Positions 1 through 64,000 of a DNA stretch of 64,000 nt are shown one piece after another. The notes under the pieces were generated by a model. It saw only the letters and a program-made list of their open reading frames with translations. It was not told the DNA's origin and searched no databases. The DNA comes from Spirochaetota bacterium (GTDB taxonomy: Bacteria; Spirochaetota; Brachyspiria; Brachyspirales; JACRPF01), in NCBI GenBank assembly GCA_016214035.1, contig JACRPF010000018.1, positions 186,001 through 250,000 on the forward strand. The letters are read 5' to 3'. Within the stretch, counting starts at the first letter, position 1, and each line of letters opens with the position of its first letter. Position numbers and translations under genes: made by a program.

Positions 1-875
1 TCTACGATACCGTCACCGTCAGTGTCGCCTTTGGTGGACGAAAAAAGCACATCAAACTCAAGGCCGTCAAGCGCGGCCAGCATTCCCCGGGGAGAAAACC
101 TTTCCGCAAGATCATCGATACAACGATCAGCGGCGGTCTTTCCTTCGCGGTCGCGCGGACAGTGCGTGGAATAATTATAAAACCAGAGCAGATTGTTCTT
201 CGCGCCCCACGGACCTTCCGTTGCATGTGCGGCCACCCGTGTTCTGCCCTTTTGAAATGCTCGCGGTTTCGTGCCGTACTGCCCGCGCCGCACCGTAATG
301 GTATTGTTGCGATGGTCCTTTGACATCAGAACTGCCTGCTCGCAGTTCTCCCAGTCATGCGTTTTTCCGTCGGCTGCTATTTCGAATATCGCGACATCGT
401 CGTTCTTGTTTTTATGAAGCCCCATGTTCGTCTGAAAACGCGAAGCGTTCTCCACGCTGATGACCGTATCTTCAGTAACCGCGGGAATATCAGCCGTCAC
501 GGCCTGCGCCTCTTCATAAATCCAGTGTCCGGCAAAAAACTTTTCCGTCGTATAGCGCGGATCCCGGGCATTCCCATTACAATGCAGAAGCACCGCCTGC
601 GACGGATGATCTGTTTTATATCGTGTAAAGAACTCGGGATTGCGCGCCTCACGTCCGAGCACCTCCTCATCAAGACATTTACCCATGATGCCCATTAACC
701 TTCCGTAATTGGAGCTCCACTCCTCGTAACCGGTCTTCGGATTCGCCGCCGCGCCTTCCGCCGAACGGAAAAAAAATGCCCGCGGATAGCCGGCGGTATA
801 GATTAGAAGCGGCCTGTCTTCTGCGGACAGCATTACCGCAGCCGCAAGCAGCATTACCACCGCATGGGAAATCAT
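1..875 (-). CDS. Secreted protein of unknown function, 3' end outside window (partial)
   Basis: Reading the minus strand from an ATG at 875 gives 291 codons with no stop before the window edge, so the gene is cut off at its 3' end. The N-terminus (MISHAVVMLLAAAVMLSAED) is a plausible signal peptide with a cleavage site near residue 18. The rest reads as an ordinary soluble protein (for example ...PLLIYTAGYPRAFFF...). Just before the edge it has a DTDGDG stretch, resembling an EF-hand or dockerin-type calcium loop. The start lies one base after the stop of the upstream gene at 877, so the two are probably co-transcribed and translationally coupled. I do not recognise the family. A secreted carbohydrate-active or putative glycosyl-hydrolase role is a guess from the neighbour and the calcium-loop-like motif. 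Confidence 0.75.
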   Translation of the reverse strand, partial: MISHAVVMLLAAAVMLSAEDRPLLIYTAGYPRAFFFRSAEGAAANPKTGYEEWSSNYGRLMGIMGKCLDEEVLGREARNPEFFTRYKTDHPSQAVLLHCNGNARDPRYTTEKFFAGHWIYEEAQAVTADIPAVTEDTVISVENASRFQTNMGLHKNKNDDVAIFEIAADGKTHDWENCEQAVLMSKDHRNNTITVRRGQYGTKPRAFQKGRTRVAAHATEGPWGAKNNLLWFYNYSTHCPRDREGKTAADRCIDDLAERFSPRGMLAALDGLEFDVLFSSTKGDTDGDGIV

Positions 876-876
876 A

Positions 877-2529
877 TCACACCGGCCCTGACGGCGAACT
901 GCAGGTGAGACTGCCCCACGTTGTGCGGCATACGTCTTTCGCGCACTGAATGGCAAGAACATCCTTTACCGGCGGTTCGTTCGACTGCGCCAGCGTAAGT
1001 CCTGAAACAATATAGTACGCATGTTCCGGCGTGAATTGAAATTCCTTTCTCGGCCCCTGATATGCGACAGCATCGATACAGCATGAACCGTCGCCTTTCG
1101 TTATCTCCCATCGCACCGTTTCCCCGTGAAATGTTCCCGGCGTGGTGTGGATATACGCGGTACGGCCTCCCGCGGAGAGCGCAAACACGCCGCCGCCGAG
1201 GTCTCTCGCCTGAGCGTCAGGCGCTGTGAGTTCATACCGGAGCCGCAGATCCTCCGCGCGATAGATACCGTCTGCCGGTTTATCGAGATTGGGATGAAAA
1301 TCGCCGTTCGACCGGAATACACCGGTGACACTCAGTATGCGATTATCGTTCTGTGTATTCACCACACGCGCCGTACAGAAATCCTTTCCGTCATGCAGAA
1401 ACCGTAAACGCAGAACAGCGACAGCAGCATCCTTCGCCTTCCAATATCCGATAAGCACTCGCCGCTGCGCCCAGAACATATCCTGATTGACGGACCCGAT
1501 TGTTGCGTCCTCTGAAAACCATGTGGTACCGTATGTGGATTTTGCATCATCCTCCTGGCGGATGAATCGTCTGTTAATTGAGAATGCTGCGGACGGCAGT
1601 CTGAAAAACCGCGCTTTAATTTTCGCCGGACACGGCAGCACGGGGACCATCGGCGGCTGCGGATTGTTTTCACGCTCGCGGGGAGTAATACCGGTTGCTT
1701 CGGCAAGATATGCCTGCGTGCCCGGCTTTAACAGATCGCTGTATGCCCTGCTGTGCGGGCCGGACCATTGTCCGGTAGCAGGATGATAATGTTCCGCCAC
1801 CATGGTCCACGCATGTACCGCAAGTTTCCCGGCGATACGCCGCACCGCCGGGTCCTCCACCAGATGCAGCGTCCTGTTTATCTCTTCTATGGCGACAACG
1901 GTATATGTGGGGCTGTTATATTCATTGAATGAGCCGTGATATTCAGTATGCGTGAGCATGTCGGTCAACCGCTTTTTTCCGTATTCGAATATCTCACTAA
2001 GACCGAACATCTCGCCGGCGGCAAGCGTCACCGCAGCGCCCATGAGCGCGATGTTCGTATATCCCGGACCGATATTTCTTCTGAATATCGAGTATGCGGC
2101 ATGTGCAATGGATGCGCGCATATCGGCTTTCAGCTTTTTCGGAAGCTTTGCCGCGTAATCGTGCAGAATCGTTACCAGCGCCGCGCCGCAGAAGTCCGCC
2201 CAGTTCCAGTCCGGCGGAGACATATTCTCAAGCGGTTCCTCATACAACCACGACCAGATACCGTATGTTTTACTCGTCGGATCCTTGTCCTGCTGCGCGA
2301 TGACCGATGCTATCACCTTCGCGGCCCGCGCCACATATTTTTTTTCGCCGGACGCGAGCAGCGCCGCCGCATAATTAAGCGAACCGCGCGTCTGATGCGC
2401 ATAGGTGCCGTCCGGTACCCGGGTGTGATATCCCGGGCTGTGAAACGGAGCGCCGATCATGGCAATCTTCAGGTCATAGTCCTTCTCAACGCTTTTCAGA
2501 TACGCGATTATTTCAGATTTTGTCATCAT
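877..2529 (-). CDS. Predicted alpha/alpha-toroid protein, possibly carbohydrate-processing
   Basis: The product has 550 residues from the ATG at 2529, preceded by a GAGGAG ribosome site. An upstream in-frame start at 2565 adds only a low-complexity 12-residue leader and has no such site. The first 330 residues are helix-rich, with repeated motifs such as NYAAALLASG, WSWLYEEPLEN and GSFNEYNSPTYTVVAIEE, as in (alpha/alpha)6-barrel lyases and hydrolases. The last 200 residues look like a beta-sandwich. There is no signal peptide, so the enzyme should be cytoplasmic. The following gene encodes a secreted protein one base downstream. The all-helical fold with a C-terminal beta domain recalls heparinase II/III-like and glycan-degrading families, but no diagnostic catalytic motif was identified and no substrate can be named. 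Confidence 0.72.
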   Translation of the reverse strand: MMTKSEIIAYLKSVEKDYDLKIAMIGAPFHSPGYHTRVPDGTYAHQTRGSLNYAAALLASGEKKYVARAAKVIASVIAQQDKDPTSKTYGIWSWLYEEPLENMSPPDWNWADFCGAALVTILHDYAAKLPKKLKADMRASIAHAAYSIFRRNIGPGYTNIALMGAAVTLAAGEMFGLSEIFEYGKKRLTDMLTHTEYHGSFNEYNSPTYTVVAIEEINRTLHLVEDPAVRRIAGKLAVHAWTMVAEHYHPATGQWSGPHSRAYSDLLKPGTQAYLAEATGITPRERENNPQPPMVPVLPCPAKIKARFFRLPSAAFSINRRFIRQEDDAKSTYGTTWFSEDATIGSVNQDMFWAQRRVLIGYWKAKDAAVAVLRLRFLHDGKDFCTARVVNTQNDNRILSVTGVFRSNGDFHPNLDKPADGIYRAEDLRLRYELTAPDAQARDLGGGVFALSAGGRTAYIHTTPGTFHGETVRWEITKGDGSCCIDAVAYQGPRKEFQFTPEHAYYIVSGLTLAQSNEPPVKDVLAIQCAKDVCRTTWGSLTCSSPSGPV

Positions 2530-2615
2530 GCTGCTCCTCGCACCTATGCCGCGAACGGCAACCATAATGTAATCACGCGCACAAGGACGGTCTTGGTCGA
2601 AAAAGACATTTTTTC

Positions 2616-2643
2616 TTGTAAAAATACGACATTACTGTATAGT
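2616..2643 (+). promoter_or_regulatory. Sigma-70-like promoter of PHP phosphatase gene, leaderless geometry
   Basis: TTGTAA (2616-2621), a 16-base spacer and TATAGT (2638-2643). Only seven bases separate the -10 box from the ATG at 2651, and there is no Shine-Dalgarno sequence, so transcription would start at or next to the start codon. Confidence 0.5.
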
Positions 2644-2650
2644 ACGCGTC

Positions 2651-3484
2651 ATGAGAAACGGACTTGAAAACTACCACACACATACCGCACGCTGCAAACA
2701 CGCAAGCGGCAGCGTTGCTGATTACGCTAAAAACGCCGTAAAAAACGGGATCGCCGTTCTCGGCATATCCGACCATACCCCGCTCCCCGACGGACGCTGG
2801 CTGAACGTACGTATGCACATGGACGATCTTGCAGGCTATATCGCCGAAATACGGGCCGCGCAAAAGGCGCATCCCGGACTTATCATACTCACCGCGGTAG
2901 AATGCGAAGGATTTACCGAATACAATACGTTCTACCGCGATACGCTTCTGAACGAACACCATATGGATTATCTCATCGGCGGAAACCACTACTTCAGGGT
3001 CAACGGCACGATGAGCGGCGTCTATGACAATGCGGCAATGGACCTTCCGGCGCTCCACGCCTATGCCGATCACGTCATCGCCACCATCGCGAGCGGACTC
3101 TTTGCCTTCGTCGCGCATCCTGATCTGTTCGGGTATTCGTATTTGAACTGGGACGCGGAGACCGTTGCCATATCGCGCGACATCGCCTCGGCCGCGGCTT
3201 CGTACCGCATTCCGCTTGAGATTAACGGCTACGGTATGCGGAAACCTGCGGTAAAATCGGAGACGGGAATGCGCGCACCCTACCCGTTGGAAAAGTTCTG
3301 GGAGATCGCAGCGGCCTACGACATCAGCGTTGTAGCCAACTCCGACGCGCATCGCCCGGAAGACGTTGCCGCCGGTATTGCCGAAGGTTCCGCCCTGGCG
3401 TCGCGCTACGGTCTTCGCCTGGCCGATATTCGCGGGCATATCGGGAACGGCCGTCAGAATACTACCGTCAACCCCGCGCTGTAA
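2651..3484 (+). CDS. PHP-domain phosphatase, histidinol-phosphatase family
   Basis: The 277-residue protein belongs to the PHP family of metal-dependent phosphoesterases, closest in length and motif pattern to monofunctional histidinol phosphatase. The metal-binding signatures are visible in order: YHTHT (about residues 8-12), SDHTPLP (about 41-47), an ECEG segment near residue 85, GGNHYF, FVAHPDLF and the C-terminal NSDAHRP. Histidinol phosphatase would catalyse the penultimate step of histidine synthesis. A hisI gene lies at 38.95 kb but is not linked. No SD precedes the ATG, and a promoter ends seven bases upstream, so the mRNA may be leaderless. The 3' end overlaps the convergent barrel gene by 31 bases. 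Another phosphoester substrate is possible. Confidence 0.85.
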   Translation: MRNGLENYHTHTARCKHASGSVADYAKNAVKNGIAVLGISDHTPLPDGRWLNVRMHMDDLAGYIAEIRAAQKAHPGLIILTAVECEGFTEYNTFYRDTLLNEHHMDYLIGGNHYFRVNGTMSGVYDNAAMDLPALHAYADHVIATIASGLFAFVAHPDLFGYSYLNWDAETVAISRDIASAAASYRIPLEINGYGMRKPAVKSETGMRAPYPLEKFWEIAAAYDISVVANSDAHRPEDVAAGIAEGSALASRYGLRLADIRGHIGNGRQNTTVNPAL

Positions 3485-6012
3485 GTAAGTCCATAGTTCG
3501 CCTCGTAACGGGCGCCGGCATCAACACGATAACTCATCAAGCCGATATCGAAGATAACTCCGGCAGCGCCTGAAAACGACAACTCGCCGCGATCGGGGGT
3601 GGCCGGAAAGAATTCATACCATGTCCCGCCGCGGAGCTCGAGCAGATTGAACATCCGGTACATCACCCCGCCGCCGACGGTGACGTTATCCACATCGGAG
3701 TATCCGCCGTGCAGATACAGCGTTGACGCATTGTTCTCCATATCGAGGAAACGATAGTTAAGATCAAGACCGAACGCCATCGGCAGCAGTTCGCTCTGCT
3801 TATCGAACGTCACCGGCATGCCGAGGTTTTTGCCGTAGACGCCGAACGCGAAGGTGTTCTTCTTCTCATCGGAACTCAGATAAATGAGTTCGGTGATATA
3901 GAGCTGCCAGTCGAATTCATTCACCTTACGGAGATACGCCGCGCGGTTGCCCGAAAGTTCCTCGCCCCGGCTCAGCTCCATCTTTTTCGTTTCGCTCGCA
4001 TATTCCTCGCTTATCTTTGCGAGCATCTTTTCATTCGCACCCGCCTCGATGCGCGCAGCCGAATTCTGCACACGCGCTATCTCCGCTTTCCGGTTATACA
4101 CGGCGATGATATTGCCGTCCTGTTTGTCGGCCTTGTCCGACTCCTCTTTCTTGAGCACCGTGATAATGCGGTTCTTGGTCCGGAATATCTCCTGCAGGAG
4201 CGACAGAAACAGTTCCCGCTCGCGTTTCTTGTATTCATTGAAGACCGTTTTCACCTCGTTCTGATCAGCCACCTGGAGATAATCGAGGTCTTTCTTGAGC
4301 TTCGCCTTGGTAAGATCCTTCTGCAGCTCGTCCGTCGTCGTGTCAAGCGCCTTGTACTGCTCAAGCAGCCCCTGATTGAGCTCGGAATATTTGCGCTTCG
4401 TATCAAGCACAATCTGATTGCGGGCATCGAACAGGAGTATACGCTGCTCATACGTCTCTATTATCTTTTTATAGTATAATTCCTCTTTCTGCGTCATGCG
4501 GTATGCCCGTACCGGCACTTCCGCCTTGTCCTTGTCCCGGAGGAATTTCTCAAAGCGTTTGGCACGAGCCGCATTGTATTCTTCTATATTACCCGTAACC
4601 GCGCCCGCATCGTCTTTCGCCGCCGTCACCTCGGGTTTTTTCTGCGGTGGAATCTTAATCATCGTTCCGGGAAGCGGCTTGGCGATCTTCTTCACATCGA
4701 TCTTGTTATATGCGGTAATGATACCGGCAAGTGCGGTGTCGCCGTAATGCGCAAGCGCGATCGACGTCCAGGTATCATCCCGTTTCACCGTATACTGCTT
4801 GTCCGCCTCGATGACCTTTTTGCTTTTTTCCGCCACATCCTCTTTGATGTACTTCGAAATAGCTGTTCCTTCGTTGGCGATATACTCACTGTAAAGCGCG
4901 CTCACCGCCAGCGCATTATCAAAGAACACCGGCGCCTTTGCGGCATCCTTGAGCTTTTCGGTGTAATTGGAAATATCCTCGGCGTTCTGCTGCATATCGG
5001 CGCCGATGTTCTTCCGCAGATAGGCGAAATTATCGGCGATGGCGTTGCTCGCGATTACCGTAAGATCAAGGAGCTCCTTCTTCGCCACGGCGTTGAAATT
5101 CGAAACATCGGTATCCTTAAGCTCGATATCCGGGCTGTAGTATATTTCGAATATCTGCTTGCGAGATGCATGCACCCTGGCGATATCCGCTTTTTTCGCG
5201 GCGTACTCCTTTTCGGTCTTATCGATGAATTCCGTCCGGACGGTGCTGTATTCCGCCGTCTTCGCGGCAACGGCCTGCGGTGTAAGCCCCTTCGTGTTGG
5301 TCAGCGTGTTCATCCGTCCGGCGTACTCCCGGTCCGCGCCGCCGATGACATCCTTCTTCTCACGTTCAAGATCATCTTCGGTGATAAGCGATTTCGGCAT
5401 GCCGATATACGGCAGGGCGAATTTCGCCGTGATGTTCGCATCGGCGAAAAGCGAGAACGCATGGTAATCCGTTGTCAGCTGCGACTGAAAATAGTTGATA
5501 TTCACCGCCGCGTTGATGCACGAAAGAAAATCCTTGAGCATATTGCGGCCGCGGAGTTCTTTTTTGTTGTTCGTGACGATGGTGTAATCCTCAAGCGTAA
5601 GGCTTTTTACATCAAAAATGACCGGCACACCGACGTACAGCATGCTCGGGAACAGTGTCACCGATGTTTCGGCACGCTCATTGCGCTGTTCAAACGCGCC
5701 CAGGCCGAAATAGGAAAGATATGCCGCCATACGCATACCCGGAAGGATTGTGTTCTTGAGCGAGAGCATTACATTCTCTGCCGCAACGTCGTCCATACCG
5801 AAGACTGAATGGAAAAAGGTTATTTCAGTCTTATCCTTAAGCGCACCTGCCGCGCTGTAGGTGCGTGACAGCGGCGTCCTGATGTCGAGCAGGTCGTAGG
5901 ATTTACCAATCGAAAGCGACATCGGCGAATACTCACTGGCAAGAAAACTTGGATTCGCGAACGCCACGCCCGCGGCGGCAACGATACCGAGGAGAACAGT
6001 TTTCGCGTTCAT
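3454..6012 (-). CDS. PorV/UPF0164-like outer-membrane barrel with inserted LysM and coiled-coil region
   Basis: 852 residues from the ATG at 6012, which overlaps the upstream stop as TAATG behind a GGTGGTGA site. A signal peptide (MNAKTVLLGIVAAAGVAFA) is followed by an N-terminal segment typical of PorV/UPF0164/FadL-like barrels (NPSFLASEYSPMSLSIG...). In the middle there is a LysM-like peptidoglycan-binding module at about residues 405-455 (YTVKRDDTWTSIALAHYGD...), flanked by long charged coiled-coil stretches. The last 140 residues are alternating beta strands ending in an aromatic residue (TVVF), as expected for a BAM-assembled barrel. The protein would sit in the outer membrane with a large periplasmic arm touching the cell wall. 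It is coupled to a secreted CTD-bearing protein. The 3' end overlaps the PHP gene tail-to-tail. The function is inferred only. Confidence 0.75.
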   Translation of the reverse strand: MNAKTVLLGIVAAAGVAFANPSFLASEYSPMSLSIGKSYDLLDIRTPLSRTYSAAGALKDKTEITFFHSVFGMDDVAAENVMLSLKNTILPGMRMAAYLSYFGLGAFEQRNERAETSVTLFPSMLYVGVPVIFDVKSLTLEDYTIVTNNKKELRGRNMLKDFLSCINAAVNINYFQSQLTTDYHAFSLFADANITAKFALPYIGMPKSLITEDDLEREKKDVIGGADREYAGRMNTLTNTKGLTPQAVAAKTAEYSTVRTEFIDKTEKEYAAKKADIARVHASRKQIFEIYYSPDIELKDTDVSNFNAVAKKELLDLTVIASNAIADNFAYLRKNIGADMQQNAEDISNYTEKLKDAAKAPVFFDNALAVSALYSEYIANEGTAISKYIKEDVAEKSKKVIEADKQYTVKRDDTWTSIALAHYGDTALAGIITAYNKIDVKKIAKPLPGTMIKIPPQKKPEVTAAKDDAGAVTGNIEEYNAARAKRFEKFLRDKDKAEVPVRAYRMTQKEELYYKKIIETYEQRILLFDARNQIVLDTKRKYSELNQGLLEQYKALDTTTDELQKDLTKAKLKKDLDYLQVADQNEVKTVFNEYKKRERELFLSLLQEIFRTKNRIITVLKKEESDKADKQDGNIIAVYNRKAEIARVQNSAARIEAGANEKMLAKISEEYASETKKMELSRGEELSGNRAAYLRKVNEFDWQLYITELIYLSSDEKKNTFAFGVYGKNLGMPVTFDKQSELLPMAFGLDLNYRFLDMENNASTLYLHGGYSDVDNVTVGGGVMYRMFNLLELRGGTWYEFFPATPDRGELSFSGAAGVIFDIGLMSYRVDAGARYEANYGLTYSAGLTVVF

Positions 6013-9000
6013 TATTTCACCACCATGAGTTTTGTCTTCCGTAAATAATTTCCGGGGCCCTTGATTATCGCGATATACATCCCGGAACGCACTATCTGGC
6101 CGGCGATTGTCTTTCCGTCCCAATAGGCGACATACGACGGGAACGATATTTCCTGCACTTTCGCGCCGGCAATATCGTAGATATACGCCTTATACTGGGT
6201 GTAATCGCCGGATGCGCTGTCATCAAGATAGAGCGCAACCTTTTCCCCGCTGCCCGGGCGTAACAGTGTATTTCCCACCGCCGCTTTATTTGAATTGAAC
6301 TGCACGTCCGGAAAAATGGTGCAGAGTATCGTCTCCTGCGATGCGCCGTCATTCGAAATGGACGCGCCTGCCGGAGTGAAACCTGTCTGGCTGGTCTTCG
6401 GGAACCCGATGGTGAACTGCGCGCTGATCTGCGCTTTATCCGACGGCGTTATGACCGCATAGAGATACGTATTGTTTTTATCTATGGTAACCGTCTCCGC
6501 GAACGTCGAGATCTTTTTCCCGTTCGCGAACACGCCGTCCGAACCCGAGATGATGGTATCATTGGCATCATAGGTCCCCGGCATAAGTCCATTATCACGG
6601 TATACCGCGATTGAAAGATCGCTCTGGTTTATCAAATTCGTCGAGGCGATGGTAAAGACCAGATTATTGACCGTAAATGTTGCGTCCTGGTCAAGCGATC
6701 TGAGGTTTATCTTGAACGCCACCGACTTGCCTTTTACGCCCTGTTTGATGGTATTGGTAAGCATTGGTTCGACATCAGCAATGAGCGTATTATCCTCGAG
6801 CTTGATATTGGTTGTAGCATTCTGGAACAGGTTCGAATTCTGTACGGGCTCAACGGTATTGGTAGCGCTGTTCGGTCCGTTAACCTTCATATCCGCAATA
6901 CGGAACTTGTTGGTAGCGAACGTATCAAAGACAAGCGGTGTATAGGTAAATATGAGGCGTGTAGGATTGACGACACTCGCCGAAAGATTCGTAATGACAT
7001 TGGTGACGCGGATAAACGCATTCAGGTTGGATATATAGTTCGACAGAGACACGGGAATGCTGCCGGCAAGCGTATCGTCGGAACCGTTGGTATAAATATT
7101 GAAAAACCCGTAGAACGCCTGATTCGTCAGCAGGTTGGTTATCACGATATTGGTGATTGTCTGCGCATTGGTATATCCGGGACGCCGCACCTTGGCAAGC
7201 AGCACCTCAGTCTCCGCATTTTTTACCGCCTGCCCCGATGAACGATTGCGCACATCGTCAACAGAAACATCCCACGACGTGACATTGGTATCCGGTTCGA
7301 TGGTTATCTTCTGACTCTGATAATCGGCATTGGTGAGCGTGAGATAGCTGTTTGATGACACGTCAACGCCGTCCACCCAGCATTTCCACACAAGGTTCGG
7401 ATCGTTTCCGTCAATATTCGCCTTGAGCCGCCCCACAACGTCGAAGGTTATCGCCTCACGCGCGCCGTTCGCCGGCAGTATGCTGCTCGTATAGTCTACT
7501 ATGATAAGCCGCGACGAGGTCGCGTTCGTCAATCCCGCAATCGTGGTATTCGTCGACATATGATTACTGATGCCGTAACCCAAATATGCCGAATTGAAAT
7601 TCGAGAGCTTGCAGTTCTTGAACTCATCGGGCACCAGAATGGCTATCTTTTTTATAGAAGCACGCGGAACATCCTCATACGTGGCAAGCCGGAACGTTAC
7701 CGAATTAAGTTCGGTCACCTGCTGCATCACGCTCGGGGTCACCGCCGTGTATGCGAGCGCGGGGGATATCGTCGCATCAACCAATCCGCTGCCGGTACAC
7801 TTCTGCCAGCCGCAGGTGGAATAATTGCTGAGTTTCGACGACGGCATCGCATTGAACTGATCGGCGGTCACATATGCCGTCCATGCGTCGTTAAAGAACG
7901 TGGGATTCGTCGACCGTATGACCATCTCCACTTTCACATATTCCCAATCCGCCTGTGTCATGTTGGTAATCTGATTGCCAAGAAGCAGCCGTATCTCGTT
8001 CGAGCCTGCCGCATTCGTCCAGGAGTTCGTCATGATGGCACACTGTCCGTCATCGGGGAATGAATCGTTCGAATAGAAATAATTCGAAAGCGTTATCTCG
8101 CTCGCGGTGTTGCTGTAATGTGTTTTCACCCTGATGCCGACTAGGAGGTCGTTCGTCAGATCGAATGATGCCGGCTTGATGATTCGTATATAATTGACAC
8201 CGGCATTCGTTGTCTGGAGTATTACATTCGAGATGACCATCGCGACCGTTTGAAACGTACCGGCATTTGCAATGGCCGCAGGCTGGAAATATATCTGTGA
8301 AAGATCGGCTGCACTTCGTATGAGTAGATTGTCGAATGTACCGTACGCCCACTCATGGCCGAGATAACCGCCGAAACCGCGTTGACCATGCCCGATCATG
8401 ATTTGAAAATTACTGTTCCACGTAACCGGCCGCTTATGCACAAACATCCATTCATTCGGATATGCCGGACGTTTTCCGTAGGGATTCGGATTGACGAACA
8501 GATTAAGATCACTTCCATCATGAACGACACGAAACCCAATCGCATTGCTGTTCCAATAATTGGTATTCGTGAGCGGCGTCCACGTTGCCGCGTTCGTTAT
8601 GATATAATCCCAGTACATGGCATTCGAGACATTGCTCACCGCACCATCAGGCCGCCGTGCATCGAGAAAATCATCTTCAATACTCACTTCGGAACTTTCA
8701 AACACCTCGAAGCGGCGGAACCATGTTGATAAAAAGCCGGCATGTTCAGACCATTCGAAATAATTTGCGAATGATCCGCCTTCGTAAGCCCTGTTGAAAT
8801 TATAAGTCTTTTCAAGCGAAGCAGCGGGATTGTCGTAAAACATCGCCAGCCCGAGCGTCGCATGCTTGCGTGCATCCGACTTCGGCGTCGGAACATGGTC
8901 GGCAGCGCCTCCCGAGCCCGGCTTCGTCACAACATCGGATATATCAAGGAATGAAAGCTCCCGGACAACTTCCCATCCGAATGGATGATAAACAGTCGCG

Positions 9001-9368
9001 GAGTAACGATTCGTATGATACACCCATTTACCCTTCCAGCGTCCGTCACGGCTTGAACCGCCATCCGCCGGCGAAGGGCATCCCGATATCTCCAGTTTAC
9101 CGTTCGACATTATCTGCTGCGACATGTACATATTTGTATTCGTCAACAATGGCGCGCCGGCAAGTTCCGGAATTATGACCCCTTCACGTCCGTACCACAT
9201 GCCGTTGGTCCATCCGTTCGTACCGTTCGCCCAGTTCGTGTTAATCACGATGTTACTGAGCATCACGCTGCCATCGGCAACGCCGAAATCCTCACTCAGA
9301 TAATACGATGCCGGCGACAACGAAAAAGAAAGCACAATGGCTGCACAAATGATACATATTGCGCGCAT
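6012..9368 (-). CDS. Large secreted protein with FlgD-Ig/T9SS-like C-terminal domain
   Basis: The 1118-residue protein starts with a signal peptide (MRAICIICAAIVLSFSLSPA). The body is rich in Asn, Thr and aromatic residues and reads as beta-sandwich modules. An N-terminal region of about 350 residues suggests a lectin/LamG-like fold. The last 80 residues (KAYIYDIAGAKVQ..., AYWDGKTIAGQIVRSGMYI, ending KTKLMVVK) match the FlgD-Ig-like or type IX sorting-like C-terminal domain found on many cell-surface proteins. It has its own promoter at 9424-9452 and an SD (GGGAG). Its stop overlaps the start of the PorV-like gene (TAATG), so equal production of both is likely. A surface or extracellular location is inferred; no enzymatic motif was recognised. 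Confidence 0.75.
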   Translation of the reverse strand: MRAICIICAAIVLSFSLSPASYYLSEDFGVADGSVMLSNIVINTNWANGTNGWTNGMWYGREGVIIPELAGAPLLTNTNMYMSQQIMSNGKLEISGCPSPADGGSSRDGRWKGKWVYHTNRYSATVYHPFGWEVVRELSFLDISDVVTKPGSGGAADHVPTPKSDARKHATLGLAMFYDNPAASLEKTYNFNRAYEGGSFANYFEWSEHAGFLSTWFRRFEVFESSEVSIEDDFLDARRPDGAVSNVSNAMYWDYIITNAATWTPLTNTNYWNSNAIGFRVVHDGSDLNLFVNPNPYGKRPAYPNEWMFVHKRPVTWNSNFQIMIGHGQRGFGGYLGHEWAYGTFDNLLIRSAADLSQIYFQPAAIANAGTFQTVAMVISNVILQTTNAGVNYIRIIKPASFDLTNDLLVGIRVKTHYSNTASEITLSNYFYSNDSFPDDGQCAIMTNSWTNAAGSNEIRLLLGNQITNMTQADWEYVKVEMVIRSTNPTFFNDAWTAYVTADQFNAMPSSKLSNYSTCGWQKCTGSGLVDATISPALAYTAVTPSVMQQVTELNSVTFRLATYEDVPRASIKKIAILVPDEFKNCKLSNFNSAYLGYGISNHMSTNTTIAGLTNATSSRLIIVDYTSSILPANGAREAITFDVVGRLKANIDGNDPNLVWKCWVDGVDVSSNSYLTLTNADYQSQKITIEPDTNVTSWDVSVDDVRNRSSGQAVKNAETEVLLAKVRRPGYTNAQTITNIVITNLLTNQAFYGFFNIYTNGSDDTLAGSIPVSLSNYISNLNAFIRVTNVITNLSASVVNPTRLIFTYTPLVFDTFATNKFRIADMKVNGPNSATNTVEPVQNSNLFQNATTNIKLEDNTLIADVEPMLTNTIKQGVKGKSVAFKINLRSLDQDATFTVNNLVFTIASTNLINQSDLSIAVYRDNGLMPGTYDANDTIISGSDGVFANGKKISTFAETVTIDKNNTYLYAVITPSDKAQISAQFTIGFPKTSQTGFTPAGASISNDGASQETILCTIFPDVQFNSNKAAVGNTLLRPGSGEKVALYLDDSASGDYTQYKAYIYDIAGAKVQEISFPSYVAYWDGKTIAGQIVRSGMYIAIIKGPGNYLRKTKLMVVK

Positions 9369-9423
9369 ATGGGGATCTCCCTCACCTAGAATCAGCAGAT
9401 ATAGCTGCCGTTACTACGCGTTC

Positions 9424-9452
9424 AGTATAATACTTTAAAGTGGTTTTTGCAA
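9424..9452 (-). promoter_or_regulatory. Promoter of the secreted-protein/barrel operon
   Basis: On the minus strand, TTGCAA (9452-9447), a 17-base spacer and TATACT (9429-9424). The start site would fall near 9417, giving a leader of about 50 bases to the ATG at 9368. The 129-base gap after hypD therefore separates two transcription units. Confidence 0.6.
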
Positions 9453-9497
9453 ATAAATCACAGGGAAAATATGGACAATAAACTAGGACGTCCCGCG

Positions 9498-10583
9498 CTA
9501 TCCCCGCCCATGCCTGAAATAGATATTGCAGCTTCCCTCGGGGCTCACCATGCATGCACCCTGCGGATTGTCGGGACTGCATGTTTTTTTATACAGTGGA
9601 CAATCGACGGGCTTTTTCACGGCACGGAGCACATCGGCGCAGATACAGGCGGGGTTCTCGCGCGCGGGAATATCCACAGCGCCGAGACGCGCTACAGCGT
9701 CGAATTGCCGGTATTCCGGCCGTATCGCATAGGCGCTTTTCGGTATGACGCCGAGGCCCCGCCATTCGCCGTCCACAAGCGTGAAAATCTTTGCAAGCAT
9801 ATCCTGCGACGCGCGGCTTCCCGCTGCGTTTACCGCCCTGTCGTATTCTATCTCGACACGGGCATCACCTGTTTCACGCTGGCGTACTATCATCAGAATC
9901 GAGCGGAGAATATCGGCGGGCTCGAAGCCGGATATGACGCACGGCACGTGATGATCGCGGGCGAGGAATTCATAGATACCCGAACCGGTGACAACCGACA
10001 CATGGCCGGGGCAGATGAATGCGCCAACGGCGATATCGTCAGCGGTGACCAGCGCCTGCATGGCCGGCGGCATAATGCGGTGCGACGGCAGGATGACGAG
10101 ATTTGTCATGCCCTTTGCAGCAGCTTCATCGATGAGTGCCGCGGTGAGCGGAGCTGTGGTCTCGAAACCGATACCGAGAAAAAGAACGGTCTTCGCAGGA
10201 TTATCCGCGGCTATCGAAAGTGCTTCTGACGGTGAATATACCACACGCACATCGGCGCCGTTCATACGCGCACGTTCAAGCGAACCGCCGCTCCCCGGCA
10301 GGCGTATGAGATCGCCGAACGTCACGGTGATGACATCGGAGCGTTTGGCGTACTCGATGGCGGTATCGATATAGTGTATCGGTGTAACGCATACCGGACA
10401 GCCGGGCCCTGACACGAGCGACACAGTCTCCGGCATGAGTGCGTCGATGCCGAACTTGAATATGCTGTTCGTGTGGCCGCCGCACACTTCCATCACTGTT
10501 TCCGGCGTCTTCGATTCGCGGCGTATCGTATCGGCAAGTGATTTTATTACCGCGCCGTCGCGGTACTCGTCGATATATTTCAT
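9498..10583 (-). CDS. hypD: Hydrogenase maturation factor HypD
   Basis: 361 residues, the usual HypD length. HypD binds iron and a 4Fe-4S cluster and, with HypC, assembles the Fe(CN)2CO unit of [NiFe]-hydrogenases. The hallmark motifs are CGGHTN (C34-N39), GPGCPVC (C62, C65), the central GFETTAP and PGHVSVV segments, and the C-terminal cysteine cluster at about residues 315-356 (CICADV..., VDCPLYKKTC, GACMVS, SCNIYF). The ATG follows directly after the stop of an LPP20-like lipoprotein gene. No hypC, hypE, hypF or hydrogenase gene occurs in this window, so the gene is isolated from its usual partners. The family assignment is firm. The role in this location is unclear. Confidence 0.95.
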   Translation of the reverse strand: MKYIDEYRDGAVIKSLADTIRRESKTPETVMEVCGGHTNSIFKFGIDALMPETVSLVSGPGCPVCVTPIHYIDTAIEYAKRSDVITVTFGDLIRLPGSGGSLERARMNGADVRVVYSPSEALSIAADNPAKTVLFLGIGFETTAPLTAALIDEAAAKGMTNLVILPSHRIMPPAMQALVTADDIAVGAFICPGHVSVVTGSGIYEFLARDHHVPCVISGFEPADILRSILMIVRQRETGDARVEIEYDRAVNAAGSRASQDMLAKIFTLVDGEWRGLGVIPKSAYAIRPEYRQFDAVARLGAVDIPARENPACICADVLRAVKKPVDCPLYKKTCSPDNPQGACMVSPEGSCNIYFRHGRG

Positions 10584-10967
10584 CTATTTTTTGCGATGCT
10601 GGAGTTTCTTGAACGACTCGGACGAGACTTCATATAGGATATAACAAGTATCGTCATCGGCCCATTCGCATTCGATAATCATTGCGCCCGGGACACTGCG
10701 GGCTATCTCTTCACGCAGCTTCGGCGATTCGGGCATGATGAGCTCGGTCACCATGCGGGCGAGTTTATCTTTCGCCACCATGAGCGCCGCCTCTTTAGCC
10801 ATCTGCCGGCGTTTGTCGCGGTTCTCAATCGACGACGCCTTCCCCACGCCGATGACACGCAGGCGCGTATCACCCACAAGCCCTTCGGGGCCGAATCTCC
10901 GCATCGGATCGCTCGCGCATGACGCAAGAAAAAGAGCAGAAAGACATACCCATACGACTGCTTTCAT
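10584..10967 (-). CDS. Small lipoprotein, LPP20-like
   Basis: 127 residues with a lipoprotein signal peptide (MKAVVWVCLSALFLASCAS; lipobox LASC, lipidated Cys near residue 17). The mature part has the pattern RLRVIGVGKASS followed by a charged helix with repeated Ala (RRQMAKEAALMVAKDKLA), as in LPP20-family and other outer-membrane-associated lipoproteins. In those proteins this helix often precedes a SHS2-like domain, for which the chain is just long enough. It lies 36 bases after the fibronectin-like gene and abuts hypD with no gap, so it is probably part of the 13.6-9.5 kb operon. The function is not known. Confidence 0.75.
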   Translation of the reverse strand: MKAVVWVCLSALFLASCASDPMRRFGPEGLVGDTRLRVIGVGKASSIENRDKRRQMAKEAALMVAKDKLARMVTELIMPESPKLREEIARSVPGAMIIECEWADDDTCYILYEVSSESFKKLQHRKK

Positions 10968-11003
10968 ATTTACCTCTTAAATAAAAACTTCTATTACTAA
11001 ATG

Positions 11004-12710
11004 TCACTGCCAATTTGTCGTACTGCCGCCATAGCTGTTACTTGCAACAACCCCGTAACTGTAGTTTGGAAAGTCAACATACTGGAAGCGGGTATTGGTG
11101 CCGTCAAGAGCCGAATAACAAGTTGATACGACACCGGTAGTTTTATTTGACTGAATTATGTTGTAAAAATCCGCTCCGGGCACAAGGTTCCAGTTTATAT
11201 AATTAGGCGAACCATACGTAGGATATACTGGTGAGGGGGCGTCGGGCCGTCCGAATGTGTTCGTATGCAGCGGTGACGAATACAAGCTCGGTCCCGTGGC
11301 GTTACTTGCAAGCACGATGAACGAATACGGCGTTTCCTTGCAGGTAAGTTTTGTCAGTGTCGTCGATGTGCTGCCTGTCACACTTGCATTGGAAACCGCT
11401 CCGGTGTTCGTATTGGTGACATATACATAATAAATAGACGCTGATTTCGAACTGCCCCATGACACTGTTATGGAATTACCGCTCACCGCCGTTGCCGTGA
11501 GATTGCTTACTGTCGTCGGCTGTGTAATGATATAATTGGAATTCGTCGCAACACCGTAACCGCCCACATAGAGACGCACACGATACCAATTCGTCAAGCC
11601 GGTATATGGAACTTCTGAAGAGATGTAAGGACTGGTACCCACGGTTATCATATTCGACCACGTCACCCCGACCAGTTTATCGATATAAAACGTATTCGCG
11701 TTTGATATCTGCGGCCAGGACACCTCTACGCTGGGGGAATTCTCCGGCGGCATTACGAATCTGTTGGTAACATACAGAATGCCGTAATACCGGGAATTGG
11801 TAGCCGATGTATTCCCCACTCCGTCGCGGGCATAGTACTGCAGCGTGGTGCATCTGTTGATAGCGACATCAACTCCGTTCGTATCGAAAGAATTCCATGT
11901 GCCGCCGTTCGTCGACCAGAATCCGCTATTCTCATTAACCGACAGGTATTCGGTGACCTGAGCACTCGCATAGACGTTATTACTCGCGCCAAGCGTCAAT
12001 GTGACAACCGGCGCGACTGTATCGATGGTATATACCACGCTGTTCGTCACCGAACAATTACTCGTCGCATTCCTGCTGAAATACAAAAGTGTTACGCTGC
12101 CGTTGATGGGCACCGTGGCACCCGCGGTAGTGAACTGATACCATGCGGCACCGCCGTTCGTCGACCAAACACCGAAATTCTCCGCAACGTACAGATGCAC
12201 CGTGAATGGTTGATTCGTAGTCATCGTATCGACATCCACAGCAACCGTATTAGTGATGAGATTTGTATTAGTTAATACATTGGTGTTTATAGTATAGATA
12301 ACGCTATTTGTTGCAGAGCAATTGCTATTCACATTTCTATTAAAGTATTGCAGTGTTACGCTGCCTGTGATAAAAACTGTGGTGCCCGCGGTGGTAAACT
12401 GATACCACATAGCCCCGCCGTTTGTCGACCAGTTCCCGAAGTTCTCCGCTGTATATAAATGCACGGTGAATGGCTGGTTCGTAGTTATGGAACCGATGTC
12501 GACACTCACCGTATTTGTAATAAGGCCCGATACAACATTGGATTCCGTCCGGTAACCCTGATAATACGATCCGGCCTGAGGGTCCACTTTGTTCGTCAGG
12601 AGCGTGCCGCCGCTTGGATTTTCGTACACTTTCTTTCTGAACAATGACGCATTGAGCGCCGCGATCATGACGATGACCGTAAGAGACAGTATATAGATGA
12701 CTTTCTTCAT
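11004..12710 (-). CDS. Membrane-anchored protein with 88-residue tandem repeats and fibronectin type III domains
   Basis: 568 residues. The N-terminal hydrophobic segment (MKKVIYILSLTVIVMIAALNAS) is an uncleaved anchor or a signal peptide. Residues of roughly 60-240 hold two close copies of an 88-residue unit (core NQPFTVHLY, NFGNWSTNGGA, WYQFTTAG) and a diverged third copy (SGFWSTNGGTWNSF). They resemble the small Ig-like chitobiase C-terminal modules. They are followed by three fibronectin type III-like domains (for example VSNLTATAVSGNSITVSWGSS). The chain ends abruptly at SYGGSTTNWQ, with no sorting domain. It lies 20 bases downstream of the CsgG-like gene and in the same direction. It is probably a surface or periplasmic adhesion or scaffold protein; no catalytic motif was seen. 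Confidence 0.72.
   Translation of the reverse strand: MKKVIYILSLTVIVMIAALNASLFRKKVYENPSGGTLLTNKVDPQAGSYYQGYRTESNVVSGLITNTVSVDIGSITTNQPFTVHLYTAENFGNWSTNGGAMWYQFTTAGTTVFITGSVTLQYFNRNVNSNCSATNSVIYTINTNVLTNTNLITNTVAVDVDTMTTNQPFTVHLYVAENFGVWSTNGGAAWYQFTTAGATVPINGSVTLLYFSRNATSNCSVTNSVVYTIDTVAPVVTLTLGASNNVYASAQVTEYLSVNENSGFWSTNGGTWNSFDTNGVDVAINRCTTLQYYARDGVGNTSATNSRYYGILYVTNRFVMPPENSPSVEVSWPQISNANTFYIDKLVGVTWSNMITVGTSPYISSEVPYTGLTNWYRVRLYVGGYGVATNSNYIITQPTTVSNLTATAVSGNSITVSWGSSKSASIYYVYVTNTNTGAVSNASVTGSTSTTLTKLTCKETPYSFIVLASNATGPSLYSSPLHTNTFGRPDAPSPVYPTYGSPNYINWNLVPGADFYNIIQSNKTTGVVSTCYSALDGTNTRFQYVDFPNYSYGVVASNSYGGSTTNWQ
12016..12543 (-). repeat. Two tandem 264-bp coding repeats
   Basis: Two consecutive DNA segments with a 264-base period encode nearly the same 88-residue module. 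For example, the sequence around 12460 (tgcacggtgaatgg) recurs at 12196 as tgcaccgtgaatgg. A third copy further along the gene is recognisable only at protein level, which suggests recent duplication of the first two. Confidence 0.7.
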
Positions 12711-12730
12711 AACCCGTTACCGTTTCCCGA

Positions 12731-13600
12731 TTAGAATTTATAGCACACGTTCACCGATGTGGGCGTCACCGATGCGGTGATCTGATCATTATATCCTTTC
12801 CAGAAAAAGAAATCGATGACACCCCAAGCGAGCATAGCGCCGCCCAGCACCAGCGCCGATTCTGATACAAGATACAGCATGTCCGCGAGGTCACCCTGCG
12901 AGACGATGAGCCCGTGCAGGTTCTCCGCGGACGAGCTCGTTGTGGCGGCATTATATTCGTTGAGCTTGAGCGCCGCGCCGTTATAATATGCGTCGCCGAC
13001 AAGCCACGTTGTAACGCCGCCGGCAAGCAGCACACCCGACGATATACCTTTTATCAGCATGCCGCTGAACGCCTCGTCGCGTTTCTGCGATATGTCGATG
13101 CGATCGGGCATTTTCAGCTGCGCGGCAATGGTGTCCACCAGCGCACGCACCGGCTGTTCCGCCTGCTCGATATTCTTTATCTTTTCCTTCGCCGTCACCG
13201 CAATCTCGCCGCTCTCGACGTTCACCACGTTCACCGTGAGAAGCGCCATGCTCCCCAGTTTCGACAGCGTACCGAACATCATATATTCCACATTAACGAG
13301 TTTCCCGATCTTCACGGCGCAGGCGCTCTCGGTGCAACCCGTCTGCTGAAAGGCCTGCTCCTTGAGCACGGTGTCCATGTTCGCCCGGTCGAGTACGTTG
13401 AACCTGCGGCTCTGCACGAGCTCGCTCCGGAACATCTCGCCGAGCGCCTCGGTATCTGCCGCGGCCGCGCCGCTCATCGCCGTGAACGAAAGAACGCCCA
13501 CGCGCTTTTTGCCTGCAGTTACCGATGCCGCGCCAAGGGGTATGGCGAGTGCCGAAAGCAGGCACAGCCCCGCCATCATCATTCTTTTTCCTGAAAACAT
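12731..13600 (-). CDS. CsgG-like (TolB-type) envelope protein
   Basis: 289 residues with a signal peptide (about residues 1-25). The domain at about residues 30-165 is typical of CsgG-family periplasmic/outer-membrane proteins: KRVGVLSFTAMSG, LVQSRRFNVLDRANMD, LKEQAFQQTGCTES, and VNVVNVESGEIAVTAKEK. Two hydrophobic stretches follow (about 180-205 and 240-262), then a short tail ending in an aromatic residue. Such proteins are common in spirochaetes and other diderms and may build pores or sense assembly state. It is the first gene of a minus-strand run (CsgG-like, repeat/Fn3 protein, LPP20-like, hypD). A GGAGG lies 13 bases before the chosen ATG, so a start a few codons later (MMMAGLC) is possible. 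Confidence 0.8.
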   Translation of the reverse strand: MFSGKRMMMAGLCLLSALAIPLGAASVTAGKKRVGVLSFTAMSGAAAADTEALGEMFRSELVQSRRFNVLDRANMDTVLKEQAFQQTGCTESACAVKIGKLVNVEYMMFGTLSKLGSMALLTVNVVNVESGEIAVTAKEKIKNIEQAEQPVRALVDTIAAQLKMPDRIDISQKRDEAFSGMLIKGISSGVLLAGGVTTWLVGDAYYNGAALKLNEYNAATTSSSAENLHGLIVSQGDLADMLYLVSESALVLGGAMLAWGVIDFFFWKGYNDQITASVTPTSVNVCYKF

Positions 13601-13672
13601 ATACTGTTCAGACCTCCGCGATAATGCGATATATTGTTGCCGATTTTAACAGTCTACACGTATGTTCGTGAA

Positions 13673-13703
13673 ATTATACTACCACAACGGCTTACGCCGT
13701 CAA
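13673..13703 (-). promoter_or_regulatory. Possible promoter upstream of the CsgG-like operon
   Basis: On the minus strand, TTGACG (13703-13698) and a perfect TATAAT (13678-13673), separated by 19 bases. That spacing is longer than optimal. The predicted start near 13666 leaves a 66-base leader with a GGAGG. Confidence 0.4.
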
Positions 13704-13747
13704 GCAGCAGAACATCCGCTGGCACATTCGGTCTTTCCCCGGATACG

Positions 13748-15700
13748 TTATTCCGTAACACGCACCCCGGCGGCAATCTGTTTTCCCCGTGCGATGATCT
13801 GAGCAGCTGCAAATGCTTCATTCGTATCATGGTTCTCGTAAAAAAGCTGATATTTCGTGCCGTTGGCGGAAACCGCAGATTCATTCAGATATTCAAGTTG
13901 AGCATCAATACGATTCGTCCTGCCCGTCATCATCCTCGGCTTGTCGTACGGCGCGATCCGGTTGCTCAGTTTTGTATAATACGTCACATACTCAGCGGGA
14001 GCCGTATCATCCGGGACCTGATATCGTGACAGCCCCAGCATACGCAGCCGGTCCATGAACATGCACGAGGCCACATTGAGCTTCCACGCATCATGCTCTT
14101 TCACATATCCCAAACGGACTTCAAGCATCGTAGCGGGAGCCGTTGGGAAAAGCGTTCCGGGGCAATTCAGCGAGAACGCGGACGTCGTGAACGACAGGCT
14201 TTCCCCCTCGGTCTGTATCGATGCACCCTGAAAATGCTGCGGCCTGAATTTTTCATTCGCTAAAAACTCATTCCAATCGTTCAGTGTTCCTCCGTAATTC
14301 ATCCGGATATGATCCGCAGACTCCCGCATATCAAGCTCCGTATACATATCCAGCGCCGCCATGCCGGTATCCTTCATCAATGATGCGCATCCGTCGGGCA
14401 GAGGGAGCGTCAGTGTCGCCATATAGTTCCGCGCGTACGGCAGCCACCATGCCCGGAAAATCCAGACCCTGCCGTAACTGTCGGTAATCGTTTTCTCCCG
14501 TTCCGGCTGACCATAGGACAGAATGCGTACTTTATCCCCGCCGACGGACCGGGTAAAGGGAACAGCCTTCAGGATATAATCCATCTGCAGCTGCCCGTTT
14601 GTGATAAAATCCGCAAAAGAGCTATTGCTCGACCGTCGTATCCGTGATACGATATACGGCATCTGTATGCCGAACCGGATATAGGCGTTTGAACCCACAT
14701 CGATATTCTTGGAATAGACAGCAGCATTCGTATGCCATTTACCGGCTGCATCCTCACGGACGAGTGACGGATTGAACAGCGAAACCCGGTCGTAGCGTAT
14801 CTTCCCGGCGCCGTCACCATCGGGAAATAAAGTACCGGGTGATTTAACCTTAATAGCCTGCAGCGAACGGACACAGTAGTCATGCACATTGGAAACGATA
14901 AGACGGTACAGCGATATGCTGTCGATCGGCAATGCCGCTGAATAATCGCAATAGCCAATCTGCTTGCGCTCGGTATCCGGCATGACATAGTCAAACCGCC
15001 GGCGGTATTCAGCAACAGAAAGCTTCACCGATTCCACCTCGGTTATCGGCAGCGCGAAATTCAGATTTTCATTCCGGGATTTCATCACGACAATGCCGAT
15101 CACGTTCCCCGATGCGTCCACCAGCGGTCCGCCGCTGTTGCCCGGCGACGCCGGTGCTGAATACCGCAGCCATTTCCATTCGCCGCGTTCATCTTCCGGT
15201 GTAACCGAAGTGAGCGTCCCGTCGCGGATAACGACTCCTTCCCCGAGTGCGTTTCCGACGGTAAAAACGTCCATATTCATATCAGCCGTGCCGTTCGTAC
15301 CGAGCCAGCTCCTGTTGCCGACGGCGGCGGTGAATTGTATGAAATCACGTTGTTTTGAATATCGCAGTATCTCGCCGAATGGGACCACCGTTCCGGACGA
15401 GTCACGCAGAAGCAAAACCGTATTCCCTTCCATACCCGCTTCGAATACGTGGGCGGCAGTAATAAATGTATTCGAACCGACCGCAAATGCTGTGCCGATG
15501 GATTGATATTTATCGGTACGTTCACGGTACGGTAAAAGTTCGAACGGCAGCGGACGTTCGTATCGCAGCGGATCGTCCACCGGTTTCGGCAGAACAACCT
15601 CATATACACAACGGACAACAGTATCAGCTGTTTTTTTATCAAGCGTAGCGGCCGGCAGCATCGCGGTCAGAAGCACAAACACCTTCAATCCATGAAACAT
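13748..15700 (-). CDS. Secreted trypsin-like (S1/HtrA-type) serine protease with C-terminal extension
   Basis: 650 residues from the ATG at 15700, which has a GGGAGG site. An in-frame start 18 bases earlier lacks one. A signal peptide (MFHGLKVFVLLTAMLPAATL) precedes a chymotrypsin-fold domain at about residues 50-235 with all three catalytic residues: His near 83 in TAAHVF, Asp near 119 in QRDFIQF, and Ser near 190 in SPGNSGGPL. The remaining 400 residues are of unknown type and appear mostly beta-stranded. No PDZ signature was recognised. The protease is presumably periplasmic or secreted. It is monocistronic, with a promoter at 15742-15769. The overall assignment is solid; substrate unknown. 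Confidence 0.85.
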   Translation of the reverse strand: MFHGLKVFVLLTAMLPAATLDKKTADTVVRCVYEVVLPKPVDDPLRYERPLPFELLPYRERTDKYQSIGTAFAVGSNTFITAAHVFEAGMEGNTVLLLRDSSGTVVPFGEILRYSKQRDFIQFTAAVGNRSWLGTNGTADMNMDVFTVGNALGEGVVIRDGTLTSVTPEDERGEWKWLRYSAPASPGNSGGPLVDASGNVIGIVVMKSRNENLNFALPITEVESVKLSVAEYRRRFDYVMPDTERKQIGYCDYSAALPIDSISLYRLIVSNVHDYCVRSLQAIKVKSPGTLFPDGDGAGKIRYDRVSLFNPSLVREDAAGKWHTNAAVYSKNIDVGSNAYIRFGIQMPYIVSRIRRSSNSSFADFITNGQLQMDYILKAVPFTRSVGGDKVRILSYGQPEREKTITDSYGRVWIFRAWWLPYARNYMATLTLPLPDGCASLMKDTGMAALDMYTELDMRESADHIRMNYGGTLNDWNEFLANEKFRPQHFQGASIQTEGESLSFTTSAFSLNCPGTLFPTAPATMLEVRLGYVKEHDAWKLNVASCMFMDRLRMLGLSRYQVPDDTAPAEYVTYYTKLSNRIAPYDKPRMMTGRTNRIDAQLEYLNESAVSANGTKYQLFYENHDTNEAFAAAQIIARGKQIAAGVRVTE

Positions 15701-15741
15701 CCCGTCCTCCCATTGCACTGAGCGTGTGAGTAACTAATGAG

Positions 15742-15769
15742 ATTCTATTGCACGTCGGTTTTTTGTCAA
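15742..15769 (-). promoter_or_regulatory. Promoter of the trypsin-like protease gene
   Basis: On the minus strand, TTGACA (15769-15764), a 16-base spacer and TAGAAT (15747-15742). The start site would be near 15735, giving a 35-base leader that contains the GGGAGG ribosome site. Confidence 0.6.
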
Positions 15770-15957
15770 TGCCTGGCCTGTCTTATGTCACGCCATCTGC
15801 TCGTACTTTGCATAAGCTGCACATTCTGCGCTGTTCGACTAAGGCTCAGCGTCGCCATGCGTGTATTGTCACTGGCATGCCATCATGTATCCTTGCAGTT
15901 TCGGAAAACGTCCCGCGCTATGCAACACATTTACGTATATACAGACAGGGAGGCAAT

Positions 15958-16392
15958 ATGGCACTGATTACACTTCAATTCCCCGTAACCGATCTGCGCG
16001 GCAGAATAGGCAATCTCGTCATCTGCAGATGGAAGGGTGTTCTCTATGCCCGGCGGTATGTCTCCTATAACCGCAGCAACACGCCCGCGCAGGCACACCG
16101 GCGCACCTCGTTCAGGAACGCCGTGCTGGCATGGCAGAATCTTGCTAGTGATGATAAACAACGCTGGTCGCAGGCGGCCGCTCATGTGAATATGAGCGGA
16201 TACAACCTGTTCATCAGCCGATACATCTCCGGTATTGATGCCGCCGAAGGCCGGGATGCCCCGACCCATGAACGGGACGGCTTCGCTTCCGGTTCGTACC
16301 TGCTCCGTTTCCCATCCGCTTGCGCGCCGCTTGTATGCCGTCAGTATCCGCCGCTCATACCGTCTATCGTCCTGAGCACATCCTCGGCGTGA
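15958..16392 (+). CDS. Small conserved protein resembling phage-associated structural proteins
   Basis: 144 residues from the ATG at 15958, which follows a GGGAGG site. The open frame extends upstream to 15748 without a comparable ribosome site. The core (VTDLRGRIGNLVICRWKGVL, YNRSNTPAQAHRRTSFRNAV, WQNLASDDKQRWSQAA, GYNLFISRYI) matches a pattern I associate with small proteins in phage-like and environmental genomes. These begin with a G-x-x-G-N-x-V beta motif, followed by an N-T-P-A-Q-x-x-x-R helix and a W-x-x-L/A-x-W helix. No other phage gene is nearby. The last 52 bases overlap the convergent peroxiredoxin gene, so the native C-terminus may be shorter or altered. The function is unknown. 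Confidence 0.65.
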   Translation: MALITLQFPVTDLRGRIGNLVICRWKGVLYARRYVSYNRSNTPAQAHRRTSFRNAVLAWQNLASDDKQRWSQAAAHVNMSGYNLFISRYISGIDAAEGRDAPTHERDGFASGSYLLRFPSACAPLVCRQYPPLIPSIVLSTSSA

Positions 16393-16817
16393 CCGTCCAC
16401 CTTCACCTTCTCCCACACCTTCACCACTGTACCGGCGGGGTTGATGAGAAACGTGGTACGCACAATACCCATATATTTTTTACCGTAGTTGTTCTTTTCC
16501 TGCCACACGCCGTATTTCTTTATCACCGATTTCTTTTCATCGCTGAGAAGCGTAATGCCGAGTTTGCTTTTCTCCGCGAACTTCGCGTGACTTTCACAGC
16601 TGTCCGCGCTGATGCCCGCGACTGCGGCGTTACGTTTCGTCAAATCCCCGAGACTTTTTGTAAAACTCACCGCTTCAATGGTACAGCCCGGCGTACTGTC
16701 TTTCGGGTAGAAATAGAGCACGAGCCATTTCCCCGTGAACGAACCGAGCGATACCTTTTCACCGTTCTGATCCGGAAGCGAGAATACCGGCGCCTTTTTG
16801 CCTATGGTAACCATCAT
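16341..16817 (-). CDS. bcp: Peroxiredoxin of the Bcp/PrxQ family
   Basis: 158 residues from the ATG at 16817 (an in-frame GTG lies one codon earlier). It reduces peroxides with thioredoxin-type donors in the cytoplasm. The fold signatures are clear: PVFSLPDQNGEKVSL, the peroxidatic motif YPKDSTPGCT (Cys near 45), and FLINPAGTVVKVW near the end. The usual resolving Cys five residues after the peroxidatic Cys is replaced by Val (GCTIEAVSF). The only other Cys, near residue 74 (SADSCESH), may serve instead, as some PrxQ proteins use a Cys in the next helix. The next gene upstream starts 10 bases away, so the two may be co-transcribed. Confidence 0.92.
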   Translation of the reverse strand: MMVTIGKKAPVFSLPDQNGEKVSLGSFTGKWLVLYFYPKDSTPGCTIEAVSFTKSLGDLTKRNAAVAGISADSCESHAKFAEKSKLGITLLSDEKKSVIKKYGVWQEKNNYGKKYMGIVRTTFLINPAGTVVKVWEKVKVDGHAEDVLRTIDGMSGGY

Positions 16818-16827
16818 CACGTCCCTG

Positions 16828-18582
16828 TTATTTCCCTGACATCTTCGATACCGATTGATTATCCTGCTTCATGAGCGTAAGCCTGAATGCCGCCATCTCC
16901 ACGGCGTTACGGACAAGAAGGATATCCCCCGCAAGCACCGGATGATTCCACGTTTTACCTTTAATCGCCTGGATACGCGCGGATTCCATGAACCGGTCGG
17001 GAATGGCGGGAACCAGCGCCAGTTCGCCGCGCTCCGAAAGCACCAGCAGCAGATCCTGATCCGCGAGCAGGAGCAGCCATCCGCGATAGCGATTTCCTTT
17101 CCACACGCGCCTGCCGTCTTTTACCGTGATACAGGCGATACTCGAACCGTCAAAGCCGTATGCGTAACCTTTATGAATGATGAAGTCGTTGAAGTTGAGT
17201 TTTAATTCAGAGGAATTCCATATGTTTTTTACGGACCATGAGTCGTTATGATTTGAAACGGCGATACGGCGAATACCAATCTCCCCGTCGGCACTCAGAA
17301 GTATATCGTTCCCGGTGACGGCCGGCTGCAGGATCCGGTCATCAGATTTCCAGTCATATTTCCAGAGCTGTTTTCCGCCAACCGGCTCAACGCTGACCAC
17401 GCCGGAATCACTCATGAGTAGTATCTGCGCAATACCGTCGATGGTCACCGGATGCGGCGAGCTGTAGCTTTTCCCGCCGTTCGCGCCCGCCCACTTCTGT
17501 TTCCCGCTCGCGATATCATATGCAACCAGTTTTCCGGTAAGCGATATGATCACGAGATCACCGGCCACGAGCGGCGAGCCTGTGAAGCCCCATGTCAGCG
17601 CTTTGATGCCCGCATCGGCGGCGGCATTGCGCGACCATAATACTTTACCGCTTCCCGCATCAAGCACGTTGAGTATTCCGGTGCCGCCGAGCGTGTACAC
17701 GCGTCCGCCGGCAAGTGTCGGCGTTGCGCGCGGACCGGGGCCTGCATGTGAGTCGTAGAAACGCGCTTTATCGCGGTGTTGCCACACCGGCTTGCCGTTC
17801 GATATGTTATAACAGGAAACGATTTCATAATCGCCAAGCTGTTCCTGCGTAAAGAACACATCGCCCTGCACCGCAAATGACGAGCATCCCGGTCCGACGG
17901 GACTGCGCCACAGCAGAACCGGCGGCGATACCGTCCAGTTCGTGGCAATTTTCACCCCGCGGATAATACTGTCCCGCGCGGCGCCGCGGAATCCGGGCCA
18001 CTGCACTTTTGTATCCGTTGCTTTGCCCGACGGCAGCAGTGCGGACGATTCAGTTCCGGTTTTTGCCAGCATGCGTTTTTCATGCGTCGGCGCCCAGCGC
18101 CATGCAAATGCGTGATTGAGTTCCGCGTCCATGCCGTCGGTGCGAAGACATATCCAGAAACCCGATGCCAGCAGAATGGCCGCGACCATGGTAATGCGCC
18201 GGGGAACATCGGGGAGACTGCCGAAAGCGATTGCCCAGACGATGAACACCAGACAGACGACGGGAACCGAGAACAGGATGAACATCAATCCCATGTTCGC
18301 CGTTGCTATAGAAACATCAAGCAGGAACGATGTTCCGACAAGCGCCGCTATCACAAGGATGAAAGCCCCCCAGCGATCGAGCATCGGCGCCCTGCTGAAA
18401 AAAAGCCACCACACGGCAAGCGCCAATCCGCCGATAAGGCCGGCAAACACCGCTATCTGCAAAGCATCAGGCACAATGACCGGAAGTACGAATCTGATAA
18501 TCCACTGCAGCGATACAATAATTATTCCGGGGACGAGACGCAGTCCACGTTTCTTTCCGGCAGCATCTTGCGGTTCCGACAT
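16828..18582 (-). CDS. Membrane protein with PQQ-type beta-propeller domain
   Basis: 584 residues. The N-terminal 150 residues contain about five hydrophobic segments (for example GIIIVSLQWIIRFVLPVIV, FAGLIGGLALAVWWLFF, MGLMFILFSVPVVCLVFIV). From about residue 190 to 565 there are propeller blades with the recurrent pattern of PQQ-like repeats: WPGFRGAARDSI, GKPVWQHRDK, GGRVYTLGGTGILNVLDAGSGKVLW, and KLVAYDIASGKQKW. Proteins of this design are membrane-anchored with an extracytoplasmic propeller. No dehydrogenase residues were identified, so it is more likely a binding or scaffold protein than a quinoprotein enzyme. It has a near-consensus promoter at 18618-18646 and an AAGGAAGG site. Confidence 0.8.
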   Translation of the reverse strand: MSEPQDAAGKKRGLRLVPGIIIVSLQWIIRFVLPVIVPDALQIAVFAGLIGGLALAVWWLFFSRAPMLDRWGAFILVIAALVGTSFLLDVSIATANMGLMFILFSVPVVCLVFIVWAIAFGSLPDVPRRITMVAAILLASGFWICLRTDGMDAELNHAFAWRWAPTHEKRMLAKTGTESSALLPSGKATDTKVQWPGFRGAARDSIIRGVKIATNWTVSPPVLLWRSPVGPGCSSFAVQGDVFFTQEQLGDYEIVSCYNISNGKPVWQHRDKARFYDSHAGPGPRATPTLAGGRVYTLGGTGILNVLDAGSGKVLWSRNAAADAGIKALTWGFTGSPLVAGDLVIISLTGKLVAYDIASGKQKWAGANGGKSYSSPHPVTIDGIAQILLMSDSGVVSVEPVGGKQLWKYDWKSDDRILQPAVTGNDILLSADGEIGIRRIAVSNHNDSWSVKNIWNSSELKLNFNDFIIHKGYAYGFDGSSIACITVKDGRRVWKGNRYRGWLLLLADQDLLLVLSERGELALVPAIPDRFMESARIQAIKGKTWNHPVLAGDILLVRNAVEMAAFRLTLMKQDNQSVSKMSGK

Positions 18583-18617
18583 AACGACCTTCCTTATACA
18601 ATTACATGATGATGCCG

Positions 18618-18646
18618 ATTATAATTCCGCAAGCCGGTCCCGTCAA
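18618..18646 (-). promoter_or_regulatory. Promoter of the PQQ-propeller gene
   Basis: On the minus strand, TTGACG (18646-18641), a 17-base spacer and a perfect TATAAT (18623-18618), followed by a leader with AAGGAAGG before the ATG at 18582. Confidence 0.75.
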
Positions 18647-18666
18647 GACTCCTTCGACGCAAAAAA

Positions 18667-18765
18667 CAATAATACCCCCGAAAATGCGCGCTGTAAATCG
18701 AACAGGTCTTCAAACCGGTTTGATTGGAAGGAGTGTCTTGTACCGCATTCCCGGGGGTGTTATTG
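18667..18765. repeat. 99-bp element bounded by 22-bp inverted repeats
   Basis: The arms at 18667-18688 and 18744-18765 are complementary over 22 positions with 19 Watson-Crick pairs, one G-T pair and two adjacent mismatches. Each contains a run of five C or G. The interior has a second weaker pair (AATCGAAC at 18696-18703 against GTTTGATT at 18718-18725) around AAACCGGTTT. The element lies between the end of the Met/His-rich gene and the promoter of the propeller gene. It could be a MITE-like remnant, a structured RNA or a processing or termination element. No T-run follows either arm, so a simple intrinsic terminator is unlikely. Confidence 0.7.
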
Positions 18766-18791
18766 CAAAGAACTGATGTCGTGCGTAGACG

Positions 18792-19142
18792 CTATTTCTT
18801 CGGAGCGTCCTTCATCATGCCGCCCATGCGGCCGTCATGCTTCATGGGGCATTCCGGCGGGCAATTCGTACCGTTCGGCGGCTGCATACGATGTTCCATC
18901 ATGCGGGGGTCCATCATTCGATGCATCATACCCGGATGCATCATACCGGGACCGCCTTTGACGGCGCGCACAATGCCTCCTCCGGCCACAATTGCCGAAG
19001 ACAGCCAGAGCAGAATTGCAACCACAAGACCGAATGACTTCAGGCCCTGTGACTGCACCTTCTCTCTGACGAAAAGCACGAAAAAACTCACGGTGAGCAG
19101 TACCGTTACGGGTACTGCCGCGAACAGAACTGGATAATGCAT
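18792..19142 (-). CDS. Two-TM membrane protein with Met/His-rich tail, possible metal binding
   Basis: 116 residues with an AAGGAGG ribosome site. Two hydrophobic helices (about residues 3-25 and 36-60) precede a tail with repeated GMMHPGMMHRMM, MMEHRM and CPMKHDGRMGGMM motifs. Such Met-His clusters commonly bind copper or other soft metals in the periplasm. Both termini would lie on the same side, most simply outside. The upstream region has an unusual GGAAC-N18-GTCTAA promoter-like pattern with a palindrome in its spacer, which suggests stress- or metal-controlled expression. The divergent neighbour is an MFS exporter. The metal-related function is inferred from composition only. Confidence 0.75.
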   Translation of the reverse strand: MHYPVLFAAVPVTVLLTVSFFVLFVREKVQSQGLKSFGLVVAILLWLSSAIVAGGGIVRAVKGGPGMMHPGMMHRMMDPRMMEHRMQPPNGTNCPPECPMKHDGRMGGMMKDAPKK

Positions 19143-19169
19143 AAAACCTCCTTGTGGTTTACTGATTCC

Positions 19170-19198
19170 TTAGACACCGCGTCTGACGCATTTGTTCC
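19170..19198 (-). promoter_or_regulatory. ECF-sigma-like promoter with palindromic operator candidate
   Basis: On the minus strand, GGAAC (19198-19194) and GTCTAA (19175-19170) are separated by 18 bases, which fits the general GGAAC/GTC layout of extracytoplasmic-function sigma promoters. The perfect palindrome GCGTC-T-GACGC (19179-19189) sits in the spacer. No sigma-70-like pair was found for this gene. Confidence 0.35.
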
Positions 19199-19253
19199 AA
19201 ATAGTTAACGTCGCCATACGTAAACGGTCCGCTGCCTCCGTCACTCCGGACGC

Positions 19254-19282
19254 TTGACGATGTACGTAATGCACGGTATAGT
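19254..19282 (+). promoter_or_regulatory. Promoter of the MFS transporter gene
   Basis: TTGACG (19254-19259), a 17-base spacer and TATAGT (19277-19282). The start site would be near 19289, upstream of an AGAAGGA site at 19304-19310. Confidence 0.65.
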
Positions 19283-19350
19283 AACGCGCAAGACTGGCGC
19301 ACGAGAAGGACATACATATTCATCAATCTTTTTTATCTACTTTCAGGGCG

Positions 19351-20595
19351 TTGCGCAACAGGAACTACCGGCTGTTCTTTGCGGGACAGGGCATATCAAC
19401 TGTCGGAAGCCTCATGCAGATGATCGCGCAGAGCTGGCTCATCTACCGTCTCACCAACTCCCCCCTGATACTCGGCCTTGTCGCATTTGCCGGCCAGATC
19501 CCGGCCATATTCGTAACACCCCTCGGCGGACTACTGAGCGACCGGGCCGACCGGCGAATCATCCTGATCGCGGCTAACATCACATCAATGGCACTCGCTT
19601 TTGTACTCGCGATCCTCGTACTTTCAAAAACCGTAGCACCATGGCACATTATCCTGATAAGTGTGATATCCGGCATCGCGTGGACATTTGAAATGACAAC
19701 ACGCCATTCATTTATACCGGAAATGGTCGATAAAAAAGAGGACCTCGGCAACGCCATTGCGCTGAATTCCGTTCTGTTCAATGTGGCGCGGCTCATCGGT
19801 CCCGCCATCGCTGGAGTACTCATCGCAACAGCGGGAGAAGGCATATGTTTCATCCTGAATGGCGTAAGTTTCATCACTGTAATAGCCGCCCTCATGATGA
19901 TGAACCTGAAGAAGCGCGATCATACGGCGCATAAACACCCGCTCAAAGAATTGAAAGAGGGATTCCGGTCGGCGTTCGGGTCCGTGGCGATACGGTATAT
20001 CATATTCCTCATGGCATTCATCAGTCTAACCGGCTCCGCGGTAATGGTCCTGTTGCCGGTATTCGCCAAGGAAATACTCCACGGCAGCGCGCAGACATTC
20101 GGGCTCCTCACCGGCGCCGTGGGACTGGGCGCGCTGACAGGCGCTTTATATATGGCGTCACGAAAAACGGTACGCGGACTCGGGACCATAATTATCGCGG
20201 CGCTCATGCTGTACGGCACGGCACTCATCGCGGCGTCCTTCACTGGTATTGCCCTTGTCACCATGCTGTTCCTCGTCCTCTGCGGCGCGGGAACCATGCT
20301 TCACACGGCGTCCTCAAACACCATTATCCAGACGGTCACCGAGGACGATGTGCGGGGAAGAGTGATGAGCTTTTTCCTGCTTTCATTCTCGGCATTCGGA
20401 CCGCTCGGCAGTCTCATCGCCGGATGGCTTGCGGGTATTTTCGGCGTAAGGATAGTGCTCCTGTGCGGCGGTGTATCTACGCTCGTTGCGGGAATCGTTT
20501 TCCTTGCGGTACTGCCGGAGATACGGAAACATCTGAAACCGGTATATATAAAGAAAGGCATCATTCCTTCTGATACCGCCGCGGATGTAAAATAA
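19351..20595 (+). CDS. MFS transporter, MFS_3/EntS-like exporter
   Basis: 414 residues from a TTG at 19351. The chain has about 12 hydrophobic segments and the MFS signatures GLLSDRADRR (loop 2-3) and a related motif in the C-terminal half, and it resembles the MFS_3 (enterobactin-exporter-like) group. No ATG exists at the 5' end. The frame continues upstream without a stop to 19285. Family members usually have a short amphipathic start before LRNRNYRLFF, and the preceding codons read STFRA, so translation may begin at an ATT at 19318, eight bases after AGAAGGA, rather than at the TTG. Exported substrate unknown; drug, siderophore or metabolite efflux is possible. Confidence 0.85.
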   Translation: MRNRNYRLFFAGQGISTVGSLMQMIAQSWLIYRLTNSPLILGLVAFAGQIPAIFVTPLGGLLSDRADRRIILIAANITSMALAFVLAILVLSKTVAPWHIILISVISGIAWTFEMTTRHSFIPEMVDKKEDLGNAIALNSVLFNVARLIGPAIAGVLIATAGEGICFILNGVSFITVIAALMMMNLKKRDHTAHKHPLKELKEGFRSAFGSVAIRYIIFLMAFISLTGSAVMVLLPVFAKEILHGSAQTFGLLTGAVGLGALTGALYMASRKTVRGLGTIIIAALMLYGTALIAASFTGIALVTMLFLVLCGAGTMLHTASSNTIIQTVTEDDVRGRVMSFFLLSFSAFGPLGSLIAGWLAGIFGVRIVLLCGGVSTLVAGIVFLAVLPEIRKHLKPVYIKKGIIPSDTAADVK

Positions 20596-20632
20596 GTATC
20601 CCGTCTCACCCCATGGACTTCTGGCGGATCAA

Positions 20633-21490
20633 TCAGACGCCTGCAATTCTGTAATGCACCGTCCACTGTACCGAACGGACTGTTTTTAATTTTCCCGCGA
20701 GATTATACCAGCCCTGTTTCTTTTCCTTTTCATCAAAATAATTCCATTCATCCAGGTAGCTAAATCCCGGTCCGAACAATTCAAAATCACGGCTTGTCCG
20801 GATGCCATAGGTAAAAAGCGCATCTTTGTCCATGTGCAGCTGCCGTTTGAACTTCCACCGGAAATACGGATGCTCAAGCCGTTTCACCCATGAGAAATTG
20901 AAAACCTCGGCGACAAGTTCACTATCCGGGAATTTCCTCTGCAGCGCAAGCAGCAGCGACTTTACGCCGGCCTCAGTGAGGTACATAAAAAGCCCCTCGG
21001 CATATATAATCACGGGACGGTTATTCCGGTCGACCCCGTTCATCCACTCATGATCGAGCACGGAGGCTGCAATATTCCGCTCCCGGGGACGCGGCGATAG
21101 AAGCTCTTCGCGCAGCCTTATGACCGGAGGAAGATCGATATTATACCAATCAATCGTACCATTATCGATGCGCGCAAACCGCGTATCAAGACCGCAGCCG
21201 AGATTGATCACAACGGCATCCGGATGTTTTCCGATAAACGCCGCAATATACCTGTCAAACGCCCGTGTGCGAAGCCCTATGGTCACCGGCAGCCGTTTCG
21301 GGAGAGCACGCCGCACCATTGCCCGGAGCATTGCGCTGTCGGTGTCCCTGAACTGTTCGTCAAGCACACGGACAACGGCAACAGAAACAGGATCGTTGAT
21401 CACGGGGTTACGGGACACCGTCTCGATCGCACGGGCATACAGCGGCAGGAACAGTGTTTCCGATACCGATGAAAAATTGATTGCACGCAT
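20633..21490 (-). CDS. LCM/TcmP-type SAM-dependent methyltransferase
   Basis: 285 residues. The pattern of the leucine-carboxyl-methyltransferase-like family is clear. An N-terminal helical cap (VSETLFLPLYARAIET, PVINDPVSVAV) is followed by the SAM-binding strand VINLGCGLDTRFAR (about residues 94-107). Then come the acidic NIDLPPVI motif and IIYAEGLFMYLTE (about 164-176). Bacterial members methylate carboxyl or hydroxyl groups of small metabolites; the substrate here cannot be told. The gene starts 15 bases after the stop of a lipoprotein gene, likely in the same transcript, and faces the MFS gene tail-to-tail. Confidence 0.9.
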   Translation of the reverse strand: MRAINFSSVSETLFLPLYARAIETVSRNPVINDPVSVAVVRVLDEQFRDTDSAMLRAMVRRALPKRLPVTIGLRTRAFDRYIAAFIGKHPDAVVINLGCGLDTRFARIDNGTIDWYNIDLPPVIRLREELLSPRPRERNIAASVLDHEWMNGVDRNNRPVIIYAEGLFMYLTEAGVKSLLLALQRKFPDSELVAEVFNFSWVKRLEHPYFRWKFKRQLHMDKDALFTYGIRTSRDFELFGPGFSYLDEWNYFDEKEKKQGWYNLAGKLKTVRSVQWTVHYRIAGV

Positions 21491-21505
21491 GATGCAACTC
21501 CGGTA

Positions 21506-22120
21506 TTATTTACTGCCTGGCGGAGACATCGCCTCACGAAGCGCGCTGACGATATCGTCTTCCAATGTTGCCACGCCTTTGATAACCCACGGGCCTCCGT
21601 TCTGCCAATGCGCGATGAAGCTCCCGGCGGTTTCTCCCGTTGCGGGAACAATCTCGCTGATATCAAGTACTACTTCCGTCCCGCCGTCGATGAGCGCCAG
21701 AGACGAAAATAATTTAACAACCGGTCCGAGCTCGCGGACGGTAATGCTGAGTATGCGGTCTGATGCCGCTATATTCGTTGCCGCAAACGCGTGCAGCTCC
21801 GCCGCAGAAAGATCTAGTGCCGGCCGGCCGCCGATGCTCCGGAATATCCTGTATTTTGAAAAACAGCGTGCCGTGGAAAAGAACCGTTCTATCCCGCGCT
21901 CGGCCGCGGCTTCACGCAATGGGACATCCTTCTGGTTCAAACGCCATCGCGTCCCCCACAGGATGACCATCGAAATCTTCTCGTCACTCCCCTGACACCG
22001 GGGCTTCCCGCCTGATTGCCCGTTTACGAAAAATCGGGTACTGGCACAGCCGGATAGCATCGGAATTACAAGCAATATTAATAGTAATAGATTGGTATTT
22101 ATCTTTTCTTCGCATGTCAT
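21506..22120 (-). CDS. Lipoprotein of unknown function
   Basis: 204 residues with a lipoprotein signal peptide (hydrophobic LLLLILLVIPM, lipobox LSGC, Cys near residue 25). The mature domain of about 180 residues looks like a mixed alpha/beta fold with DRILSITVREL and GTEVVLDISEIVPATGE strands, as in small periplasmic LpoB/TolB-like domains, but no family was recognised. A promoter ends six bases upstream of the ATG and no SD is visible, so the message may be leaderless. The methyltransferase gene follows in the same direction after 15 bases. Confidence 0.7.
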   Translation of the reverse strand: MTCEEKINTNLLLLILLVIPMLSGCASTRFFVNGQSGGKPRCQGSDEKISMVILWGTRWRLNQKDVPLREAAAERGIERFFSTARCFSKYRIFRSIGGRPALDLSAAELHAFAATNIAASDRILSITVRELGPVVKLFSSLALIDGGTEVVLDISEIVPATGETAGSFIAHWQNGGPWVIKGVATLEDDIVSALREAMSPPGSK

Positions 22121-22126
22121 GCTTCA

Positions 22127-22155
22127 AGTATAGTGCCTACGTATCGTTGCGTCAA
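22127..22155 (-). promoter_or_regulatory. Promoter of lipoprotein-methyltransferase operon, leaderless geometry
   Basis: On the minus strand, TTGACG (22155-22150), a 17-base spacer and TATACT (22132-22127), then six bases to the ATG at 22120. A nearby hairpin (CGGAGT 22167-22172 with ACTCCG 22185-22190) lies just upstream, downstream of the GH52-like gene. Confidence 0.6.
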
Positions 22156-22231
22156 GACAAAATTCACGGAGTGTGGGCCCCAAAACTCCGGACATGTTCA
22201 ACAAACCCAAGCTCCAGCGGCCCATACATTT

Positions 22232-24373
22232 TCAGCTCACCATCTGTTTCGCCTTTCCTTTCTTCCAGTCCGCGTCGAACATCCGCGGTACTGACACACC
22301 GGCGAACGGTTTCTTAGCCCGGTCTATTTTCTTTACCTTATCAATAACCAGTCCAGCGAGCGCGTCGAAATATCCCCACACGGCGACACCGCGCGGATAG
22401 AAGCAGAGGTTATTGCCGTTGAACGTCTCAAAGAAACTGCGCGCTTCCTGCGAGTTCGTCGTTGTCTGCCAATCCCAATACCGGTCGGCGAGATACCGCA
22501 GGTCCACACCGCGGTAAAACGCGGCGATATCGCGAAGCATGTTCATGGATATCCAGCCGGGATTCCGCGATGCTCCGGCGAGACCTTCCATTGCTTTCAC
22601 GTCGGTCATCATCGAATTAAGGAAATCACTGTGCACGCATCCGTATTCCCGCAGGCAGCGTTTCGCGGCAACAACGAGATCCTTTTTGATCTTCACATCG
22701 TCAAGCCCGAGATCATGCCCCACCATATCGAGCGGAGCCTGTCCGTTAACGGTATAGATATGCGCGGCGTCCCATCCGGGTATCTCGGCGAGGTCGTATT
22801 TCTCGCCCGTCCACGCGTTGACGACACCTTCGGCGCTCTTGTCGAGAAGCGTCACGAAGTGATCCTTCCTCCATCCTTTCTTTTCGATGATGACGGTTAT
22901 CTTTGCGGCGATCTTTTTGTACCTGAGCGCGAGCTTCGTCTCTCCGAGCATGGTGAGCATCTCCGCGCCGGTGCGGTATGACGCCACGGTCTTCACGGCG
23001 AGATAGATCTGCTCTTTGCCGAACTGAACCGCAGGCGATGCGTCATCGATGGTGTTCGCAACGCCTTTGTCGGGTATGCCGTTGCCCGTGGTGTCGCACG
23101 CCTCAATGAACGCGAGATATTTTTTGAGGATATCCTTCTTGCGTTTTACAATAGCCTTATCCCCCGTACGTTTCATGTATGCATACAGCAGTATTATATA
23201 ATTCGTCGTCTCCTCAACTTCCATCTCGTGATGATAGATCTGACCGTTCACCGCGCCATTTCGCCCCATGTCATGCGACAGGAACAGCGTACCTTTTCCG
23301 CGCTCTCCGAGACATTTTGTTCCGTCTTTCGAGAAATCCGGCCAGTTCTCGAGTTCAATACCGAGCAGTTCCGGCCACACCGCCAGATAGAACGGCGCCT
23401 GCGTGAACTCCACGTCAACCGTTGAATGATAATAGCAGCTCCCCTCCCACACCGTGAACCAGTCACGCCCGTCCTCCACTACCCACCACGAATCGAGAAG
23501 CCACGCATGCAGCGTCTGGGCGAAAAGGTTATTGACGCTTTTTGCGCAGTTATTGTTCATGACAATGCCGTCGACGTTCGCCGCATTGTCGAACAGCGCC
23601 GACGGATTCTTCCGCGCCCATGTTGTTACCGCATCAAGGTCTTTGAATGATTCGATGTATTTGAACGGCCGCGGCGTATGTTTTATCTCGAGCAGCGGTG
23701 CGCTGTGCGTACACCACGACAACGCGAGCGTATCCTCCGCCCCGCCGAGTTTTACTTTTTTCACAAAACGTTTACCGGCGCATACACCGTCCGTGACCAC
23801 GATGCGGTCGCGCTGCTTCACCGGCGTGCGTTCGATCTTCCGTTCCTTATGTCCTTCGCTCTCGGGAACATTGACGACGGTCTTCACGCTGTCGAACACC
23901 ATATCGATACTGTCCGCACCGCTTTCTTCGACGGTGATAGCGTCACCTGCAAATTCGATGAATACTTCGACATCGTCAACCTTCACATCGTTCTTCATCC
24001 AGCGGAACTGACCTTTGAGCTTCGAGGCGGAAAGTCGCAGTCCCATCACCGGCGTTGTGGAGAATGCATTATCACGCGGACGGAACGGAACGGCGATGGA
24101 AAGCTCCAGCTTCACCGTACTCGCCGGATCGATGCCCATGACCGACATCGTGCATGGGGTAAGCCGCTGGTCGTAGAAGAAAAAATTGCCGCCGTCCGCA
24201 CAGAGCGGCAGCGTGTATTCTTTTCCGGCGATGATGACGCCCGCCTTCAGATTGAGCACCGGGGCGGACGTAAATTCATCGAACCGGATGATGTTGCACC
24301 GTTTGTTCGCCGGATCGATGATGATGCCGTGACGTGAACCGGGGACTGAAAAACCGTTTGCTATCAATTGCAT
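22232..24373 (-). CDS. GH52-like glycoside hydrolase, probable beta-xylosidase-type enzyme
   Basis: 713 residues, about the length of GH52 beta-xylosidases, with an AGGAGA site. The first 250 residues are beta-rich and the rest is an (alpha/alpha)6 barrel. From memory of GH52 sequences, several blocks line up in order: WEGSCYYHSTVDVE (candidate nucleophile Glu), GTLFLSHDMG, NTIDDASPAV followed by IYLAVKTVASY (candidate acid Asp), and NLCFYPRGVAVWG. Overall similarity is low, so this could be a separate family in the GH52/GH116/DUF4965 superfamily. No signal peptide, so it would act in the cytoplasm on imported oligosaccharides. It follows the GH10 xylanase gene by 21 bases, which supports a xylo-oligosaccharide role. 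Confidence 0.65.
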   Translation of the reverse strand: MQLIANGFSVPGSRHGIIIDPANKRCNIIRFDEFTSAPVLNLKAGVIIAGKEYTLPLCADGGNFFFYDQRLTPCTMSVMGIDPASTVKLELSIAVPFRPRDNAFSTTPVMGLRLSASKLKGQFRWMKNDVKVDDVEVFIEFAGDAITVEESGADSIDMVFDSVKTVVNVPESEGHKERKIERTPVKQRDRIVVTDGVCAGKRFVKKVKLGGAEDTLALSWCTHSAPLLEIKHTPRPFKYIESFKDLDAVTTWARKNPSALFDNAANVDGIVMNNNCAKSVNNLFAQTLHAWLLDSWWVVEDGRDWFTVWEGSCYYHSTVDVEFTQAPFYLAVWPELLGIELENWPDFSKDGTKCLGERGKGTLFLSHDMGRNGAVNGQIYHHEMEVEETTNYIILLYAYMKRTGDKAIVKRKKDILKKYLAFIEACDTTGNGIPDKGVANTIDDASPAVQFGKEQIYLAVKTVASYRTGAEMLTMLGETKLALRYKKIAAKITVIIEKKGWRKDHFVTLLDKSAEGVVNAWTGEKYDLAEIPGWDAAHIYTVNGQAPLDMVGHDLGLDDVKIKKDLVVAAKRCLREYGCVHSDFLNSMMTDVKAMEGLAGASRNPGWISMNMLRDIAAFYRGVDLRYLADRYWDWQTTTNSQEARSFFETFNGNNLCFYPRGVAVWGYFDALAGLVIDKVKKIDRAKKPFAGVSVPRMFDADWKKGKAKQMVS

Positions 24374-24394
24374 GAGATGTCTCCTGAAATGTAA

Positions 24395-26026
24395 TTATTT
24401 CCCATTTTTTGCGATGTAGCCGTCTGGATCGATAACCGCCCAGAACGCCTCTTTGGGCCGTCCTTTACGGTCGAACAGCATCGGATGATTGATCCTTCCC
24501 TTCACGGGAAAATTATTGAGCCATGAATCGCCGTCCGTCACGCCCCAGACCGCCACACGCGTGATGACATCCTTATGCTTTTTAAATACCTGAAAGAGCT
24601 TTGCATACGTCAACGCCTGCGTCCTGAGAAGCTCCTCCGGCGCGCCGTCGCGGTACGGATTATCCTGCTTGTCGCCCCATTTGAACAGACTCACATCAAG
24701 CTCGCTGATGGAAACCTTCACGCCGGAGGCAGCTATCGCCTCGATGGCATACTCCACGTCATTCGGGTCTATCCACGCGTCCACATGCATCTGCATTCCC
24801 ACCTCGTCGATGCGTACACCGGCGGCTTTTATCCTGCGTACAAAATCAGCCGACGTCTTCGCTTTTGAAAAATCAAGATACTTCCCTTCCTGCGCATAAT
24901 CATTGTAGACCAGCCGCACGCCCGGCATAAACTCGTCGGCATACTGGAACGCCTTCACGATAAAGTCCTCACCGATGATCTTGTACCATTGCGAGTCCGT
25001 ACGGAAACCGCCGGTCTTATGGTCAGCCGCCGCTTCATTGACGACATCCCAGCTCACCGCGGCTCCGGCGAAATGCTGTGAAAGTGTTTTGATATGGTCG
25101 CGCATGCGTTCGAGCAGCGCATCGCGGCCTATCGTTGCGCCATTATCATCGGTGAATATCCATTTCGGCGCCTGGCTGTGCCATACGAATGTGTGCCCGT
25201 GAACGGCAAGACCGTTCTTCTTCGCATAGGCAACGGTCGTATCGGCTTCATCAAACCGATATACGTCTTTTTTCGGATGAGTTGCATCCCATTTCATGGA
25301 ATTACCCGGCGTGACGCCGGCGAAGTGACGGCGAATCAGTGCATCCCACTTAGCCAGGACCGCGGGGTTTACGCCGCCCGCAGTGATGGGAAAATATGAC
25401 GCATACGTATCCTTGAGCGACGGCAATGTTGTGTGATCGACGAGTGCTGCAGGCATCACGGCTGTCACCTCCGCGGTTTTCGCTTCTTCAGCGCTTAGTT
25501 GTTTTTCAAGATCAGCTATCACCATGTTCGCAATATCGAACTCCTGCCGCTGTGCTCCCGCGTGCAACGTGAAATTGATACTTCCCGACGGATGCGATTC
25601 CTTCGCTGTGTAAACGAACACGAACCGCTTCCAGTCTTTCCCGGCGACAATCGGCGACTGTACGAGCGCGTCGTAGGGGGAAGCGCTTTTCTGCAGCTTC
25701 ATAAGAAGCTCGGTCTTGTCCCCTTCGGCATCGACAGCCCGGGCGCTGAACGATATAACGATGACATCATCCGCTTTAATGCCCTCCTGAATCGAAGCGT
25801 TCATCGCGATGCCCCACGGCTTATCGCTTTTCGCCGCCACTTTCACGCGCATCGCCCGGGGGAATGCATCGTCAGTAAGAGCAATTATACCTGAAGTCAC
25901 CGCACCGCTGCCGGTAAGTGCCGCTTCGGATGCAGGCGAAATCAAAGAGACCGCTTTAACAGCAGTACAGAATCCGGATGCAATGGACAACAATGCAACC
26001 AGCGCAGACATCGCAAATACTCTCAT
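24395..26026 (-). CDS. Secreted GH10 endo-beta-1,4-xylanase with N-terminal CBM-like domain
   Basis: 543 residues from the ATG at 26026, nine bases after GAGGAGG. An in-frame GTG at 26044 starts inside this ribosome site and is unlikely. A signal peptide (MRVFAMSALVALLSIASGFCTA) is followed by a beta-sandwich of about 135 residues resembling carbohydrate-binding modules, then the GH10 barrel (about 200-540). The catalytic pair is visible: acid/base Glu near 331 in WDVVNEA and nucleophile Glu near 441 in ISELDV. GHTFVWHSQAP and GMQMHVD are also typical. The gene lies 14 bases after the regulator's stop and before the GH52-like gene. It would cleave xylan outside the cytoplasm. The assignment is firm. 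Confidence 0.93.
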   Translation of the reverse strand: MRVFAMSALVALLSIASGFCTAVKAVSLISPASEAALTGSGAVTSGIIALTDDAFPRAMRVKVAAKSDKPWGIAMNASIQEGIKADDVIVISFSARAVDAEGDKTELLMKLQKSASPYDALVQSPIVAGKDWKRFVFVYTAKESHPSGSINFTLHAGAQRQEFDIANMVIADLEKQLSAEEAKTAEVTAVMPAALVDHTTLPSLKDTYASYFPITAGGVNPAVLAKWDALIRRHFAGVTPGNSMKWDATHPKKDVYRFDEADTTVAYAKKNGLAVHGHTFVWHSQAPKWIFTDDNGATIGRDALLERMRDHIKTLSQHFAGAAVSWDVVNEAAADHKTGGFRTDSQWYKIIGEDFIVKAFQYADEFMPGVRLVYNDYAQEGKYLDFSKAKTSADFVRRIKAAGVRIDEVGMQMHVDAWIDPNDVEYAIEAIAASGVKVSISELDVSLFKWGDKQDNPYRDGAPEELLRTQALTYAKLFQVFKKHKDVITRVAVWGVTDGDSWLNNFPVKGRINHPMLFDRKGRPKEAFWAVIDPDGYIAKNGK

Positions 26027-26040
26027 ACCGGCAATCCTCC

Positions 26041-27198
26041 TCACAGCTTTTTAACCGTGTCGCCTTCGTAAACTTTCGGACGTATCAGAATACGGGTATC
26101 GTCGGGAATACGTTCATCGTCAATCTGCGCATAGATGATATCAGTCAGCGCCTGAGCGCATTCTTCCGCCGGCTGCGACATCGCGGTAAGATCATGCGGC
26201 TTCGTCCTCTGCATGTCGACGGGAAATTCAGTGAAGTGTGATGGAATGCGGGTATAGCCGACATTATCATACCCGAGTACCGACACATCGTGCGGCACAT
26301 CGAACCCCGCATGCTCCAGAAGCGCGATGAGCGCCTTCGCTACAATATCGTTGTAGCAGAAAAACGCACTTACCTTCTCTACGCGTATCAGCCGCTTCAG
26401 CCGGTCATTCCAATCCTTCGGCAGCATCTGAAATCCGCCGAGTACATCCTCTACGGCGAGTACGCCCGCTTTTCGCACCGCATCGCCGAACGCCGCGCGG
26501 CGTATGCGCCCGAGCGGCAGATGGTTCGTACCGTACCCTTCGATAAAGCATAATCGCTTATGCCCCCGGCGCACAAGATACTCTACACCGGCAACGGCAC
26601 CGGCAGCGCTGTCGAACGATACCGAAGGATATTTACCCGCACCAAAGTCGCTTTCCAGAAGTACGAACGGTATGAGATGATCGCGCAAGGTCTTCAATCC
26701 GGCCATGAACGTATCTTCATCGATGCGATACGGTGATTTTATCACGATCCCTGCGGGGTTGTATGTCACACATGCCTTGATGTGGAGCGCCCAGAGACGG
26801 TTCTCCGCATCGGCGGCAAGATGAAAAAACGTATGCCGTTTCTTATCCGCGGAGAAATGAGCCTCGAGCTTTTCTAGAATATCCGAAAAGAGATACCCGT
26901 GTTCGGGAATGATGCTGATGATGACATCGTGCCTGTCGATATAGCGTGTGCATTTTCTGCGGTCGGCAAGATAGATGCCTGACGTGCCTTTTGAATAGAG
27001 TACCCCTTCTTCGATAAGGTCGCTGATTGCGCGCATGACTGTTGAACGGGTAAATCCATGCTTAGCGGCAATATCGCGAATGGATAGAAAACGGTCGTCG
27101 TCATGGATATCGGTGGTCAATATCTCACCGCTTACAATGGTCTTTTTCGCTTCAAAGCGTTTTTTATATTCGATGCTGTTTTGTCTTGCCTTCATCAT
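26041..27198 (-). CDS. GntR/LacI-hybrid transcriptional regulator of the xylan operon
   Basis: 385 residues from the ATG at 27198; the preceding 16 codons begin only with TTG. An N-terminal winged helix of GntR type (SIRDIAAKHGFTRSTVMRAISDLIEEGVLYSKGTSGIYLA, about residues 38-78) is joined to a LacI-like periplasmic-binding-protein domain (FVLLESDFG, GVEYLVRRGHKRLCFIEG, VSAFFCYNDIVAKALI, VPHDVSVLGYDNVGYT). This is the AraR-like architecture used for sugar-responsive repressors. Its place at the head of a GH10/GH52-like operon suggests autoregulation and response to xylo-oligosaccharides; this is inference. An AT-rich region upstream could hold the operator, but no clear palindrome was identified. 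Confidence 0.88.
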   Translation of the reverse strand: MMKARQNSIEYKKRFEAKKTIVSGEILTTDIHDDDRFLSIRDIAAKHGFTRSTVMRAISDLIEEGVLYSKGTSGIYLADRRKCTRYIDRHDVIISIIPEHGYLFSDILEKLEAHFSADKKRHTFFHLAADAENRLWALHIKACVTYNPAGIVIKSPYRIDEDTFMAGLKTLRDHLIPFVLLESDFGAGKYPSVSFDSAAGAVAGVEYLVRRGHKRLCFIEGYGTNHLPLGRIRRAAFGDAVRKAGVLAVEDVLGGFQMLPKDWNDRLKRLIRVEKVSAFFCYNDIVAKALIALLEHAGFDVPHDVSVLGYDNVGYTRIPSHFTEFPVDMQRTKPHDLTAMSQPAEECAQALTDIIYAQIDDERIPDDTRILIRPKVYEGDTVKKL

Positions 27199-27270
27199 TG
27201 TCTCATTTATGGGACAGTTAATATACAGTAATACATTTATTATCAATTGTCAAGAAGAAGTTGGAAATCA

Positions 27271-27298
27271 TTGACTTTCCCCCCTGTCTGCATATACT
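27271..27298 (+). promoter_or_regulatory. Promoter of the homocysteine methyltransferase gene
   Basis: TTGACT (27271-27276), a 16-base spacer and TATACT (27293-27298). The leader to the first ATG is about 16 bases, too short for a SAM or cobalamin riboswitch. Confidence 0.6.
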
Positions 27299-27320
27299 AT
27301 AGTAATTATCGAATAACAGG

Positions 27321-28226
27321 ATGACTACAATGCCGAAACAGAAAATAGCCGACGCACTGAAATCACGCCGCATACTTGTTTCCGACGGGGCCTGGGGCAC
27401 GTTCTTCCAGAAGAAAGGCCTCAAACCGGGAGAATGTCCCGACGCATGGTGCCTGGAACGTCCCGCCGACGTCCTTGATGTGGCGAAAAGCTATGTCGAT
27501 GCCGGAGCGGATATGATAGAAACGAACAGCTTCGGCGCGAACCGGTACAAGCTCATCCATTTCGGCCTTGAAGGTAAAGTATCCGAGATCAATCAGGCGG
27601 CGGCACGACTTTCACGCCAGGCCGCCGGTGACGACCGCTGGGTCATCGCATCGATGGGCTCGACGGGCAAGATGATAATGACCGGTGAGGTGACCGCCGA
27701 TGATCTTACCGCGGCGTTCGCCGAGCAGGCCGTTGCGCTTGAAAAAGGCGGTGCCGATGCCGTCTGCATCGAAACGTTCAGCGATATCGAGGAAGCCGAT
27801 GCCGCCATACGCGCGGTGAAGGAAAATACGAAACTCGAGATTATCTGCACGTTCACGTTCGAACGCAATCCGAAAGGCGAATACCGGACGATGATGGGTG
27901 TCTCGCCCGAAGATGCGGTTAAAGCGCACGTCGCCGCCGGAGCGCACATCAGCGGATGCAATTGCGGCAACGGCATACGCGGCATGATAGATGTTATCCG
28001 CAGCATGCGCACCGTAGACAAAACGACACCGCTTCTCGTCCATGCGAACGCGGGACTGCCGAAAAATGTGAACGGCGTCGATATATTTCCCGAAACGCCG
28101 GATGAAATGGCGTCACAGGTACGTGCGATCATCGATGCGGGAGCGAACATCATCGGCGGATGCTGCGGCACCACGCCCGAACATATACGCGCCATACGAA
28201 AGGTCGTTGACGGATTACGCGCGTAA
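27321..28226 (+). CDS. Homocysteine S-methyltransferase family protein
   Basis: 301 residues from the first ATG. A second ATG nine bases on has better AGGA spacing and would give 298 residues. The sequence matches the zinc-dependent homocysteine-binding barrel also found as the N-terminal module of cobalamin-dependent methionine synthase: VSDGAWGTFFQKKG, ADMIETNSFGANRYKL, and GGADAVCIETFSD. The zinc ligands are Cys near 213 (SGCNCGNG) and the pair near 281-282 (GGCCGTTPEH). Being a single barrel, it needs a separate methyl donor protein. A corrinoid protein at 39.4 kb and a URO-D-family protein at 46 kb are candidates. The donor (methylcobalamin protein, betaine or S-methylmethionine) cannot be told from sequence. 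Confidence 0.92.
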   Translation: MTTMPKQKIADALKSRRILVSDGAWGTFFQKKGLKPGECPDAWCLERPADVLDVAKSYVDAGADMIETNSFGANRYKLIHFGLEGKVSEINQAAARLSRQAAGDDRWVIASMGSTGKMIMTGEVTADDLTAAFAEQAVALEKGGADAVCIETFSDIEEADAAIRAVKENTKLEIICTFTFERNPKGEYRTMMGVSPEDAVKAHVAAGAHISGCNCGNGIRGMIDVIRSMRTVDKTTPLLVHANAGLPKNVNGVDIFPETPDEMASQVRAIIDAGANIIGGCCGTTPEHIRAIRKVVDGLRA

Positions 28227-28231
28227 TCGTC

Positions 28232-28260
28232 TTGACCATTGCGCGTAAAGCGGGTATACT
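28232..28260 (+). promoter_or_regulatory. Promoter of the recX-containing operon
   Basis: TTGACC (28232-28237), a 17-base spacer and TATACT (28255-28260), starting six bases after the stop of the preceding gene. The four following genes therefore form their own transcription unit. Confidence 0.7.
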
Positions 28261-28279
28261 CAATCCACCGGAGGATTTT

Positions 28280-28897
28280 ATGAAACACGGTATCATCATA
28301 CTCTGTATCCTGTCAGCGGCACTGTTCTCCAAAGGTACTGACGGCATCGCCGGGTATAAAAATCTTCGCTGGGGCATGGCGCCCGATGAAGTAGGCAGAT
28401 TATTCCTCGCAACGAATGCCGCCGCCAAAGACGCCGTTTACGGCAAGTCATGGGGCAGTGTGGTCATCGCGAACAGCACCGTATGCGATAAATATCTTGA
28501 TGATTTCCGGCAGGTTGTCATCGGGGCCTTTTACTTCAAGAACAGACTGTACCGCATCGATATCGCCAACTACGCCGGACAGATGTATGAAGACCTCAAT
28601 TTCAGCAGTCCGATATCGCTGCAGCAGAAGGATAAACTCATACAGTCGTTCCGCGACCTCTACGGCGACCCGGACCGCAACGACAAGCCCTTCTTCGTCT
28701 ATGACAAGATAATGTATTACGATTCACTCGCATGGTGGACCGGTGACACTGTTTCAGTGTCACTCCTCACCCGGGAAGTGCCTATCATCAAAAAGACATA
28801 CTCATACCGCATCAGTTATTATCATGAGCCCGTACTGAAAGAGATCGGCTCGTACCGGAACGAGACCGATATCGCAAAACTGCTCGATCTGAAATGA
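28280..28897 (+). CDS. Secreted protein of unknown function
   Basis: 205 residues from the ATG at 28280, behind GGAGG. An earlier in-frame start at 28232 lies inside the promoter. A signal peptide (MKHGIIILCILSAALFSKG) precedes a domain that starts GYKNLRWGMAPDEVGRLF. This resembles the short helix-strand opening of periplasmic proteins described by the phrase 'W-G-M-s-x-x-e-v'. Later segments (GAFYFKNRLYRIDI, LIQSFRDLYGDP) fit that type. Proteins of this kind are common in deltaproteobacteria and spirochaetes and have no assigned function. Its stop overlaps the next start (ATGA). Confidence 0.7.
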   Translation: MKHGIIILCILSAALFSKGTDGIAGYKNLRWGMAPDEVGRLFLATNAAAKDAVYGKSWGSVVIANSTVCDKYLDDFRQVVIGAFYFKNRLYRIDIANYAGQMYEDLNFSSPISLQQKDKLIQSFRDLYGDPDRNDKPFFVYDKIMYYDSLAWWTGDTVSVSLLTREVPIIKKTYSYRISYYHEPVLKEIGSYRNETDIAKLLDLK

Positions 28898-29892
28898 CCG
28901 GCAGCCTCCCCGCGTTCACGCTAACCGTCCTGCCGGATGACGCCGACCCCTCGCTGCTCGGCGACGACATGTCCGTTCCGTTCGGCGAACCTTCATTTCC
29001 GTATCTGCCCGACATCTATTACCGCAATGAAAACGGCATTTTTCCGCTCATCGTAAAACAAAAAGACCTGCAAGCTCCCGCATCGCCCGCGCTCATCATC
29101 ACTGAACCGTGCACGCCGTATGAGGGATATCTTTATAAAACACTCGTCTTTCAGTCGTTTGACGCGCTCGTGTTCCATCAGAAGATACTGATGCTCGCCC
29201 GGCTCAAGGATCTTGACGCCGCTCGCTTCGACACCGAACGCGACATGCTCCTCGCCATGCTCTGTCTGCCGCGAACCTATATCGACAATGCGTTCATCGA
29301 CTTCACCGCCGGTCTCGATGACGCCACGATTGTGTATCTCGCCGAAAACGGCATCGCTGAACGCGGTATCGCCGCACTGAAACGCTTCAACATCAACGAA
29401 ATTTACATGCTCACCAAGGAACTCCTCCGTTTCCGGATGAACCAGAACCATTTCATCGACCTCATCGAACTCCTGCGGCGCATCAAGCTCATGCTGACCA
29501 CGGAACTCTCCGATATTTTTTTCCGCTGGGACATCCAGCATATAGTTGAAAGCCAGCTTCAGGACCGGGAGAAATACGAACGTATCTACGGACTGCTTTA
29601 TGCGTTTGTCTATCCGCGCTACACGAGCATGCGCGCACAGTTCAACGCACTCGCGTCGCGCGCCATGGCGCAAAGCGTTACGGTCAGCACCGACACGTAT
29701 TTTGAGACGAAAGAAATACACATAGCCGTTGCGGGAACATCGCATCGGGAGCTGCACACACGCCTGCACGCGGCCGCCGAACTGCCGCTCCGCGAGTTCT
29801 TCGAGGTCGTCGCCGGCAATGAGAAAAAGCACGCGTCTGCCGCACGTGTCAGAAAACGACCGGGGCCGGGGAGGAAAAAACATGCTACTTGA
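28894..29892 (+). CDS. Cytoplasmic protein of unknown function upstream of recX
   Basis: 332 residues with no signal peptide or membrane segment. It starts in a 4-base overlap with the secreted protein gene and ends 11 bases inside recX. The middle is helical (ARFDTERDMLLAMLCLPRTYIDNAF, ELLRFRMNQNHFIDLIELLRRIKLML). The C-terminal 20 residues are strongly basic (ARVRKRPGPGRKKHAT), which suggests nucleic-acid contact. I do not recognise the family. Tight coupling to recX suggests, but does not show, a link to DNA repair or nucleoid function. Confidence 0.7.
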   Translation: MTGSLPAFTLTVLPDDADPSLLGDDMSVPFGEPSFPYLPDIYYRNENGIFPLIVKQKDLQAPASPALIITEPCTPYEGYLYKTLVFQSFDALVFHQKILMLARLKDLDAARFDTERDMLLAMLCLPRTYIDNAFIDFTAGLDDATIVYLAENGIAERGIAALKRFNINEIYMLTKELLRFRMNQNHFIDLIELLRRIKLMLTTELSDIFFRWDIQHIVESQLQDREKYERIYGLLYAFVYPRYTSMRAQFNALASRAMAQSVTVSTDTYFETKEIHIAVAGTSHRELHTRLHAAAELPLREFFEVVAGNEKKHASAARVRKRPGPGRKKHAT

Positions 29893-30502
29893 AAAAGCCG
29901 TTGAACAGCGCCGCGGTGTTCTGCTCCGTTTTGACAACGGCGTCACACTCCGTGTCACCAAGGAACTTTTTCTCTCCGCCGATCTCGCGGTAGGCAAATC
30001 GATAACCGACAGCGACTTTGAGCGCATCAATGAGGCCGCCCTCTTTGAACACGCATTCGCGTACGGTCTTCGCGTGCTCACCCGCGCCGCGCGCAGTGAG
30101 TTCCAGGTACGCCGGAGACTTACCGCCAAGGGTTACGATGAAGCGCTGGTGGACGCGGTGATATCACGTCTTCTTGAGATGCAGTTCCTCGACGACATAC
30201 ACTATGCAAAACTGCTCGTGGACCATTATCGCGGCAAGATGCGGAGCACGAAAGAGATCATCTTCCGCCTCCGCCTCGCGCATATCGACTCCGACATCAT
30301 CGACGACGTCATGAGCACCTCGCGGTCTGCCGCCGAACGTGAAGCGCTTGACGCCATGATACGGAAGCACTACCGTTTCTATGAACACGGCGACCTTGAA
30401 AAACTTCAGCGTATGCTCGCACGGAAAGGATTCTCATTATCGCTGATAAAAACCGCCATCGCCGACTATCGTGCGTCGCTCGCGTCGGGAGAAAACGCAT
30501 GA
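29882..30502 (+). CDS. recX: Regulatory protein RecX
   Basis: 206 residues from the ATG at 29882, which has a GGGAGG site; a longer frame starting at 29729 lies inside the upstream gene and is not credible. RecX binds RecA filaments and modulates recombination. The three-helix repeats are visible: AFAYGLRVLTRAARSEFQVRRRLTAKGY, RLLEMQFLDDIHYAKLLVDHY, and STKEIIFRLRLAHIDSDIIDDVM, with a final copy LEKLQRMLARKGFSLSLIKTAI. recA itself is not in this window. The gene overlaps its upstream neighbour by 11 bases and the downstream lipoprotein gene by 4. Confidence 0.85.
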   Translation: MLLEKAVEQRRGVLLRFDNGVTLRVTKELFLSADLAVGKSITDSDFERINEAALFEHAFAYGLRVLTRAARSEFQVRRRLTAKGYDEALVDAVISRLLEMQFLDDIHYAKLLVDHYRGKMRSTKEIIFRLRLAHIDSDIIDDVMSTSRSAAEREALDAMIRKHYRFYEHGDLEKLQRMLARKGFSLSLIKTAIADYRASLASGENA

Positions 30503-31230
30503 TGTCGCGTTTAGCAGTCCCGCTTGTGTGCGCATGCAGTCTTCTTCTGGTGACCGGGTGCATTACGACGCAATCGGTTATCATCACACCGCCGAAAGAT
30601 GATAACGCCGCACTGGTAAGCAGGCTGTCAGTTCCGATGCTCCCCTCGGCATTCATCTCCGGCAGCGCATTTTACAAAGACGCCTCATACGATATACCGC
30701 TGCAGTTCACCTTCCTCAATGACGGGAAGGACCGCAGACGCATCTCCGTGAAAGACGGCATTCTCGGCGCGCTCATCGCCGATATCATCATGATATCCAA
30801 CAGCATCAACGCCGATGTACCGTACCTGCGGACGAATTTCCGGGGTTCGATGACATCGATGCGGTTCAACATACCGTTCTTTGAAAATCCGGCGGCACTG
30901 ATGCCGCTCATGCAGCTCACGTTCATCGACACGAACCGGAGCAACGCAGTCCGGTCGGTAATCGCCACGAACGGCGGCACTGAAGTAATCGTTGATTATG
31001 AAAAGTTCCGTGACACCATAGCGGTAGCACCGAACGGCTCGATACAGTCATTCACACGCACCGCATACAACAGCGAATTCACGGCGCAGTTCCGCGATTA
31101 TACATCAGAGAGCCCGCTGCCGCGCACGGTGATACTTACGACAAAAAAACCGCGGACCGAACTCAGACTTCATCTTGATACGCTGCTGCCGGGAGAACAT
31201 CTTATCTGGAAGGACGCGCAGTTCCGGTAA
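30499..31230 (+). CDS. Lipoprotein of unknown function
   Basis: 243 residues starting in an ATGA overlap with recX. The lipoprotein signal peptide is clear (MMSRLAVPLVCACSLLLVTGCITT; lipobox VTGC, Cys near residue 21). The rest (about 220 residues) is mostly beta-stranded, with no motif I recognise. It is the last gene of the 28.3-31.2 kb operon and ends three bases from the convergent AraC gene. No terminator is visible between them. Confidence 0.75.
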   Translation: MMSRLAVPLVCACSLLLVTGCITTQSVIITPPKDDNAALVSRLSVPMLPSAFISGSAFYKDASYDIPLQFTFLNDGKDRRRISVKDGILGALIADIIMISNSINADVPYLRTNFRGSMTSMRFNIPFFENPAALMPLMQLTFIDTNRSNAVRSVIATNGGTEVIVDYEKFRDTIAVAPNGSIQSFTRTAYNSEFTAQFRDYTSESPLPRTVILTTKKPRTELRLHLDTLLPGEHLIWKDAQFR

Positions 31231-31232
31231 CG

Positions 31233-32087
31233 TCACCGCAGCGCTGACGGCGCCTTGCCCCAGAAACGCTTGAATGTCCGTGAAAAATGATATTGATTGG
31301 TGAAGCCGAGGTAATCGCTCACCTCGCCCACCGACATGTCGCTCTGCGTGAGCATCAGATGCGCCCGTTCTATCTTGCACTTCATGAACGCCCGCATCGG
31401 CGGCATGCCGAGTATGGCGGTGCATTTGTGCGTGAACGAACTTTCACTCATACCGAGCGCCTCTGCCATAGCGCTTATCGAAAGAGCGTGTGTGATGTTG
31501 CGTTGAAAGAGATTAACCGCGCGGGAACGGAATCCGGACAGGAGCGAGAGGTCCACGAATTCGCGGGCAAGCACATCCTGCGGCAGCGCTCGCACCATCT
31601 CCCAGAAAAACGAGAGCGCACAGGCGTTCTGGAGCTGCGACGAGGCGATATCCTCGCGTGCGTTCTCATCGCGCATGCGCTTGATGATGGCGCTGAATAC
31701 GCCGGCATTATCGATAAATGTCTGCTGAGCCGGTTTCACGTCCGGTGCAAATATGCTCATCGACACATCGCCGCCGCTCATAGCCTTGAGACATTGGAAG
31801 CCGAGGCTGTAATATAACAGCCCGCGTTCGCCGGTATCCTCGTGCCAGTCACCCGGCTTTACGATGAGAAGGCCGCCCTTCTCGAGTGTCATCGGCTGCG
31901 TATTGAGCTTCGTCTGATACACGCCGCTGCCGATATAGATTATTTCATAGTGCTGATGCTGATGCGGTTTGAACGCGATACCGTCGACGACATCGATGAT
32001 GCTGAAATTCGTGAACAGCGGCGTTACCGTAAGGAGCTGCGAACTCCGGCGTTCCGTAGTGACATGCGTACGGCGCGTCACCGCCAT
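31233..32087 (-). CDS. AraC-family transcriptional regulator
   Basis: 284 residues. The N-terminal cupin-like sensor domain (about 20-110) contains FKPHQHQHYEIIYIGSGVY and LLIVKPGDWHED. The C-terminal pair of helix-turn-helix motifs (about 185-284) has ALSISAMAEALGMSESSFTHKC, MKCKIERAHLMLTQSDMSVGEVSDYLGF and NQYHFSRTFKRFWG. Such proteins usually respond to sugars. The gene begins inside the last ten bases of dxs and may be transcribed with it. Its target is not evident. GAGG lies eight bases before the ATG. Confidence 0.9.
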   Translation of the reverse strand: MAVTRRTHVTTERRSSQLLTVTPLFTNFSIIDVVDGIAFKPHQHQHYEIIYIGSGVYQTKLNTQPMTLEKGGLLIVKPGDWHEDTGERGLLYYSLGFQCLKAMSGGDVSMSIFAPDVKPAQQTFIDNAGVFSAIIKRMRDENAREDIASSQLQNACALSFFWEMVRALPQDVLAREFVDLSLLSGFRSRAVNLFQRNITHALSISAMAEALGMSESSFTHKCTAILGMPPMRAFMKCKIERAHLMLTQSDMSVGEVSDYLGFTNQYHFSRTFKRFWGKAPSALR

Positions 32088-33964
32088 GGAGTAAACCTCA
32101 TGCGCCGCGTAAAGAATGACCGGAGTTCTTTTTTAATACCGTCTCGGTCGAGTGAAAATCTTTTTATGAGCGCCTCGCGTGAACCCGTTTCGACGAACAT
32201 ATTGGGCACGCCGAGTATGCGTGCCGGCACCTGCACACCGTGTTTCGCGAGAATCTCAAGCACCGCGCTACCGATGCCGCCGGCCGTAACGCCTTCCTCG
32301 ACTATCATCACCCGCTTGTATTTTTTCGCCGCCGCGACGACAGCTTCCTCATCGAGCGGCTTAAGCGATATGAGATTCACGAGCGTCAGCGGAATATCTT
32401 TGTGCACGTCCTGCATCGCGGTATAACACGCCGCGAGCGTAGACCCGAACGTGAACACAACACCCTGTTTCCCTGTCATCACCGTGTGCGCTTTGCCGGG
32501 CGCTATCGTTTCCGGAAAGAACGTATCCGGGAGTGCCGGCACCGCGTCCTTCGGGTAACGGATTGCCACGGGGCACGTGCGGCTGAGCGCGAGCGCAAAT
32601 ATTTTTTTGAAATCGGCCTCGCCGGACGGCGCATAAATCTCGATATTCGGCACGATGCGCAGAAACGCGAGATCGAATATACCCTGATGCGTTTCGCCGT
32701 CCTCGGGGACAATGCCGGCGCGGTCGATGGCGATTATCACCGGAAGTTTCATGATGGCGATATCGTGAATGACACTGTCGTAGGCGCGCTGAAGGAAGGT
32801 CGAGTACACGGCGACGACAGGTTTCAGGCCGCCGAGCGCAAGCCCGGCCGCGAATGTAAGCGCGTGCCCCTCGGCTATGCCGACGTCGAAACAGCGCGCG
32901 GGGAATTCCTTCGCAAAGGGGCCGAGACCGGTGCCCTCGCACATGGCCGCGGTCACCGCAACAATGGCTTCATCCTTACGCGCATGTTCGCTGATCGTAT
33001 CGCCGAAGAGCGCCGAGAATGTCCGGCCCTTCTTCTTCATCGCCTTGCCGGTGGTGACATCGAACTCTCCGATGCCGTGATAGGACGACGGATCGTTCTC
33101 CGAATGCGCGTACCCCTTCCCTTTTTTCGTGTTCACCTGGATAAGGAGCGGCTCATTGATGGTCTTCGCAAGCGTGAACGTGGCGTTGAGGTCCTCAATG
33201 TTGTGCCCGTCAACCGGACCGAGGTATTTGAATCCCAGTTCGCGGAACACGATGCCCGGCGCGATGAACGCCTTCACCGACGACTCGAAACGTTTCACGA
33301 AATCCTTGGCTTTTTCGCCGAAGGGAAGCTTCAATAGCGCACTCTCAACCGACCCCGCGAGCGCCTGCATGCCGGGCGCGTTTATCTTTTTATTGAGGTA
33401 TTTCGAAAACGCACCGATGTTGCCGCCGATGGACATCTCGTTATTGTTGACGACGATGATGAGATTATTAGGCATATGACCGGCATTGTTTATCGCTTCG
33501 AGCGCAAGACCGCCGGTAATTGACCCGTCGCCGATGACGGCTATCACCCTGCCGTCCTGATGCTGTATACGCCGCGCTATGTCGATACCGAGTCCAATCG
33601 ATATCGACGTGGACGCATGGCCGGTATCGGCGATGTCGTGCTCCGACTCGGAGCGGCGCGGAAAACCGGAAAGACCTTTGGTGGTGCGCATCGTATGAAA
33701 ACGTCCGCGTCTGCCGGTTATTATCTTATGCGTATAGGTCTGATGCCCCACGTCGAATATGATCCTGTCTTTGGGGGAATCGAACACATAATGCAGCATC
33801 AGCGTAAGTTCTACGACACCGAGATTACTCGCCAGATGTCCGCCGGTCTTGGCCAGATTATGAATGATGAACGTACGTATCTCTTCCGCAAGCGGTGGAA
33901 GGTCGGAAAGCGGATGCTGCTTCAGATCTGCCGGTGAATTGATAGTTTCCAGAATCGATTTCAT
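32078..33964 (-). CDS. dxs: 1-deoxy-D-xylulose-5-phosphate synthase
   Basis: 628 residues, the normal length. DXS condenses pyruvate and glyceraldehyde 3-phosphate with thiamine diphosphate, the first step of the MEP isoprenoid pathway. Motifs in order: GGHLASNLGVVELT, FDVGHQTYTHKI, SLGIGLG-type ISIGLGIDIA, the ThDP motif GDGSITGGLALEAINNAGH with NNNEMSIG, the catalytic Glu in MCEGTGLGPF, and the transketolase-type IDRAGIVPEDGETHQG. A perfect TTGACA/TATAAT promoter lies just ten bases upstream of the ATG with no SD, so the leader would be about four bases. The 3' end overlaps the AraC gene. Confidence 0.97.
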   Translation of the reverse strand: MKSILETINSPADLKQHPLSDLPPLAEEIRTFIIHNLAKTGGHLASNLGVVELTLMLHYVFDSPKDRIIFDVGHQTYTHKIITGRRGRFHTMRTTKGLSGFPRRSESEHDIADTGHASTSISIGLGIDIARRIQHQDGRVIAVIGDGSITGGLALEAINNAGHMPNNLIIVVNNNEMSIGGNIGAFSKYLNKKINAPGMQALAGSVESALLKLPFGEKAKDFVKRFESSVKAFIAPGIVFRELGFKYLGPVDGHNIEDLNATFTLAKTINEPLLIQVNTKKGKGYAHSENDPSSYHGIGEFDVTTGKAMKKKGRTFSALFGDTISEHARKDEAIVAVTAAMCEGTGLGPFAKEFPARCFDVGIAEGHALTFAAGLALGGLKPVVAVYSTFLQRAYDSVIHDIAIMKLPVIIAIDRAGIVPEDGETHQGIFDLAFLRIVPNIEIYAPSGEADFKKIFALALSRTCPVAIRYPKDAVPALPDTFFPETIAPGKAHTVMTGKQGVVFTFGSTLAACYTAMQDVHKDIPLTLVNLISLKPLDEEAVVAAAKKYKRVMIVEEGVTAGGIGSAVLEILAKHGVQVPARILGVPNMFVETGSREALIKRFSLDRDGIKKELRSFFTRRMRFTPWR

Positions 33965-33974
33965 TCGTTTTCGG

Positions 33975-34002
33975 ATTATACCGCCCCGTGATTATATGTC
34001 AA
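33975..34002 (-). promoter_or_regulatory. Consensus sigma-70 promoter of dxs
   Basis: On the minus strand, TTGACA (34002-33997), a 16-base spacer and TATAAT (33980-33975), both perfect matches. Ten bases separate the -10 box from the dxs ATG. Confidence 0.75.
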
Positions 34003-34021
34003 TGATTCGGCACGCATCTGC

Positions 34022-34050
34022 TTGACGTAGCGCTTTTTCGGGGATATAGT
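34022..34050 (+). promoter_or_regulatory. Promoter of the hexokinase gene
   Basis: TTGACG (34022-34027), a 17-base spacer and TATAGT (34045-34050), followed by a short leader with GGGAG before the ATG at 34071. It is divergent from the dxs promoter. Confidence 0.75.
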
Positions 34051-34070
34051 GACCGCTCAAGGGAGTCATT

Positions 34071-35423
34071 ATGAAGACAAAAAAACAGCGCAAACCTGCT
34101 AAAAAAACGACGAAACGGAGCACATTATCCGCCGATCCTCGGAAAAATGCGATACGGTTTCTCTCGAAACACGGCGCATACTTCGGCGATATATCCATAA
34201 AAAAGTGGAGCGACACATTCCAAGCCGAGATGTCGCGCGGACTTGCCGGTAAAAAGAGTTCACTCAAAATGATTCCGACCTATATTGAAGCCGATGCGGA
34301 GCATGACATACCGAAGGACAAAAAGGTCGTCGTGCTCGACGCGGGCGGCACCAATTTCCGCGTCGCAACGCTGCACTTTTCCGCCGACAGCAAGCCGGTA
34401 GTCGAGCGTTTCACCACGCACCGCATGCCCGGCACCGAGCGGGAACTCTCCAAACAGGAGTTCTACACCGCGATGGCGTCGCATGTACGCCCCGTAGCCG
34501 ACGCCGCGGACGCGATCAGTTTCTGCTTCTCGTATCCTGTGGAAATGGCGCCTTCAAAGGACGGACGGCTCATCCATTTTACCAAGGAAGTGAAAGCAAA
34601 GGAAGTTGAAGGAACGTTCATCGGCGAAGGGCTCAATTATGCGCTCGGGATGAAGAAAAAAATCATCATCCTCAACGACACGGTGGCAACACTTCTTGCG
34701 GGACGCGCATCGGCTGCGCACCGTCAGTTCGGCAGTTTTATCGGTTTCATCCTCGGCACCGGCACGAACACAAGTTATGTGGAACACAACTCGAAAATAA
34801 TCAAAGCGCCGTCGCTCGATAAAAAACGTTCGCAGTGCATCAACATCGAATCCGGCGGACTCAACGCGGTACCCTACGGCACGTTCGACGACATGCTCGA
34901 CAAGACCACCCTGGACCGCGGCAATTACCGCTTCGAAAAGATGGTCTCCGGCCGTTATATCGGACCGCTCGCCAAGTTCGCGATAACAGCAGCATGCAGC
35001 GAAGGCCTCTTCTCCGCCGATGCAGTGAAAGCGCTGTCTTCCGTTGGCGCTCTGGAAACAAAAGACGTCAACGCGTTCATCACCGCACCGCTCGGCGCAC
35101 AGCATGCATTCTCCGCGGTGAAAAACGAGAATGACATCCGCACGCTCTGGCATCTCTTTGACATGCTTGTCTCACGTTCCGCCATACTCACGACCATCAA
35201 TCTCGCATCGGTAATTCTCGCGTCCGGCGCAGGCACCGATGCGCTTCAGCCAGTATGCATCACCGCGGAAGGCACCACGTATTATCGCCTGGCGGGACTG
35301 CGCCGCAAGACGGAAGCTTTCATGCGGGGCTTTCTGTCGGGTAAGAATGAACGGCATTATGAGATTGTCAGTGTAGATAATGCTACGCTTATCGGGACGG
35401 CGGTGGCGGGGTTGCTGAACTAG
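34071..35423 (+). CDS. Eukaryotic-type hexokinase
   Basis: 450 residues, matching the single-unit hexokinase family (hexokinase_1 and _2 domains) rather than bacterial ROK or glucokinase. It phosphorylates glucose or another hexose with ATP in the cytoplasm. The small domain has VVLDAGGTNFRVATLHF (first phosphate motif) and the sugar-binding SFCFSYPVEM. The catalytic Asp is in IIILNDTVATLL, and GTGTNTSYVEH and NIESGG follow in the large domain. The adenosine segment VILASGAGTDALQ is less typical. A 20-residue Lys-rich N-terminal extension (MKTKKQRKPAKKTTKRST) is unusual. Similar enzymes occur in treponemes, which supports a spirochaetal host. Confidence 0.93.
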   Translation: MKTKKQRKPAKKTTKRSTLSADPRKNAIRFLSKHGAYFGDISIKKWSDTFQAEMSRGLAGKKSSLKMIPTYIEADAEHDIPKDKKVVVLDAGGTNFRVATLHFSADSKPVVERFTTHRMPGTERELSKQEFYTAMASHVRPVADAADAISFCFSYPVEMAPSKDGRLIHFTKEVKAKEVEGTFIGEGLNYALGMKKKIIILNDTVATLLAGRASAAHRQFGSFIGFILGTGTNTSYVEHNSKIIKAPSLDKKRSQCINIESGGLNAVPYGTFDDMLDKTTLDRGNYRFEKMVSGRYIGPLAKFAITAACSEGLFSADAVKALSSVGALETKDVNAFITAPLGAQHAFSAVKNENDIRTLWHLFDMLVSRSAILTTINLASVILASGAGTDALQPVCITAEGTTYYRLAGLRRKTEAFMRGFLSGKNERHYEIVSVDNATLIGTAVAGLLN

Positions 35424-35519
35424 GCGGGGCTGTCGCGCGATATTGCTCGGGAAAAAATGTATTTCCGCGCACCGCGTGTGCGCCTCAGCCGTCCGTCCGT
35501 GGACGGATTCGGCGCGTAC

Positions 35520-35549
35520 GCGCCATCCTGGCGCTAACTGATTTTTTTT
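35520..35549 (+). terminator. Possible terminator downstream of hexokinase
   Basis: GCGCC (35520-35524), loop ATCCT, GGCGC (35530-35534), then seven bases and a run of eight T (35542-35549). The stem is short and the T-run is offset, so this is tentative. Confidence 0.3.
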
Positions 35550-35771
35550 GATGAAAGGGATGCTATCCTGCTATTATCTTTTGTGTGCATAATGCGGTGC
35601 GCGGAAACACATTTTTCCCCTTCGCTAATCGCGCGATTGAAAATTGAATGGTGATAGTGTAAATTCTGATTATTGTTTTTTATCGCTCGAACGCCGTTGT
35701 GCTTATGGTTTACACTTGCCTGGATGAGAATGAGAAAAAAGAGTATCGGCATTCATCTCGCAATGGGCGCA

Positions 35772-35800
35772 CTCCTTTCCCTGCACAGCGGGGAAAGGAG
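35772..35800. repeat. 10-bp inverted repeat, intergenic palindromic element
   Basis: CTCCTTTCCC (35772-35781), a 9-base loop and GGGAAAGGAG (35791-35800), within a stretch ending in GGAGAATAGGGG. The layout resembles the dispersed small palindromic repeats common between genes in environmental bacteria; only one copy is seen here. Confidence 0.55.
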
Positions 35801-35955
35801 CTGGAGAATAGGGGCGTTATCCTACAGTTCCAGCATCGTCGCAGTCGAATCCTGCGGCCAAGTGCAATTCTCTGAGAAACTTATCTTCCCTTCGTAAATC
35901 TCGCGATGGAACGGATGTGAATATTGGATGTCGATATCGGATTGAGGTGAGTGAG

Positions 35956-36822
35956 CTACCAGTTACTGACCTTCAACGCGAAGGTGCCGAATTTGTAACC
36001 TCGAAAATATTCATCACGCAGCCCGGTTACATAGATATATACTTTCCCGTTATCGGATGAGACGAACGTTCCGCCAACCGTATATCCATTATTTGTTTTC
36101 CCTTCACCGTAATACGTTATTGCGGATGGAATCGTATTCCAATCATTTGTGCATGTTTCTATTGCAACTTTATATGCATACACCTCAATATCGGCTGTGT
36201 ATGTCGCAGTACCATTGGTCACTTCGTCCCAATATACGGTCACCTTTTGCCCATTAGACGCACTGAACCAATACCATTTATTCTGATTCGCAATATCTCC
36301 GGCATTGGTTTGATTTCCGATATTGTCGATTATCCAAAGATTAAAGTTCGTGATTTGAAATGTCGTTATCGAACCCTGCGCATACGCGGTGGACAGATCA
36401 CCTTCATAATAATAAGTGTTCCAATTAAGTGCTAAACGAGCCCACGATGACACTTTGTAATAGTATATTCCAGGATATAAGGATAGATTATGCGACCTAT
36501 CGATACCACAATCAATACTTAATTGAGCCGAAGTTTCATCACAAGGCGAATCAATAAAAGATTCCGATAGTGACCGAACCCTATATACTTTATAATTCTT
36601 CTCCGGCGAATAACTTGCATCATACGTCCACGACCCCGCACTCCACGAAACCTTTATCCGGTCGGAATCAACACCGTTCTCCGCGAACACGGCAGCGGGC
36701 GGAGTACAGAGGATAGTCGGACCGGGGCCGGTGTTGTTGGCAGCGGTACATCCTTTCGGGCCGATACAGCCGAGGAAGGTGACTGCGATGAGCAGCAGGA
36801 GAATGATGTGCTTTCGTTTCAT
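35956..36822 (-). CDS. Lipoprotein with fibronectin-like domain
   Basis: 288 residues from the ATG at 36822. An upstream in-frame start at 36888 lies outside any ribosome site, and the true N-terminus is the lipoprotein signal peptide MKRKHIILLLLIAVTFLGCIG (lipobox FLGC). After a Cys- and Pro-rich linker there is a fibronectin type III-like module (about residues 45-140; DRIKVSWSAGSWTYD, NYKVYRVRSL, GIYYYKVSSW). A second beta domain follows (NLWIIDNIGNQ, KVTVYWDEVTNGTATYTADIEVYAYK, KVYIYVTGLRDEYFRGYKFGTFAL). The gene is more AT-rich than its neighbours. It probably faces the periplasm or the cell surface. No function is assigned. Confidence 0.75.
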   Translation of the reverse strand: MKRKHIILLLLIAVTFLGCIGPKGCTAANNTGPGPTILCTPPAAVFAENGVDSDRIKVSWSAGSWTYDASYSPEKNYKVYRVRSLSESFIDSPCDETSAQLSIDCGIDRSHNLSLYPGIYYYKVSSWARLALNWNTYYYEGDLSTAYAQGSITTFQITNFNLWIIDNIGNQTNAGDIANQNKWYWFSASNGQKVTVYWDEVTNGTATYTADIEVYAYKVAIETCTNDWNTIPSAITYYGEGKTNNGYTVGGTFVSSDNGKVYIYVTGLRDEYFRGYKFGTFALKVSNW

Positions 36823-37614
36823 GCCGCCACCCGGATGATTTGATGGATTTGTCTGTTCAATATCATGAGTACAGTATACGACTTCCATAATATTGCGTCA
36901 AGCGGATTGCTTCGGAAAACACCCTCGCAATGACTATTTTTGCCGTCATATGAATAAACACCGGCGAGGCTGGAATGTGTCACCAGGGAATATTCGATTT
37001 TCAGGCAGATTGCGGCAGGGAAAAGTTGTTTATAGATGTAGTGAGATATAGTCTATGATTGTTTGAATTCTTCCACGCTCAACGACGGGCGAGAAACGTC
37101 GGAAGAGGCCGGATAACCATTGTCTGCATGGGTGCAGGCCTCGGGCGGCTGATATATTCGGGATTGGCGGGAGTATACGGTTCCGATGGTTATTTGAAAA
37201 GTATCGGAAAACCGCAATGCAGGTATGATGTTTTCAAAAAATGAACAGCGGCGCCACGATGGAGAATACGATTTTCCGGCGCTGTCATTCGGGACCGAGG
37301 GTGAAATTTATGTTTTCAATTTTCCCCTCAACGTTAACGAATACATCCACAATCTGCTTGCACGAATGTACGGATACCACAGTCGGCCGCCTCGATACAC
37401 CACAGTAGCGCCACTAGGCATCCAGCCGTTCCCCGAGTGACCGGTATTCCGGTTGTATCGAGGGGAGCGGCAGGACACTACTTGTATTCCGCCAAAAAAT
37501 GATTTATTCCACCTTAACCATCGTGCATCCCGACGTTCCAGCGTTTCCACAGCCGGTATTACTTGTATTATTTTCCGAATTGGTTATGCTCAGTAACAAC
37601 AGGCAAGCAGCACT
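36823..37614. other. Long intergenic region, one inverted repeat, no convincing gene
   Basis: 792 bases. An open frame of 61 codons from a TTG at 37059 and another of 71 codons at 37225 have no ribosome site or recognisable sequence. A weak TTGTTT-N15-TATAGT pair occurs at 37026-37052. A 9-bp inverted repeat spans 37390-37463. The sequence TACTTGTATT occurs twice (near 37484 and 37560). A weak promoter (TTGTAT-N16-TATGCT, 37563-37590) precedes the next gene. The region could hold a small RNA or decayed coding sequence. Confidence 0.4.
37390..37463. repeat. 9-bp inverted repeat with 56-base interior
   Basis: CCTCGATAC (37390-37398) pairs with GTATCGAGG (37455-37463). The interior contains CCGGTATTCCGG. 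It does not fold as a tRNA: there is no acceptor/T-arm match or CCA, so a structured RNA or a transposon-like remnant is possible. Confidence 0.4.
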
Positions 37615-38877
37615 ATGTCAAGAAATACATTCATTATAAACTCATTGTTTATTCTCCTCGTCGCGCTCCCGCTCCGCGCGCAATACCTATTCGTTCCCAT
37701 GGACGATGCGCAGACCGATCACCTCAAGGCATACGGCCTTGTCTACGCGGTGCTCACCGCAGGAGAGAACGCCGAGTGGCTTCTCAATTACCGCGCCGGG
37801 TCGTTCCTCTTTAAGGACAATCCGGTATTCTACCGGAAGGCCCGGCTCATGGGCGTCACCGTGGAAAAGATATCGGAATCACAGGCTGCGGCGATATATA
37901 AAAAGGTCGATAAAAGTAACTGCGAGCGTATCTACCTTGAGAAACCGCCGAAGGTAGCGGTATACTCACCTGCTTGGGCGGCACCGTGGGACGATGCGGT
38001 TACACTCGCGCTCACCTATGCAGAAATTACGTACGAGAAAATTTGGGATAAGGAAGTACTCTCGGGCGATCTTTCCCGCTACGACTGGCTTCATCTGCAC
38101 CACGAAGATTTCACCGGTCAATTCAACCGCTTCGTCTATTCATACGCGGGAGCGCCGTGGTATCAGAAACAGGTGGCGCTCTTCACGCAGCTTGCGAAGG
38201 ATGCGGGGTACGCGTCCGTCCGCGAACACAAAGGTGCCGTGTCGCGCATGATACAGAAATATGTCGCCGACGGCGGATTTCTCTTCGCCATGTGCGCGGC
38301 CACGGAGACCATCGATGTGGCACTCTCGCTTGGCGGCGTGGACTTCGTTCCTCCCGAGATTGACGGCACGCCGATAGAAGCCGGATGGGAAAAGCGCATC
38401 GATTATTCCAAATCGTTCGCCTTCACCGGATTCACCGTTAACGCGGGCAACGGCATCAATCCGTTCTCGGACATCGATTTCAACTGGGTCAATTCACCCG
38501 CCAAAGTACTGATCACCGATTTCGACCTCTTTAATTTCTCGGCGAAGATCGACCCCGTTCCCTGTATGCTGAACCAGTGCCATGCCTCAACACTGAAAGG
38601 ATTTTACGGCATCACCTCGACATTCCGCCGCAAAAGAATAAAGGACAGCGTAACGATACTTGCCGAAACACCGGGAAGCGATTCAGTCCGGTACCTGCAC
38701 GGCAACTTCGGCAAGGGAAGTTTCACGTTCTACGGCGGACATGATCCGGAAGACCCCAATCACTACATCGAGGACATGCCAACAGAACTTACGCTCCACA
38801 AAAACTCGCCGGGGTATCGGCTTATACTCAATAATGTGCTTTTCCCTGCGGCAAAGAAAGAAAAGAAGAAGACGTGA
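37615..38877 (+). CDS. Secreted conserved protein of the group often named asparagine synthetase B
   Basis: 420 residues with a signal peptide (MSRNTFIINSLFILLVALPLRAQ). The whole chain resembles a conserved Bacteroidota-type protein that databases often call asparagine synthetase B. Recognisable segments are MDDAQTDHLKAYGL near the start, HHEDFTGQF, and the C-terminal FYGGHDPEDPNHY and SPGYRLILNNVLFPAAKKE. It has no glutaminase Cys at position 2 and no ATP-pyrophosphatase P-loop, so that name is misleading. The YDWLHLHHEDF and FLFAMCAATETID stretches suggest a DUF4159 or class-I-amidotransferase-like alpha/beta fold. The location is periplasmic by inference and the function is unknown. The only ribosome-site candidate is weak. 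Confidence 0.75.
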   Translation: MSRNTFIINSLFILLVALPLRAQYLFVPMDDAQTDHLKAYGLVYAVLTAGENAEWLLNYRAGSFLFKDNPVFYRKARLMGVTVEKISESQAAAIYKKVDKSNCERIYLEKPPKVAVYSPAWAAPWDDAVTLALTYAEITYEKIWDKEVLSGDLSRYDWLHLHHEDFTGQFNRFVYSYAGAPWYQKQVALFTQLAKDAGYASVREHKGAVSRMIQKYVADGGFLFAMCAATETIDVALSLGGVDFVPPEIDGTPIEAGWEKRIDYSKSFAFTGFTVNAGNGINPFSDIDFNWVNSPAKVLITDFDLFNFSAKIDPVPCMLNQCHASTLKGFYGITSTFRRKRIKDSVTILAETPGSDSVRYLHGNFGKGSFTFYGGHDPEDPNHYIEDMPTELTLHKNSPGYRLILNNVLFPAAKKEKKKT

Positions 38878-38893
38878 TGGCTCTTTCGGCCAT

Positions 38894-38922
38894 TTGCAAT
38901 CAGCTCCGAATCGCCTTATAAT
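38894..38922 (+). promoter_or_regulatory. Promoter of hisI
   Basis: TTGCAA (38894-38899), a 17-base spacer and a perfect TATAAT (38917-38922), with a leader of about 20 bases containing AAGGAA. Confidence 0.7.
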
Positions 38923-38949
38923 CCGCGCATCATAAACCAAGGAATAATT

Positions 38950-39327
38950 ATGTTCGGCAGCGAAAAAGAAATAACGGACTTTATCCAGAAAACAAAATTC
39001 GACGGCAAGGGCCTTGTCACCGCCGTGGTCCAGGACGCAACGTCAAAAGCGCTCCTCATGGTGGCATATATGAACGATGAGGCGCTTCGCCGCACGCTCA
39101 CGAGCGGCAAGATGACATACTGGTCGCGCAGCCGCCAGCAGTACTGGCTGAAGGGCGAGACATCAGGAAGCTTTCAGTTCGTCAAGGAAGTCTACGCGGA
39201 CTGCGACAATGACGCACTCCTCTTCAAGGTCGACCAGCAGGGCAGCGGCGCATGTCACACCGGACAATACACCTGCTTTTTTAACAAAGTCGACGGAACC
39301 ATACGCGATACATCGGTAGAGAAATAA
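38950..39327 (+). CDS. hisI: Phosphoribosyl-AMP cyclohydrolase HisI
   Basis: 125 residues, the size of the stand-alone enzyme. It opens the purine ring of phosphoribosyl-AMP, the third step of histidine synthesis, using zinc and magnesium. All signatures are present: [24 protein letters not shown], the Mg-binding DCDND and the zinc Cys residues ([17 protein letters not shown]). There is no HisE domain fused. The other histidine genes are not linked, apart from a possible histidinol phosphatase at 2.65 kb. It is followed by a strong terminator. Confidence 0.96.
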
Positions 39328-39332
39328 AAAAA

Positions 39333-39366
39333 GCCGGCGGGCGAAAACCCGTCGGCCTTTGTCTTT
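39333..39366 (+). terminator. Intrinsic terminator after hisI
   Basis: GCCGGCGGG (39333-39341), loop CGAAAA, CCCGTCGGC (39348-39356): nine pairs including one G-U, followed by CTTTGTCTTT. An A-run precedes the stem, so it may also act on the converging corrinoid-protein transcript. Confidence 0.85.
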
Positions 39367-39381
39367 AGTACTGTCTGAAAA

Positions 39382-40011
39382 CTATTTCTTCATCGCGGCG
39401 AGTGCTTTATCCACCGCTGAAGCTGCGTCGTCGCCGTACGCATCGGCGCCAATTTCTTTCGCGAATGATTCAGTAACCGGTGCGCCGCCCACTTCCACGA
39501 TGCCTTTATATCCGGCTTCGCGCAGCGCCTTGATAATCGGCCCCATGTTCACCATGGTGGTCGTCAGGAGCGCCGAGAGTCCCACGATATCCGGATTGTG
39601 TTCTTTCATCGCCGCAACATATTTCTCGGCCGATACGTCTACACCGAGGTCGACGACCTTGAAACCCGCGCCCTTGAACATCATCGCCACCAGGTTTTTG
39701 CCGATGTCATGCAGGTCGCCTTTCACGGTACCCACAAGGATGGTGCCCTTCGGTTTCACGCCCTGCGCCACAAGCGCGGGCTCGAGTATGGAAAGGCCGG
39801 CATTCATCGCGCGTGCCGCGATAAGTACTTCCGGAACATACGCTTCGCCGCGCTGCATGCGCTCACCCACGGTTTTCATCGCCGAAATGAGTCCTTCCTG
39901 AAGGATCTTTTCAGCCGGTGTTTTTGCGTCAAGCGCTTCTTTGACAAGTCGTTTTACGTCTTCCGCTTTGCCTTTTTGCAGAAGTTCATTGATCTGTTTT
40001 AAATCGGCCAT
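39382..40011 (-). CDS. Corrinoid (B12-binding) methyltransferase protein, MtbC/MtaC type
   Basis: 209 residues with a GAGGAG site. The N-terminal helical cap (about 1-85, INELLQKGKAEDVKRLVKEAL) precedes a Rossmann-like B12-binding domain. The latter contains GDLHDIGKN (the D-x-H-x-x-G motif, His near 101), VVDLGVDVSAEKYV, SALLTTTM and the closing GGAPV segment. Such small proteins carry the methyl group between a substrate methyltransferase and an acceptor methyltransferase. Candidate partners here are the homocysteine methyltransferase (27.3 kb) and the URO-D-family protein (46 kb). The gene is monocistronic and converges with hisI. Confidence 0.95.
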   Translation of the reverse strand: MADLKQINELLQKGKAEDVKRLVKEALDAKTPAEKILQEGLISAMKTVGERMQRGEAYVPEVLIAARAMNAGLSILEPALVAQGVKPKGTILVGTVKGDLHDIGKNLVAMMFKGAGFKVVDLGVDVSAEKYVAAMKEHNPDIVGLSALLTTTMVNMGPIIKALREAGYKGIVEVGGAPVTESFAKEIGADAYGDDAASAVDKALAAMKK

Positions 40012-40067
40012 GATGCTGTCTCCTCGGTAAAAATAGGTACTGGTTCAATAAAGTACGACCGGCCCGC

Positions 40068-40117
40068 TTTTTCGCATAGTAGTTTCCCGCTGAAACATAG
40101 TATAATCCTGCGAAAAA
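40068..40117. repeat. Nested inverted repeat between aldo/keto reductase and corrinoid protein genes
   Basis: TTTTTCGCA (40068-40076) pairs with TGCGAAAAA (40109-40117), and inside it GTTTC (40082-40086) with GAAAC (40092-40096). It sits immediately after the reductase stop at 40120 and upstream of the corrinoid gene. It could end the upstream operon or bind a regulator. Confidence 0.45.
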
Positions 40118-40119
40118 TA

Positions 40120-41241
40120 CTATTTTTTGGCTTCCCAAGCTTTTTCATGCGGCGTGAGCATCGCCAGCCGGTCGATGATCGGCAGATATTGCGTACATGT
40201 CTTCTCGCAGGCGCCGCATTGGATGCATTCAGCGGCCCGTTCCTGCCGGTCGACAAGGAGCCCGAATTTATGATGCCACGCGAGCTTTGATGCCGCGGCA
40301 GTTTCCTGTTTCGTGAGCAGATAGCTGTTATATGCTTCCATATATGCGGGAATGAATATCGCCTGCGGACAGCTTTTCACGCAATAGCCGCACGACGTAC
40401 AGAGCGAACTGAACGATGCTTTCAGCGCTTTATTCTTTTCATCCTGCTCCTGAAGCGATATTTTTTCGGGAACATTCTTCCATAACGCTGCATGTTCATC
40501 GATATGGCTGCGTGTATGCATGCCCGAAAGCGTCACATCGATGACCGGAGACGCAAGACAGAACCGCATTGCCTCGGCAACCGGATCGGTACCTTCGCCG
40601 AAAACGGTAATCACATTGCGGTATTCGGATATCACACCGCCATGCAGCGGATTCATCGCCACCGTACCGAGTCCGCGTGATTTCGCATACCGCAGACCCT
40701 CGTCGCGATGCCCGTAGTTGAGCACGTTATACGGCGCCATGATGACATCAAAGATATCGTCATCGACGATGGTGCGTATGCCGTCCGACGTCACGTGTGT
40801 TGAGACGGCAAGGTGTTTGATAAGCCCGCGTTTCTTTGCGGCAAGAATTCCCTCAAGTGCCCGGCCCTTCATCTTTGCCATTTCATACTGCTTCATCGTG
40901 AGCACGGACCAGAGAAAATAGAAATCGATGCAGTCCACTTTCAGCTTGCGTAGTGAGTTCTCAATGGCCCCGGCTATCTCATCGCCGGTCTTGGTATTGA
41001 ATCCTTTTGTCGCTATGCGCCAGTTGTCCGTGGGCATCCGGCTCAATGCTTTGCCGTAGATGGCTTCGCTCCGGTCGTCGCAGTACCCGGGCGCGGTGTC
41101 GAAATAGTTCACCCCGCATTCATTCGCAAACCGAACGACATCGGCGGCGTCACGGTCGGACATCTCTTTGGGAAAACGCATGCCGCCCATGCCGAGCGCG
41201 GTGACGTCTGCGCCGGTGCGGCCGAGTGTTACCGTAAGCAT
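40120..41241 (-). CDS. Aldo/keto reductase with C-terminal 4Fe-4S domain
   Basis: 373 residues. The AKR barrel (about 1-270) has TALGMGGMRFPKE, CGVNYFDTAPGYCDD (catalytic Asp and Tyr), RIATKG (Lys), HLAVSTH and MNPLHGGV. The C-terminus carries two cysteine clusters, CTSCGYCVKSC and CIQCGACEKTC (each with a following Cys-Pro-like region), typical of ferredoxin-type AKR fusions in anaerobes. It would be a cytoplasmic oxidoreductase of unknown substrate that can exchange electrons with ferredoxin-like partners. The ATG lies two bases after the stop of the TPR gene, in the same operon. Confidence 0.93.
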   Translation of the reverse strand: MLTVTLGRTGADVTALGMGGMRFPKEMSDRDAADVVRFANECGVNYFDTAPGYCDDRSEAIYGKALSRMPTDNWRIATKGFNTKTGDEIAGAIENSLRKLKVDCIDFYFLWSVLTMKQYEMAKMKGRALEGILAAKKRGLIKHLAVSTHVTSDGIRTIVDDDIFDVIMAPYNVLNYGHRDEGLRYAKSRGLGTVAMNPLHGGVISEYRNVITVFGEGTDPVAEAMRFCLASPVIDVTLSGMHTRSHIDEHAALWKNVPEKISLQEQDEKNKALKASFSSLCTSCGYCVKSCPQAIFIPAYMEAYNSYLLTKQETAAASKLAWHHKFGLLVDRQERAAECIQCGACEKTCTQYLPIIDRLAMLTPHEKAWEAKK

Positions 41242-41243
41242 GA

Positions 41244-42128
41244 TTATCGCTTCATGAAATACGAAGTGACAAGCGCTTTGAAATCAACGTCATTACGTAC
41301 CGGATCGAAACCGTATTCGTTCTTAAAATCGTCCTTCTCGTCGAAAAACGGCCGCAGCTTGTCTTTCTTGAACGCAAGCTCAAGCTGCGCTTTCCACGAC
41401 GGTTTGTCGCCGAGCTGCACATGCAGTACCGCCAGATAGAGATGAATATATTGCGGTGACGGAGATTCCATCGAAAGCGCCTTTGAGGCATACTCATTGC
41501 ATTTCACCGCGTTCTTCTGATAGGCATATACCAGTATGAGGTTTAAAAGCGGCAGCGTGTTATCCGGATCGAGCTCAAATGCTTTTTCCAGGACACGTAT
41601 CGCGTTACTGTAATTGTGCTCGACGATATAGATAGAAGCGAGATTATTGAACGCCATTGAATAGTTCGGATCGATGGCTATCGCCGCGCGAATCGCCTTC
41701 TTCGCTTTTTCAAACGACTCCATCTCGAAATAGATGTTGCCCGCGTCTTTCAGATATACTTTCTTCTTATCGTTATTCGTTTCACACTGCGCCGCTTTCT
41801 CATACATGAGCGCCGCGTTCGCATTGTCATGCAGATACCGGTACGTCTTACCCACCTCAAGCCATATCGACGCGTCGTTGGTGACAATCTGAGATGCCTT
41901 GAGATACATTGACAACGAGCGCATATGCTCACCCTGATACCGGTAGCACCGCCCGATAGCTATCCAGATATATTCATTGTCAGGTTCTTCGGTGGTCAGC
42001 TTTTCATAGAGCTTTACCGCTTCGAGGTATTTACCCTGTTTCTCAAGCGCTATCGCTTTATCGGCAATATCTTCCGCGGCGATGAGGCCCAGCGCGGCAC
42101 AGAAAAGAACCGTTAGAATGCGTTTCAT
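41244..42128 (-). CDS. Secreted tetratricopeptide-repeat protein
   Basis: 294 residues with a signal peptide (MKRILTVLFCAALGLIAAE). From residue 20 to about 250 there are at least six TPR units with the classic spacing, for example AIALEKQGKYLEAVKLYEKL, AIAIDPNYSMAFNNLASIYI and AFELDPDNTLPLLNLILVYA. It would act as a periplasmic scaffold. It follows the small membrane-protein gene by 11 bases and precedes the reductase by two, so the three are probably one operon. No partner can be named. Confidence 0.85.
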   Translation of the reverse strand: MKRILTVLFCAALGLIAAEDIADKAIALEKQGKYLEAVKLYEKLTTEEPDNEYIWIAIGRCYRYQGEHMRSLSMYLKASQIVTNDASIWLEVGKTYRYLHDNANAALMYEKAAQCETNNDKKKVYLKDAGNIYFEMESFEKAKKAIRAAIAIDPNYSMAFNNLASIYIVEHNYSNAIRVLEKAFELDPDNTLPLLNLILVYAYQKNAVKCNEYASKALSMESPSPQYIHLYLAVLHVQLGDKPSWKAQLELAFKKDKLRPFFDEKDDFKNEYGFDPVRNDVDFKALVTSYFMKR

Positions 42129-42139
42129 GGCCGTACGTA

Positions 42140-42652
42140 TCAGCGTTTGTTCTTCTTGGAAGCTTCAGCCGCCTCGACTAAAAGCCGTTCGATAGTCTGG
42201 CGGACATTGTTCGCTTCGGCGAGCGCGCCCGCGAGGATGATGGCATAGATGAGCAGTGTAACGACTATCTTCACATAAAATTCAGCGTTGGTAATGAATA
42301 TCGGCACCAATACGATGAGCGGAATGATGAGCACCGGCAGGTTCACATGGCAGGTGACACGTACAGTGCTGCCGCCGCCGTTTGCCGCCGGAAGAATGCG
42401 CCCGTTAATTATCGGAAACAAAGGGCTCCGCTGGCTTGCGTTCGGCTTGAAGTTCATGCGGCCGTTCTTCACACGTCCGAGGAACGGGAGTTTCGGACGG
42501 TGCATACCTATCAGCGAGACTATCCCCGTATACCAGTGGCCTTTTTCCGCCATCTCACCGAAACGTTTCTCTGTTTCTTCCGGTGACAGTGATGTTGTGT
42601 ACGAAAAGAACCTGAACGTGAACAGTCCCAGAATCTGCTGTAAAATACGCAT
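42140..42652 (-). CDS. Membrane protein of unknown function
   Basis: 170 residues from the ATG at 42652 behind GAGGAGG; the frame extends upstream to 42739 without a site. The N-terminal 95 residues are soluble (SLSPEETEKRFGEM, HWYTGIVSLIGMHRPKLPFLG). One long or two short membrane helices follow (VNLPVLIIPLIVLVPIFI, VKIVVTLLIYAIILAGALA), then a charged tail. The family was not recognised. It is the first gene of a minus-strand operon with the TPR protein and aldo/keto reductase, driven by a promoter at 42683-42711. Confidence 0.7.
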   Translation of the reverse strand: MRILQQILGLFTFRFFSYTTSLSPEETEKRFGEMAEKGHWYTGIVSLIGMHRPKLPFLGRVKNGRMNFKPNASQRSPLFPIINGRILPAANGGGSTVRVTCHVNLPVLIIPLIVLVPIFITNAEFYVKIVVTLLIYAIILAGALAEANNVRQTIERLLVEAAEASKKNKR

Positions 42653-42682
42653 GATACTCCTCCTCGTCGTGTCGATGGTTTC

Positions 42683-42711
42683 ATAGTACACTGTTTGCGC
42701 CAAATCCGCAA
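42683..42711 (-). promoter_or_regulatory. Promoter of the membrane protein/TPR/reductase operon
   Basis: On the minus strand, TTGCGG (42711-42706), a 17-base spacer and TACTAT (42688-42683). Confidence 0.5.
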
Positions 42712-42743
42712 GATAATCACGTGGTTTTTCGCGACGCACGCAT

Positions 42744-42771
42744 TTGTTTTTTTTAAAAAGTATGGTACTAT
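42744..42771 (+). promoter_or_regulatory. Weak promoter of the small membrane protein gene
   Basis: TTGTTT (42744-42749), a 16-base spacer and TACTAT (42766-42771), divergent from the preceding promoter and followed by a leader with AAGGGAG. Confidence 0.4.
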
Positions 42772-42799
42772 ACGCCCATCAAAATCAAGGGAGTGCGCC

Positions 42800-43021
42800 A
42801 TGTATATTTTTGCGAGCGCTGTTGCATTCGTGTTTATCCTTGTGCTCGGCTATTTTCTGCTCGACAATGCCACCAAGTCAAAATATGAGGCGATGAAGGT
42901 ATTCGGTGCGGTCCTGTTCTCGCTGCTCGCTATAATCGCCATCGTCACCCTGTTTTCGGGCATCTGGCTCACCTTGTCGGGCGCTGAGAATTATTTTTAT
43001 CAGTTCCAGCCGCGCCGCTGA
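42800..43021 (+). CDS. Small two-TM membrane protein
   Basis: 73 residues from the ATG at 42800, behind AAGGGAG. Two hydrophobic helices (about residues 3-22 and 35-58) are joined by a short charged loop, with a tail ending in FQPRR. Nothing in the sequence identifies its role. It is followed after 17 bases by a lipoprotein gene in the same direction. Confidence 0.65.
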   Translation: MYIFASAVAFVFILVLGYFLLDNATKSKYEAMKVFGAVLFSLLAIIAIVTLFSGIWLTLSGAENYFYQFQPRR

Positions 43022-43038
43022 TTCATCCGGAGATTTAC

Positions 43039-43575
43039 ATGAAAAAAGTATCACTGCTGCTCCTATCCCTTGTACTGCTAACACTTGCCGGCTGCGCAAA
43101 ATCCGCGGCCATCCAGTCCATGCGCGACCGCCTGGTGAAATTCCAGCGCATACTCCCCGCCGATATCGCCGTTTCCTTCGATATAAAGGCGCCCGCTAAC
43201 GCAGCGCAATACAAAGCGTGGCAGGATGCGTATTACACCTGGCAGAAAGCCACCCTCGAACGCGAACGGGTAAACCAGTCAAACGCTGAACGAAGCTATT
43301 ATGCCATCAATCAGGAAATGTACACCATATCCATGCTCACCAACCGTTTTTATGAACGCGACATCCCCGTTGCGCTTATGCGGGAAGTTCAGACGCGCAG
43401 CGACGCCGTCGCAGTAAAACTCGACCGCGCACTTGCGGCGAGTCCTGAACTGAAAAAAAACCTTGAGCGTGTCCTGAAAGATGAAGCCACCGTCCACTTC
43501 ACCACAAAGGACATTTGTTTCTACTTCCTGTGGAACTATGTGATCACGCTGGAACGTCATCGCCGCTTCCAATAA
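43039..43575 (+). CDS. Lipoprotein of unknown function
   Basis: 178 residues with a GGAG site. The lipobox is in MKKVSLLLLSLVLLTLAGCAK (Cys near residue 19). The mature part is helical and charged (for example AAQYKAWQDAYYTWQKATLERERV), and probably forms a helical bundle or coiled coil. No family was recognised. It lies between a small membrane protein and a retropepsin-like protein. Confidence 0.72.
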   Translation: MKKVSLLLLSLVLLTLAGCAKSAAIQSMRDRLVKFQRILPADIAVSFDIKAPANAAQYKAWQDAYYTWQKATLERERVNQSNAERSYYAINQEMYTISMLTNRFYERDIPVALMREVQTRSDAVAVKLDRALAASPELKKNLERVLKDEATVHFTTKDICFYFLWNYVITLERHRRFQ

Positions 43576-43594
43576 ACGCGACCGCTTATAATCC

Positions 43595-44020
43595 GTGCCG
43601 TCATTCACTGTCAGTATCGACGAGCTTGCGTCAGCGGGGCCGTTGGTGGGCGTTGTGCTTTCACCGGCGCCGTTTCTTATGAGCAGGTTAAAATCCGACG
43701 GCAGGGAAGTCTACAGCGACCACGTCACGGCGATGATTGACACCGGCGCATCGCACAGCGTCATGGCTTCGCAGCTTCCGTTCATATCGCAGCTCACTCC
43801 CGCGGGAACCACCGATGTCGCAACACCCACATCGCTCACGGTAACCTGTTACGAATACCGCGTGCTTGTCACCTTTCCCTCGGATGTCGAGATCGAGTCG
43901 AACATCATCGCCGTCCCCTATCTCACCGGCGGGGTGCAGTGTCTCATCGGACGCGACATTCTCCGCCATGCGGTGCTCGTGTACAACGGCACGGAAAAAC
44001 TGATCACGATGAGTTTCTGA
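43595..44020 (+). CDS. Retropepsin-like aspartyl protease-domain protein
   Basis: 141 residues from a GTG at 43595. One half-dimer of an aspartic protease is evident: AMIDTGASHSVM (D49-T-G-A-S), then the later CLIGRDILRHAVL segment that corresponds to the alpha-loop/G-R-D turn of retropepsins. The chain has no signal peptide or membrane segment, so it is probably a cytoplasmic homodimer, like other bacterial single-domain members of the clan AA family. Proteolytic activity is inferred from fold. A TATAAT lies only two bases before the GTG, but no convincing -35 accompanies it. A later start is possible. Confidence 0.75.
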   Translation: MPSFTVSIDELASAGPLVGVVLSPAPFLMSRLKSDGREVYSDHVTAMIDTGASHSVMASQLPFISQLTPAGTTDVATPTSLTVTCYEYRVLVTFPSDVEIESNIIAVPYLTGGVQCLIGRDILRHAVLVYNGTEKLITMSF

Positions 44021-44036
44021 TCGGGATGCGTTTTTT

Positions 44037-44987
44037 TCAGAATTTCACATTCGGGCTGATGACGAATTTCAGCGCATTGCGTGAAGCGCCGTCCGACAGA
44101 CCGCCGGAATAACTGTCCGCCACATACCAGATGCACCCGGCATTCAATTCCAGCGCAAACTGCCGGTTCAGCGGAAATTTTTTACCGAGAATGGCCGTAA
44201 CCGTCAGCACTTCCAGCGGATTTGTTCCGACGTCAAGCCTGAACTCGGCGTGGCTGTTCTTTACCAGCGAGAACTGAAAAAAATCCGAATCAAGATGATC
44301 GCGCCTGACGCCCGCATACACATACGACCGTATATCCGGATTCATGTGCAGCCGGTAACCTAGCCGGTAACTCCATGACAGTGCAAGCGCATCGCCGGAT
44401 TTCACGCCTTTGAGTTTTATCTCGAATTCAACCCAGTGATCGGGGACCAGCGAGCAGAACCGGATGTGCTGGCTCCCGTATGACACCAGAAGACCGAAAT
44501 ATCCGCTCCCCTGCACGCCGGCATTGGAGCTGTTTTTCTGAGCACCCGCATCATCGGTATCGGGAACAGCGGTGTAGTGCGCGACATTGCCGATGAACAG
44601 GGACACTCCCCACGGCTCCATGAACGGACCCGCCGCGATCGAATCGACGATATTGAACCAGTTGAACACATTGCATGCGTTATATACATCCGGCAGAAAC
44701 TTTTTAATCCCAACACCGACAAGCGGCATGGGATATGCGCTCGCTTCAAGTATGATGAACCGCGGCATGAGCGATGTGCCGAGCAGATAGCCGTAGAGAT
44801 CCGTTTCATTGCTGCTGTTCACGTTCGACACCGGCGATGATGTAAGCGGTATGGTAAGCCCCAGCGGCATGTAATACGGTTCGAATTCCATTTCCAGTTC
44901 GGCGCCGCCGAGCCCGACACGGAATATACTCGCCGCGCTTAGGGTAAAAAGCAGCGAGAAAAGCGGCACTATGTACAGCAGTTTCAT
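44037..44987 (-). CDS. Outer-membrane beta-barrel protein of unknown function
   Basis: 316 residues with a signal peptide (MKLLYIVPLFSLLFTLSAAS). The body alternates polar and hydrophobic residues as in beta-barrels. Several Tyr- and Trp-girdle strands are visible (RSYVYAGVRRDHLDSDFFQFSLV, AEFRLDVGTNPLEVLTVTAIL, RQFALELNAGCIWYVADSY). It ends in phenylalanine (SPNVKF), typical of BAM substrates. Its ATG overlaps the stop of an AraC-family gene (ATGA), so the two are translated together. No family was recognised. Confidence 0.72.
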   Translation of the reverse strand: MKLLYIVPLFSLLFTLSAASIFRVGLGGAELEMEFEPYYMPLGLTIPLTSSPVSNVNSSNETDLYGYLLGTSLMPRFIILEASAYPMPLVGVGIKKFLPDVYNACNVFNWFNIVDSIAAGPFMEPWGVSLFIGNVAHYTAVPDTDDAGAQKNSSNAGVQGSGYFGLLVSYGSQHIRFCSLVPDHWVEFEIKLKGVKSGDALALSWSYRLGYRLHMNPDIRSYVYAGVRRDHLDSDFFQFSLVKNSHAEFRLDVGTNPLEVLTVTAILGKKFPLNRQFALELNAGCIWYVADSYSGGLSDGASRNALKFVISPNVKF

Positions 44988-45883
44988 ATGTGTACGGCGT
45001 TCCGCGCCGGGGTATAACCTTTCAGACGTGTGAATACTTTGGTGAAATAAAACTCATCGGCGAAGCCCACCGCGCGCGCGGCCTCACGCACCCGGTATTC
45101 TCCCGTGGCCAGCATCTTTGCCGCAATGCCGATACGGAGCCGGTTCGTGAAATCCGCTATCGTCACGCGCATTTCGCGGTTAAACACGCGGCTGGCATAC
45201 TGCGGATTACAGCCGCAATGTTCGGCGAGTTCGTCCAGCGTGAACGCCCGATGATAATTCAGATGTATAAACCGCACCATTGCCTCTACTTTCTGAGACC
45301 GCTTCCCGGCGTTATTCTGATCACGTACCCCTGCATTCAATTCAGACAGACATTCTATCAGCCCCGCGGCAACACCGGGGCCGAACCTGTTCTCGAGCAC
45401 AGCACCGGCGGCATACTGCGGCATACCGAGGAATATGCTGCGTATATGCTCGGTGAAAGGCCCCGCAATACGGTGTGCATGGGAATCGGGGAACGATGAT
45501 TTCCCCGGGAACAGCAGGTCCATCACCGCGGCAAACGTCAGCACAAGCGGTGTTTTTCCTGAAACCGCCTGAAAGGTTATCTCATAATAGTCGCACGGTC
45601 TCCCGTCAGGCCCCAGCAGAAAACGATGCGGTTCATCCGCTCCGACAAGAAGAATATCGTTAACCGAAAGTTCATAACGCTTCCCGGAAACTTCATGCTC
45701 GCCCGGTGTCAGATACAGTATAAAATGGAACATCGGATGACGATGTGCCAGCGACCACGGCGTTTCTATGCGCGCCTGTGAAAAATGTTCCACCTGCAGC
45801 GTATACAACTTCCGCCGGTAATGGACGGAAAAACCGGCGGCGGGTGCAGTATGTTTTCCTGAGGTTATATAGTAGTTAATCAT
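44984..45883 (-). CDS. AraC-family transcriptional regulator
   Basis: 299 residues. The sensor half (about 1-170) is a cupin domain with LAHRHPMFHFILYLTPGEHEV and NDILLVGADEPHRFLLG. The DNA-binding half (about 200-299) has FTLDELAEHCGCNPQYASRVFNREM, RLRIGIAAKMLATGEYRVREAARAVGF and DEFYFTKVFTRLKGYTPARN. It is coupled by a 4-base overlap to a barrel protein gene and is divergent from the URO-D/MtaA-like gene, with 105 bases between the starts. Both neighbours are therefore plausible targets. There is no SD before the ATG. Confidence 0.9.
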   Translation of the reverse strand: MINYYITSGKHTAPAAGFSVHYRRKLYTLQVEHFSQARIETPWSLAHRHPMFHFILYLTPGEHEVSGKRYELSVNDILLVGADEPHRFLLGPDGRPCDYYEITFQAVSGKTPLVLTFAAVMDLLFPGKSSFPDSHAHRIAGPFTEHIRSIFLGMPQYAAGAVLENRFGPGVAAGLIECLSELNAGVRDQNNAGKRSQKVEAMVRFIHLNYHRAFTLDELAEHCGCNPQYASRVFNREMRVTIADFTNRLRIGIAAKMLATGEYRVREAARAVGFADEFYFTKVFTRLKGYTPARNAVHI

Positions 45884-45988
45884 AGGACAAAATATTCCAA
45901 ATTTACATCAATCTTTTCCATTGTCTCGGTGTCATGATGAAAGTATATTAGCGTTGTACGATTATTGCAATGTACACAGGAGCACAGC

Positions 45989-47185
45989 ATGTTAGCACAT
46001 GAAGAAATGATCACCGACGGGATGCGCACGGCCGCGAAACAGCTTGTCCTTGAAACCCGGAATAACAAAGGTCTTGCGCCGGTGGATATCGAACGATTCT
46101 GGCGGGAGAACGACAAGGCCTGCGCAACTCCGTTCGGCGATATCCCGCATATGGCGCTCGGTATACGTATGAGCTGGGAATGCGTGTTCGACGAACTGGG
46201 CATACCGGAGGACCCGTGGCGGTATCTGAACGACGAAGCATGGGCGCTTTCGCTCAACAAACAGTATAATGATAAAGCCGAGGCTATTATCGGAAAGCGG
46301 CTTCTGACAGAAAAACCGACGGACCGAACGCTTGCGTATCCCGCGGTAAAACAGCTTCATGATGTGTTTGAAGCTAAGAATATCTGGCATGCAGGCTCAT
46401 GGTGGCTTGAGCAGTCCGCGCACAGCGAAGCGGAGCTCAGCGCACTGCTCGACCGTGTTGAAGAGCGCAACAGAAATCTGCGCGCGTTTCTGCTCCCCGA
46501 CAACTGGGAATCCGAAAAAAAGCGTCTCATGGCACTCGGCAGAAAACCGCCGCTGTACCGTTTCCAGCGCGGCCCGGTGACCTTTGCCATGTCTGTCTAC
46601 GGCGTTGAACCGCTCATCTATCTGATACTTGACAACCCGACACTTGCCGGGCGTTTCCGCGACGTCATGATAACGACAATGCTCTCCATCGGACGTATTC
46701 TCGATGAAGAAGCGGGATACACACCGGAAACCGCGCCGCACGGGTTTCAGTTCAACGACGACAACTGCGCAATGCTCAACCCGGACATGTACGAATTCTT
46801 CGGTTATCCGGTGCTCAAAGCAATGTTCAGCCGCTACAGCCCCCTGCCCAAAGACCGGCGGTACCAGCATTCCGATTCCGCCATGGCGCATCTCCTGCCG
46901 CTGCTCGGCACGCTCAATTTCACCGGCGTCAATTTCGGGCCGACACTTTCCGTGAACGAAATCCGTGCGCACATGCCGAACGCGAACATCGACGGCCAGC
47001 TTGCGCCGTTCACCTTCAGCAGGAATGAAGAGGAAAATATCGTACTGGAAACGCTCCGGGATTTCGAGCAGTCGAAAGCGCACCGCGGCGTCATGTATAC
47101 CACCGCCGGATCGATCAACAATGGCTCACGGCTCACCGGCATGCGGCTTATCATGTCGACGCTCCAGAACCACTGCAGATACTGA
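45989..47185 (+). CDS. URO-D superfamily protein, MtaA/CmuA-like methyltransferase candidate
   Basis: 398 residues from the ATG at 45989, behind AGGAG; an earlier in-frame ATG at 45965 has no site. The layout is that of uroporphyrinogen decarboxylase-like barrels: GPVTFAMSVYGVEPLIYLILDNP, HGFQFNDDNCAMLNPDMYEFFGYP, HSDSAMAHLLPLLGTLNFTGVNFGPTLSVNE and GQLAPFTFSRNEE, closest to MtaA/CmuA-type corrinoid-dependent methyltransferases or their unknown relatives. A true heme-pathway enzyme is unlikely. Divergent from an AraC gene and ended by a strong hairpin terminator. Confidence 0.75.
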   Translation: MLAHEEMITDGMRTAAKQLVLETRNNKGLAPVDIERFWRENDKACATPFGDIPHMALGIRMSWECVFDELGIPEDPWRYLNDEAWALSLNKQYNDKAEAIIGKRLLTEKPTDRTLAYPAVKQLHDVFEAKNIWHAGSWWLEQSAHSEAELSALLDRVEERNRNLRAFLLPDNWESEKKRLMALGRKPPLYRFQRGPVTFAMSVYGVEPLIYLILDNPTLAGRFRDVMITTMLSIGRILDEEAGYTPETAPHGFQFNDDNCAMLNPDMYEFFGYPVLKAMFSRYSPLPKDRRYQHSDSAMAHLLPLLGTLNFTGVNFGPTLSVNEIRAHMPNANIDGQLAPFTFSRNEEENIVLETLRDFEQSKAHRGVMYTTAGSINNGSRLTGMRLIMSTLQNHCRY

Positions 47186-47192
47186 TGCCAAT

Positions 47193-47234
47193 AAAAAAAA
47201 GCGCGCCGCATATCAAATGCGGCGCGCTTTTTTT
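47193..47234. terminator. Bidirectional intrinsic terminator
   Basis: GCGCGCCGCAT (47201-47211), loop ATCAA, ATGCGGCGCGC (47217-47227): eleven perfect pairs. T-runs on both strands (47228-47234; A-run 47193-47200). It ends the URO-D-like gene and the fliL-fliM-fliY operon. Confidence 0.93.
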
Positions 47235-47248
47235 ATGTTGTCGTTTGC

Positions 47249-48313
47249 TTATTTGTTACCTGAAATACGGTCACTCGGATTAATGATGTCGGTCACGCGT
47301 ACACCGAAGTTTTCGTCAATGACCACTACTTCGCCCTTGGCGATGAGCTTACCGTTGACCAGAAGATCCACCGGTTCGCCGGCGAGCTTCTGCAGTTCGA
47401 TGATTGAGCCTTCGCCAAGCCCCAGAATATCGCGTATTGGCATGGTGGCACGTCCGAGTTCCACCGTGAGATTCATCGTGACGTCCATGAGGAGTCCGAT
47501 GTTTCCCGACGGCTGTACGGTTGCCGCGGGCGAGAGCGCGCCGAATTCAACCGGTTTTACGTTCACCGAAGACGAACCGCCGCCGAGAAGACTGTCGAGA
47601 TCGGTAGCGTCGTCGATATCGGCTTTCGGCGCCGACTGTCCCCGACCGCCGCCCGTGACCATATTCACGAGACTTTTGGCGAGACCCGTTTCAAACGCCA
47701 TGAAATACGGTGAGCCGTCGGCAACGCCTTCAATGCTCAATTTCCCGGTGACCACCGCATAATCGCCCGATGACGGCGTGATAGCGCCCGACTGTGCTTT
47801 GAGTTCAGCCGGCATCGCACTTAACGAACCGCCGTATTTATTGCTTACGGCGGTATCTGAAGCGCCAATCATCTGTGAGTACGCTTCCGTGAGCGCCTGC
47901 AGCGCCATTTCGTTGAGCTCGGAATCATCCTGTCCCATCATGATGGATGCAATCTGGGCGGCTTCCTTGCTGGGAATATAATAATAAACCGTACCGTTTA
48001 CCGGACCGCTGTAGGCCACTTTCGCCTCGAGTACAGCGCCTTTCATCTGCGATTTGAGTTCCGAGGCAGACATCATCTTGACCGCTAGATCGCCAATCGT
48101 CGTGTTCTTCGTGGATATCGAGGACAGGCTGAACGCCTGGTGTTCGGCGATAACCTTGGCTATATCGAAGAATGTGGCGCGCTGGCTCTCGGACAATCCG
48201 CCGCCGTTCCCCCCGCCGGAGGACACAACAGGACCCGAGCCGAGAGAGATCGCATCATCGGCGCCTTTTAACAGCGCCTCTATTTCATCTTGTGACAGTG
48301 CTCCGTCGCTCAT
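47249..48313 (-). CDS. fliY: Flagellar motor switch protein FliY (FliN-type)
   Basis: 354 residues. The start (MSDGALSQDEIEALLKG) repeats the EIDALL-type motif of FliM. A CheC/CheX-like phosphatase-fold region (about residues 35-230) follows, then a flexible linker and the C-terminal SpoA/FliN domain (about 265-354). The latter contains MDVTMNLTVELGRATMPIRDILGLGEGSIIELQKLAGEPVDLLVNGKLIAKGEVVVID. FliY forms the bottom of the C-ring with FliM and FliG and may dephosphorylate CheY-P. Separated from fliM by one base. FliY rather than short FliN is typical of spirochaetes, Bacillota and Thermotogota. Confidence 0.95.
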   Translation of the reverse strand: MSDGALSQDEIEALLKGADDAISLGSGPVVSSGGGNGGGLSESQRATFFDIAKVIAEHQAFSLSSISTKNTTIGDLAVKMMSASELKSQMKGAVLEAKVAYSGPVNGTVYYYIPSKEAAQIASIMMGQDDSELNEMALQALTEAYSQMIGASDTAVSNKYGGSLSAMPAELKAQSGAITPSSGDYAVVTGKLSIEGVADGSPYFMAFETGLAKSLVNMVTGGGRGQSAPKADIDDATDLDSLLGGGSSSVNVKPVEFGALSPAATVQPSGNIGLLMDVTMNLTVELGRATMPIRDILGLGEGSIIELQKLAGEPVDLLVNGKLIAKGEVVVIDENFGVRVTDIINPSDRISGNK

Positions 48314-48314
48314 G

Positions 48315-49346
48315 CTATTCTTCCTCCTTGAAAATCTCTTCGAGGGTCAGCTTGTTCTCGCCCTCGACATAACCGGTGACCTGAACGGACATACGCGAAC
48401 CGACAACACCGGGACGGCAGTAGAATTTCTTCCGATTGCCTACTTTTAGCACGAGGTTGTCCGTGATCTTTGTATTCGTTAACTTTATCGTATCATTTTT
48501 GCGAAGGTTGAGCACTTCTTCCACGCTCACATCCACCGAACCGAGTTCGGCGGTTGCCGTAACCGTAATATCATAGAGCTTTTCTTTCAGTATATTGAGG
48601 TTTTCCGTGGTGCTGCCGCGGCGGATAGACGCGTACCAGTACTGCGCGGAAAGTTTATTGATGATGGGTTCGATGGTGATGTACGGAATACAGAAGTTCA
48701 TCATCCCTTCGACATCGGACACCTTTGTCTCGAGCGTGATGAGCACCACCATGTCGTTGGGGTGCACCATCTGCGCGAACTGCGGATTCGTTTCGATGGA
48801 TCCAAGGCGCGGCCTGAGATCGATAACCTGCGCCCATGATTCGCGGAGATTACCGAGGATACGGACGATGATGCCTTCGATGACGGACAACTCGATATCG
48901 GTGAGTTCGCGGTTGATATTTTTCGGCGCTTCGCCCGGACCGCCGAACAGACGGTCGATGATGGTAAATGTTATCGACGGGTCTATTTCAAGGATAGCGG
49001 AACCCTTGAGCGGGTCCATGTTGATGATGGCGAGTGTTGACGGATTCGAAACGGAACGGATGAATTCCTCGTACGTGAGCTGGTCGACGGATGCTACGTG
49101 CACGCCCACGAGCGCCCGCAATTGCGCGGAAAGCGATGTGGTTGTAACGCGGGCGAAGTTTTCATGCATCATCTGCAGCGTCCGGATCTGGTCCTTTGAG
49201 AACTTGTCCGGGCGCTTGAAGTCATACATCTTGACCTTGCGCTTTTCAACCTCAACGCTTTTGGCGTCAACGGCCTCAACGCTCTCCCCGGCGGAGATGG
49301 CGTTCAACAGTGCGTCAATTTCGCTCTGTGAAAGTACTTCGGTCAT
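48315..49346 (-). CDS. fliM: Flagellar motor switch protein FliM
   Basis: 343 residues, normal length. The N-terminal CheY-binding motif is LSQSEIDALLNAI (about 6-18). The middle domain (about 40-240) includes KVKMYDFKRPDKFSKDQIRTLQMMHENFARVTTTSLSAQLR, IDRLFGGPGE and ESWAQVIDLRPRLGSIETNPQF. The C-terminal SpoA domain follows. FliM links FliG and FliY in the C-ring and receives CheY-P to switch rotation. It is the middle gene of fliL-fliM-fliY, 29 bases after fliL. Confidence 0.97.
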   Translation of the reverse strand: MTEVLSQSEIDALLNAISAGESVEAVDAKSVEVEKRKVKMYDFKRPDKFSKDQIRTLQMMHENFARVTTTSLSAQLRALVGVHVASVDQLTYEEFIRSVSNPSTLAIINMDPLKGSAILEIDPSITFTIIDRLFGGPGEAPKNINRELTDIELSVIEGIIVRILGNLRESWAQVIDLRPRLGSIETNPQFAQMVHPNDMVVLITLETKVSDVEGMMNFCIPYITIEPIINKLSAQYWYASIRRGSTTENLNILKEKLYDITVTATAELGSVDVSVEEVLNLRKNDTIKLTNTKITDNLVLKVGNRKKFYCRPGVVGSRMSVQVTGYVEGENKLTLEEIFKEEE

Positions 49347-49375
49347 CGTTCCCTCGCCTTGCCTCGACTACAGCA

Positions 49376-49951
49376 TCAGTTCAGCAGAAAATCATCGAAA
49401 AGAACTTCGCTGACCTCGCCGTTCTTGACACGTTTGTTAATCTCGTTCCTTATCTCTTCTTTGAGCTCTTTGCGCATCTCGGGATCCTGCAGCTCATTAT
49501 ATTTCTTTTCGGATATTTTAGTCCCGATGGTGTCACGCAGATAGTTTTTCCATTTGCCGAGTTCCGGCACGAAATCCTTCTCGAATTTCATCTGATAGGC
49601 AAACCGTATCTTAACCTTGACGAAATGCGGCACATCCGTATCCGATGTATTGAGATTGAACTCATCCATATCGAAATAACTCGGCGGCTCTTCCTTGACA
49701 AGCTCGTCATCAACGCCGTGTTTCGCCTGGGTATTGCCCGCATTGGCGCTCACGACGAGAATCGCCGTCACCGTTGCCACGATGATGACAACGACCACAC
49801 CGAGCGCGATGGTCAGTATGCGTATAATGAGCGGGCTTAAGGTGAACGGGGCACGCGGACCTTTCGGTTTCTCCGCTCCGCCCTCTTCTTCCTCACCCGC
49901 GGGTTCTTCAATCTCGTCCTCAGCGCCTGTTTTCTTTTCGTCATCACCCAT
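49376..49951 (-). CDS. fliL: Flagellar basal body-associated protein FliL
   Basis: 191 residues. A 33-residue acidic N-terminal tail (EDEIEEPAGEEEEGG) precedes a single membrane helix (about 39-70, LSPLIIRILTIALGVVVVIIVATVTAILV) and a periplasmic domain. The latter carries the FliL pattern KVKIRFAYQM..., LRDTIGTKISEKKYNELQDP, and EEIRNEINKRVKNGEVSEVLFDDFLL. FliL supports stator function next to the basal body. It has a GAGGTGAC ribosome site and a promoter at 49984-50012. The acidic tail is longer than usual. Confidence 0.92.
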   Translation of the reverse strand: MGDDEKKTGAEDEIEEPAGEEEEGGAEKPKGPRAPFTLSPLIIRILTIALGVVVVIIVATVTAILVVSANAGNTQAKHGVDDELVKEEPPSYFDMDEFNLNTSDTDVPHFVKVKIRFAYQMKFEKDFVPELGKWKNYLRDTIGTKISEKKYNELQDPEMRKELKEEIRNEINKRVKNGEVSEVLFDDFLLN

Positions 49952-49983
49952 TGGATGTCACCTCGTGAGTCATTGCCGGTGTC

Positions 49984-50012
49984 ACCATACCACGCCGATG
50001 CCTAAAAGTCAA
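49984..50012 (-). promoter_or_regulatory. Promoter of the fliL-fliM-fliY operon
   Basis: On the minus strand, TTGACT (50012-50007), a 17-base spacer and TATGGT (49989-49984). One arm (CATACCACG, 49986-49994) of a 9-bp inverted repeat with CGTGGTATG (50040-50048) overlaps the -10 box, so a regulator could bind here. Confidence 0.5.
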
Positions 50013-50096
50013 GCTTTCCGGCGGATTATGTTAACCCGCCGTGGTATGCCATGGTGCACGCACCTTTCTCTTATTATCGGATAACCTGGAAAATGC

Positions 50097-52109
50097 TCAA
50101 GTATTTTTTGCAGTGCTGTCGGCCATGAGCTTTTCTTTCATACGCTGGTAAAAAGCAAAGCCCTCCTCCCCCGCACCCGGATGGGAGGCATCACTCGGCC
50201 GGTCAAGCAGATGCGTCGGTATCTCGGCAAGGAACAGCGACGGCTGCGTCTCCACCATACGCCCCTGACGGCTTCGGGCCAGCGCATACGATATGGTCAG
50301 CTCCTCCCGTGCCCGGGTTATGGCCACATAACTCAACCTGCGTTCCTCTTCAATTTCATGCGGCAATACACTTTTATAATGCGGGAGTATACCCTGTTCC
50401 ATACCCACGATATAAACGAAAGGAAATTCAAGACCTTTCGCGGAATGAATGCTCAGGAGCGTCACACCCTCCTTTTTTTCCTCTTCCTCGGTGTCTTCCT
50501 GGTTCATCAGCGTGATACGGTCGAGATATCCTTTAAGTGTCGGCTCTTTCAGACTCCGCTGATACTCGGCGATGCCGTTCACGAGCGATTCGATATTCTC
50601 GAGCTTTTTGCCCGCTTTTTCCTTGGTATCACTCGTCATGACCACTTCACCGTCGAATGCCGTTTCCTCGAGAAACTCCTTCACATTGCCAGCAATATCC
50701 TTGGTTTCCTTGAATATTTCACCGTATTTCTGCACCAGCCCGATAAGTTCCACAATACCTTTCTGCGCCTTGTCGGGAATATCGGGATTCTTAGCCGCCG
50801 TTAACAGCACTTCATAGAGCGGCAGATTCTTTTCCACGCTTTCATGGGTGAGCTTTGTCACCGTGCCGTCACCGATACCGCGACGCGGGAAATTGATGAT
50901 GCGGAGAAACGAAACGTCATCTTCGGGGTTTACAAAAAGTTTGAGATAGGCAAGAACGTCCTTTACTTCCTTGCGTTCATAGAACTCAAACGCACCGACC
51001 ACGGTGTAGGGAATATTGCGCACACGGAATTCTTCCTCAAACGGCCGCGACTGCGCGTTCATCCGGAAAAGCACCGCGGCGTCGGAATACTTCGTGCTCC
51101 GCATGACCACGCGCTGCATCATATCCTCGGCCACCCACACCGCCTCGGCGCGATCATCATCGGCGGCGACGAGGCGCGGGCGTTTACCGTCACCCATGCT
51201 CGTAAAAAGCTTTTTCGCGCGCCGACTTTCGTTCTTGGCGATGAGCTCGTTGGCGACATTCAGGATGGATGCGGTGGAACGGTAATTCTCCTCAAGCCGG
51301 ATGATCTTCGCCTCGGGAAAATCCTTCTCGAACGACAGGATGATGGATACATCGGAACCGCGGAAGCCGTAAATGGACTGATCGTCGTCACCCACGACGG
51401 CGAGATTGCGGTATTTCGCGGCAAGGAGCATGGCGAGTTTGTACTGCGACGGATTGGTGTCCTGATACTCGTCGATCATGATATAGCGGAACCTTTCGCG
51501 ATACCGTTCAAGCACTTCGGGATACTGTTCGAACAACTCTATGACCAGATTGATGAGATCGTTGAAATCAACCGCATTGTACCCTTTCAGATATTTCATA
51601 TACAGCCGGTACACGTTAACCGCCCACGTCTCGAAATCGTTCTGCGGCGTGATCTCATTGGGAAGTATATATTTATTCTTCCAGCGATCGATGTAGTTCA
51701 GAAAAAGCCCCTCGTCGAAGCTGTTGATATTCACGCGCACCTCTTTCATCACATTGCGTACAAGCGCGCGCTGGTCGGACATGTTATAAATGGTGAAGTT
51801 CTTTTTGTAACCGAGCCTTTCAATGTCCAGTTTGAGCACACGCAGACAGAACGCGTGGAAGGTGCTCACCACGAGCTGCTTGGGCTTATCCCCGATGGTC
51901 GATATCACACGCTCGCGCATCTCCTTAGCGGCCTTATTGGTGAAGGTTACCGCGAGAATATGAGCGGGGGGAACACCCGACGCTATGAGCTTCGCAATGC
52001 GCGAGGTGATGACACGCGTTTTGCCGCTGCCGGCTCCCGCAAGAATAAGGAGCGGCCCGTCTTTATGATCAACCGCTTCCTGCTGCGGTTTGTTGAGTTT
52101 AAATGCCAT
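50097..52109 (-). CDS. UvrD/PcrA/Rep-type superfamily 1 DNA helicase
   Basis: 670 residues from the ATG at 52109; three extra codons upstream begin at a non-ATG. A 3'-5' DNA helicase for repair and replication restart. The SF1 motifs appear in order: Q-motif region LNKPQQEAVDHKDGPLLILAGAGSGKTRVI (Walker A), AVTFTNKAAKEMRERV (Ia), DEYQDTN (II), VVGDDDQSIYGFRG (III), LEENYRS (IV), LLSIHSAKGLEF (V) and SYVAITRARE (VI). Length and layout match PcrA/UvrD or Rep; without a comparison I do not choose between them. A promoter (TTGCAT-N16-TATTAT) ends seven bases before the ATG and there is no SD, so translation may be leaderless. Confidence 0.95.
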   Translation of the reverse strand: MAFKLNKPQQEAVDHKDGPLLILAGAGSGKTRVITSRIAKLIASGVPPAHILAVTFTNKAAKEMRERVISTIGDKPKQLVVSTFHAFCLRVLKLDIERLGYKKNFTIYNMSDQRALVRNVMKEVRVNINSFDEGLFLNYIDRWKNKYILPNEITPQNDFETWAVNVYRLYMKYLKGYNAVDFNDLINLVIELFEQYPEVLERYRERFRYIMIDEYQDTNPSQYKLAMLLAAKYRNLAVVGDDDQSIYGFRGSDVSIILSFEKDFPEAKIIRLEENYRSTASILNVANELIAKNESRRAKKLFTSMGDGKRPRLVAADDDRAEAVWVAEDMMQRVVMRSTKYSDAAVLFRMNAQSRPFEEEFRVRNIPYTVVGAFEFYERKEVKDVLAYLKLFVNPEDDVSFLRIINFPRRGIGDGTVTKLTHESVEKNLPLYEVLLTAAKNPDIPDKAQKGIVELIGLVQKYGEIFKETKDIAGNVKEFLEETAFDGEVVMTSDTKEKAGKKLENIESLVNGIAEYQRSLKEPTLKGYLDRITLMNQEDTEEEEKKEGVTLLSIHSAKGLEFPFVYIVGMEQGILPHYKSVLPHEIEEERRLSYVAITRAREELTISYALARSRQGRMVETQPSLFLAEIPTHLLDRPSDASHPGAGEEGFAFYQRMKEKLMADSTAKNT

Positions 52110-52116
52110 GATTAAC

Positions 52117-52144
52117 ATAATATAGCAGAATGGTGAAAATGCAA
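52117..52144 (-). promoter_or_regulatory. Helicase promoter, leaderless geometry
   Basis: On the minus strand, TTGCAT (52144-52139), a 16-base spacer and TATTAT (52122-52117), with exactly seven bases to the ATG. Confidence 0.5.
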
Positions 52145-52149
52145 TAAAC

Positions 52150-52440
52150 TGTCCGCTTCCATGCGGTTGTGAATTTCAATTTCTCCTCTTTCGTTGGTTG
52201 ACGTCGACGCCGCGTTGGTATTATACCCATGAAAAACGACAATCCTAAACAAGTGTCCATCATCACATATCGTCGCTCTCGGGATGCATCCGGCATCCCT
52301 TGCGCTAGCGAACGCGGCGAATCATTTAATGTGCTTTTAATGTCCGCATCCATGCGGTCCTAATATGGCATTCCTCCTTCCACATTGGTTGACGACAACG
52401 CCGCGTTGGGTTATAATCACGCCAACGTTACAGGTGGCAC
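52150..52440. repeat. Two diverged copies of a promoter segment between helicase and nadK
   Basis: A segment at about 52150-52224 recurs at about 52341-52417. Shared blocks include gtccgc-tccatgcggt and GGTTGACG with ACGCCGCGTTGG. The first copy has TTGACG (52198-52203) but only 15 bases to TATTAT (52219-52224); the second has a good promoter. Between them lies a palindrome (GGGATGC-ATCCG-GCATCCC near 52273-52291) and an open frame of 44 codons from an ATG at 52229. That frame has no ribosome site and is probably not a gene. Confidence 0.6.
52389..52417 (+). promoter_or_regulatory. Promoter of nadK-recN
   Basis: TTGACG (52389-52394), a 17-base spacer and a perfect TATAAT (52412-52417), followed by a leader of about 17 bases with AGGTGG before the ATG at 52441. 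Confidence 0.75.
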
Positions 52441-53301
52441 ATGCGCAGCATAAAAAAAATCGCCGTACTGGTGAACAGGAACAAGCGGGAATACCAGAAG
52501 ATCATCGCCCGTCTCGACGTTGTGCTCCGGGGTAAAGCGATTACACGGCGCATCATCGACCGGCACATCACCGACACGGAAGAGATATCGTCCGTATCGC
52601 GCGAACTTGCATCGTATGACCTCCTCATCACCATCGGCGGCGACGGCACGCTGCTCAACGGCCTTACGCTCATCGTTCCGCATACCATTCCGGTGCTGCC
52701 GGTGTATCACGGCACACTCGGCTTCATCGCCGAAATCGATGTGGAACAGAGCGCGGCGATACTCGCTGAAATGGTCGCGGGCAAACGAACGCTGTACGAA
52801 ATTGAAAAGCGGCACCTGATCGACGTTGAACTCGCGAGCGGCCGCGAGGTAACGCATCACACGGCCGTCAATGAAGCGGTAGTGGCGAAAGGAAATTATC
52901 CGAAGCTCGGTCATTTCGCCGTTGATATCAACGGAAAAAACCTCGCCTATGTCAAAGCGGACGGCATCATCGTCGCGTCGCCGACAGGCTCAACCGCATA
53001 CGCGCTTTCCGCCGGCGGCCCCATCATCAACCCGCGGGTGAATGCGCTCATACTTCTGCCGATAGCGCCCCACTCGCTCACCTTCCGCCCGCTCGTTGTT
53101 TGCGGAGACGACACCATAGCCGTGTCACTTGCAGCGGAAAGCGGAGACACAGCGCTCGCCATCGACGGCAGACCGGTAAGCCGTTTCCGTCAGGGCGACT
53201 CCGTCCGCGTTACCGTTTCTCAGGCGAGTTTCCGTCTCGTCAAATTACGCACGCGCAGTTTCTACGAAGTACTCAAGGAAAAACTGCACTGGGGAAAATA
53301 G
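52441..53301 (+). CDS. nadK: NAD kinase
   Basis: 286 residues. It makes NADP from NAD with ATP or polyphosphate. The signatures are TIGGDGTLLNG (about residues 64-74), GTLGFIAEID, the NE pair in HTAVNEAVVAKG (about 139-150) and the glycine-rich SPTGSTAYALSAGGPIINP (about 182-200), followed by ITPIAPHSL-type LLPIAPHSLTFRPLV. It runs directly into recN, whose ATG follows the stop without a gap. It has its own promoter and duplicated upstream sequence. Confidence 0.96.
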   Translation: MRSIKKIAVLVNRNKREYQKIIARLDVVLRGKAITRRIIDRHITDTEEISSVSRELASYDLLITIGGDGTLLNGLTLIVPHTIPVLPVYHGTLGFIAEIDVEQSAAILAEMVAGKRTLYEIEKRHLIDVELASGREVTHHTAVNEAVVAKGNYPKLGHFAVDINGKNLAYVKADGIIVASPTGSTAYALSAGGPIINPRVNALILLPIAPHSLTFRPLVVCGDDTIAVSLAAESGDTALAIDGRPVSRFRQGDSVRVTVSQASFRLVKLRTRSFYEVLKEKLHWGK

Positions 53302-55017
53302 ATGCTTGTCTCGATTGAAATAAGAAATTTCGTACTCATCGACCGGTTGAAGATTCGTTTCACCCGCGGATTCAACGTGCTCACCGGAGAAACGGGCGCG
53401 GGAAAAAGCATCATCATCAGCGCGCTTGAAATTATCACCGGAGAAAAAGGCAGCACACTCGCGGTAGGCCCCGCCGGTGACCGGCTCATGGTGACCGGGA
53501 CCTTCGACATGACGGACGCGCCCGCAGCCGTTCTGGAAAAGCTCGCGGCATGGGGAATCGCCATCGAGCACAATGAGATTCACATCCGGCGCGAGATCAC
53601 CAAAGACGGAAAAAGCCGTTCGTTCATCAATCTCGCCGGCGTCAGGGTTGCGCAGCTCAAGGAACTCGGCGACCTCATGGTCGACATACACGGCCAGCAC
53701 GAACACCAGTCACTGTTCAACGTAAAAAACCATCTTGACTTTTATGATGCGTTCATCGGGGCGCAGGAACAGCGTCAGACGTTCGCCGCATGTTTCCACG
53801 AACTGTCCACACTCATCCGGCGGCACCGGGAGATCGTCGAAAATAAAAATGCGCTGATGCGTGAGCGATCGTTCCTCGAGTTCGCGGTGGGCGAGATCGA
53901 AAAGGCGAAGCTCCGCCCCGCCGAGGAACAGGAACTCAGGGACGAGATAGGACGATTGAGCAACTTTGAACGTATCGATGACGGATTGACCGCCGCCTAC
54001 GACGAAGTATACGGCAACGAAAGCAGTCTTGAGAGCAGACTTGGCGCTCTGGTAAGTTCGCTGGAAGCGCTTGGCGTGTACGACGCGCGTTTCACCGAGG
54101 CATCATCGATAGCATCCGATATCGCGTATCGCGCGAGCGACATCCGTGAGATACTGTCATCCATCCGTTCGGATGTACGCTTCGACCCGAAACGCCTTGA
54201 GGACCTCAATCAGCGGCTCTTCCTCATCAACTCGCTAAAGAAAAAGTACAGCGGCACACTTGCTGACGTCATCGCCTACGCGAAAGAGGCGTCGGAAAAG
54301 CTTGCGATGCTGAACTTCTCAGAAGACGACATCAAACGGCTTGAAACGGAGATTGCCGCAAAACGAACACACGCAAGTGCGCTTGCCCGGACGCTGTCCG
54401 ATCTTCGAAGGGTTCGGCGTGCGGATTTTGTATCGCAGATCAGCGCTGAAATATCAGACCTCGGCATGACGAATGCGGTGTTCGACATTGAAATGGTGCG
54501 CGAAGAGGACGAGAACGGCATCATCGAGCTTGACGGCCAGCGGTATAAGGCCACCGCCGACGGCATCGACACCATCGAGTTCCTTATCGCTCCGAACAAG
54601 GGAAGCATACCCCAGCCGCTGAGAAAAATAGCTTCCGGCGGTGAAATTTCGCGAATCATGCTTGCAATGAAAACGGTTTTGTCGTCCGGCGACAGCACCG
54701 GGACCATGGTTTTCGATGAAATTGACTCCGGCGTCGGGGGCAGAATTGCCGAAGTGATCGGCGAAAAAATAGCCTCGCTTTCACGGAAAAAACAGGTTCT
54801 CGCCATAACGCATCTGCCGCAGATAGCCATTTACGCCGCGGCCCATTTCATGGTCTCAAAAGCCGATATCGGCGAGCGCACGCAGTCGAATATCGAGCAT
54901 CTTGATAATGACGGGCGTGTGCGCGAGATAGCCCGCATGCTCGCCGGTAAAGAGATAACCGAGACCACGATCGCACATGCCCGTGAACTGCTCGCACGGG
55001 CGGCTTCACAGGCCTGA
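53302..55017 (+). CDS. recN: DNA repair protein RecN
   Basis: 571 residues. An SMC-like ATPase for double-strand-break repair. N-terminal ATPase half: RFTRGFNVLTGETGAGKSIIISAL (Walker A GETGAGKS, about residues 31-38), and DIHGQHEHQSLF. Two long coiled-coil arms (about 170-400) follow. The C-terminal half has IASGGEISRIMLAMKTVL (signature motif), TMVFDEIDSGVGG (Walker B, D and E) and QVLAITHLPQIA. Translationally coupled to nadK. No terminator of note separates it from the fliF promoter, 53 bases further on. Confidence 0.97.
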   Translation: MLVSIEIRNFVLIDRLKIRFTRGFNVLTGETGAGKSIIISALEIITGEKGSTLAVGPAGDRLMVTGTFDMTDAPAAVLEKLAAWGIAIEHNEIHIRREITKDGKSRSFINLAGVRVAQLKELGDLMVDIHGQHEHQSLFNVKNHLDFYDAFIGAQEQRQTFAACFHELSTLIRRHREIVENKNALMRERSFLEFAVGEIEKAKLRPAEEQELRDEIGRLSNFERIDDGLTAAYDEVYGNESSLESRLGALVSSLEALGVYDARFTEASSIASDIAYRASDIREILSSIRSDVRFDPKRLEDLNQRLFLINSLKKKYSGTLADVIAYAKEASEKLAMLNFSEDDIKRLETEIAAKRTHASALARTLSDLRRVRRADFVSQISAEISDLGMTNAVFDIEMVREEDENGIIELDGQRYKATADGIDTIEFLIAPNKGSIPQPLRKIASGGEISRIMLAMKTVLSSGDSTGTMVFDEIDSGVGGRIAEVIGEKIASLSRKKQVLAITHLPQIAIYAAAHFMVSKADIGERTQSNIEHLDNDGRVREIARMLAGKEITETTIAHARELLARAASQA

Positions 55018-55069
55018 TACAGTCGTGTCTCCCCCGTTCTGCTTTCTGTAGAAAAAACACGTTTTGCTG

Positions 55070-55098
55070 TTGACAAATAGCCGAAAACATGATAAAAT
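55070..55098 (+). promoter_or_regulatory. Strong promoter of the fliF-G-H-I-J operon
   Basis: TTGACA (55070-55075), a 17-base spacer and TAAAAT (55093-55098). The start would be near 55105, exactly where an inverted repeat GTTAAG-N6-CTTAAC (55105-55122) begins, giving an operator or 5' stem-loop candidate. The leader before fliF is about 127 bases. Confidence 0.75.
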
Positions 55099-55140
55099 TA
55101 TTATGTTAAGTGCACGCTTAACCTACCGACAATAATAAGG

Positions 55141-55188
55141 ATGATTCGGACGTCTCGCACTGCAACCTGCCGACGCGAAGCGAGATGA
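55141..55188 (+). CDS. Possible 15-codon upstream ORF 1 in the fliF leader
   Basis: ATG at 55141, stop TGA at 55186-55188, encoding MIRTSRTATCRREAR. Its stop overlaps the next upstream ORF start as ATGA. An AAGG abuts the ATG, which is a poor ribosome site. It could be a regulatory leader peptide or chance; rated low. Confidence 0.25.
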   Translation: MIRTSRTATCRREAR

Positions 55189-55235
55189 CCGGTCATTGGG
55201 TGTGCACGCTGTTGTACGTGGGAGGACAGCTATGA
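55185..55235 (+). CDS. Possible 16-codon upstream ORF 2 overlapping fliF start
   Basis: ATG at 55185, stop TGA at 55233-55235, encoding MTGHWVCTLLYVGGQL. The stop overlaps the fliF ATG at 55232 as ATGA. The fliF ribosome site (GGGAGGA) lies inside this frame, so its translation would be coupled to fliF or would compete with it. Confidence 0.25.
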   Translation: MTGHWVCTLLYVGGQL

Positions 55236-56938
55236 ACGATTTCTTCAAGCGTATTCTTGATCAAGTCAAAAGCATCTGGGAAAAATCAACACTTCAGCAG
55301 AAACTGATTATCGGGGGCGTCATCGTCGGCGCCGTTGTGCTCACCATCAGCGTCGTTTTTTTCACATCGCAGAAAGACGGGGTGCTCCTCTTCTCAAAAA
55401 CGGTTCAGGACAAAGAAGCAAAAGCTGTCGTCGCAGCACTCGACAACGCAGGCGTTAAATACGAATACTCCAAAGGCATGTTCTATCTGCAGGACGCGCG
55501 CCAGAAAGCGAAGGCCGAACTGGAACTGGTAAAAGCGAATGTGATGCCGTCGGGCGTTGACGGATGGGAAATTTTCGACACCAAGGGATTTGCCCCCCTC
55601 ACCGACGCGGAGATGGACATCAACAAACGCCGCGCACTCACTCGGGCCATAACCAAACACCTTGAATCGCTTGACTTCGTACAAAAAGCGGATGTCAATC
55701 TTACATTCCCGCGCCGTGAATATCTCACCGATGTCGACGCACCGGTGACCGCGTCGGTCATCATCACGCCGAAACCGTTCAAAGACGACATGCTCAAAGA
55801 GAAGAAAACGGTGCGCGGCCTGCAGAAACTCATCGCCATGGGCGTCGATAAACTGCGTGAAGAACTCGTTACCGTGTCCGACAACGAAGGCCATGTGCTC
55901 ACCGATTACACCGATGAGAACGCCTCGATGAAGATCAAACTCGCCACCGAAGAAATAAAAATTCTTGACCGCGAGAAGAAGAAACTTGAAACATCGGTCA
56001 AAAAAATGCTCGGCACCATTTATCGTGACCGCGCTGAAATAACCATCAACATGGAAATCCTCTGGGACGAGATATCCGAGACCAACCATCTCATCGTTCC
56101 CGTAGTGATGCGCAAGGACAACCCCGCTACGCCGTACGATGAATCGGTGGTGCAGGACAAGGTGCATGTAAGCTCACAGAAGAAAAAGGAAAAATGGACC
56201 GGACAGCGGCTGATACCGCAGGGTGCTGCCGGCGCCGAGGAAAATGTCCCGCCCGGCTATAAAGACAAGACCGACCGGTGGAACACCTATGAACAGTCCA
56301 CCGACACCGAGAATTTCGACCTCAGCCGCAAATATGAGATGATCAAGCGCGGCGAATATAAGATCGGCAAGGTATCGTGCGCGGTTGCCGTCGACGGGCG
56401 CTGGGAGATAGAATACGACGCGAAAGGCGAACCGATAATCTCGAACGGCGTTTCCTACCAGCGGAAATACATACCTGTTGAGGATGAAGAGCTCAGAAAG
56501 ATCAAGGACCTGGTGAAAGGCTCCATGGCGTTCAGCATCGACCGCGGCGACAATGTGAGCGTCCAGCACATCCCGTTCGACCACTGGAAAGACTTCAAGG
56601 AGCAGGACGAGAAACTCCGCACCAAACGCAATCTCCAGCGTACGCTCATGATATCGCTCGTGTCGCTCCTCACGCTCTTTGTACTCGCGCTCCTCGTACG
56701 CGCGATACAGAAAGAAGTCGCACGCCGGCGGCGCCTGTACGAAGAAGAGCAGGAACGGCGGCAGTCCGAACTTCGCAATCAGGCGCTCATGCAGGCGCAG
56801 GACACCACATCGGACATGTCCGTCGAGGACCAGGCACGCAAGAAATTGCTTGAAGAGATCACGAATGTCGCGAAAGAACGGCCGGAGGATGTTGCGCAGA
56901 TACTGCGCACCTGGATGGCTGAAGAGACCAAAGGGTAA
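55232..56938 (+). CDS. fliF: Flagellar MS-ring protein FliF
   Basis: 568 residues from the ATG at 55232 behind GGGAGGA; an earlier in-frame start at 55196 lacks a site. Two membrane helices flank the periplasmic ring domains (about residues 22-44, KLIIGGVIVGAVVLTISVVFF; about 468-495, TLMISLVSLLTLFVLALLVRAI). The ring-building motifs are visible (AVVAALDNAGVKYEY, MPSGVDGWEIFDTKGFAPLTDAEMDINKRRAL, ITKHLESLDFVQKADVNLTFP). The C-terminal tail DVAQILRTWMAEE binds FliG. FliF is the first ring of the basal body and the housing of the export gate. It opens the operon, but flgB, flgC and fliE, often placed before it, are absent. Confidence 0.97.
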   Translation: MNDFFKRILDQVKSIWEKSTLQQKLIIGGVIVGAVVLTISVVFFTSQKDGVLLFSKTVQDKEAKAVVAALDNAGVKYEYSKGMFYLQDARQKAKAELELVKANVMPSGVDGWEIFDTKGFAPLTDAEMDINKRRALTRAITKHLESLDFVQKADVNLTFPRREYLTDVDAPVTASVIITPKPFKDDMLKEKKTVRGLQKLIAMGVDKLREELVTVSDNEGHVLTDYTDENASMKIKLATEEIKILDREKKKLETSVKKMLGTIYRDRAEITINMEILWDEISETNHLIVPVVMRKDNPATPYDESVVQDKVHVSSQKKKEKWTGQRLIPQGAAGAEENVPPGYKDKTDRWNTYEQSTDTENFDLSRKYEMIKRGEYKIGKVSCAVAVDGRWEIEYDAKGEPIISNGVSYQRKYIPVEDEELRKIKDLVKGSMAFSIDRGDNVSVQHIPFDHWKDFKEQDEKLRTKRNLQRTLMISLVSLLTLFVLALLVRAIQKEVARRRRLYEEEQERRQSELRNQALMQAQDTTSDMSVEDQARKKLLEEITNVAKERPEDVAQILRTWMAEETKG

Positions 56939-56949
56939 GGGAGCAACCA

Positions 56950-57966
56950 ATGGCCGATAAAAAAGCACGAAATCTCACCGGACGCCAGAAAGCGGCGATC
57001 TTCCTCGTATCACTGGGCACTGAAATATCGAGCGAGGTGTTCAAGCACCTGCGCGAGGACGAGATTGAACAGCTCACCTTCGACATCGCGCGTCTTGAGA
57101 ACATCGAATCGGACGACAAGGACAAGGTGCTCCGCGAATTCCAGGAGATGATGACCGCTCAGGATTTCATCACGCAGGGCGGTATCGACTACGCCCGCGA
57201 CCTCCTCGAACGGTCACTCGGCAGCCAGAAGGCATCGGATATCATCAACCGGCTCACCTCGTCGCTGCAGGTGCGTCCATTCGACTTCATCCGCCGCACC
57301 GACCCCGCACACCTGTTGAACTTCATCCAGGGCGAACATCCGCAGACCATCGCGCTCATCCTCGCCTATCTTGAACCCGGCAAAGCGGCGAACATTCTGG
57401 GGAGCCTCTCATCCGAGATTCAGGCCGACGTCGCCAAGCGCATCGCCACGATGGACCGCACCACACCGGACGTGCTCCGCGAAGTGGAGCGCGTGCTCGA
57501 GCGGAAATTGTCGACACTCGCAAGCGAGGACTTCACCTCTGCCGGCGGCATCGAGGCAATCGTCGACGTGCTCAACGCGGTTGACCGCGGCACGGAAAAG
57601 ACCATCATCGAATCGCTCGAAGAGGACGATCCGGAACTCGCCGAAGAGATCAAAAAGCGCATGTTCGTATTCGAGGACATCGTGCTGCTTGACGACCGCG
57701 CCATTCAGAAAGTGCTCCGCGAAGTGGACTCCAACGACCTTGGCAAGGCGCTTAAGAGCGTTGACTCGGACGTTCAGGAAAAGATATTCCGCAATATGTC
57801 CAAACGCGCTTCAACACTCCTGAAAGAGGATATGGACTACATGGGTCCGATACGCCTGAAGGACGTTGAGGAAGCGCAGCAGAAGATCGTGAACATCATC
57901 CGCAAGCTTGAAGAACAGGGCGACATCGTGGTCGCGCGCGCGGGTGAAGACGAGCTCGTAGTGTAA
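56950..57966 (+). CDS. fliG: Flagellar motor switch protein FliG
   Basis: 338 residues. The N-terminal FliF-binding domain (about 1-105) is followed by the ARM middle domain with EHPQTIALILAYLEPGKAANIL and the C-terminal torque domain (about 240-338). The latter has FVFEDIVLLDDRAIQKVLREVD and KSVDSDVQEKIFRNMSKRASTLLKEDMDYMGPIRLKDVEEAQQKIV. The charged residues of the torque helix are present. FliG couples the rotor to the stator. It follows fliF by 11 bases with a GGGAG site. Confidence 0.97.
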   Translation: MADKKARNLTGRQKAAIFLVSLGTEISSEVFKHLREDEIEQLTFDIARLENIESDDKDKVLREFQEMMTAQDFITQGGIDYARDLLERSLGSQKASDIINRLTSSLQVRPFDFIRRTDPAHLLNFIQGEHPQTIALILAYLEPGKAANILGSLSSEIQADVAKRIATMDRTTPDVLREVERVLERKLSTLASEDFTSAGGIEAIVDVLNAVDRGTEKTIIESLEEDDPELAEEIKKRMFVFEDIVLLDDRAIQKVLREVDSNDLGKALKSVDSDVQEKIFRNMSKRASTLLKEDMDYMGPIRLKDVEEAQQKIVNIIRKLEEQGDIVVARAGEDELVV

Positions 57967-57985
57967 GACCGACGGAGGATGACTC

Positions 57986-58891
57986 ATGCCGGAACGCGTA
58001 TTTAAATCAGAGAATATCGTCAAGCTCACCAAAAAAGTGCGCATCGATCCGCCGCGCTACAAAACCAAGGAAGAGGTGGAATCGGAACAGCGCGCAACGG
58101 AGACCTATCAGGGTCCGTCCATCGAGGACATCGAGAATGAAATAGCGAAGCTCAGGAGCGACTGGGAAAACGAACTTCGCACGATGAAACGCAATGCGTC
58201 TGACGAAGCGGAGCGTATCGTTGATAACGCGAAAACACAGGCGTTTGAGATCTATAAAGCCAAGCAGAACGACGGACGCACGCTCATCGAGCAGACCAAG
58301 ATAGAGGCGAACGGCATCCTTGCCTCGGCAAAAGACGAAGCGGACACCATCAAGAAAGAAGCTGAGACCGTCCGCGATACCGCACAGCGCGAGGGATATC
58401 AGAAAGGATACGAAGAGGGATTCAACAAGGCATTTGAAGAAGGAAAAATTGAAATCCAGCGCATGATCTCCAAGCTTGAGAAAATACTCGGCGAGACCAT
58501 CAACAAACGCAACGAGATCATCGACAATTCCGAGACACAGCTCATCGAGATAGCCATACTCATCGCGAAACGCGTGGTGAAGATGATCACCGAACGCGAC
58601 AAGGGCGTTGTGGTCCGCAACATCCAGGAGGCCCTCCGCAAGGTCAAAGGCCGGGCGAAGGTCACCATACGCGTCAACATCGACGATCTTGAAATTGCCG
58701 CGCGTCACAAGGACGAGTTCTACCAGATGCTCGACAAGATTGAGGGTGTCACCGTGCTCGAAGACCCGAACGTCGACGTGGGCGGCTGCATCATCGAAAC
58801 GGACTTCGGCGACATCGACGCGCGCATATCAACGCAGATGAACGAGATCGAAACGGCGATAAAGGAAATAGAGCCGGTTAAGGGTCTCTAA
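57986..58891 (+). CDS. fliH: Flagellar assembly protein FliH
   Basis: 301 residues with GGAGG. A long charged coiled coil (about 40-170) with Glu/Lys-rich heptads and a GxxxG-like repeat (REGYQKGYEEGFNKAFEEGK) precedes the C-terminal V-ATPase-E-like domain. The latter contains EIAILIAKRVVKMITERDKGVVVRNIQEAL, RVNIDDLEI, and DVGGCIIETDFGDIDARISTQMNEIE. FliH binds and regulates the FliI ATPase and brings substrates to the export gate. It lies between fliG and fliI, the standard order. Confidence 0.93.
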   Translation: MPERVFKSENIVKLTKKVRIDPPRYKTKEEVESEQRATETYQGPSIEDIENEIAKLRSDWENELRTMKRNASDEAERIVDNAKTQAFEIYKAKQNDGRTLIEQTKIEANGILASAKDEADTIKKEAETVRDTAQREGYQKGYEEGFNKAFEEGKIEIQRMISKLEKILGETINKRNEIIDNSETQLIEIAILIAKRVVKMITERDKGVVVRNIQEALRKVKGRAKVTIRVNIDDLEIAARHKDEFYQMLDKIEGVTVLEDPNVDVGGCIIETDFGDIDARISTQMNEIETAIKEIEPVKGL

Positions 58892-58900
58892 GTTGGACAT

Positions 58901-60379
58901 ATGACTGCTGAAGAAAAAACCGCAGCCGATCAGGAAAAAGCCGATGACATTGCGCGGTTTACCAAATACTACGATAAAGTAGGAAACATTCCGCTCGTTA
59001 AAAGCCGCGGCAGGGTGAAAGACATCGTGGGTCTCGCCATTGTCAGCGAGGGGCCGGTCTGTAATTTCGGAGACATCTGCCGCATCGACATCAGCAGCGG
59101 GCGTTCCATCGACGCTGAAGTGGTCGGATTCTACAACAAAGACATCATGCTCATGCCCATCGGTCCGCTGGAAGGCATCACACCCGGCTGCCCGGTCTAT
59201 TCATCGGGCCAGCCGCTTTCGGTGATGTGTTCAGAACGCCTCCTCGGCTCGGTGCTCAACGGCGTGGGAAAACCGCTTGACGGCAGCGCGCTTGATTTTT
59301 ATGTCCCGCCGATACCGGTGATACGCGAAGCATCGAACGCGCTGGAGCGCAAGCGCATCAGGGAACCGATACAGACCGGTGTGAAAGTGATCGACAGCAT
59401 CCTCACCGTCGGCAAAGGCCAGCGTCTCGCCATCATGAGCGCCGCCGGAGTTGGAAAATCGACGCTGCTCTCCATGGTTGCGCGCAATACCGAGGCGCAG
59501 GTGACCGTCATCGCGCTTGTCGGCGAACGCCGCCGCGAGGTTCTTGATTTCATCGAGCGCGATCTCGGTCCCGAAGGTCTCAAACGGAGCATCGTCGTCG
59601 TGGCAACATCAGACGACCCGCCGATGGTGCGTGTCCGCGCCGCATTCACCGCAACGACCATCGCCGAATATTTCCGTGAACAGGGCGCCGATGTCATGTT
59701 CCTCTGCGACTCGTTAACCCGTCTTGCATACGCGCAGCGCGAAATCGGTCTTTCCGCCGGTCAGCCGCCCACAACACGGGGGTATCCGCCGAGCGTGTTC
59801 GACATGCTGCCGAAACTCCTTGAACGCACCGGCAATTCGGCGAAGGGCACCATTACCGCATTCTATAACGTGCTCGTTGAAGGTGACGACCTTGACGAAC
59901 CGATAACCGACGCCGTACGCGGTATCGTTGACGGACACATCGTGCTTTCACGTGAACTCGCGGCGCAGGGACATTATCCGGCGGTGGACGTGAACGCGAG
60001 CATATCGCGTCTTGCATCAGAGGTGACATCACCGCTCCATAATAAGGCCGCCAACAGGCTGCGTCAGCTCTATGCGAACTACAACAGCGTGAAAGACCTC
60101 ATCATGATAGGCGGATATGTGAAAGGGAGTTCACCGGAAGTTGATGAAGCCATCCGCCTCAAGCCGAAAATGGATGCATTCCTTGAACAGGCGGTCTTCG
60201 AGCCGAGCCCGTTCAACGAAACAAAACGGGAACTGTTATCGCTGTTCTATGCACCGGCCGAGGTCGCCCGCGAGATGCAGGATGAAGGCGCTGCTGAAGC
60301 TGAACGCCGCGTGGATACTGCCGGCGACACGGATGCGGCAGTGCTCGTTTCCGATGACATCGGTCAAGTCGTATTATAG
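58901..60379 (+). CDS. fliI: Flagellum-specific ATPase FliI
   Basis: 492 residues. It powers type III export with FliH and FliJ. The rotary-ATPase core is clear: P-loop MSAAGVGKSTLLSMVAR (about residues 185-200; the usual Gly or Ala at the first loop position is Ser), GERRREVLDFIERDLGPEGLKRSIVVVATSDDPP, Walker B ADVMFLCDSLTRLAYAQREIGLSAGQPP, and YPALDVNASISR-type HYPAVDVNASISRL. A C-terminal extension of about 30 residues beyond the core is unusual (ending DIGQVVL). The ribosome site is weak (GGA at three bases). Confidence 0.97.
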   Translation: MTAEEKTAADQEKADDIARFTKYYDKVGNIPLVKSRGRVKDIVGLAIVSEGPVCNFGDICRIDISSGRSIDAEVVGFYNKDIMLMPIGPLEGITPGCPVYSSGQPLSVMCSERLLGSVLNGVGKPLDGSALDFYVPPIPVIREASNALERKRIREPIQTGVKVIDSILTVGKGQRLAIMSAAGVGKSTLLSMVARNTEAQVTVIALVGERRREVLDFIERDLGPEGLKRSIVVVATSDDPPMVRVRAAFTATTIAEYFREQGADVMFLCDSLTRLAYAQREIGLSAGQPPTTRGYPPSVFDMLPKLLERTGNSAKGTITAFYNVLVEGDDLDEPITDAVRGIVDGHIVLSRELAAQGHYPAVDVNASISRLASEVTSPLHNKAANRLRQLYANYNSVKDLIMIGGYVKGSSPEVDEAIRLKPKMDAFLEQAVFEPSPFNETKRELLSLFYAPAEVAREMQDEGAAEAERRVDTAGDTDAAVLVSDDIGQVVL

Positions 60380-60390
60380 AGGGATAAGCG

Positions 60391-60876
60391 ATGAAACGGT
60401 TTGTGTTCAGTCTTGAAAAAGTGCTCACCGCACGAAAAAACATCGAGGATGTGAAAAAGAACGAACTTGGACGCGTTGTGGGCGCTTACAACCGCGAGGA
60501 AGCGATGCGCGAAGATTGCAAGCGGAAGATGCATCAGAACGCCGCCGATCTTGACGCGCGCAGTGTTGAAGACGTGCTTACGCTTATACAGAACGCCGAC
60601 ATGTTCAACCAGGCGCTGAAACGCAAAGCAGAGCTTCACGCGGAGAATATGCAGAAACTCACCGCCGAAATCCGTGAAAAACAGGCGGTGCTTGCCGAGG
60701 CGAGAAAACAGCGGCGCATCGTAGAACTCCTGCGCGAGAAAAAATTCAAGGAATACCGGCGTGACATGAAGCGCGAGGAACAGCGCACCAGTGACGACCG
60801 CCGACCGATGTCGCTGGGACGGCTGCCGGGCGCATTCACGCCGCATCGAAGTGAAACGGAGACACACCATGCTTGA
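60391..60876 (+). CDS. fliJ: Flagellar export protein FliJ
   Basis: 161 residues, almost entirely coiled coil (KRFVFSLEKVLTARKNIEDVKKNELGRVVGAYNREEAMR...), as in FliJ, the stalk of the FliI ATPase ring and a chaperone escort. Recognition rests on position after fliI, length and helix pattern, because FliJ sequences are poorly conserved. The last eight bases overlap the downstream transglycosylase gene. GAGGGA precedes the ATG. Confidence 0.88.
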   Translation: MKRFVFSLEKVLTARKNIEDVKKNELGRVVGAYNREEAMREDCKRKMHQNAADLDARSVEDVLTLIQNADMFNQALKRKAELHAENMQKLTAEIREKQAVLAEARKQRRIVELLREKKFKEYRRDMKREEQRTSDDRRPMSLGRLPGAFTPHRSETETHHA

Positions 60877-61552
60877 TTCAATTAAATCGATAGAACAGCG
60901 CATCGCCGACATAGAGCGCATGTTCTCAAAAAAAGACGCGCCGGCGATAACCACGTCGTCAAAATCGTTCAGCGAATATCTGAACGCGCAGATGGGCGGC
61001 GAAACAGCCGTCACATCACCAACCGACGCTCAAAAGGCCTTCGTGCCGGAGCCTATCGGCCGTGATATCAGCGCCGAGGTGCACGGCGGTGACTATTCGG
61101 TACAGAGCCGCAATGGTTATGAAATATACAAACAGCGCCAGGAAGTGGCCCCCGTGACCGCATTCGACGGCATCATCAGCGAAGCGGCGCGGCGATATCA
61201 CATCCCCGAAACACTCATCAAGGCGGTGATTCGGCAGGAATCCAATTTCAAACCGGAAGAAGTGAGCACCAAGGGCGCGGTGGGGCTCATGCAGATAATG
61301 CCGTCAACCGCCGCCGAGCTCGGGCTTGATGTGGGTAATCTCACCGACCCGTCGGTGAACATCATGGGCGGTACACGATTGCTGAATGACCTCATGTCGA
61401 AATATGAAGGCAATCTGCCGAAAGCACTTGCCGCGTACAATGCCGGTGAACGGGCGGTGGATCAGGCGAAAGGCATACCGGCATATCCCGAAACGGTCGA
61501 TTATGTTCAGAAAGTGCTTGACTTTTACGGCAAGTACAATAATCACCGTTGA
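60869..61552 (+). CDS. Lytic transglycosylase (SLT domain) in the flagellar operon
   Basis: 227 residues from the ATG at 60869, overlapping fliJ; a longer frame from 60791 lies inside fliJ. The C-terminal SLT domain (about 100-227) has the catalytic Glu in IKAVIRQESNFKPEEVSTKGAVGLMQIMP, then LTDPSVNIMGGTRLLNDLM and LAAYNAGERAVDQ. The N-terminal 95 residues are charged and disordered, without a signal peptide. Position in the flagellar operon suggests local peptidoglycan opening for basal-body assembly, as FlgJ-type enzymes do. It may use the flagellar export route, since no Sec signal is present; that is inference. Confidence 0.92.
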   Translation: MLDSIKSIEQRIADIERMFSKKDAPAITTSSKSFSEYLNAQMGGETAVTSPTDAQKAFVPEPIGRDISAEVHGGDYSVQSRNGYEIYKQRQEVAPVTAFDGIISEAARRYHIPETLIKAVIRQESNFKPEEVSTKGAVGLMQIMPSTAAELGLDVGNLTDPSVNIMGGTRLLNDLMSKYEGNLPKALAAYNAGERAVDQAKGIPAYPETVDYVQKVLDFYGKYNNHR

Positions 61553-61578
61553 GTCGTCATCATCACTTCCGGTAATCG

Positions 61579-64000
61579 CTAACGCTTTTCTCCCGTAATT
61601 GCCACGACAATAGGCACCGGTTCATTGCCCGCCGATATGATATCGATCGAACCGATAAGCTTCTCCGGCTGCGGATTTTCCCAGCGCCATGCATAGAAAC
61701 CCTTCTTTTCTGAATTTTTCCACGCCACACGCGCCTCACCGCGGTGTTTACCTATCCACCAGTCATCGGTATTCTTTCCGACAACAATGGGAACGTCGAG
61801 CGTGCTGCCGTCTCCATAGTGAATACGATACGTATACGCTTTCGCGCCATCACTCGACCATCCTACAGTGTGCAGAAAGTACAGCGCCTTGAGTTCATCC
61901 TCAACGGCGATGCCGTTCACTTCGCGCGGGCCGTTCTCATTGCGGCTGCTGCCGAGCACGATGCACGAGGTATTGTTGTTCATATCCCAGCGAATGATGT
62001 CGAACGGAACGCCGAGAAAACTCTGTACTCCGTCGGGAACGCCGCGCAGGGAATTCTCGCCCTGGTCTGTCCATCCGCCTGCGCCGTCGCCGGGTTTCTG
62101 ATCGACAAACTGACGGTTGCAGAATTTTCTTATATCGATCATTTTAGTCTTGGCAACATCGATCGTATACCGCATCGCGTCTGATGCTGCGGCTTCTGCC
62201 GATGCCTTACCCATGGCTTTGTTCTTCTCTTCAATGCGCGACCGCTCGACACGAGACTGTAATTCCGCATCGTTTACGGCCGTATATGATACCGCCGGCG
62301 AGGTTGCGCTGAACACAACGATCTTCCGTGATTGCGGTCTGCAATGAACGAGCACACCGTTCGCTCCGGCGATATACCGTTCACCGTCAACCGGATCATA
62401 TACTTCCGTCATGCCCTTTGTTCGCGCGGGTTTCAGATATGCGATTTTGCTGTACAAATCCCAGTTAAAAAGAAAAAACACCTGTTGGTCTTTCCGGTCG
62501 GCATAGTGCACTTCAATATTCGGCTCGAGCGTACCGTTCAGTCCGGTGAGCTCATACGGTCTCACGATAGTGTGCAGAGAGCATATGCTTCCCAGGATCG
62601 ACGCAAGCCCGTAATCCGCTATCTTCGCCCCGATGTAATACGCTGTACCGCTGCCGACTTTTTTTGCCACGACGACAGGAACATCATTATGCGCCGCGAT
62701 GGTCCGCCACGTGTCATAGGTCTTCATCTCGCGATACCGTATGCCTTTGATATTCCCGGGAACGAGCTTCCATTGCGGTATCGACAATGTAAGCACGGAG
62801 GCGGCACCGGGTGCTTTTCCGCCGAGCGCTAACCCGGAAACTCCCGCCCAGTCGAGAGGCCGTTCATATTCGTCGCGTGACGGCAATTCGATTCCCATGA
62901 TAAACACACCGCCCTTCTTCATGTATGCTTCAAGATGCCCCGGCGTTGACGGATAAATGTTTTTCACACCGGCAGCAATGACGGCGTCATACCGCGAAAG
63001 ACGTTCAGCCGACAGCTCTTCCTCCATAACAACATCAAAATCCCAATGACTGAACGCGAGCGCTCCGGCATAGGACAATATCTCGTTGTGTTCTCCCGGG
63101 GCCGCGGCCGCCGCTCTCGCGTTAGGATATGAAACGAGCAGCGCAATCCGCGGCGCATACCTCGGCCGGGGCACCAAGAGCTGTTCGGCCCGTTTCATCT
63201 CATTCTTGAAGTCAAGGATGCCGCCGAGAACGTCGACGGATTTCGCGTACGGGTGCAGCCAGAGGTATGAGAATGACTCCGCCTTCTTTTTACCTTCTTC
63301 CTCGTTTTTCCAATCCCACGCGCGTTTATCCCATTTGAAGATGTAGGACGCATCGAATCCGCGCGCGAGTTCGAGCCAGAAGGCGTTGACGAGTTCCGCC
63401 CGGCTGCCGGCGCCGTAGAATTCGCCGTCATGCAGCGGTTTCGTTCCGCCGGAGGCGTTCAGGAAAAACTTCGCCATGAGAATGCCTTCACGCTGAAATA
63501 TCGATGACTGCATCGTTTCCGCGGGCGGCGACGTGAGCCCTACGCCGAATCCGCCGATACCGGCGCCGGTGGGCAGCGAAACAACATCCATCGCCTTCGT
63601 AACTTCATAGATATTGATGCAGTCACGTCCGAAGTTGCGATAGTTGTCGCCACCCATGATCTGCACGGCAGTGCGCCCCTTGGGATCGATGGACCGCACC
63701 ACGTCGCGTCCCATGCGGCAGAGCGCGGTGAACGATTCCTCCATGAACTTCGTCCAGTCGACGGAAAGCCCCGCGCTTTCAACAGTATTTTTGAACGAGG
63801 CGATCTCATCGAATGATGCGTATGACGTTCCCCAAACACCGTTCAGCGCATCAACGGTCTGATACCGTTTCGCAAGATATACGGCGAACTGTGCGCGATT
63901 ATACTGGTTATCATCGTGATACGCCGGTTCATTGAACAGTTCATAGAACAGAGCTTCGATACCGTTCGACATTCCGCGCCTGACAATAGCTTCCATCATT
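61579..64000 (-). CDS. GH42-like beta-galactosidase family protein (5' end outside window)
   Basis: 806 codons are visible and the reading frame is open at the window edge, so the N-terminus is missing. The opening part belongs to a TIM-barrel with ALFYELFNEPAYHDD (the Glu of NEP is the likely acid/base residue), followed by GGTKPLHDGEFYGAG and ARGFDASYIFKWDKRAWDW. A beta-galactosidase trimerisation-like domain comes next (RIALLVSYPNARAA, RYDAVIAAGVKNIYPSTPGHLEAYMKKGG). Further beta domains form the last 350 residues. The order resembles GH42 and related clan-A families. No other gene of the operon is visible. The substrate is unknown; the context of xylan genes is too far for a firm link. 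Confidence 0.75.
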   Translation of the reverse strand, partial: MMEAIVRRGMSNGIEALFYELFNEPAYHDDNQYNRAQFAVYLAKRYQTVDALNGVWGTSYASFDEIASFKNTVESAGLSVDWTKFMEESFTALCRMGRDVVRSIDPKGRTAVQIMGGDNYRNFGRDCINIYEVTKAMDVVSLPTGAGIGGFGVGLTSPPAETMQSSIFQREGILMAKFFLNASGGTKPLHDGEFYGAGSRAELVNAFWLELARGFDASYIFKWDKRAWDWKNEEEGKKKAESFSYLWLHPYAKSVDVLGGILDFKNEMKRAEQLLVPRPRYAPRIALLVSYPNARAAAAAPGEHNEILSYAGALAFSHWDFDVVMEEELSAERLSRYDAVIAAGVKNIYPSTPGHLEAYMKKGGVFIMGIELPSRDEYERPLDWAGVSGLALGGKAPGAASVLTLSIPQWKLVPGNIKGIRYREMKTYDTWRTIAAHNDVPVVVAKKVGSGTAYYIGAKIADYGLASILGSICSLHTIVRPYELTGLNGTLEPNIEVHYADRKDQQVFFLFNWDLYSKIAYLKPARTKGMTEVYDPVDGERYIAGANGVLVHCRPQSRKIVVFSATSPAVSYTAVNDAELQSRVERSRIEEKNKAMGKASAEAAASDAMRYTIDVAKTKMIDIRKFCNRQFVDQKPGDGAGGWTDQGENSLRGVPDGVQSFLGVPFDIIRWDMNNNTSCIVLGSSRNENGPREVNGIAVEDELKALYFLHTVGWSSDGAKAYTYRIHYGDGSTLDVPIVVGKNTDDWWIGKHRGEARVAWKNSEKKGFYAWRWENPQPEKLIGSIDIISAGNEPVPIVVAITGEKR

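What the first reader, a model, noticed from the sequence alone, without database searches (positions are those of the whole stretch)
3454..9452. Translationally coupled PorV-LysM barrel and CTD-bearing secreted protein
A large secreted protein with a FlgD-Ig/T9SS-like C-terminal domain is encoded immediately before, and overlapping by TAATG, a barrel that looks PorV/UPF0164-like but is split by a LysM module and coiled coils. In type IX secretion, PorV shuttles CTD proteins to the surface. A dedicated one-substrate, one-shuttle pair anchored to peptidoglycan would be a distinct arrangement, and no other T9SS gene is visible here. Family similarities are from memory.
Basis: partly seen in the sequence, partly recalled or inferred. 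Interest (0 to 1): 0.6.

Follow-up and report, generated by a model that had tools for sequence, protein, structure and literature searches.

The report
Spirochaete export carrier with cell-wall arm
Two overlapping spirochaete genes appear to encode a large surface protein and its own outer-membrane carrier, whose barrel is interrupted by a coiled, cell-wall-binding arm, and the same genome also encodes a distant relative of the giant SprA channel of type 9 secretion, a system that the papers read here confine to Bacteroidota and their close relatives.

Summary
P0002 (1118 aa, window 9368-6012, minus strand) ends in a T9SS-type C-terminal domain. It overlaps by TAATG the gene for P0001 (852 aa, 6012-3454). 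P0001 is a 14-strand barrel (6+8 strands) split by a 496-residue coiled-coil/LysM arm, and it is homologous over both halves to PorV/PorQ carriers. The arm sits in the loop equivalent to F. johnsoniae PorV residues 193-199, which is periplasmic and contacts SkpA. In 149 Spirochaetota genomes the LysM barrel occurs at eight loci in four genomes. The cargo's conserved C-terminus occurs at exactly those eight loci, always directly upstream. PorU protease, GldL and GldM were not detected, without a positive control. Cargo/carrier gene pairs and wall anchoring are known in Bacteroidota (type B cargo, SprF/PorP, PorE). New here are the fusion of anchor into carrier, the PorV-type carrier and the phylum. 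Verdict: new variant of a known kind. Function is inferred, not shown.

The parts
6012..9368 (-). Cargo protein P0002, 1118 aa: signal peptide, beta-rich passenger, Ig-like/sandwich modules, C-terminal sorting domain
   Evidence: ORF; homologous cargo next to every LysM barrel locus
6015..7274 (-). Conserved 420-residue C-terminal part of the cargo (residues 699-1118), the stretch shared by all paired cargos
   Evidence: Alignment A6; full-length matches only at the eight paired loci in 149 genomes
6306..6785 (-). Beta-sandwich of the cargo (residues 862-1021), fold like the N-terminal sandwich of Bacteroidota sialidases
   Evidence: AlphaFold model plus VIA-align Z 12.2, 2.9 A over 140 residues
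6015..6269 (-). T9SS-type C-terminal sorting domain of the cargo (residues 1034-1118)
   Evidence: TIGR04183 matches in 27 of 31 relatives; PorU C-terminus Z 9.1; CTD profile finds PorZ, PorU and NucA CTDs in PDB
6010..6014 (-). TAATG: stop of the cargo gene overlaps the start of the barrel gene
   Evidence: Sequence
6018..6024 (-). GGTGGTG, possible ribosome-binding site of the barrel gene inside the cargo's 3' end
   Evidence: Sequence; function inferred
3454..6012 (-). Split PorV-type barrel with coiled-coil/LysM arm, P0001, 852 aa
   Evidence: ORF; AlphaFold; profile comparison
5392..5955 (-). N-terminal barrel half (residues 20-207, six strands)
   Evidence: hhalign against PorV-family profile, probability 96.8, E 2.4e-10
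3904..5391 (-). Inserted arm (residues 208-703): two coiled-coil stretches around a LysM module, at the loop equivalent to F. johnsoniae PorV 193-199
   Evidence: AlphaFold helices 212-711; alignments place the insertion; loop identity from PMC10994853
4645..4812 (-). LysM module (residues 401-456)
   Evidence: PF01476 18.3 bits in P0001, over cut-off in P0004 and P0007; profile hits Kbp LysM 7pvc E 8.7e-8
3457..3903 (-). C-terminal barrel half (residues 704-852, eight strands)
   Evidence: hhalign against PorV-family profile E 3.3e-15

Best explanation
P0002 and P0001 are a cognate cargo/carrier pair of a type 9-related export route. Shown here by sequence and fold: the cargo has a signal peptide and a T9SS-type CTD; the barrel is a PorV-type barrel with a coiled-coil/LysM insertion; cargo and barrel always occur together and adjacent; and the same genome encodes a SprA-like giant protein. 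Inferred: the cargo crosses the inner membrane by Sec, enters the SprA-like channel, and its CTD binds the extracellular loops of its own carrier docked at the channel's side opening. The carrier then leaves with the cargo bound and keeps it on the surface. The long arm hangs into the periplasm from the loop that in F. johnsoniae PorV touches the periplasmic subunit SkpA, and its LysM module binds peptidoglycan, so carrier and cargo become a fixed surface anchor. In effect the shuttle (PorP/SprF role) and the wall anchor (PorE role) of Bacteroidota are fused in one protein. Confidence by step: PorV-type barrel 0.93; T9SS-type CTD 0.92; functional pair 0.85; SprA-dependent export 0.7; static wall anchoring through LysM 0.6.
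For: Both barrel halves match PorV-family profiles. The profile of ordinary spirochaete PorV proteins hits PorV of the solved SprA complex, 6h3i_F, at E 3.7e-19. Structural matches spanning both halves: FadL Z 12.8, OmpG Z 13.1. The insertion maps to PorV residues about 192-199, the periplasmic loop that contacts SkpA (PMC10994853). Two other PorV-family proteins over the NCBIfam cut-off (P0020, P0021) carry a long coiled-coil insert at the same place. CTD. One-to-one co-occurrence and adjacency at 8 of 8 loci; paralogous pairs moved as units, with identities own1/G001_1 66 and 67%, own2/G001_2 56 and 64% for barrel and cargo. SprA-like protein P0015, TIGR04189 E 5.7e-21, and relatives in 65 of 149 Spirochaetota genomes. 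Three Brachyspira-like genomes without a SprA hit have only 0-1 PorV and CTD hits. LysM is kept in all six complete family members.
Against: All similarity to named T9SS models is below their curated cut-offs for P0001, P0002 and P0015. The N-terminal Asn-Pro motif invariant in the spirochaete PorV set is absent from the LysM barrels. PorU protease, GldL and GldM were not found, though without a positive control. A profile of the spirochaete SprA-like proteins did not find solved SprA. LysM domains can bind ligands other than peptidoglycan; the closest solved one is Kbp. No expression, localisation or secretion data exist.
Confidence: 0.6

Rival explanations
1. The arm is a built-in periplasmic chaperone or docking device rather than an anchor: its long helices take the place of SkpA/SprE, hold the very large unfolded cargo (1118-3597 aa) and seat the carrier on the SprA-like channel; LysM only positions it.
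For: The insertion is at the PorV loop that contacts SkpA, a Skp-like coiled-coil protein. P0020 and P0021 carry a coiled-coil arm at the same site without LysM. The arm has invariant positions far from the LysM. Complete paired cargos are large.
Against: LysM is retained and is more conserved than the coiled coils (12.5% invariant positions against 5-7%), and two members have two LysM repeats.
Confidence: 0.25
2. The arm connects the loaded carrier to a moving periplasmic structure, as SprF is linked to the GldK track, so that the cargo is a mobile adhesin.
For: In F. johnsoniae, carriers of mobile adhesins are linked to a moving track (PMC12635249). The cargos look like adhesin stalks: Ig-like and sandwich modules, repeats.
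Against: No GldL or GldM found. P0001 has a single cysteine at 165 in the barrel and none in the arm, so the known disulfide linkage is not possible there. A wall-binding LysM argues for a fixed complex.
Confidence: 0.07
3. The barrel is a wall-tethered outer-membrane protein (porin or stabiliser) co-transcribed with the cargo but not its carrier; the cargo is carried by another PorV-family protein of the genome.
For: Eleven other PorV/PorQ proteins exist in the genome, and 30 of 40 CTD genes have no carrier next to them, so carriers can act in trans. The Asn-Pro motif is missing.
Against: Strict one-to-one co-occurrence with one cargo family across four genomes and eight loci; most ordinary PorV-family genes in these genomes show the same cargo-then-carrier order (22 of 31).
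Confidence: 0.1

Closest known systems
Type B CTD cargo with PorP/SprF-like shuttle and PorE (F. johnsoniae, P. gingivalis)
   Same: Cargo gene directly followed by its shuttle gene; shuttle proposed to hold the cargo at the surface; complex proposed to be fixed to peptidoglycan (PMC9143113, PMC12618676).
   Different: The carrier here is PorV/PorQ-type, not PorP/SprF (no TIGR03519 match); the CTD is closer to type A (TIGR04183); the wall-binding module is a LysM inside the carrier's loop instead of a separate PorE with an OmpA-like domain; the phylum is Spirochaetota.
PorV, the type A carrier of the T9SS translocon (PDB 6h3i, 8gl6-8gln)
   Same: FadL-like 14-strand barrel; homologous over both halves through the spirochaete PorV family; the insertion falls exactly on PorV's periplasmic loop 193-199.
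   Different: 496-residue arm; dedicated gene neighbour; no Asn-Pro motif; one PorV serves the type A cargos in F. johnsoniae.
PorV/PorQ family proteins of Spirochaetota (NF033709)
   Same: Cargo-then-carrier gene order with a CTD gene directly upstream in 22 of 31 cases in three genomes.
   Different: Mostly without an arm; some carry a coiled-coil insert at the same loop (P0020, P0021), or OmpA plus TPR at the C-terminus (P0011, P0014).
SprA/Sov translocon (TIGR04189)
   Same: The genome has a 2205-aa protein with a 73.5-bit match over the most conserved part.
   Different: Far below the 200-bit equivalog cut-off; other T9SS parts not recognised.

Membership tests
PorV/PorQ family (NF033709) | FadL-like barrel of 14 strands | tested here: met
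   AlphaFold gives 6 + 8 strands and structural matches to FadL and OmpG spanning both halves; model confidence moderate
PorV/PorQ family (NF033709) | Profile score over the curated cut-off | tested here: not met
   P0001 gives no NF033709 hit; best LysM-barrel relative P0004 26.2 bits against 90
PorV/PorQ family (NF033709) | Common descent shown by profile-profile comparison | tested here: met
   N half E 2.4e-10, C half E 3.3e-15, together E 3.6e-22
PorV/PorQ family (NF033709) | N-terminal Asn-Pro hatch motif | tested here: not met
   Invariant NP in the spirochaete PorV set, absent in all LysM barrels
PorV/PorQ family (NF033709) | Acts as carrier of CTD proteins | not testable with these tools
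   Needs deletion and pull-down
T9SS cargo (CTD) | C-terminal sorting domain (TIGR04183 / PF18962) | tested here: met
   27 of 31 paired CTDs match TIGR04183, best 6.5e-8; P0002 itself 18 bits, cut-off 23; fold match to PorU C-terminus Z 9.1
Type IX secretion system | SprA/Sov translocon homologue in the genome | tested here: met
   P0015, 2205 aa, TIGR04189 E 5.7e-21 but 73.5 bits against an equivalog cut-off of 200; relatives in 65 of 149 Spirochaetota
Type IX secretion system | GldL/GldM motor | tested here: inconclusive
   No hit to TIGR03517 in ten genomes or TIGR03513 over cut-off in eight, no positive control in the search
Type IX secretion system | PorU sortase | tested here: inconclusive
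   All NF033707 matches lie in its C-terminal part (profile positions 951-1095, the CTD region), none in the protease part; no positive control
Type IX secretion system | GldK/GldN ring, SprE, SkpA, PorG | not tested
UPF0164 (PF03687) | Pfam match | tested here: not met
   No hit for P0001; none in the genome, though no control rang
LysM domain (PF01476) | Pfam match over gathering score | tested here: met
   Met in relatives P0004 (23.0) and P0007 (23.4) at cut-off 20.9; P0001 itself 18.3
Type B / PorP-SprF shuttle | TIGR03519 match of the carrier | tested here: not met
   No hit for P0001

The most novel reading that the evidence does not exclude
Many Spirochaetota run an unrecognised type 9-related export route (SprA-like channel, CTD cargos, one carrier gene per cargo gene in many cases). 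In one lineage the carrier has swallowed the wall anchor: a LysM/coiled-coil arm inserted in the loop facing the periplasmic face of the channel turns a shuttle into a permanent, wall-fixed surface anchor for one giant adhesin-like protein, possibly without a GldLM motor.
Probability: 0.4. Interest if true: 0.75.

Novelty: new variant of a known kind. Interest (0 to 1): 0.62.

Why it matters
The papers read here describe the T9SS as exclusive to Bacteroidota or to the Bacteroidota/Chlorobi/Fibrobacteres group (PMC4793230, PMC12618676, PMC11205867, PMC12421860). SprA-like proteins in 65 of 149 Spirochaetota genomes, with CTD cargos and paired PorV carriers, would extend it to another phylum. 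The LysM-armed carrier makes an open question testable: whether a carrier stays with its cargo as an anchor, and what the periplasmic loop of PorV does. Natural arms of different kinds at that loop (LysM, coiled coil) are ready-made variants for such tests.

Tried and rejected
UPF0164 membership: no match. Direct sequence search of P0001, P0002 and SprA-like proteins against PDB: only the LysM, or nothing useful. Foldseek of the whole barrel model: dominated by coiled coils, no hit below 0.001; VIA-align on the same candidates was informative. PorV itself did not appear in that list, which says nothing either way. PorU: only the CTD part matched. GldL/GldM: no hit. One genome-contig scan found only the relative G040, Spirochaetes bacterium UWPOB_SPIRO2. 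The cargo's N-terminal passenger could not be modelled reliably (pLDDT mostly under 60); Pfam finds nothing in P0002 or the two larger cargos. Pure chance for the pairing was rejected. I considered a FlgD-like Ig domain instead of a T9SS CTD: FlgD is a structural cousin and matches too, but the C-terminal position and the better PorU/PorZ matches favour the CTD. No paper on a LysM-bearing PorV was found; the library lacks most subscription papers and preprints.
Full report
WHAT IS THERE. On the minus strand two genes follow each other. P0002 (9368-6012, 1118 aa) has a signal peptide (MRAICIICAAIVLSFSLSPAS) and a Thr/Ser/Asn-rich, beta-rich body. P0001 (6012-3454, 852 aa; the 889-aa TTG ORF is a false extension) has a signal peptide and barrel-type sequence at both ends around a 496-residue helical insert. 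Stop and start share one base (TAATG, 6014-6010), with GGTGGTG just before. The gene upstream is HypD, on the same strand after a 129-base gap; the gene downstream (PHP domain, 2651-3484) runs towards the pair. The genome is a 5.2 Mb assembly in 22 contigs, 98.2% complete with 4.65% contamination. Its phylum is Spirochaetota: the relative G040, 'same phylum', has a contig of the same length (64,246 bases) as the record of Spirochaetes bacterium UWPOB_SPIRO2, which carries the same LysM barrel. Its order also holds a genus of 2-3.4 Mb, partly complete genomes that looks like Brachyspira (inference).

THE BARREL. Pfam and NCBIfam find only LysM-type matches in P0001, below cut-off. A search of 61 relatives found five more full-length homologues, two in the same genome. 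AlphaFold on the six-sequence alignment (pLDDT 67, pTM 0.56) gives six strands before the insert (77-198), helices and LysM at 212-711, and eight strands after it (721-851). VIA-align matches that span both halves are 14- to 16-strand barrels such as OmpG (Z 13.1) and FadL (Z 12.8). Weak hits in other spirochaetes led to proteins that NCBIfam calls PorV/PorQ family, several well over cut-off; their profile finds PorV of the solved SprA complex at E 3.7e-19. hhalign of the LysM barrels against that profile gives E 2.4e-10 for the N half, 3.3e-15 for the C half and 3.6e-22 with the insert left out.

WHERE THE ARM SITS. In the alignments the insert lies between '...KFALPYIGMP' and 'EKKNTFAFGVYGKNLG', which corresponds to F. 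johnsoniae PorV residues about 192-199 (EIAYSDFN). The cryo-EM paper names PorV 193-199 as the periplasmic loop that contacts the C-terminus of SkpA in the extended translocon (PMC10994853). This agrees with six strands (an even number) before the insert if the N-terminus is periplasmic. Two other spirochaete proteins over the PorV-family cut-off, P0020 and P0021, carry a coiled coil of about 620 residues at the same point (NF033709 positions 1-161 and 163-324), with a CTD sequence just upstream. P0011 and P0014 are PorV-family barrels fused at the C-terminus to OmpA and TPR domains. Attaching periplasmic modules to PorV-type barrels thus seems to have happened several times.

THE CARGO. Taken alone P0002 matches no Pfam family. 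Its last 85 residues align with the ends of 30 other proteins encoded just upstream of PorV-type genes: 27 of 31 match the T9SS type A sorting domain TIGR04183, P0002 itself at E 0.0021, below cut-off. The profile of these ends finds the CTDs of PorZ, PorU, NucA (from the SprA/PorV complex) and gingipains in the PDB, and also the related FlgD domain. In the AlphaFold model the end of P0002 matches the C-terminus of PorU (Z 9.1, 2.1 A, 84 residues, 20% identity), residues 862-1021 match the N-terminal sandwich of Bacteroidota sialidases (Z 12.2), and 356-527 resemble Gram-positive adhesin domains (Z about 7.9, weak). The cargos at the LysM loci form one family of 1118 to 3597 aa; the longer ones repeat a module. 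An adhesin-like or structural surface role is an inference.

IS THE PAIR REAL? In 149 Spirochaetota genomes the LysM barrel was found in four (G000 three, G001 two, G040 one, G070 two, the last on short contigs), plus a terminal fragment in G040. The conserved 421-residue C-terminus of the cargo was found complete, or cut by a contig end, at the same eight loci and nowhere else; other hits were internal repeats or the CTD alone. All eight are adjacent in the order cargo, barrel. The closest barrels belong to the closest cargos (66 and 67%, 56 and 64%; distance correlation 0.88), so the pairs were inherited as units. Ordinary PorV-family genes show the same order in 7 of 11, 10 of 13 and 5 of 7 cases in three genomes, against about 0.1-0.2% expected. 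However, about 30 of the 40 CTD genes of this genome have no carrier gene next to them.

OTHER T9SS PARTS. The genome encodes a 2205-aa protein (P0015, G000:C22:126881-133498) with a TIGR04189 (SprA) match of E 5.7e-21, 73.5 bits, below the 200-bit cut-off. A profile of five such proteins finds relatives, mostly single ORFs of 1800-2300 aa, in 65 of 149 Spirochaetota genomes, and in only one of the Brachyspira-like family. The presumed Brachyspira genomes tested have 0-1 CTD and PorV hits. GldM and GldL were not found and PorU matched only in its CTD; no genome known to have them was in those searches, so this is inconclusive.

HOW IT MOST LIKELY WORKS. From the F. johnsoniae work (PMC10994853): PorV docks at SprA's side opening, the cargo CTD binds PorV's extracellular loops inside the pore, and energy input pulls carrier plus cargo away. 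I propose the same for P0002 and P0001 (inference), with the carrier remaining as the anchor, as shown or proposed for SprF/SprB and PorP/PG1035 (PMC9143113, PMC12635249). The LysM in the periplasmic arm would fix the complex to the wall, the role proposed for PorE in static type B complexes (PMC9143113, PMC12618676). Main rival: the arm is a Skp-like chaperone or docking device, since it replaces the SkpA-contacting loop, its second coiled coil has invariant positions (P0001 572-577, 594-606) that wall binding does not explain, and P0020/P0021 have arms without LysM. A disulfide link to a moving track, as for SprF, is unlikely: the arm has no cysteine.

KNOWN OR NEW. Cargo/shuttle gene pairs and wall-anchored shuttles are known for type B cargos; PorV barrels and CTDs are known; NCBIfam already has a PorV/PorQ subfamily model. 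Not found in the papers available: a PorV-type carrier with its own wall-binding arm, or a T9SS-related route in Spirochaetota. Published statements restrict T9SS to Bacteroidota or the Bacteroidota/Chlorobi/Fibrobacteres group. The library is partial, so absence of a paper is weak evidence. I rate it a new variant of a known kind.

LIMITS. No experiment supports any step. The AlphaFold models rest on 6 and 10 sequences and have moderate to low confidence. All curated cut-offs are missed by P0001, P0002 and P0015 individually; the case rests on profiles, gene order and co-occurrence.

Noticed in passing
G000:C22:126881-133498 (L065:8882-15499, +): 2205-aa SprA-like protein in the window's own genome; relatives in 65 of 149 Spirochaetota genomes, although T9SS is described as confined to Bacteroidota and close relatives.
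   Followed up: partly
G041 and G053 genomes: 56 and 74 PorV/PorQ-family matches in genomes of about 3 Mb, many directly behind a CTD gene: a very large expansion of cargo/carrier pairs.
   Followed up: partly
L106:1863-4655 (P0020) and L105:387-3212 (P0021): PorV-family barrels with a coiled coil of about 620 residues inserted at the same loop as the LysM arm, without LysM.
   Followed up: partly
L005:814-2328 (P0011) and L013:952-2487 (P0014): PorV-family barrels fused to an OmpA-type domain and TPR, not next to a CTD gene: perhaps general wall-anchored carriers.
   Followed up: no
P0006 (L007:1498-4176) and P0007 (L003:157-2790): Two LysM-like repeats in tandem in the arm instead of one.
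   Followed up: no
P0001 residues 571-577 and 594-606 (window 4195-4302): Conserved positions in the second coiled coil (KLKKDLD, YKKRERELFLSLL) far from the LysM; no explanation.
   Followed up: no
G053:C354:2967-8687: The SprA-like gene of this genome has one internal TAA; sequencing error or real break unknown.
   Followed up: no
window 13748-15718: Trypsin/HtrA-like protease domain followed by about 430 residues without a known domain; nearby CsgG/LpoB-like (12731-13600) and fibronectin type III (11004-12710) proteins.
   Followed up: no
window 22232-26044 and 61579-63999: Glycoside hydrolases: GH10 with a possible carbohydrate-binding domain, a GtaA/GH52-like protein and a GH42-like protein.
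   Followed up: no
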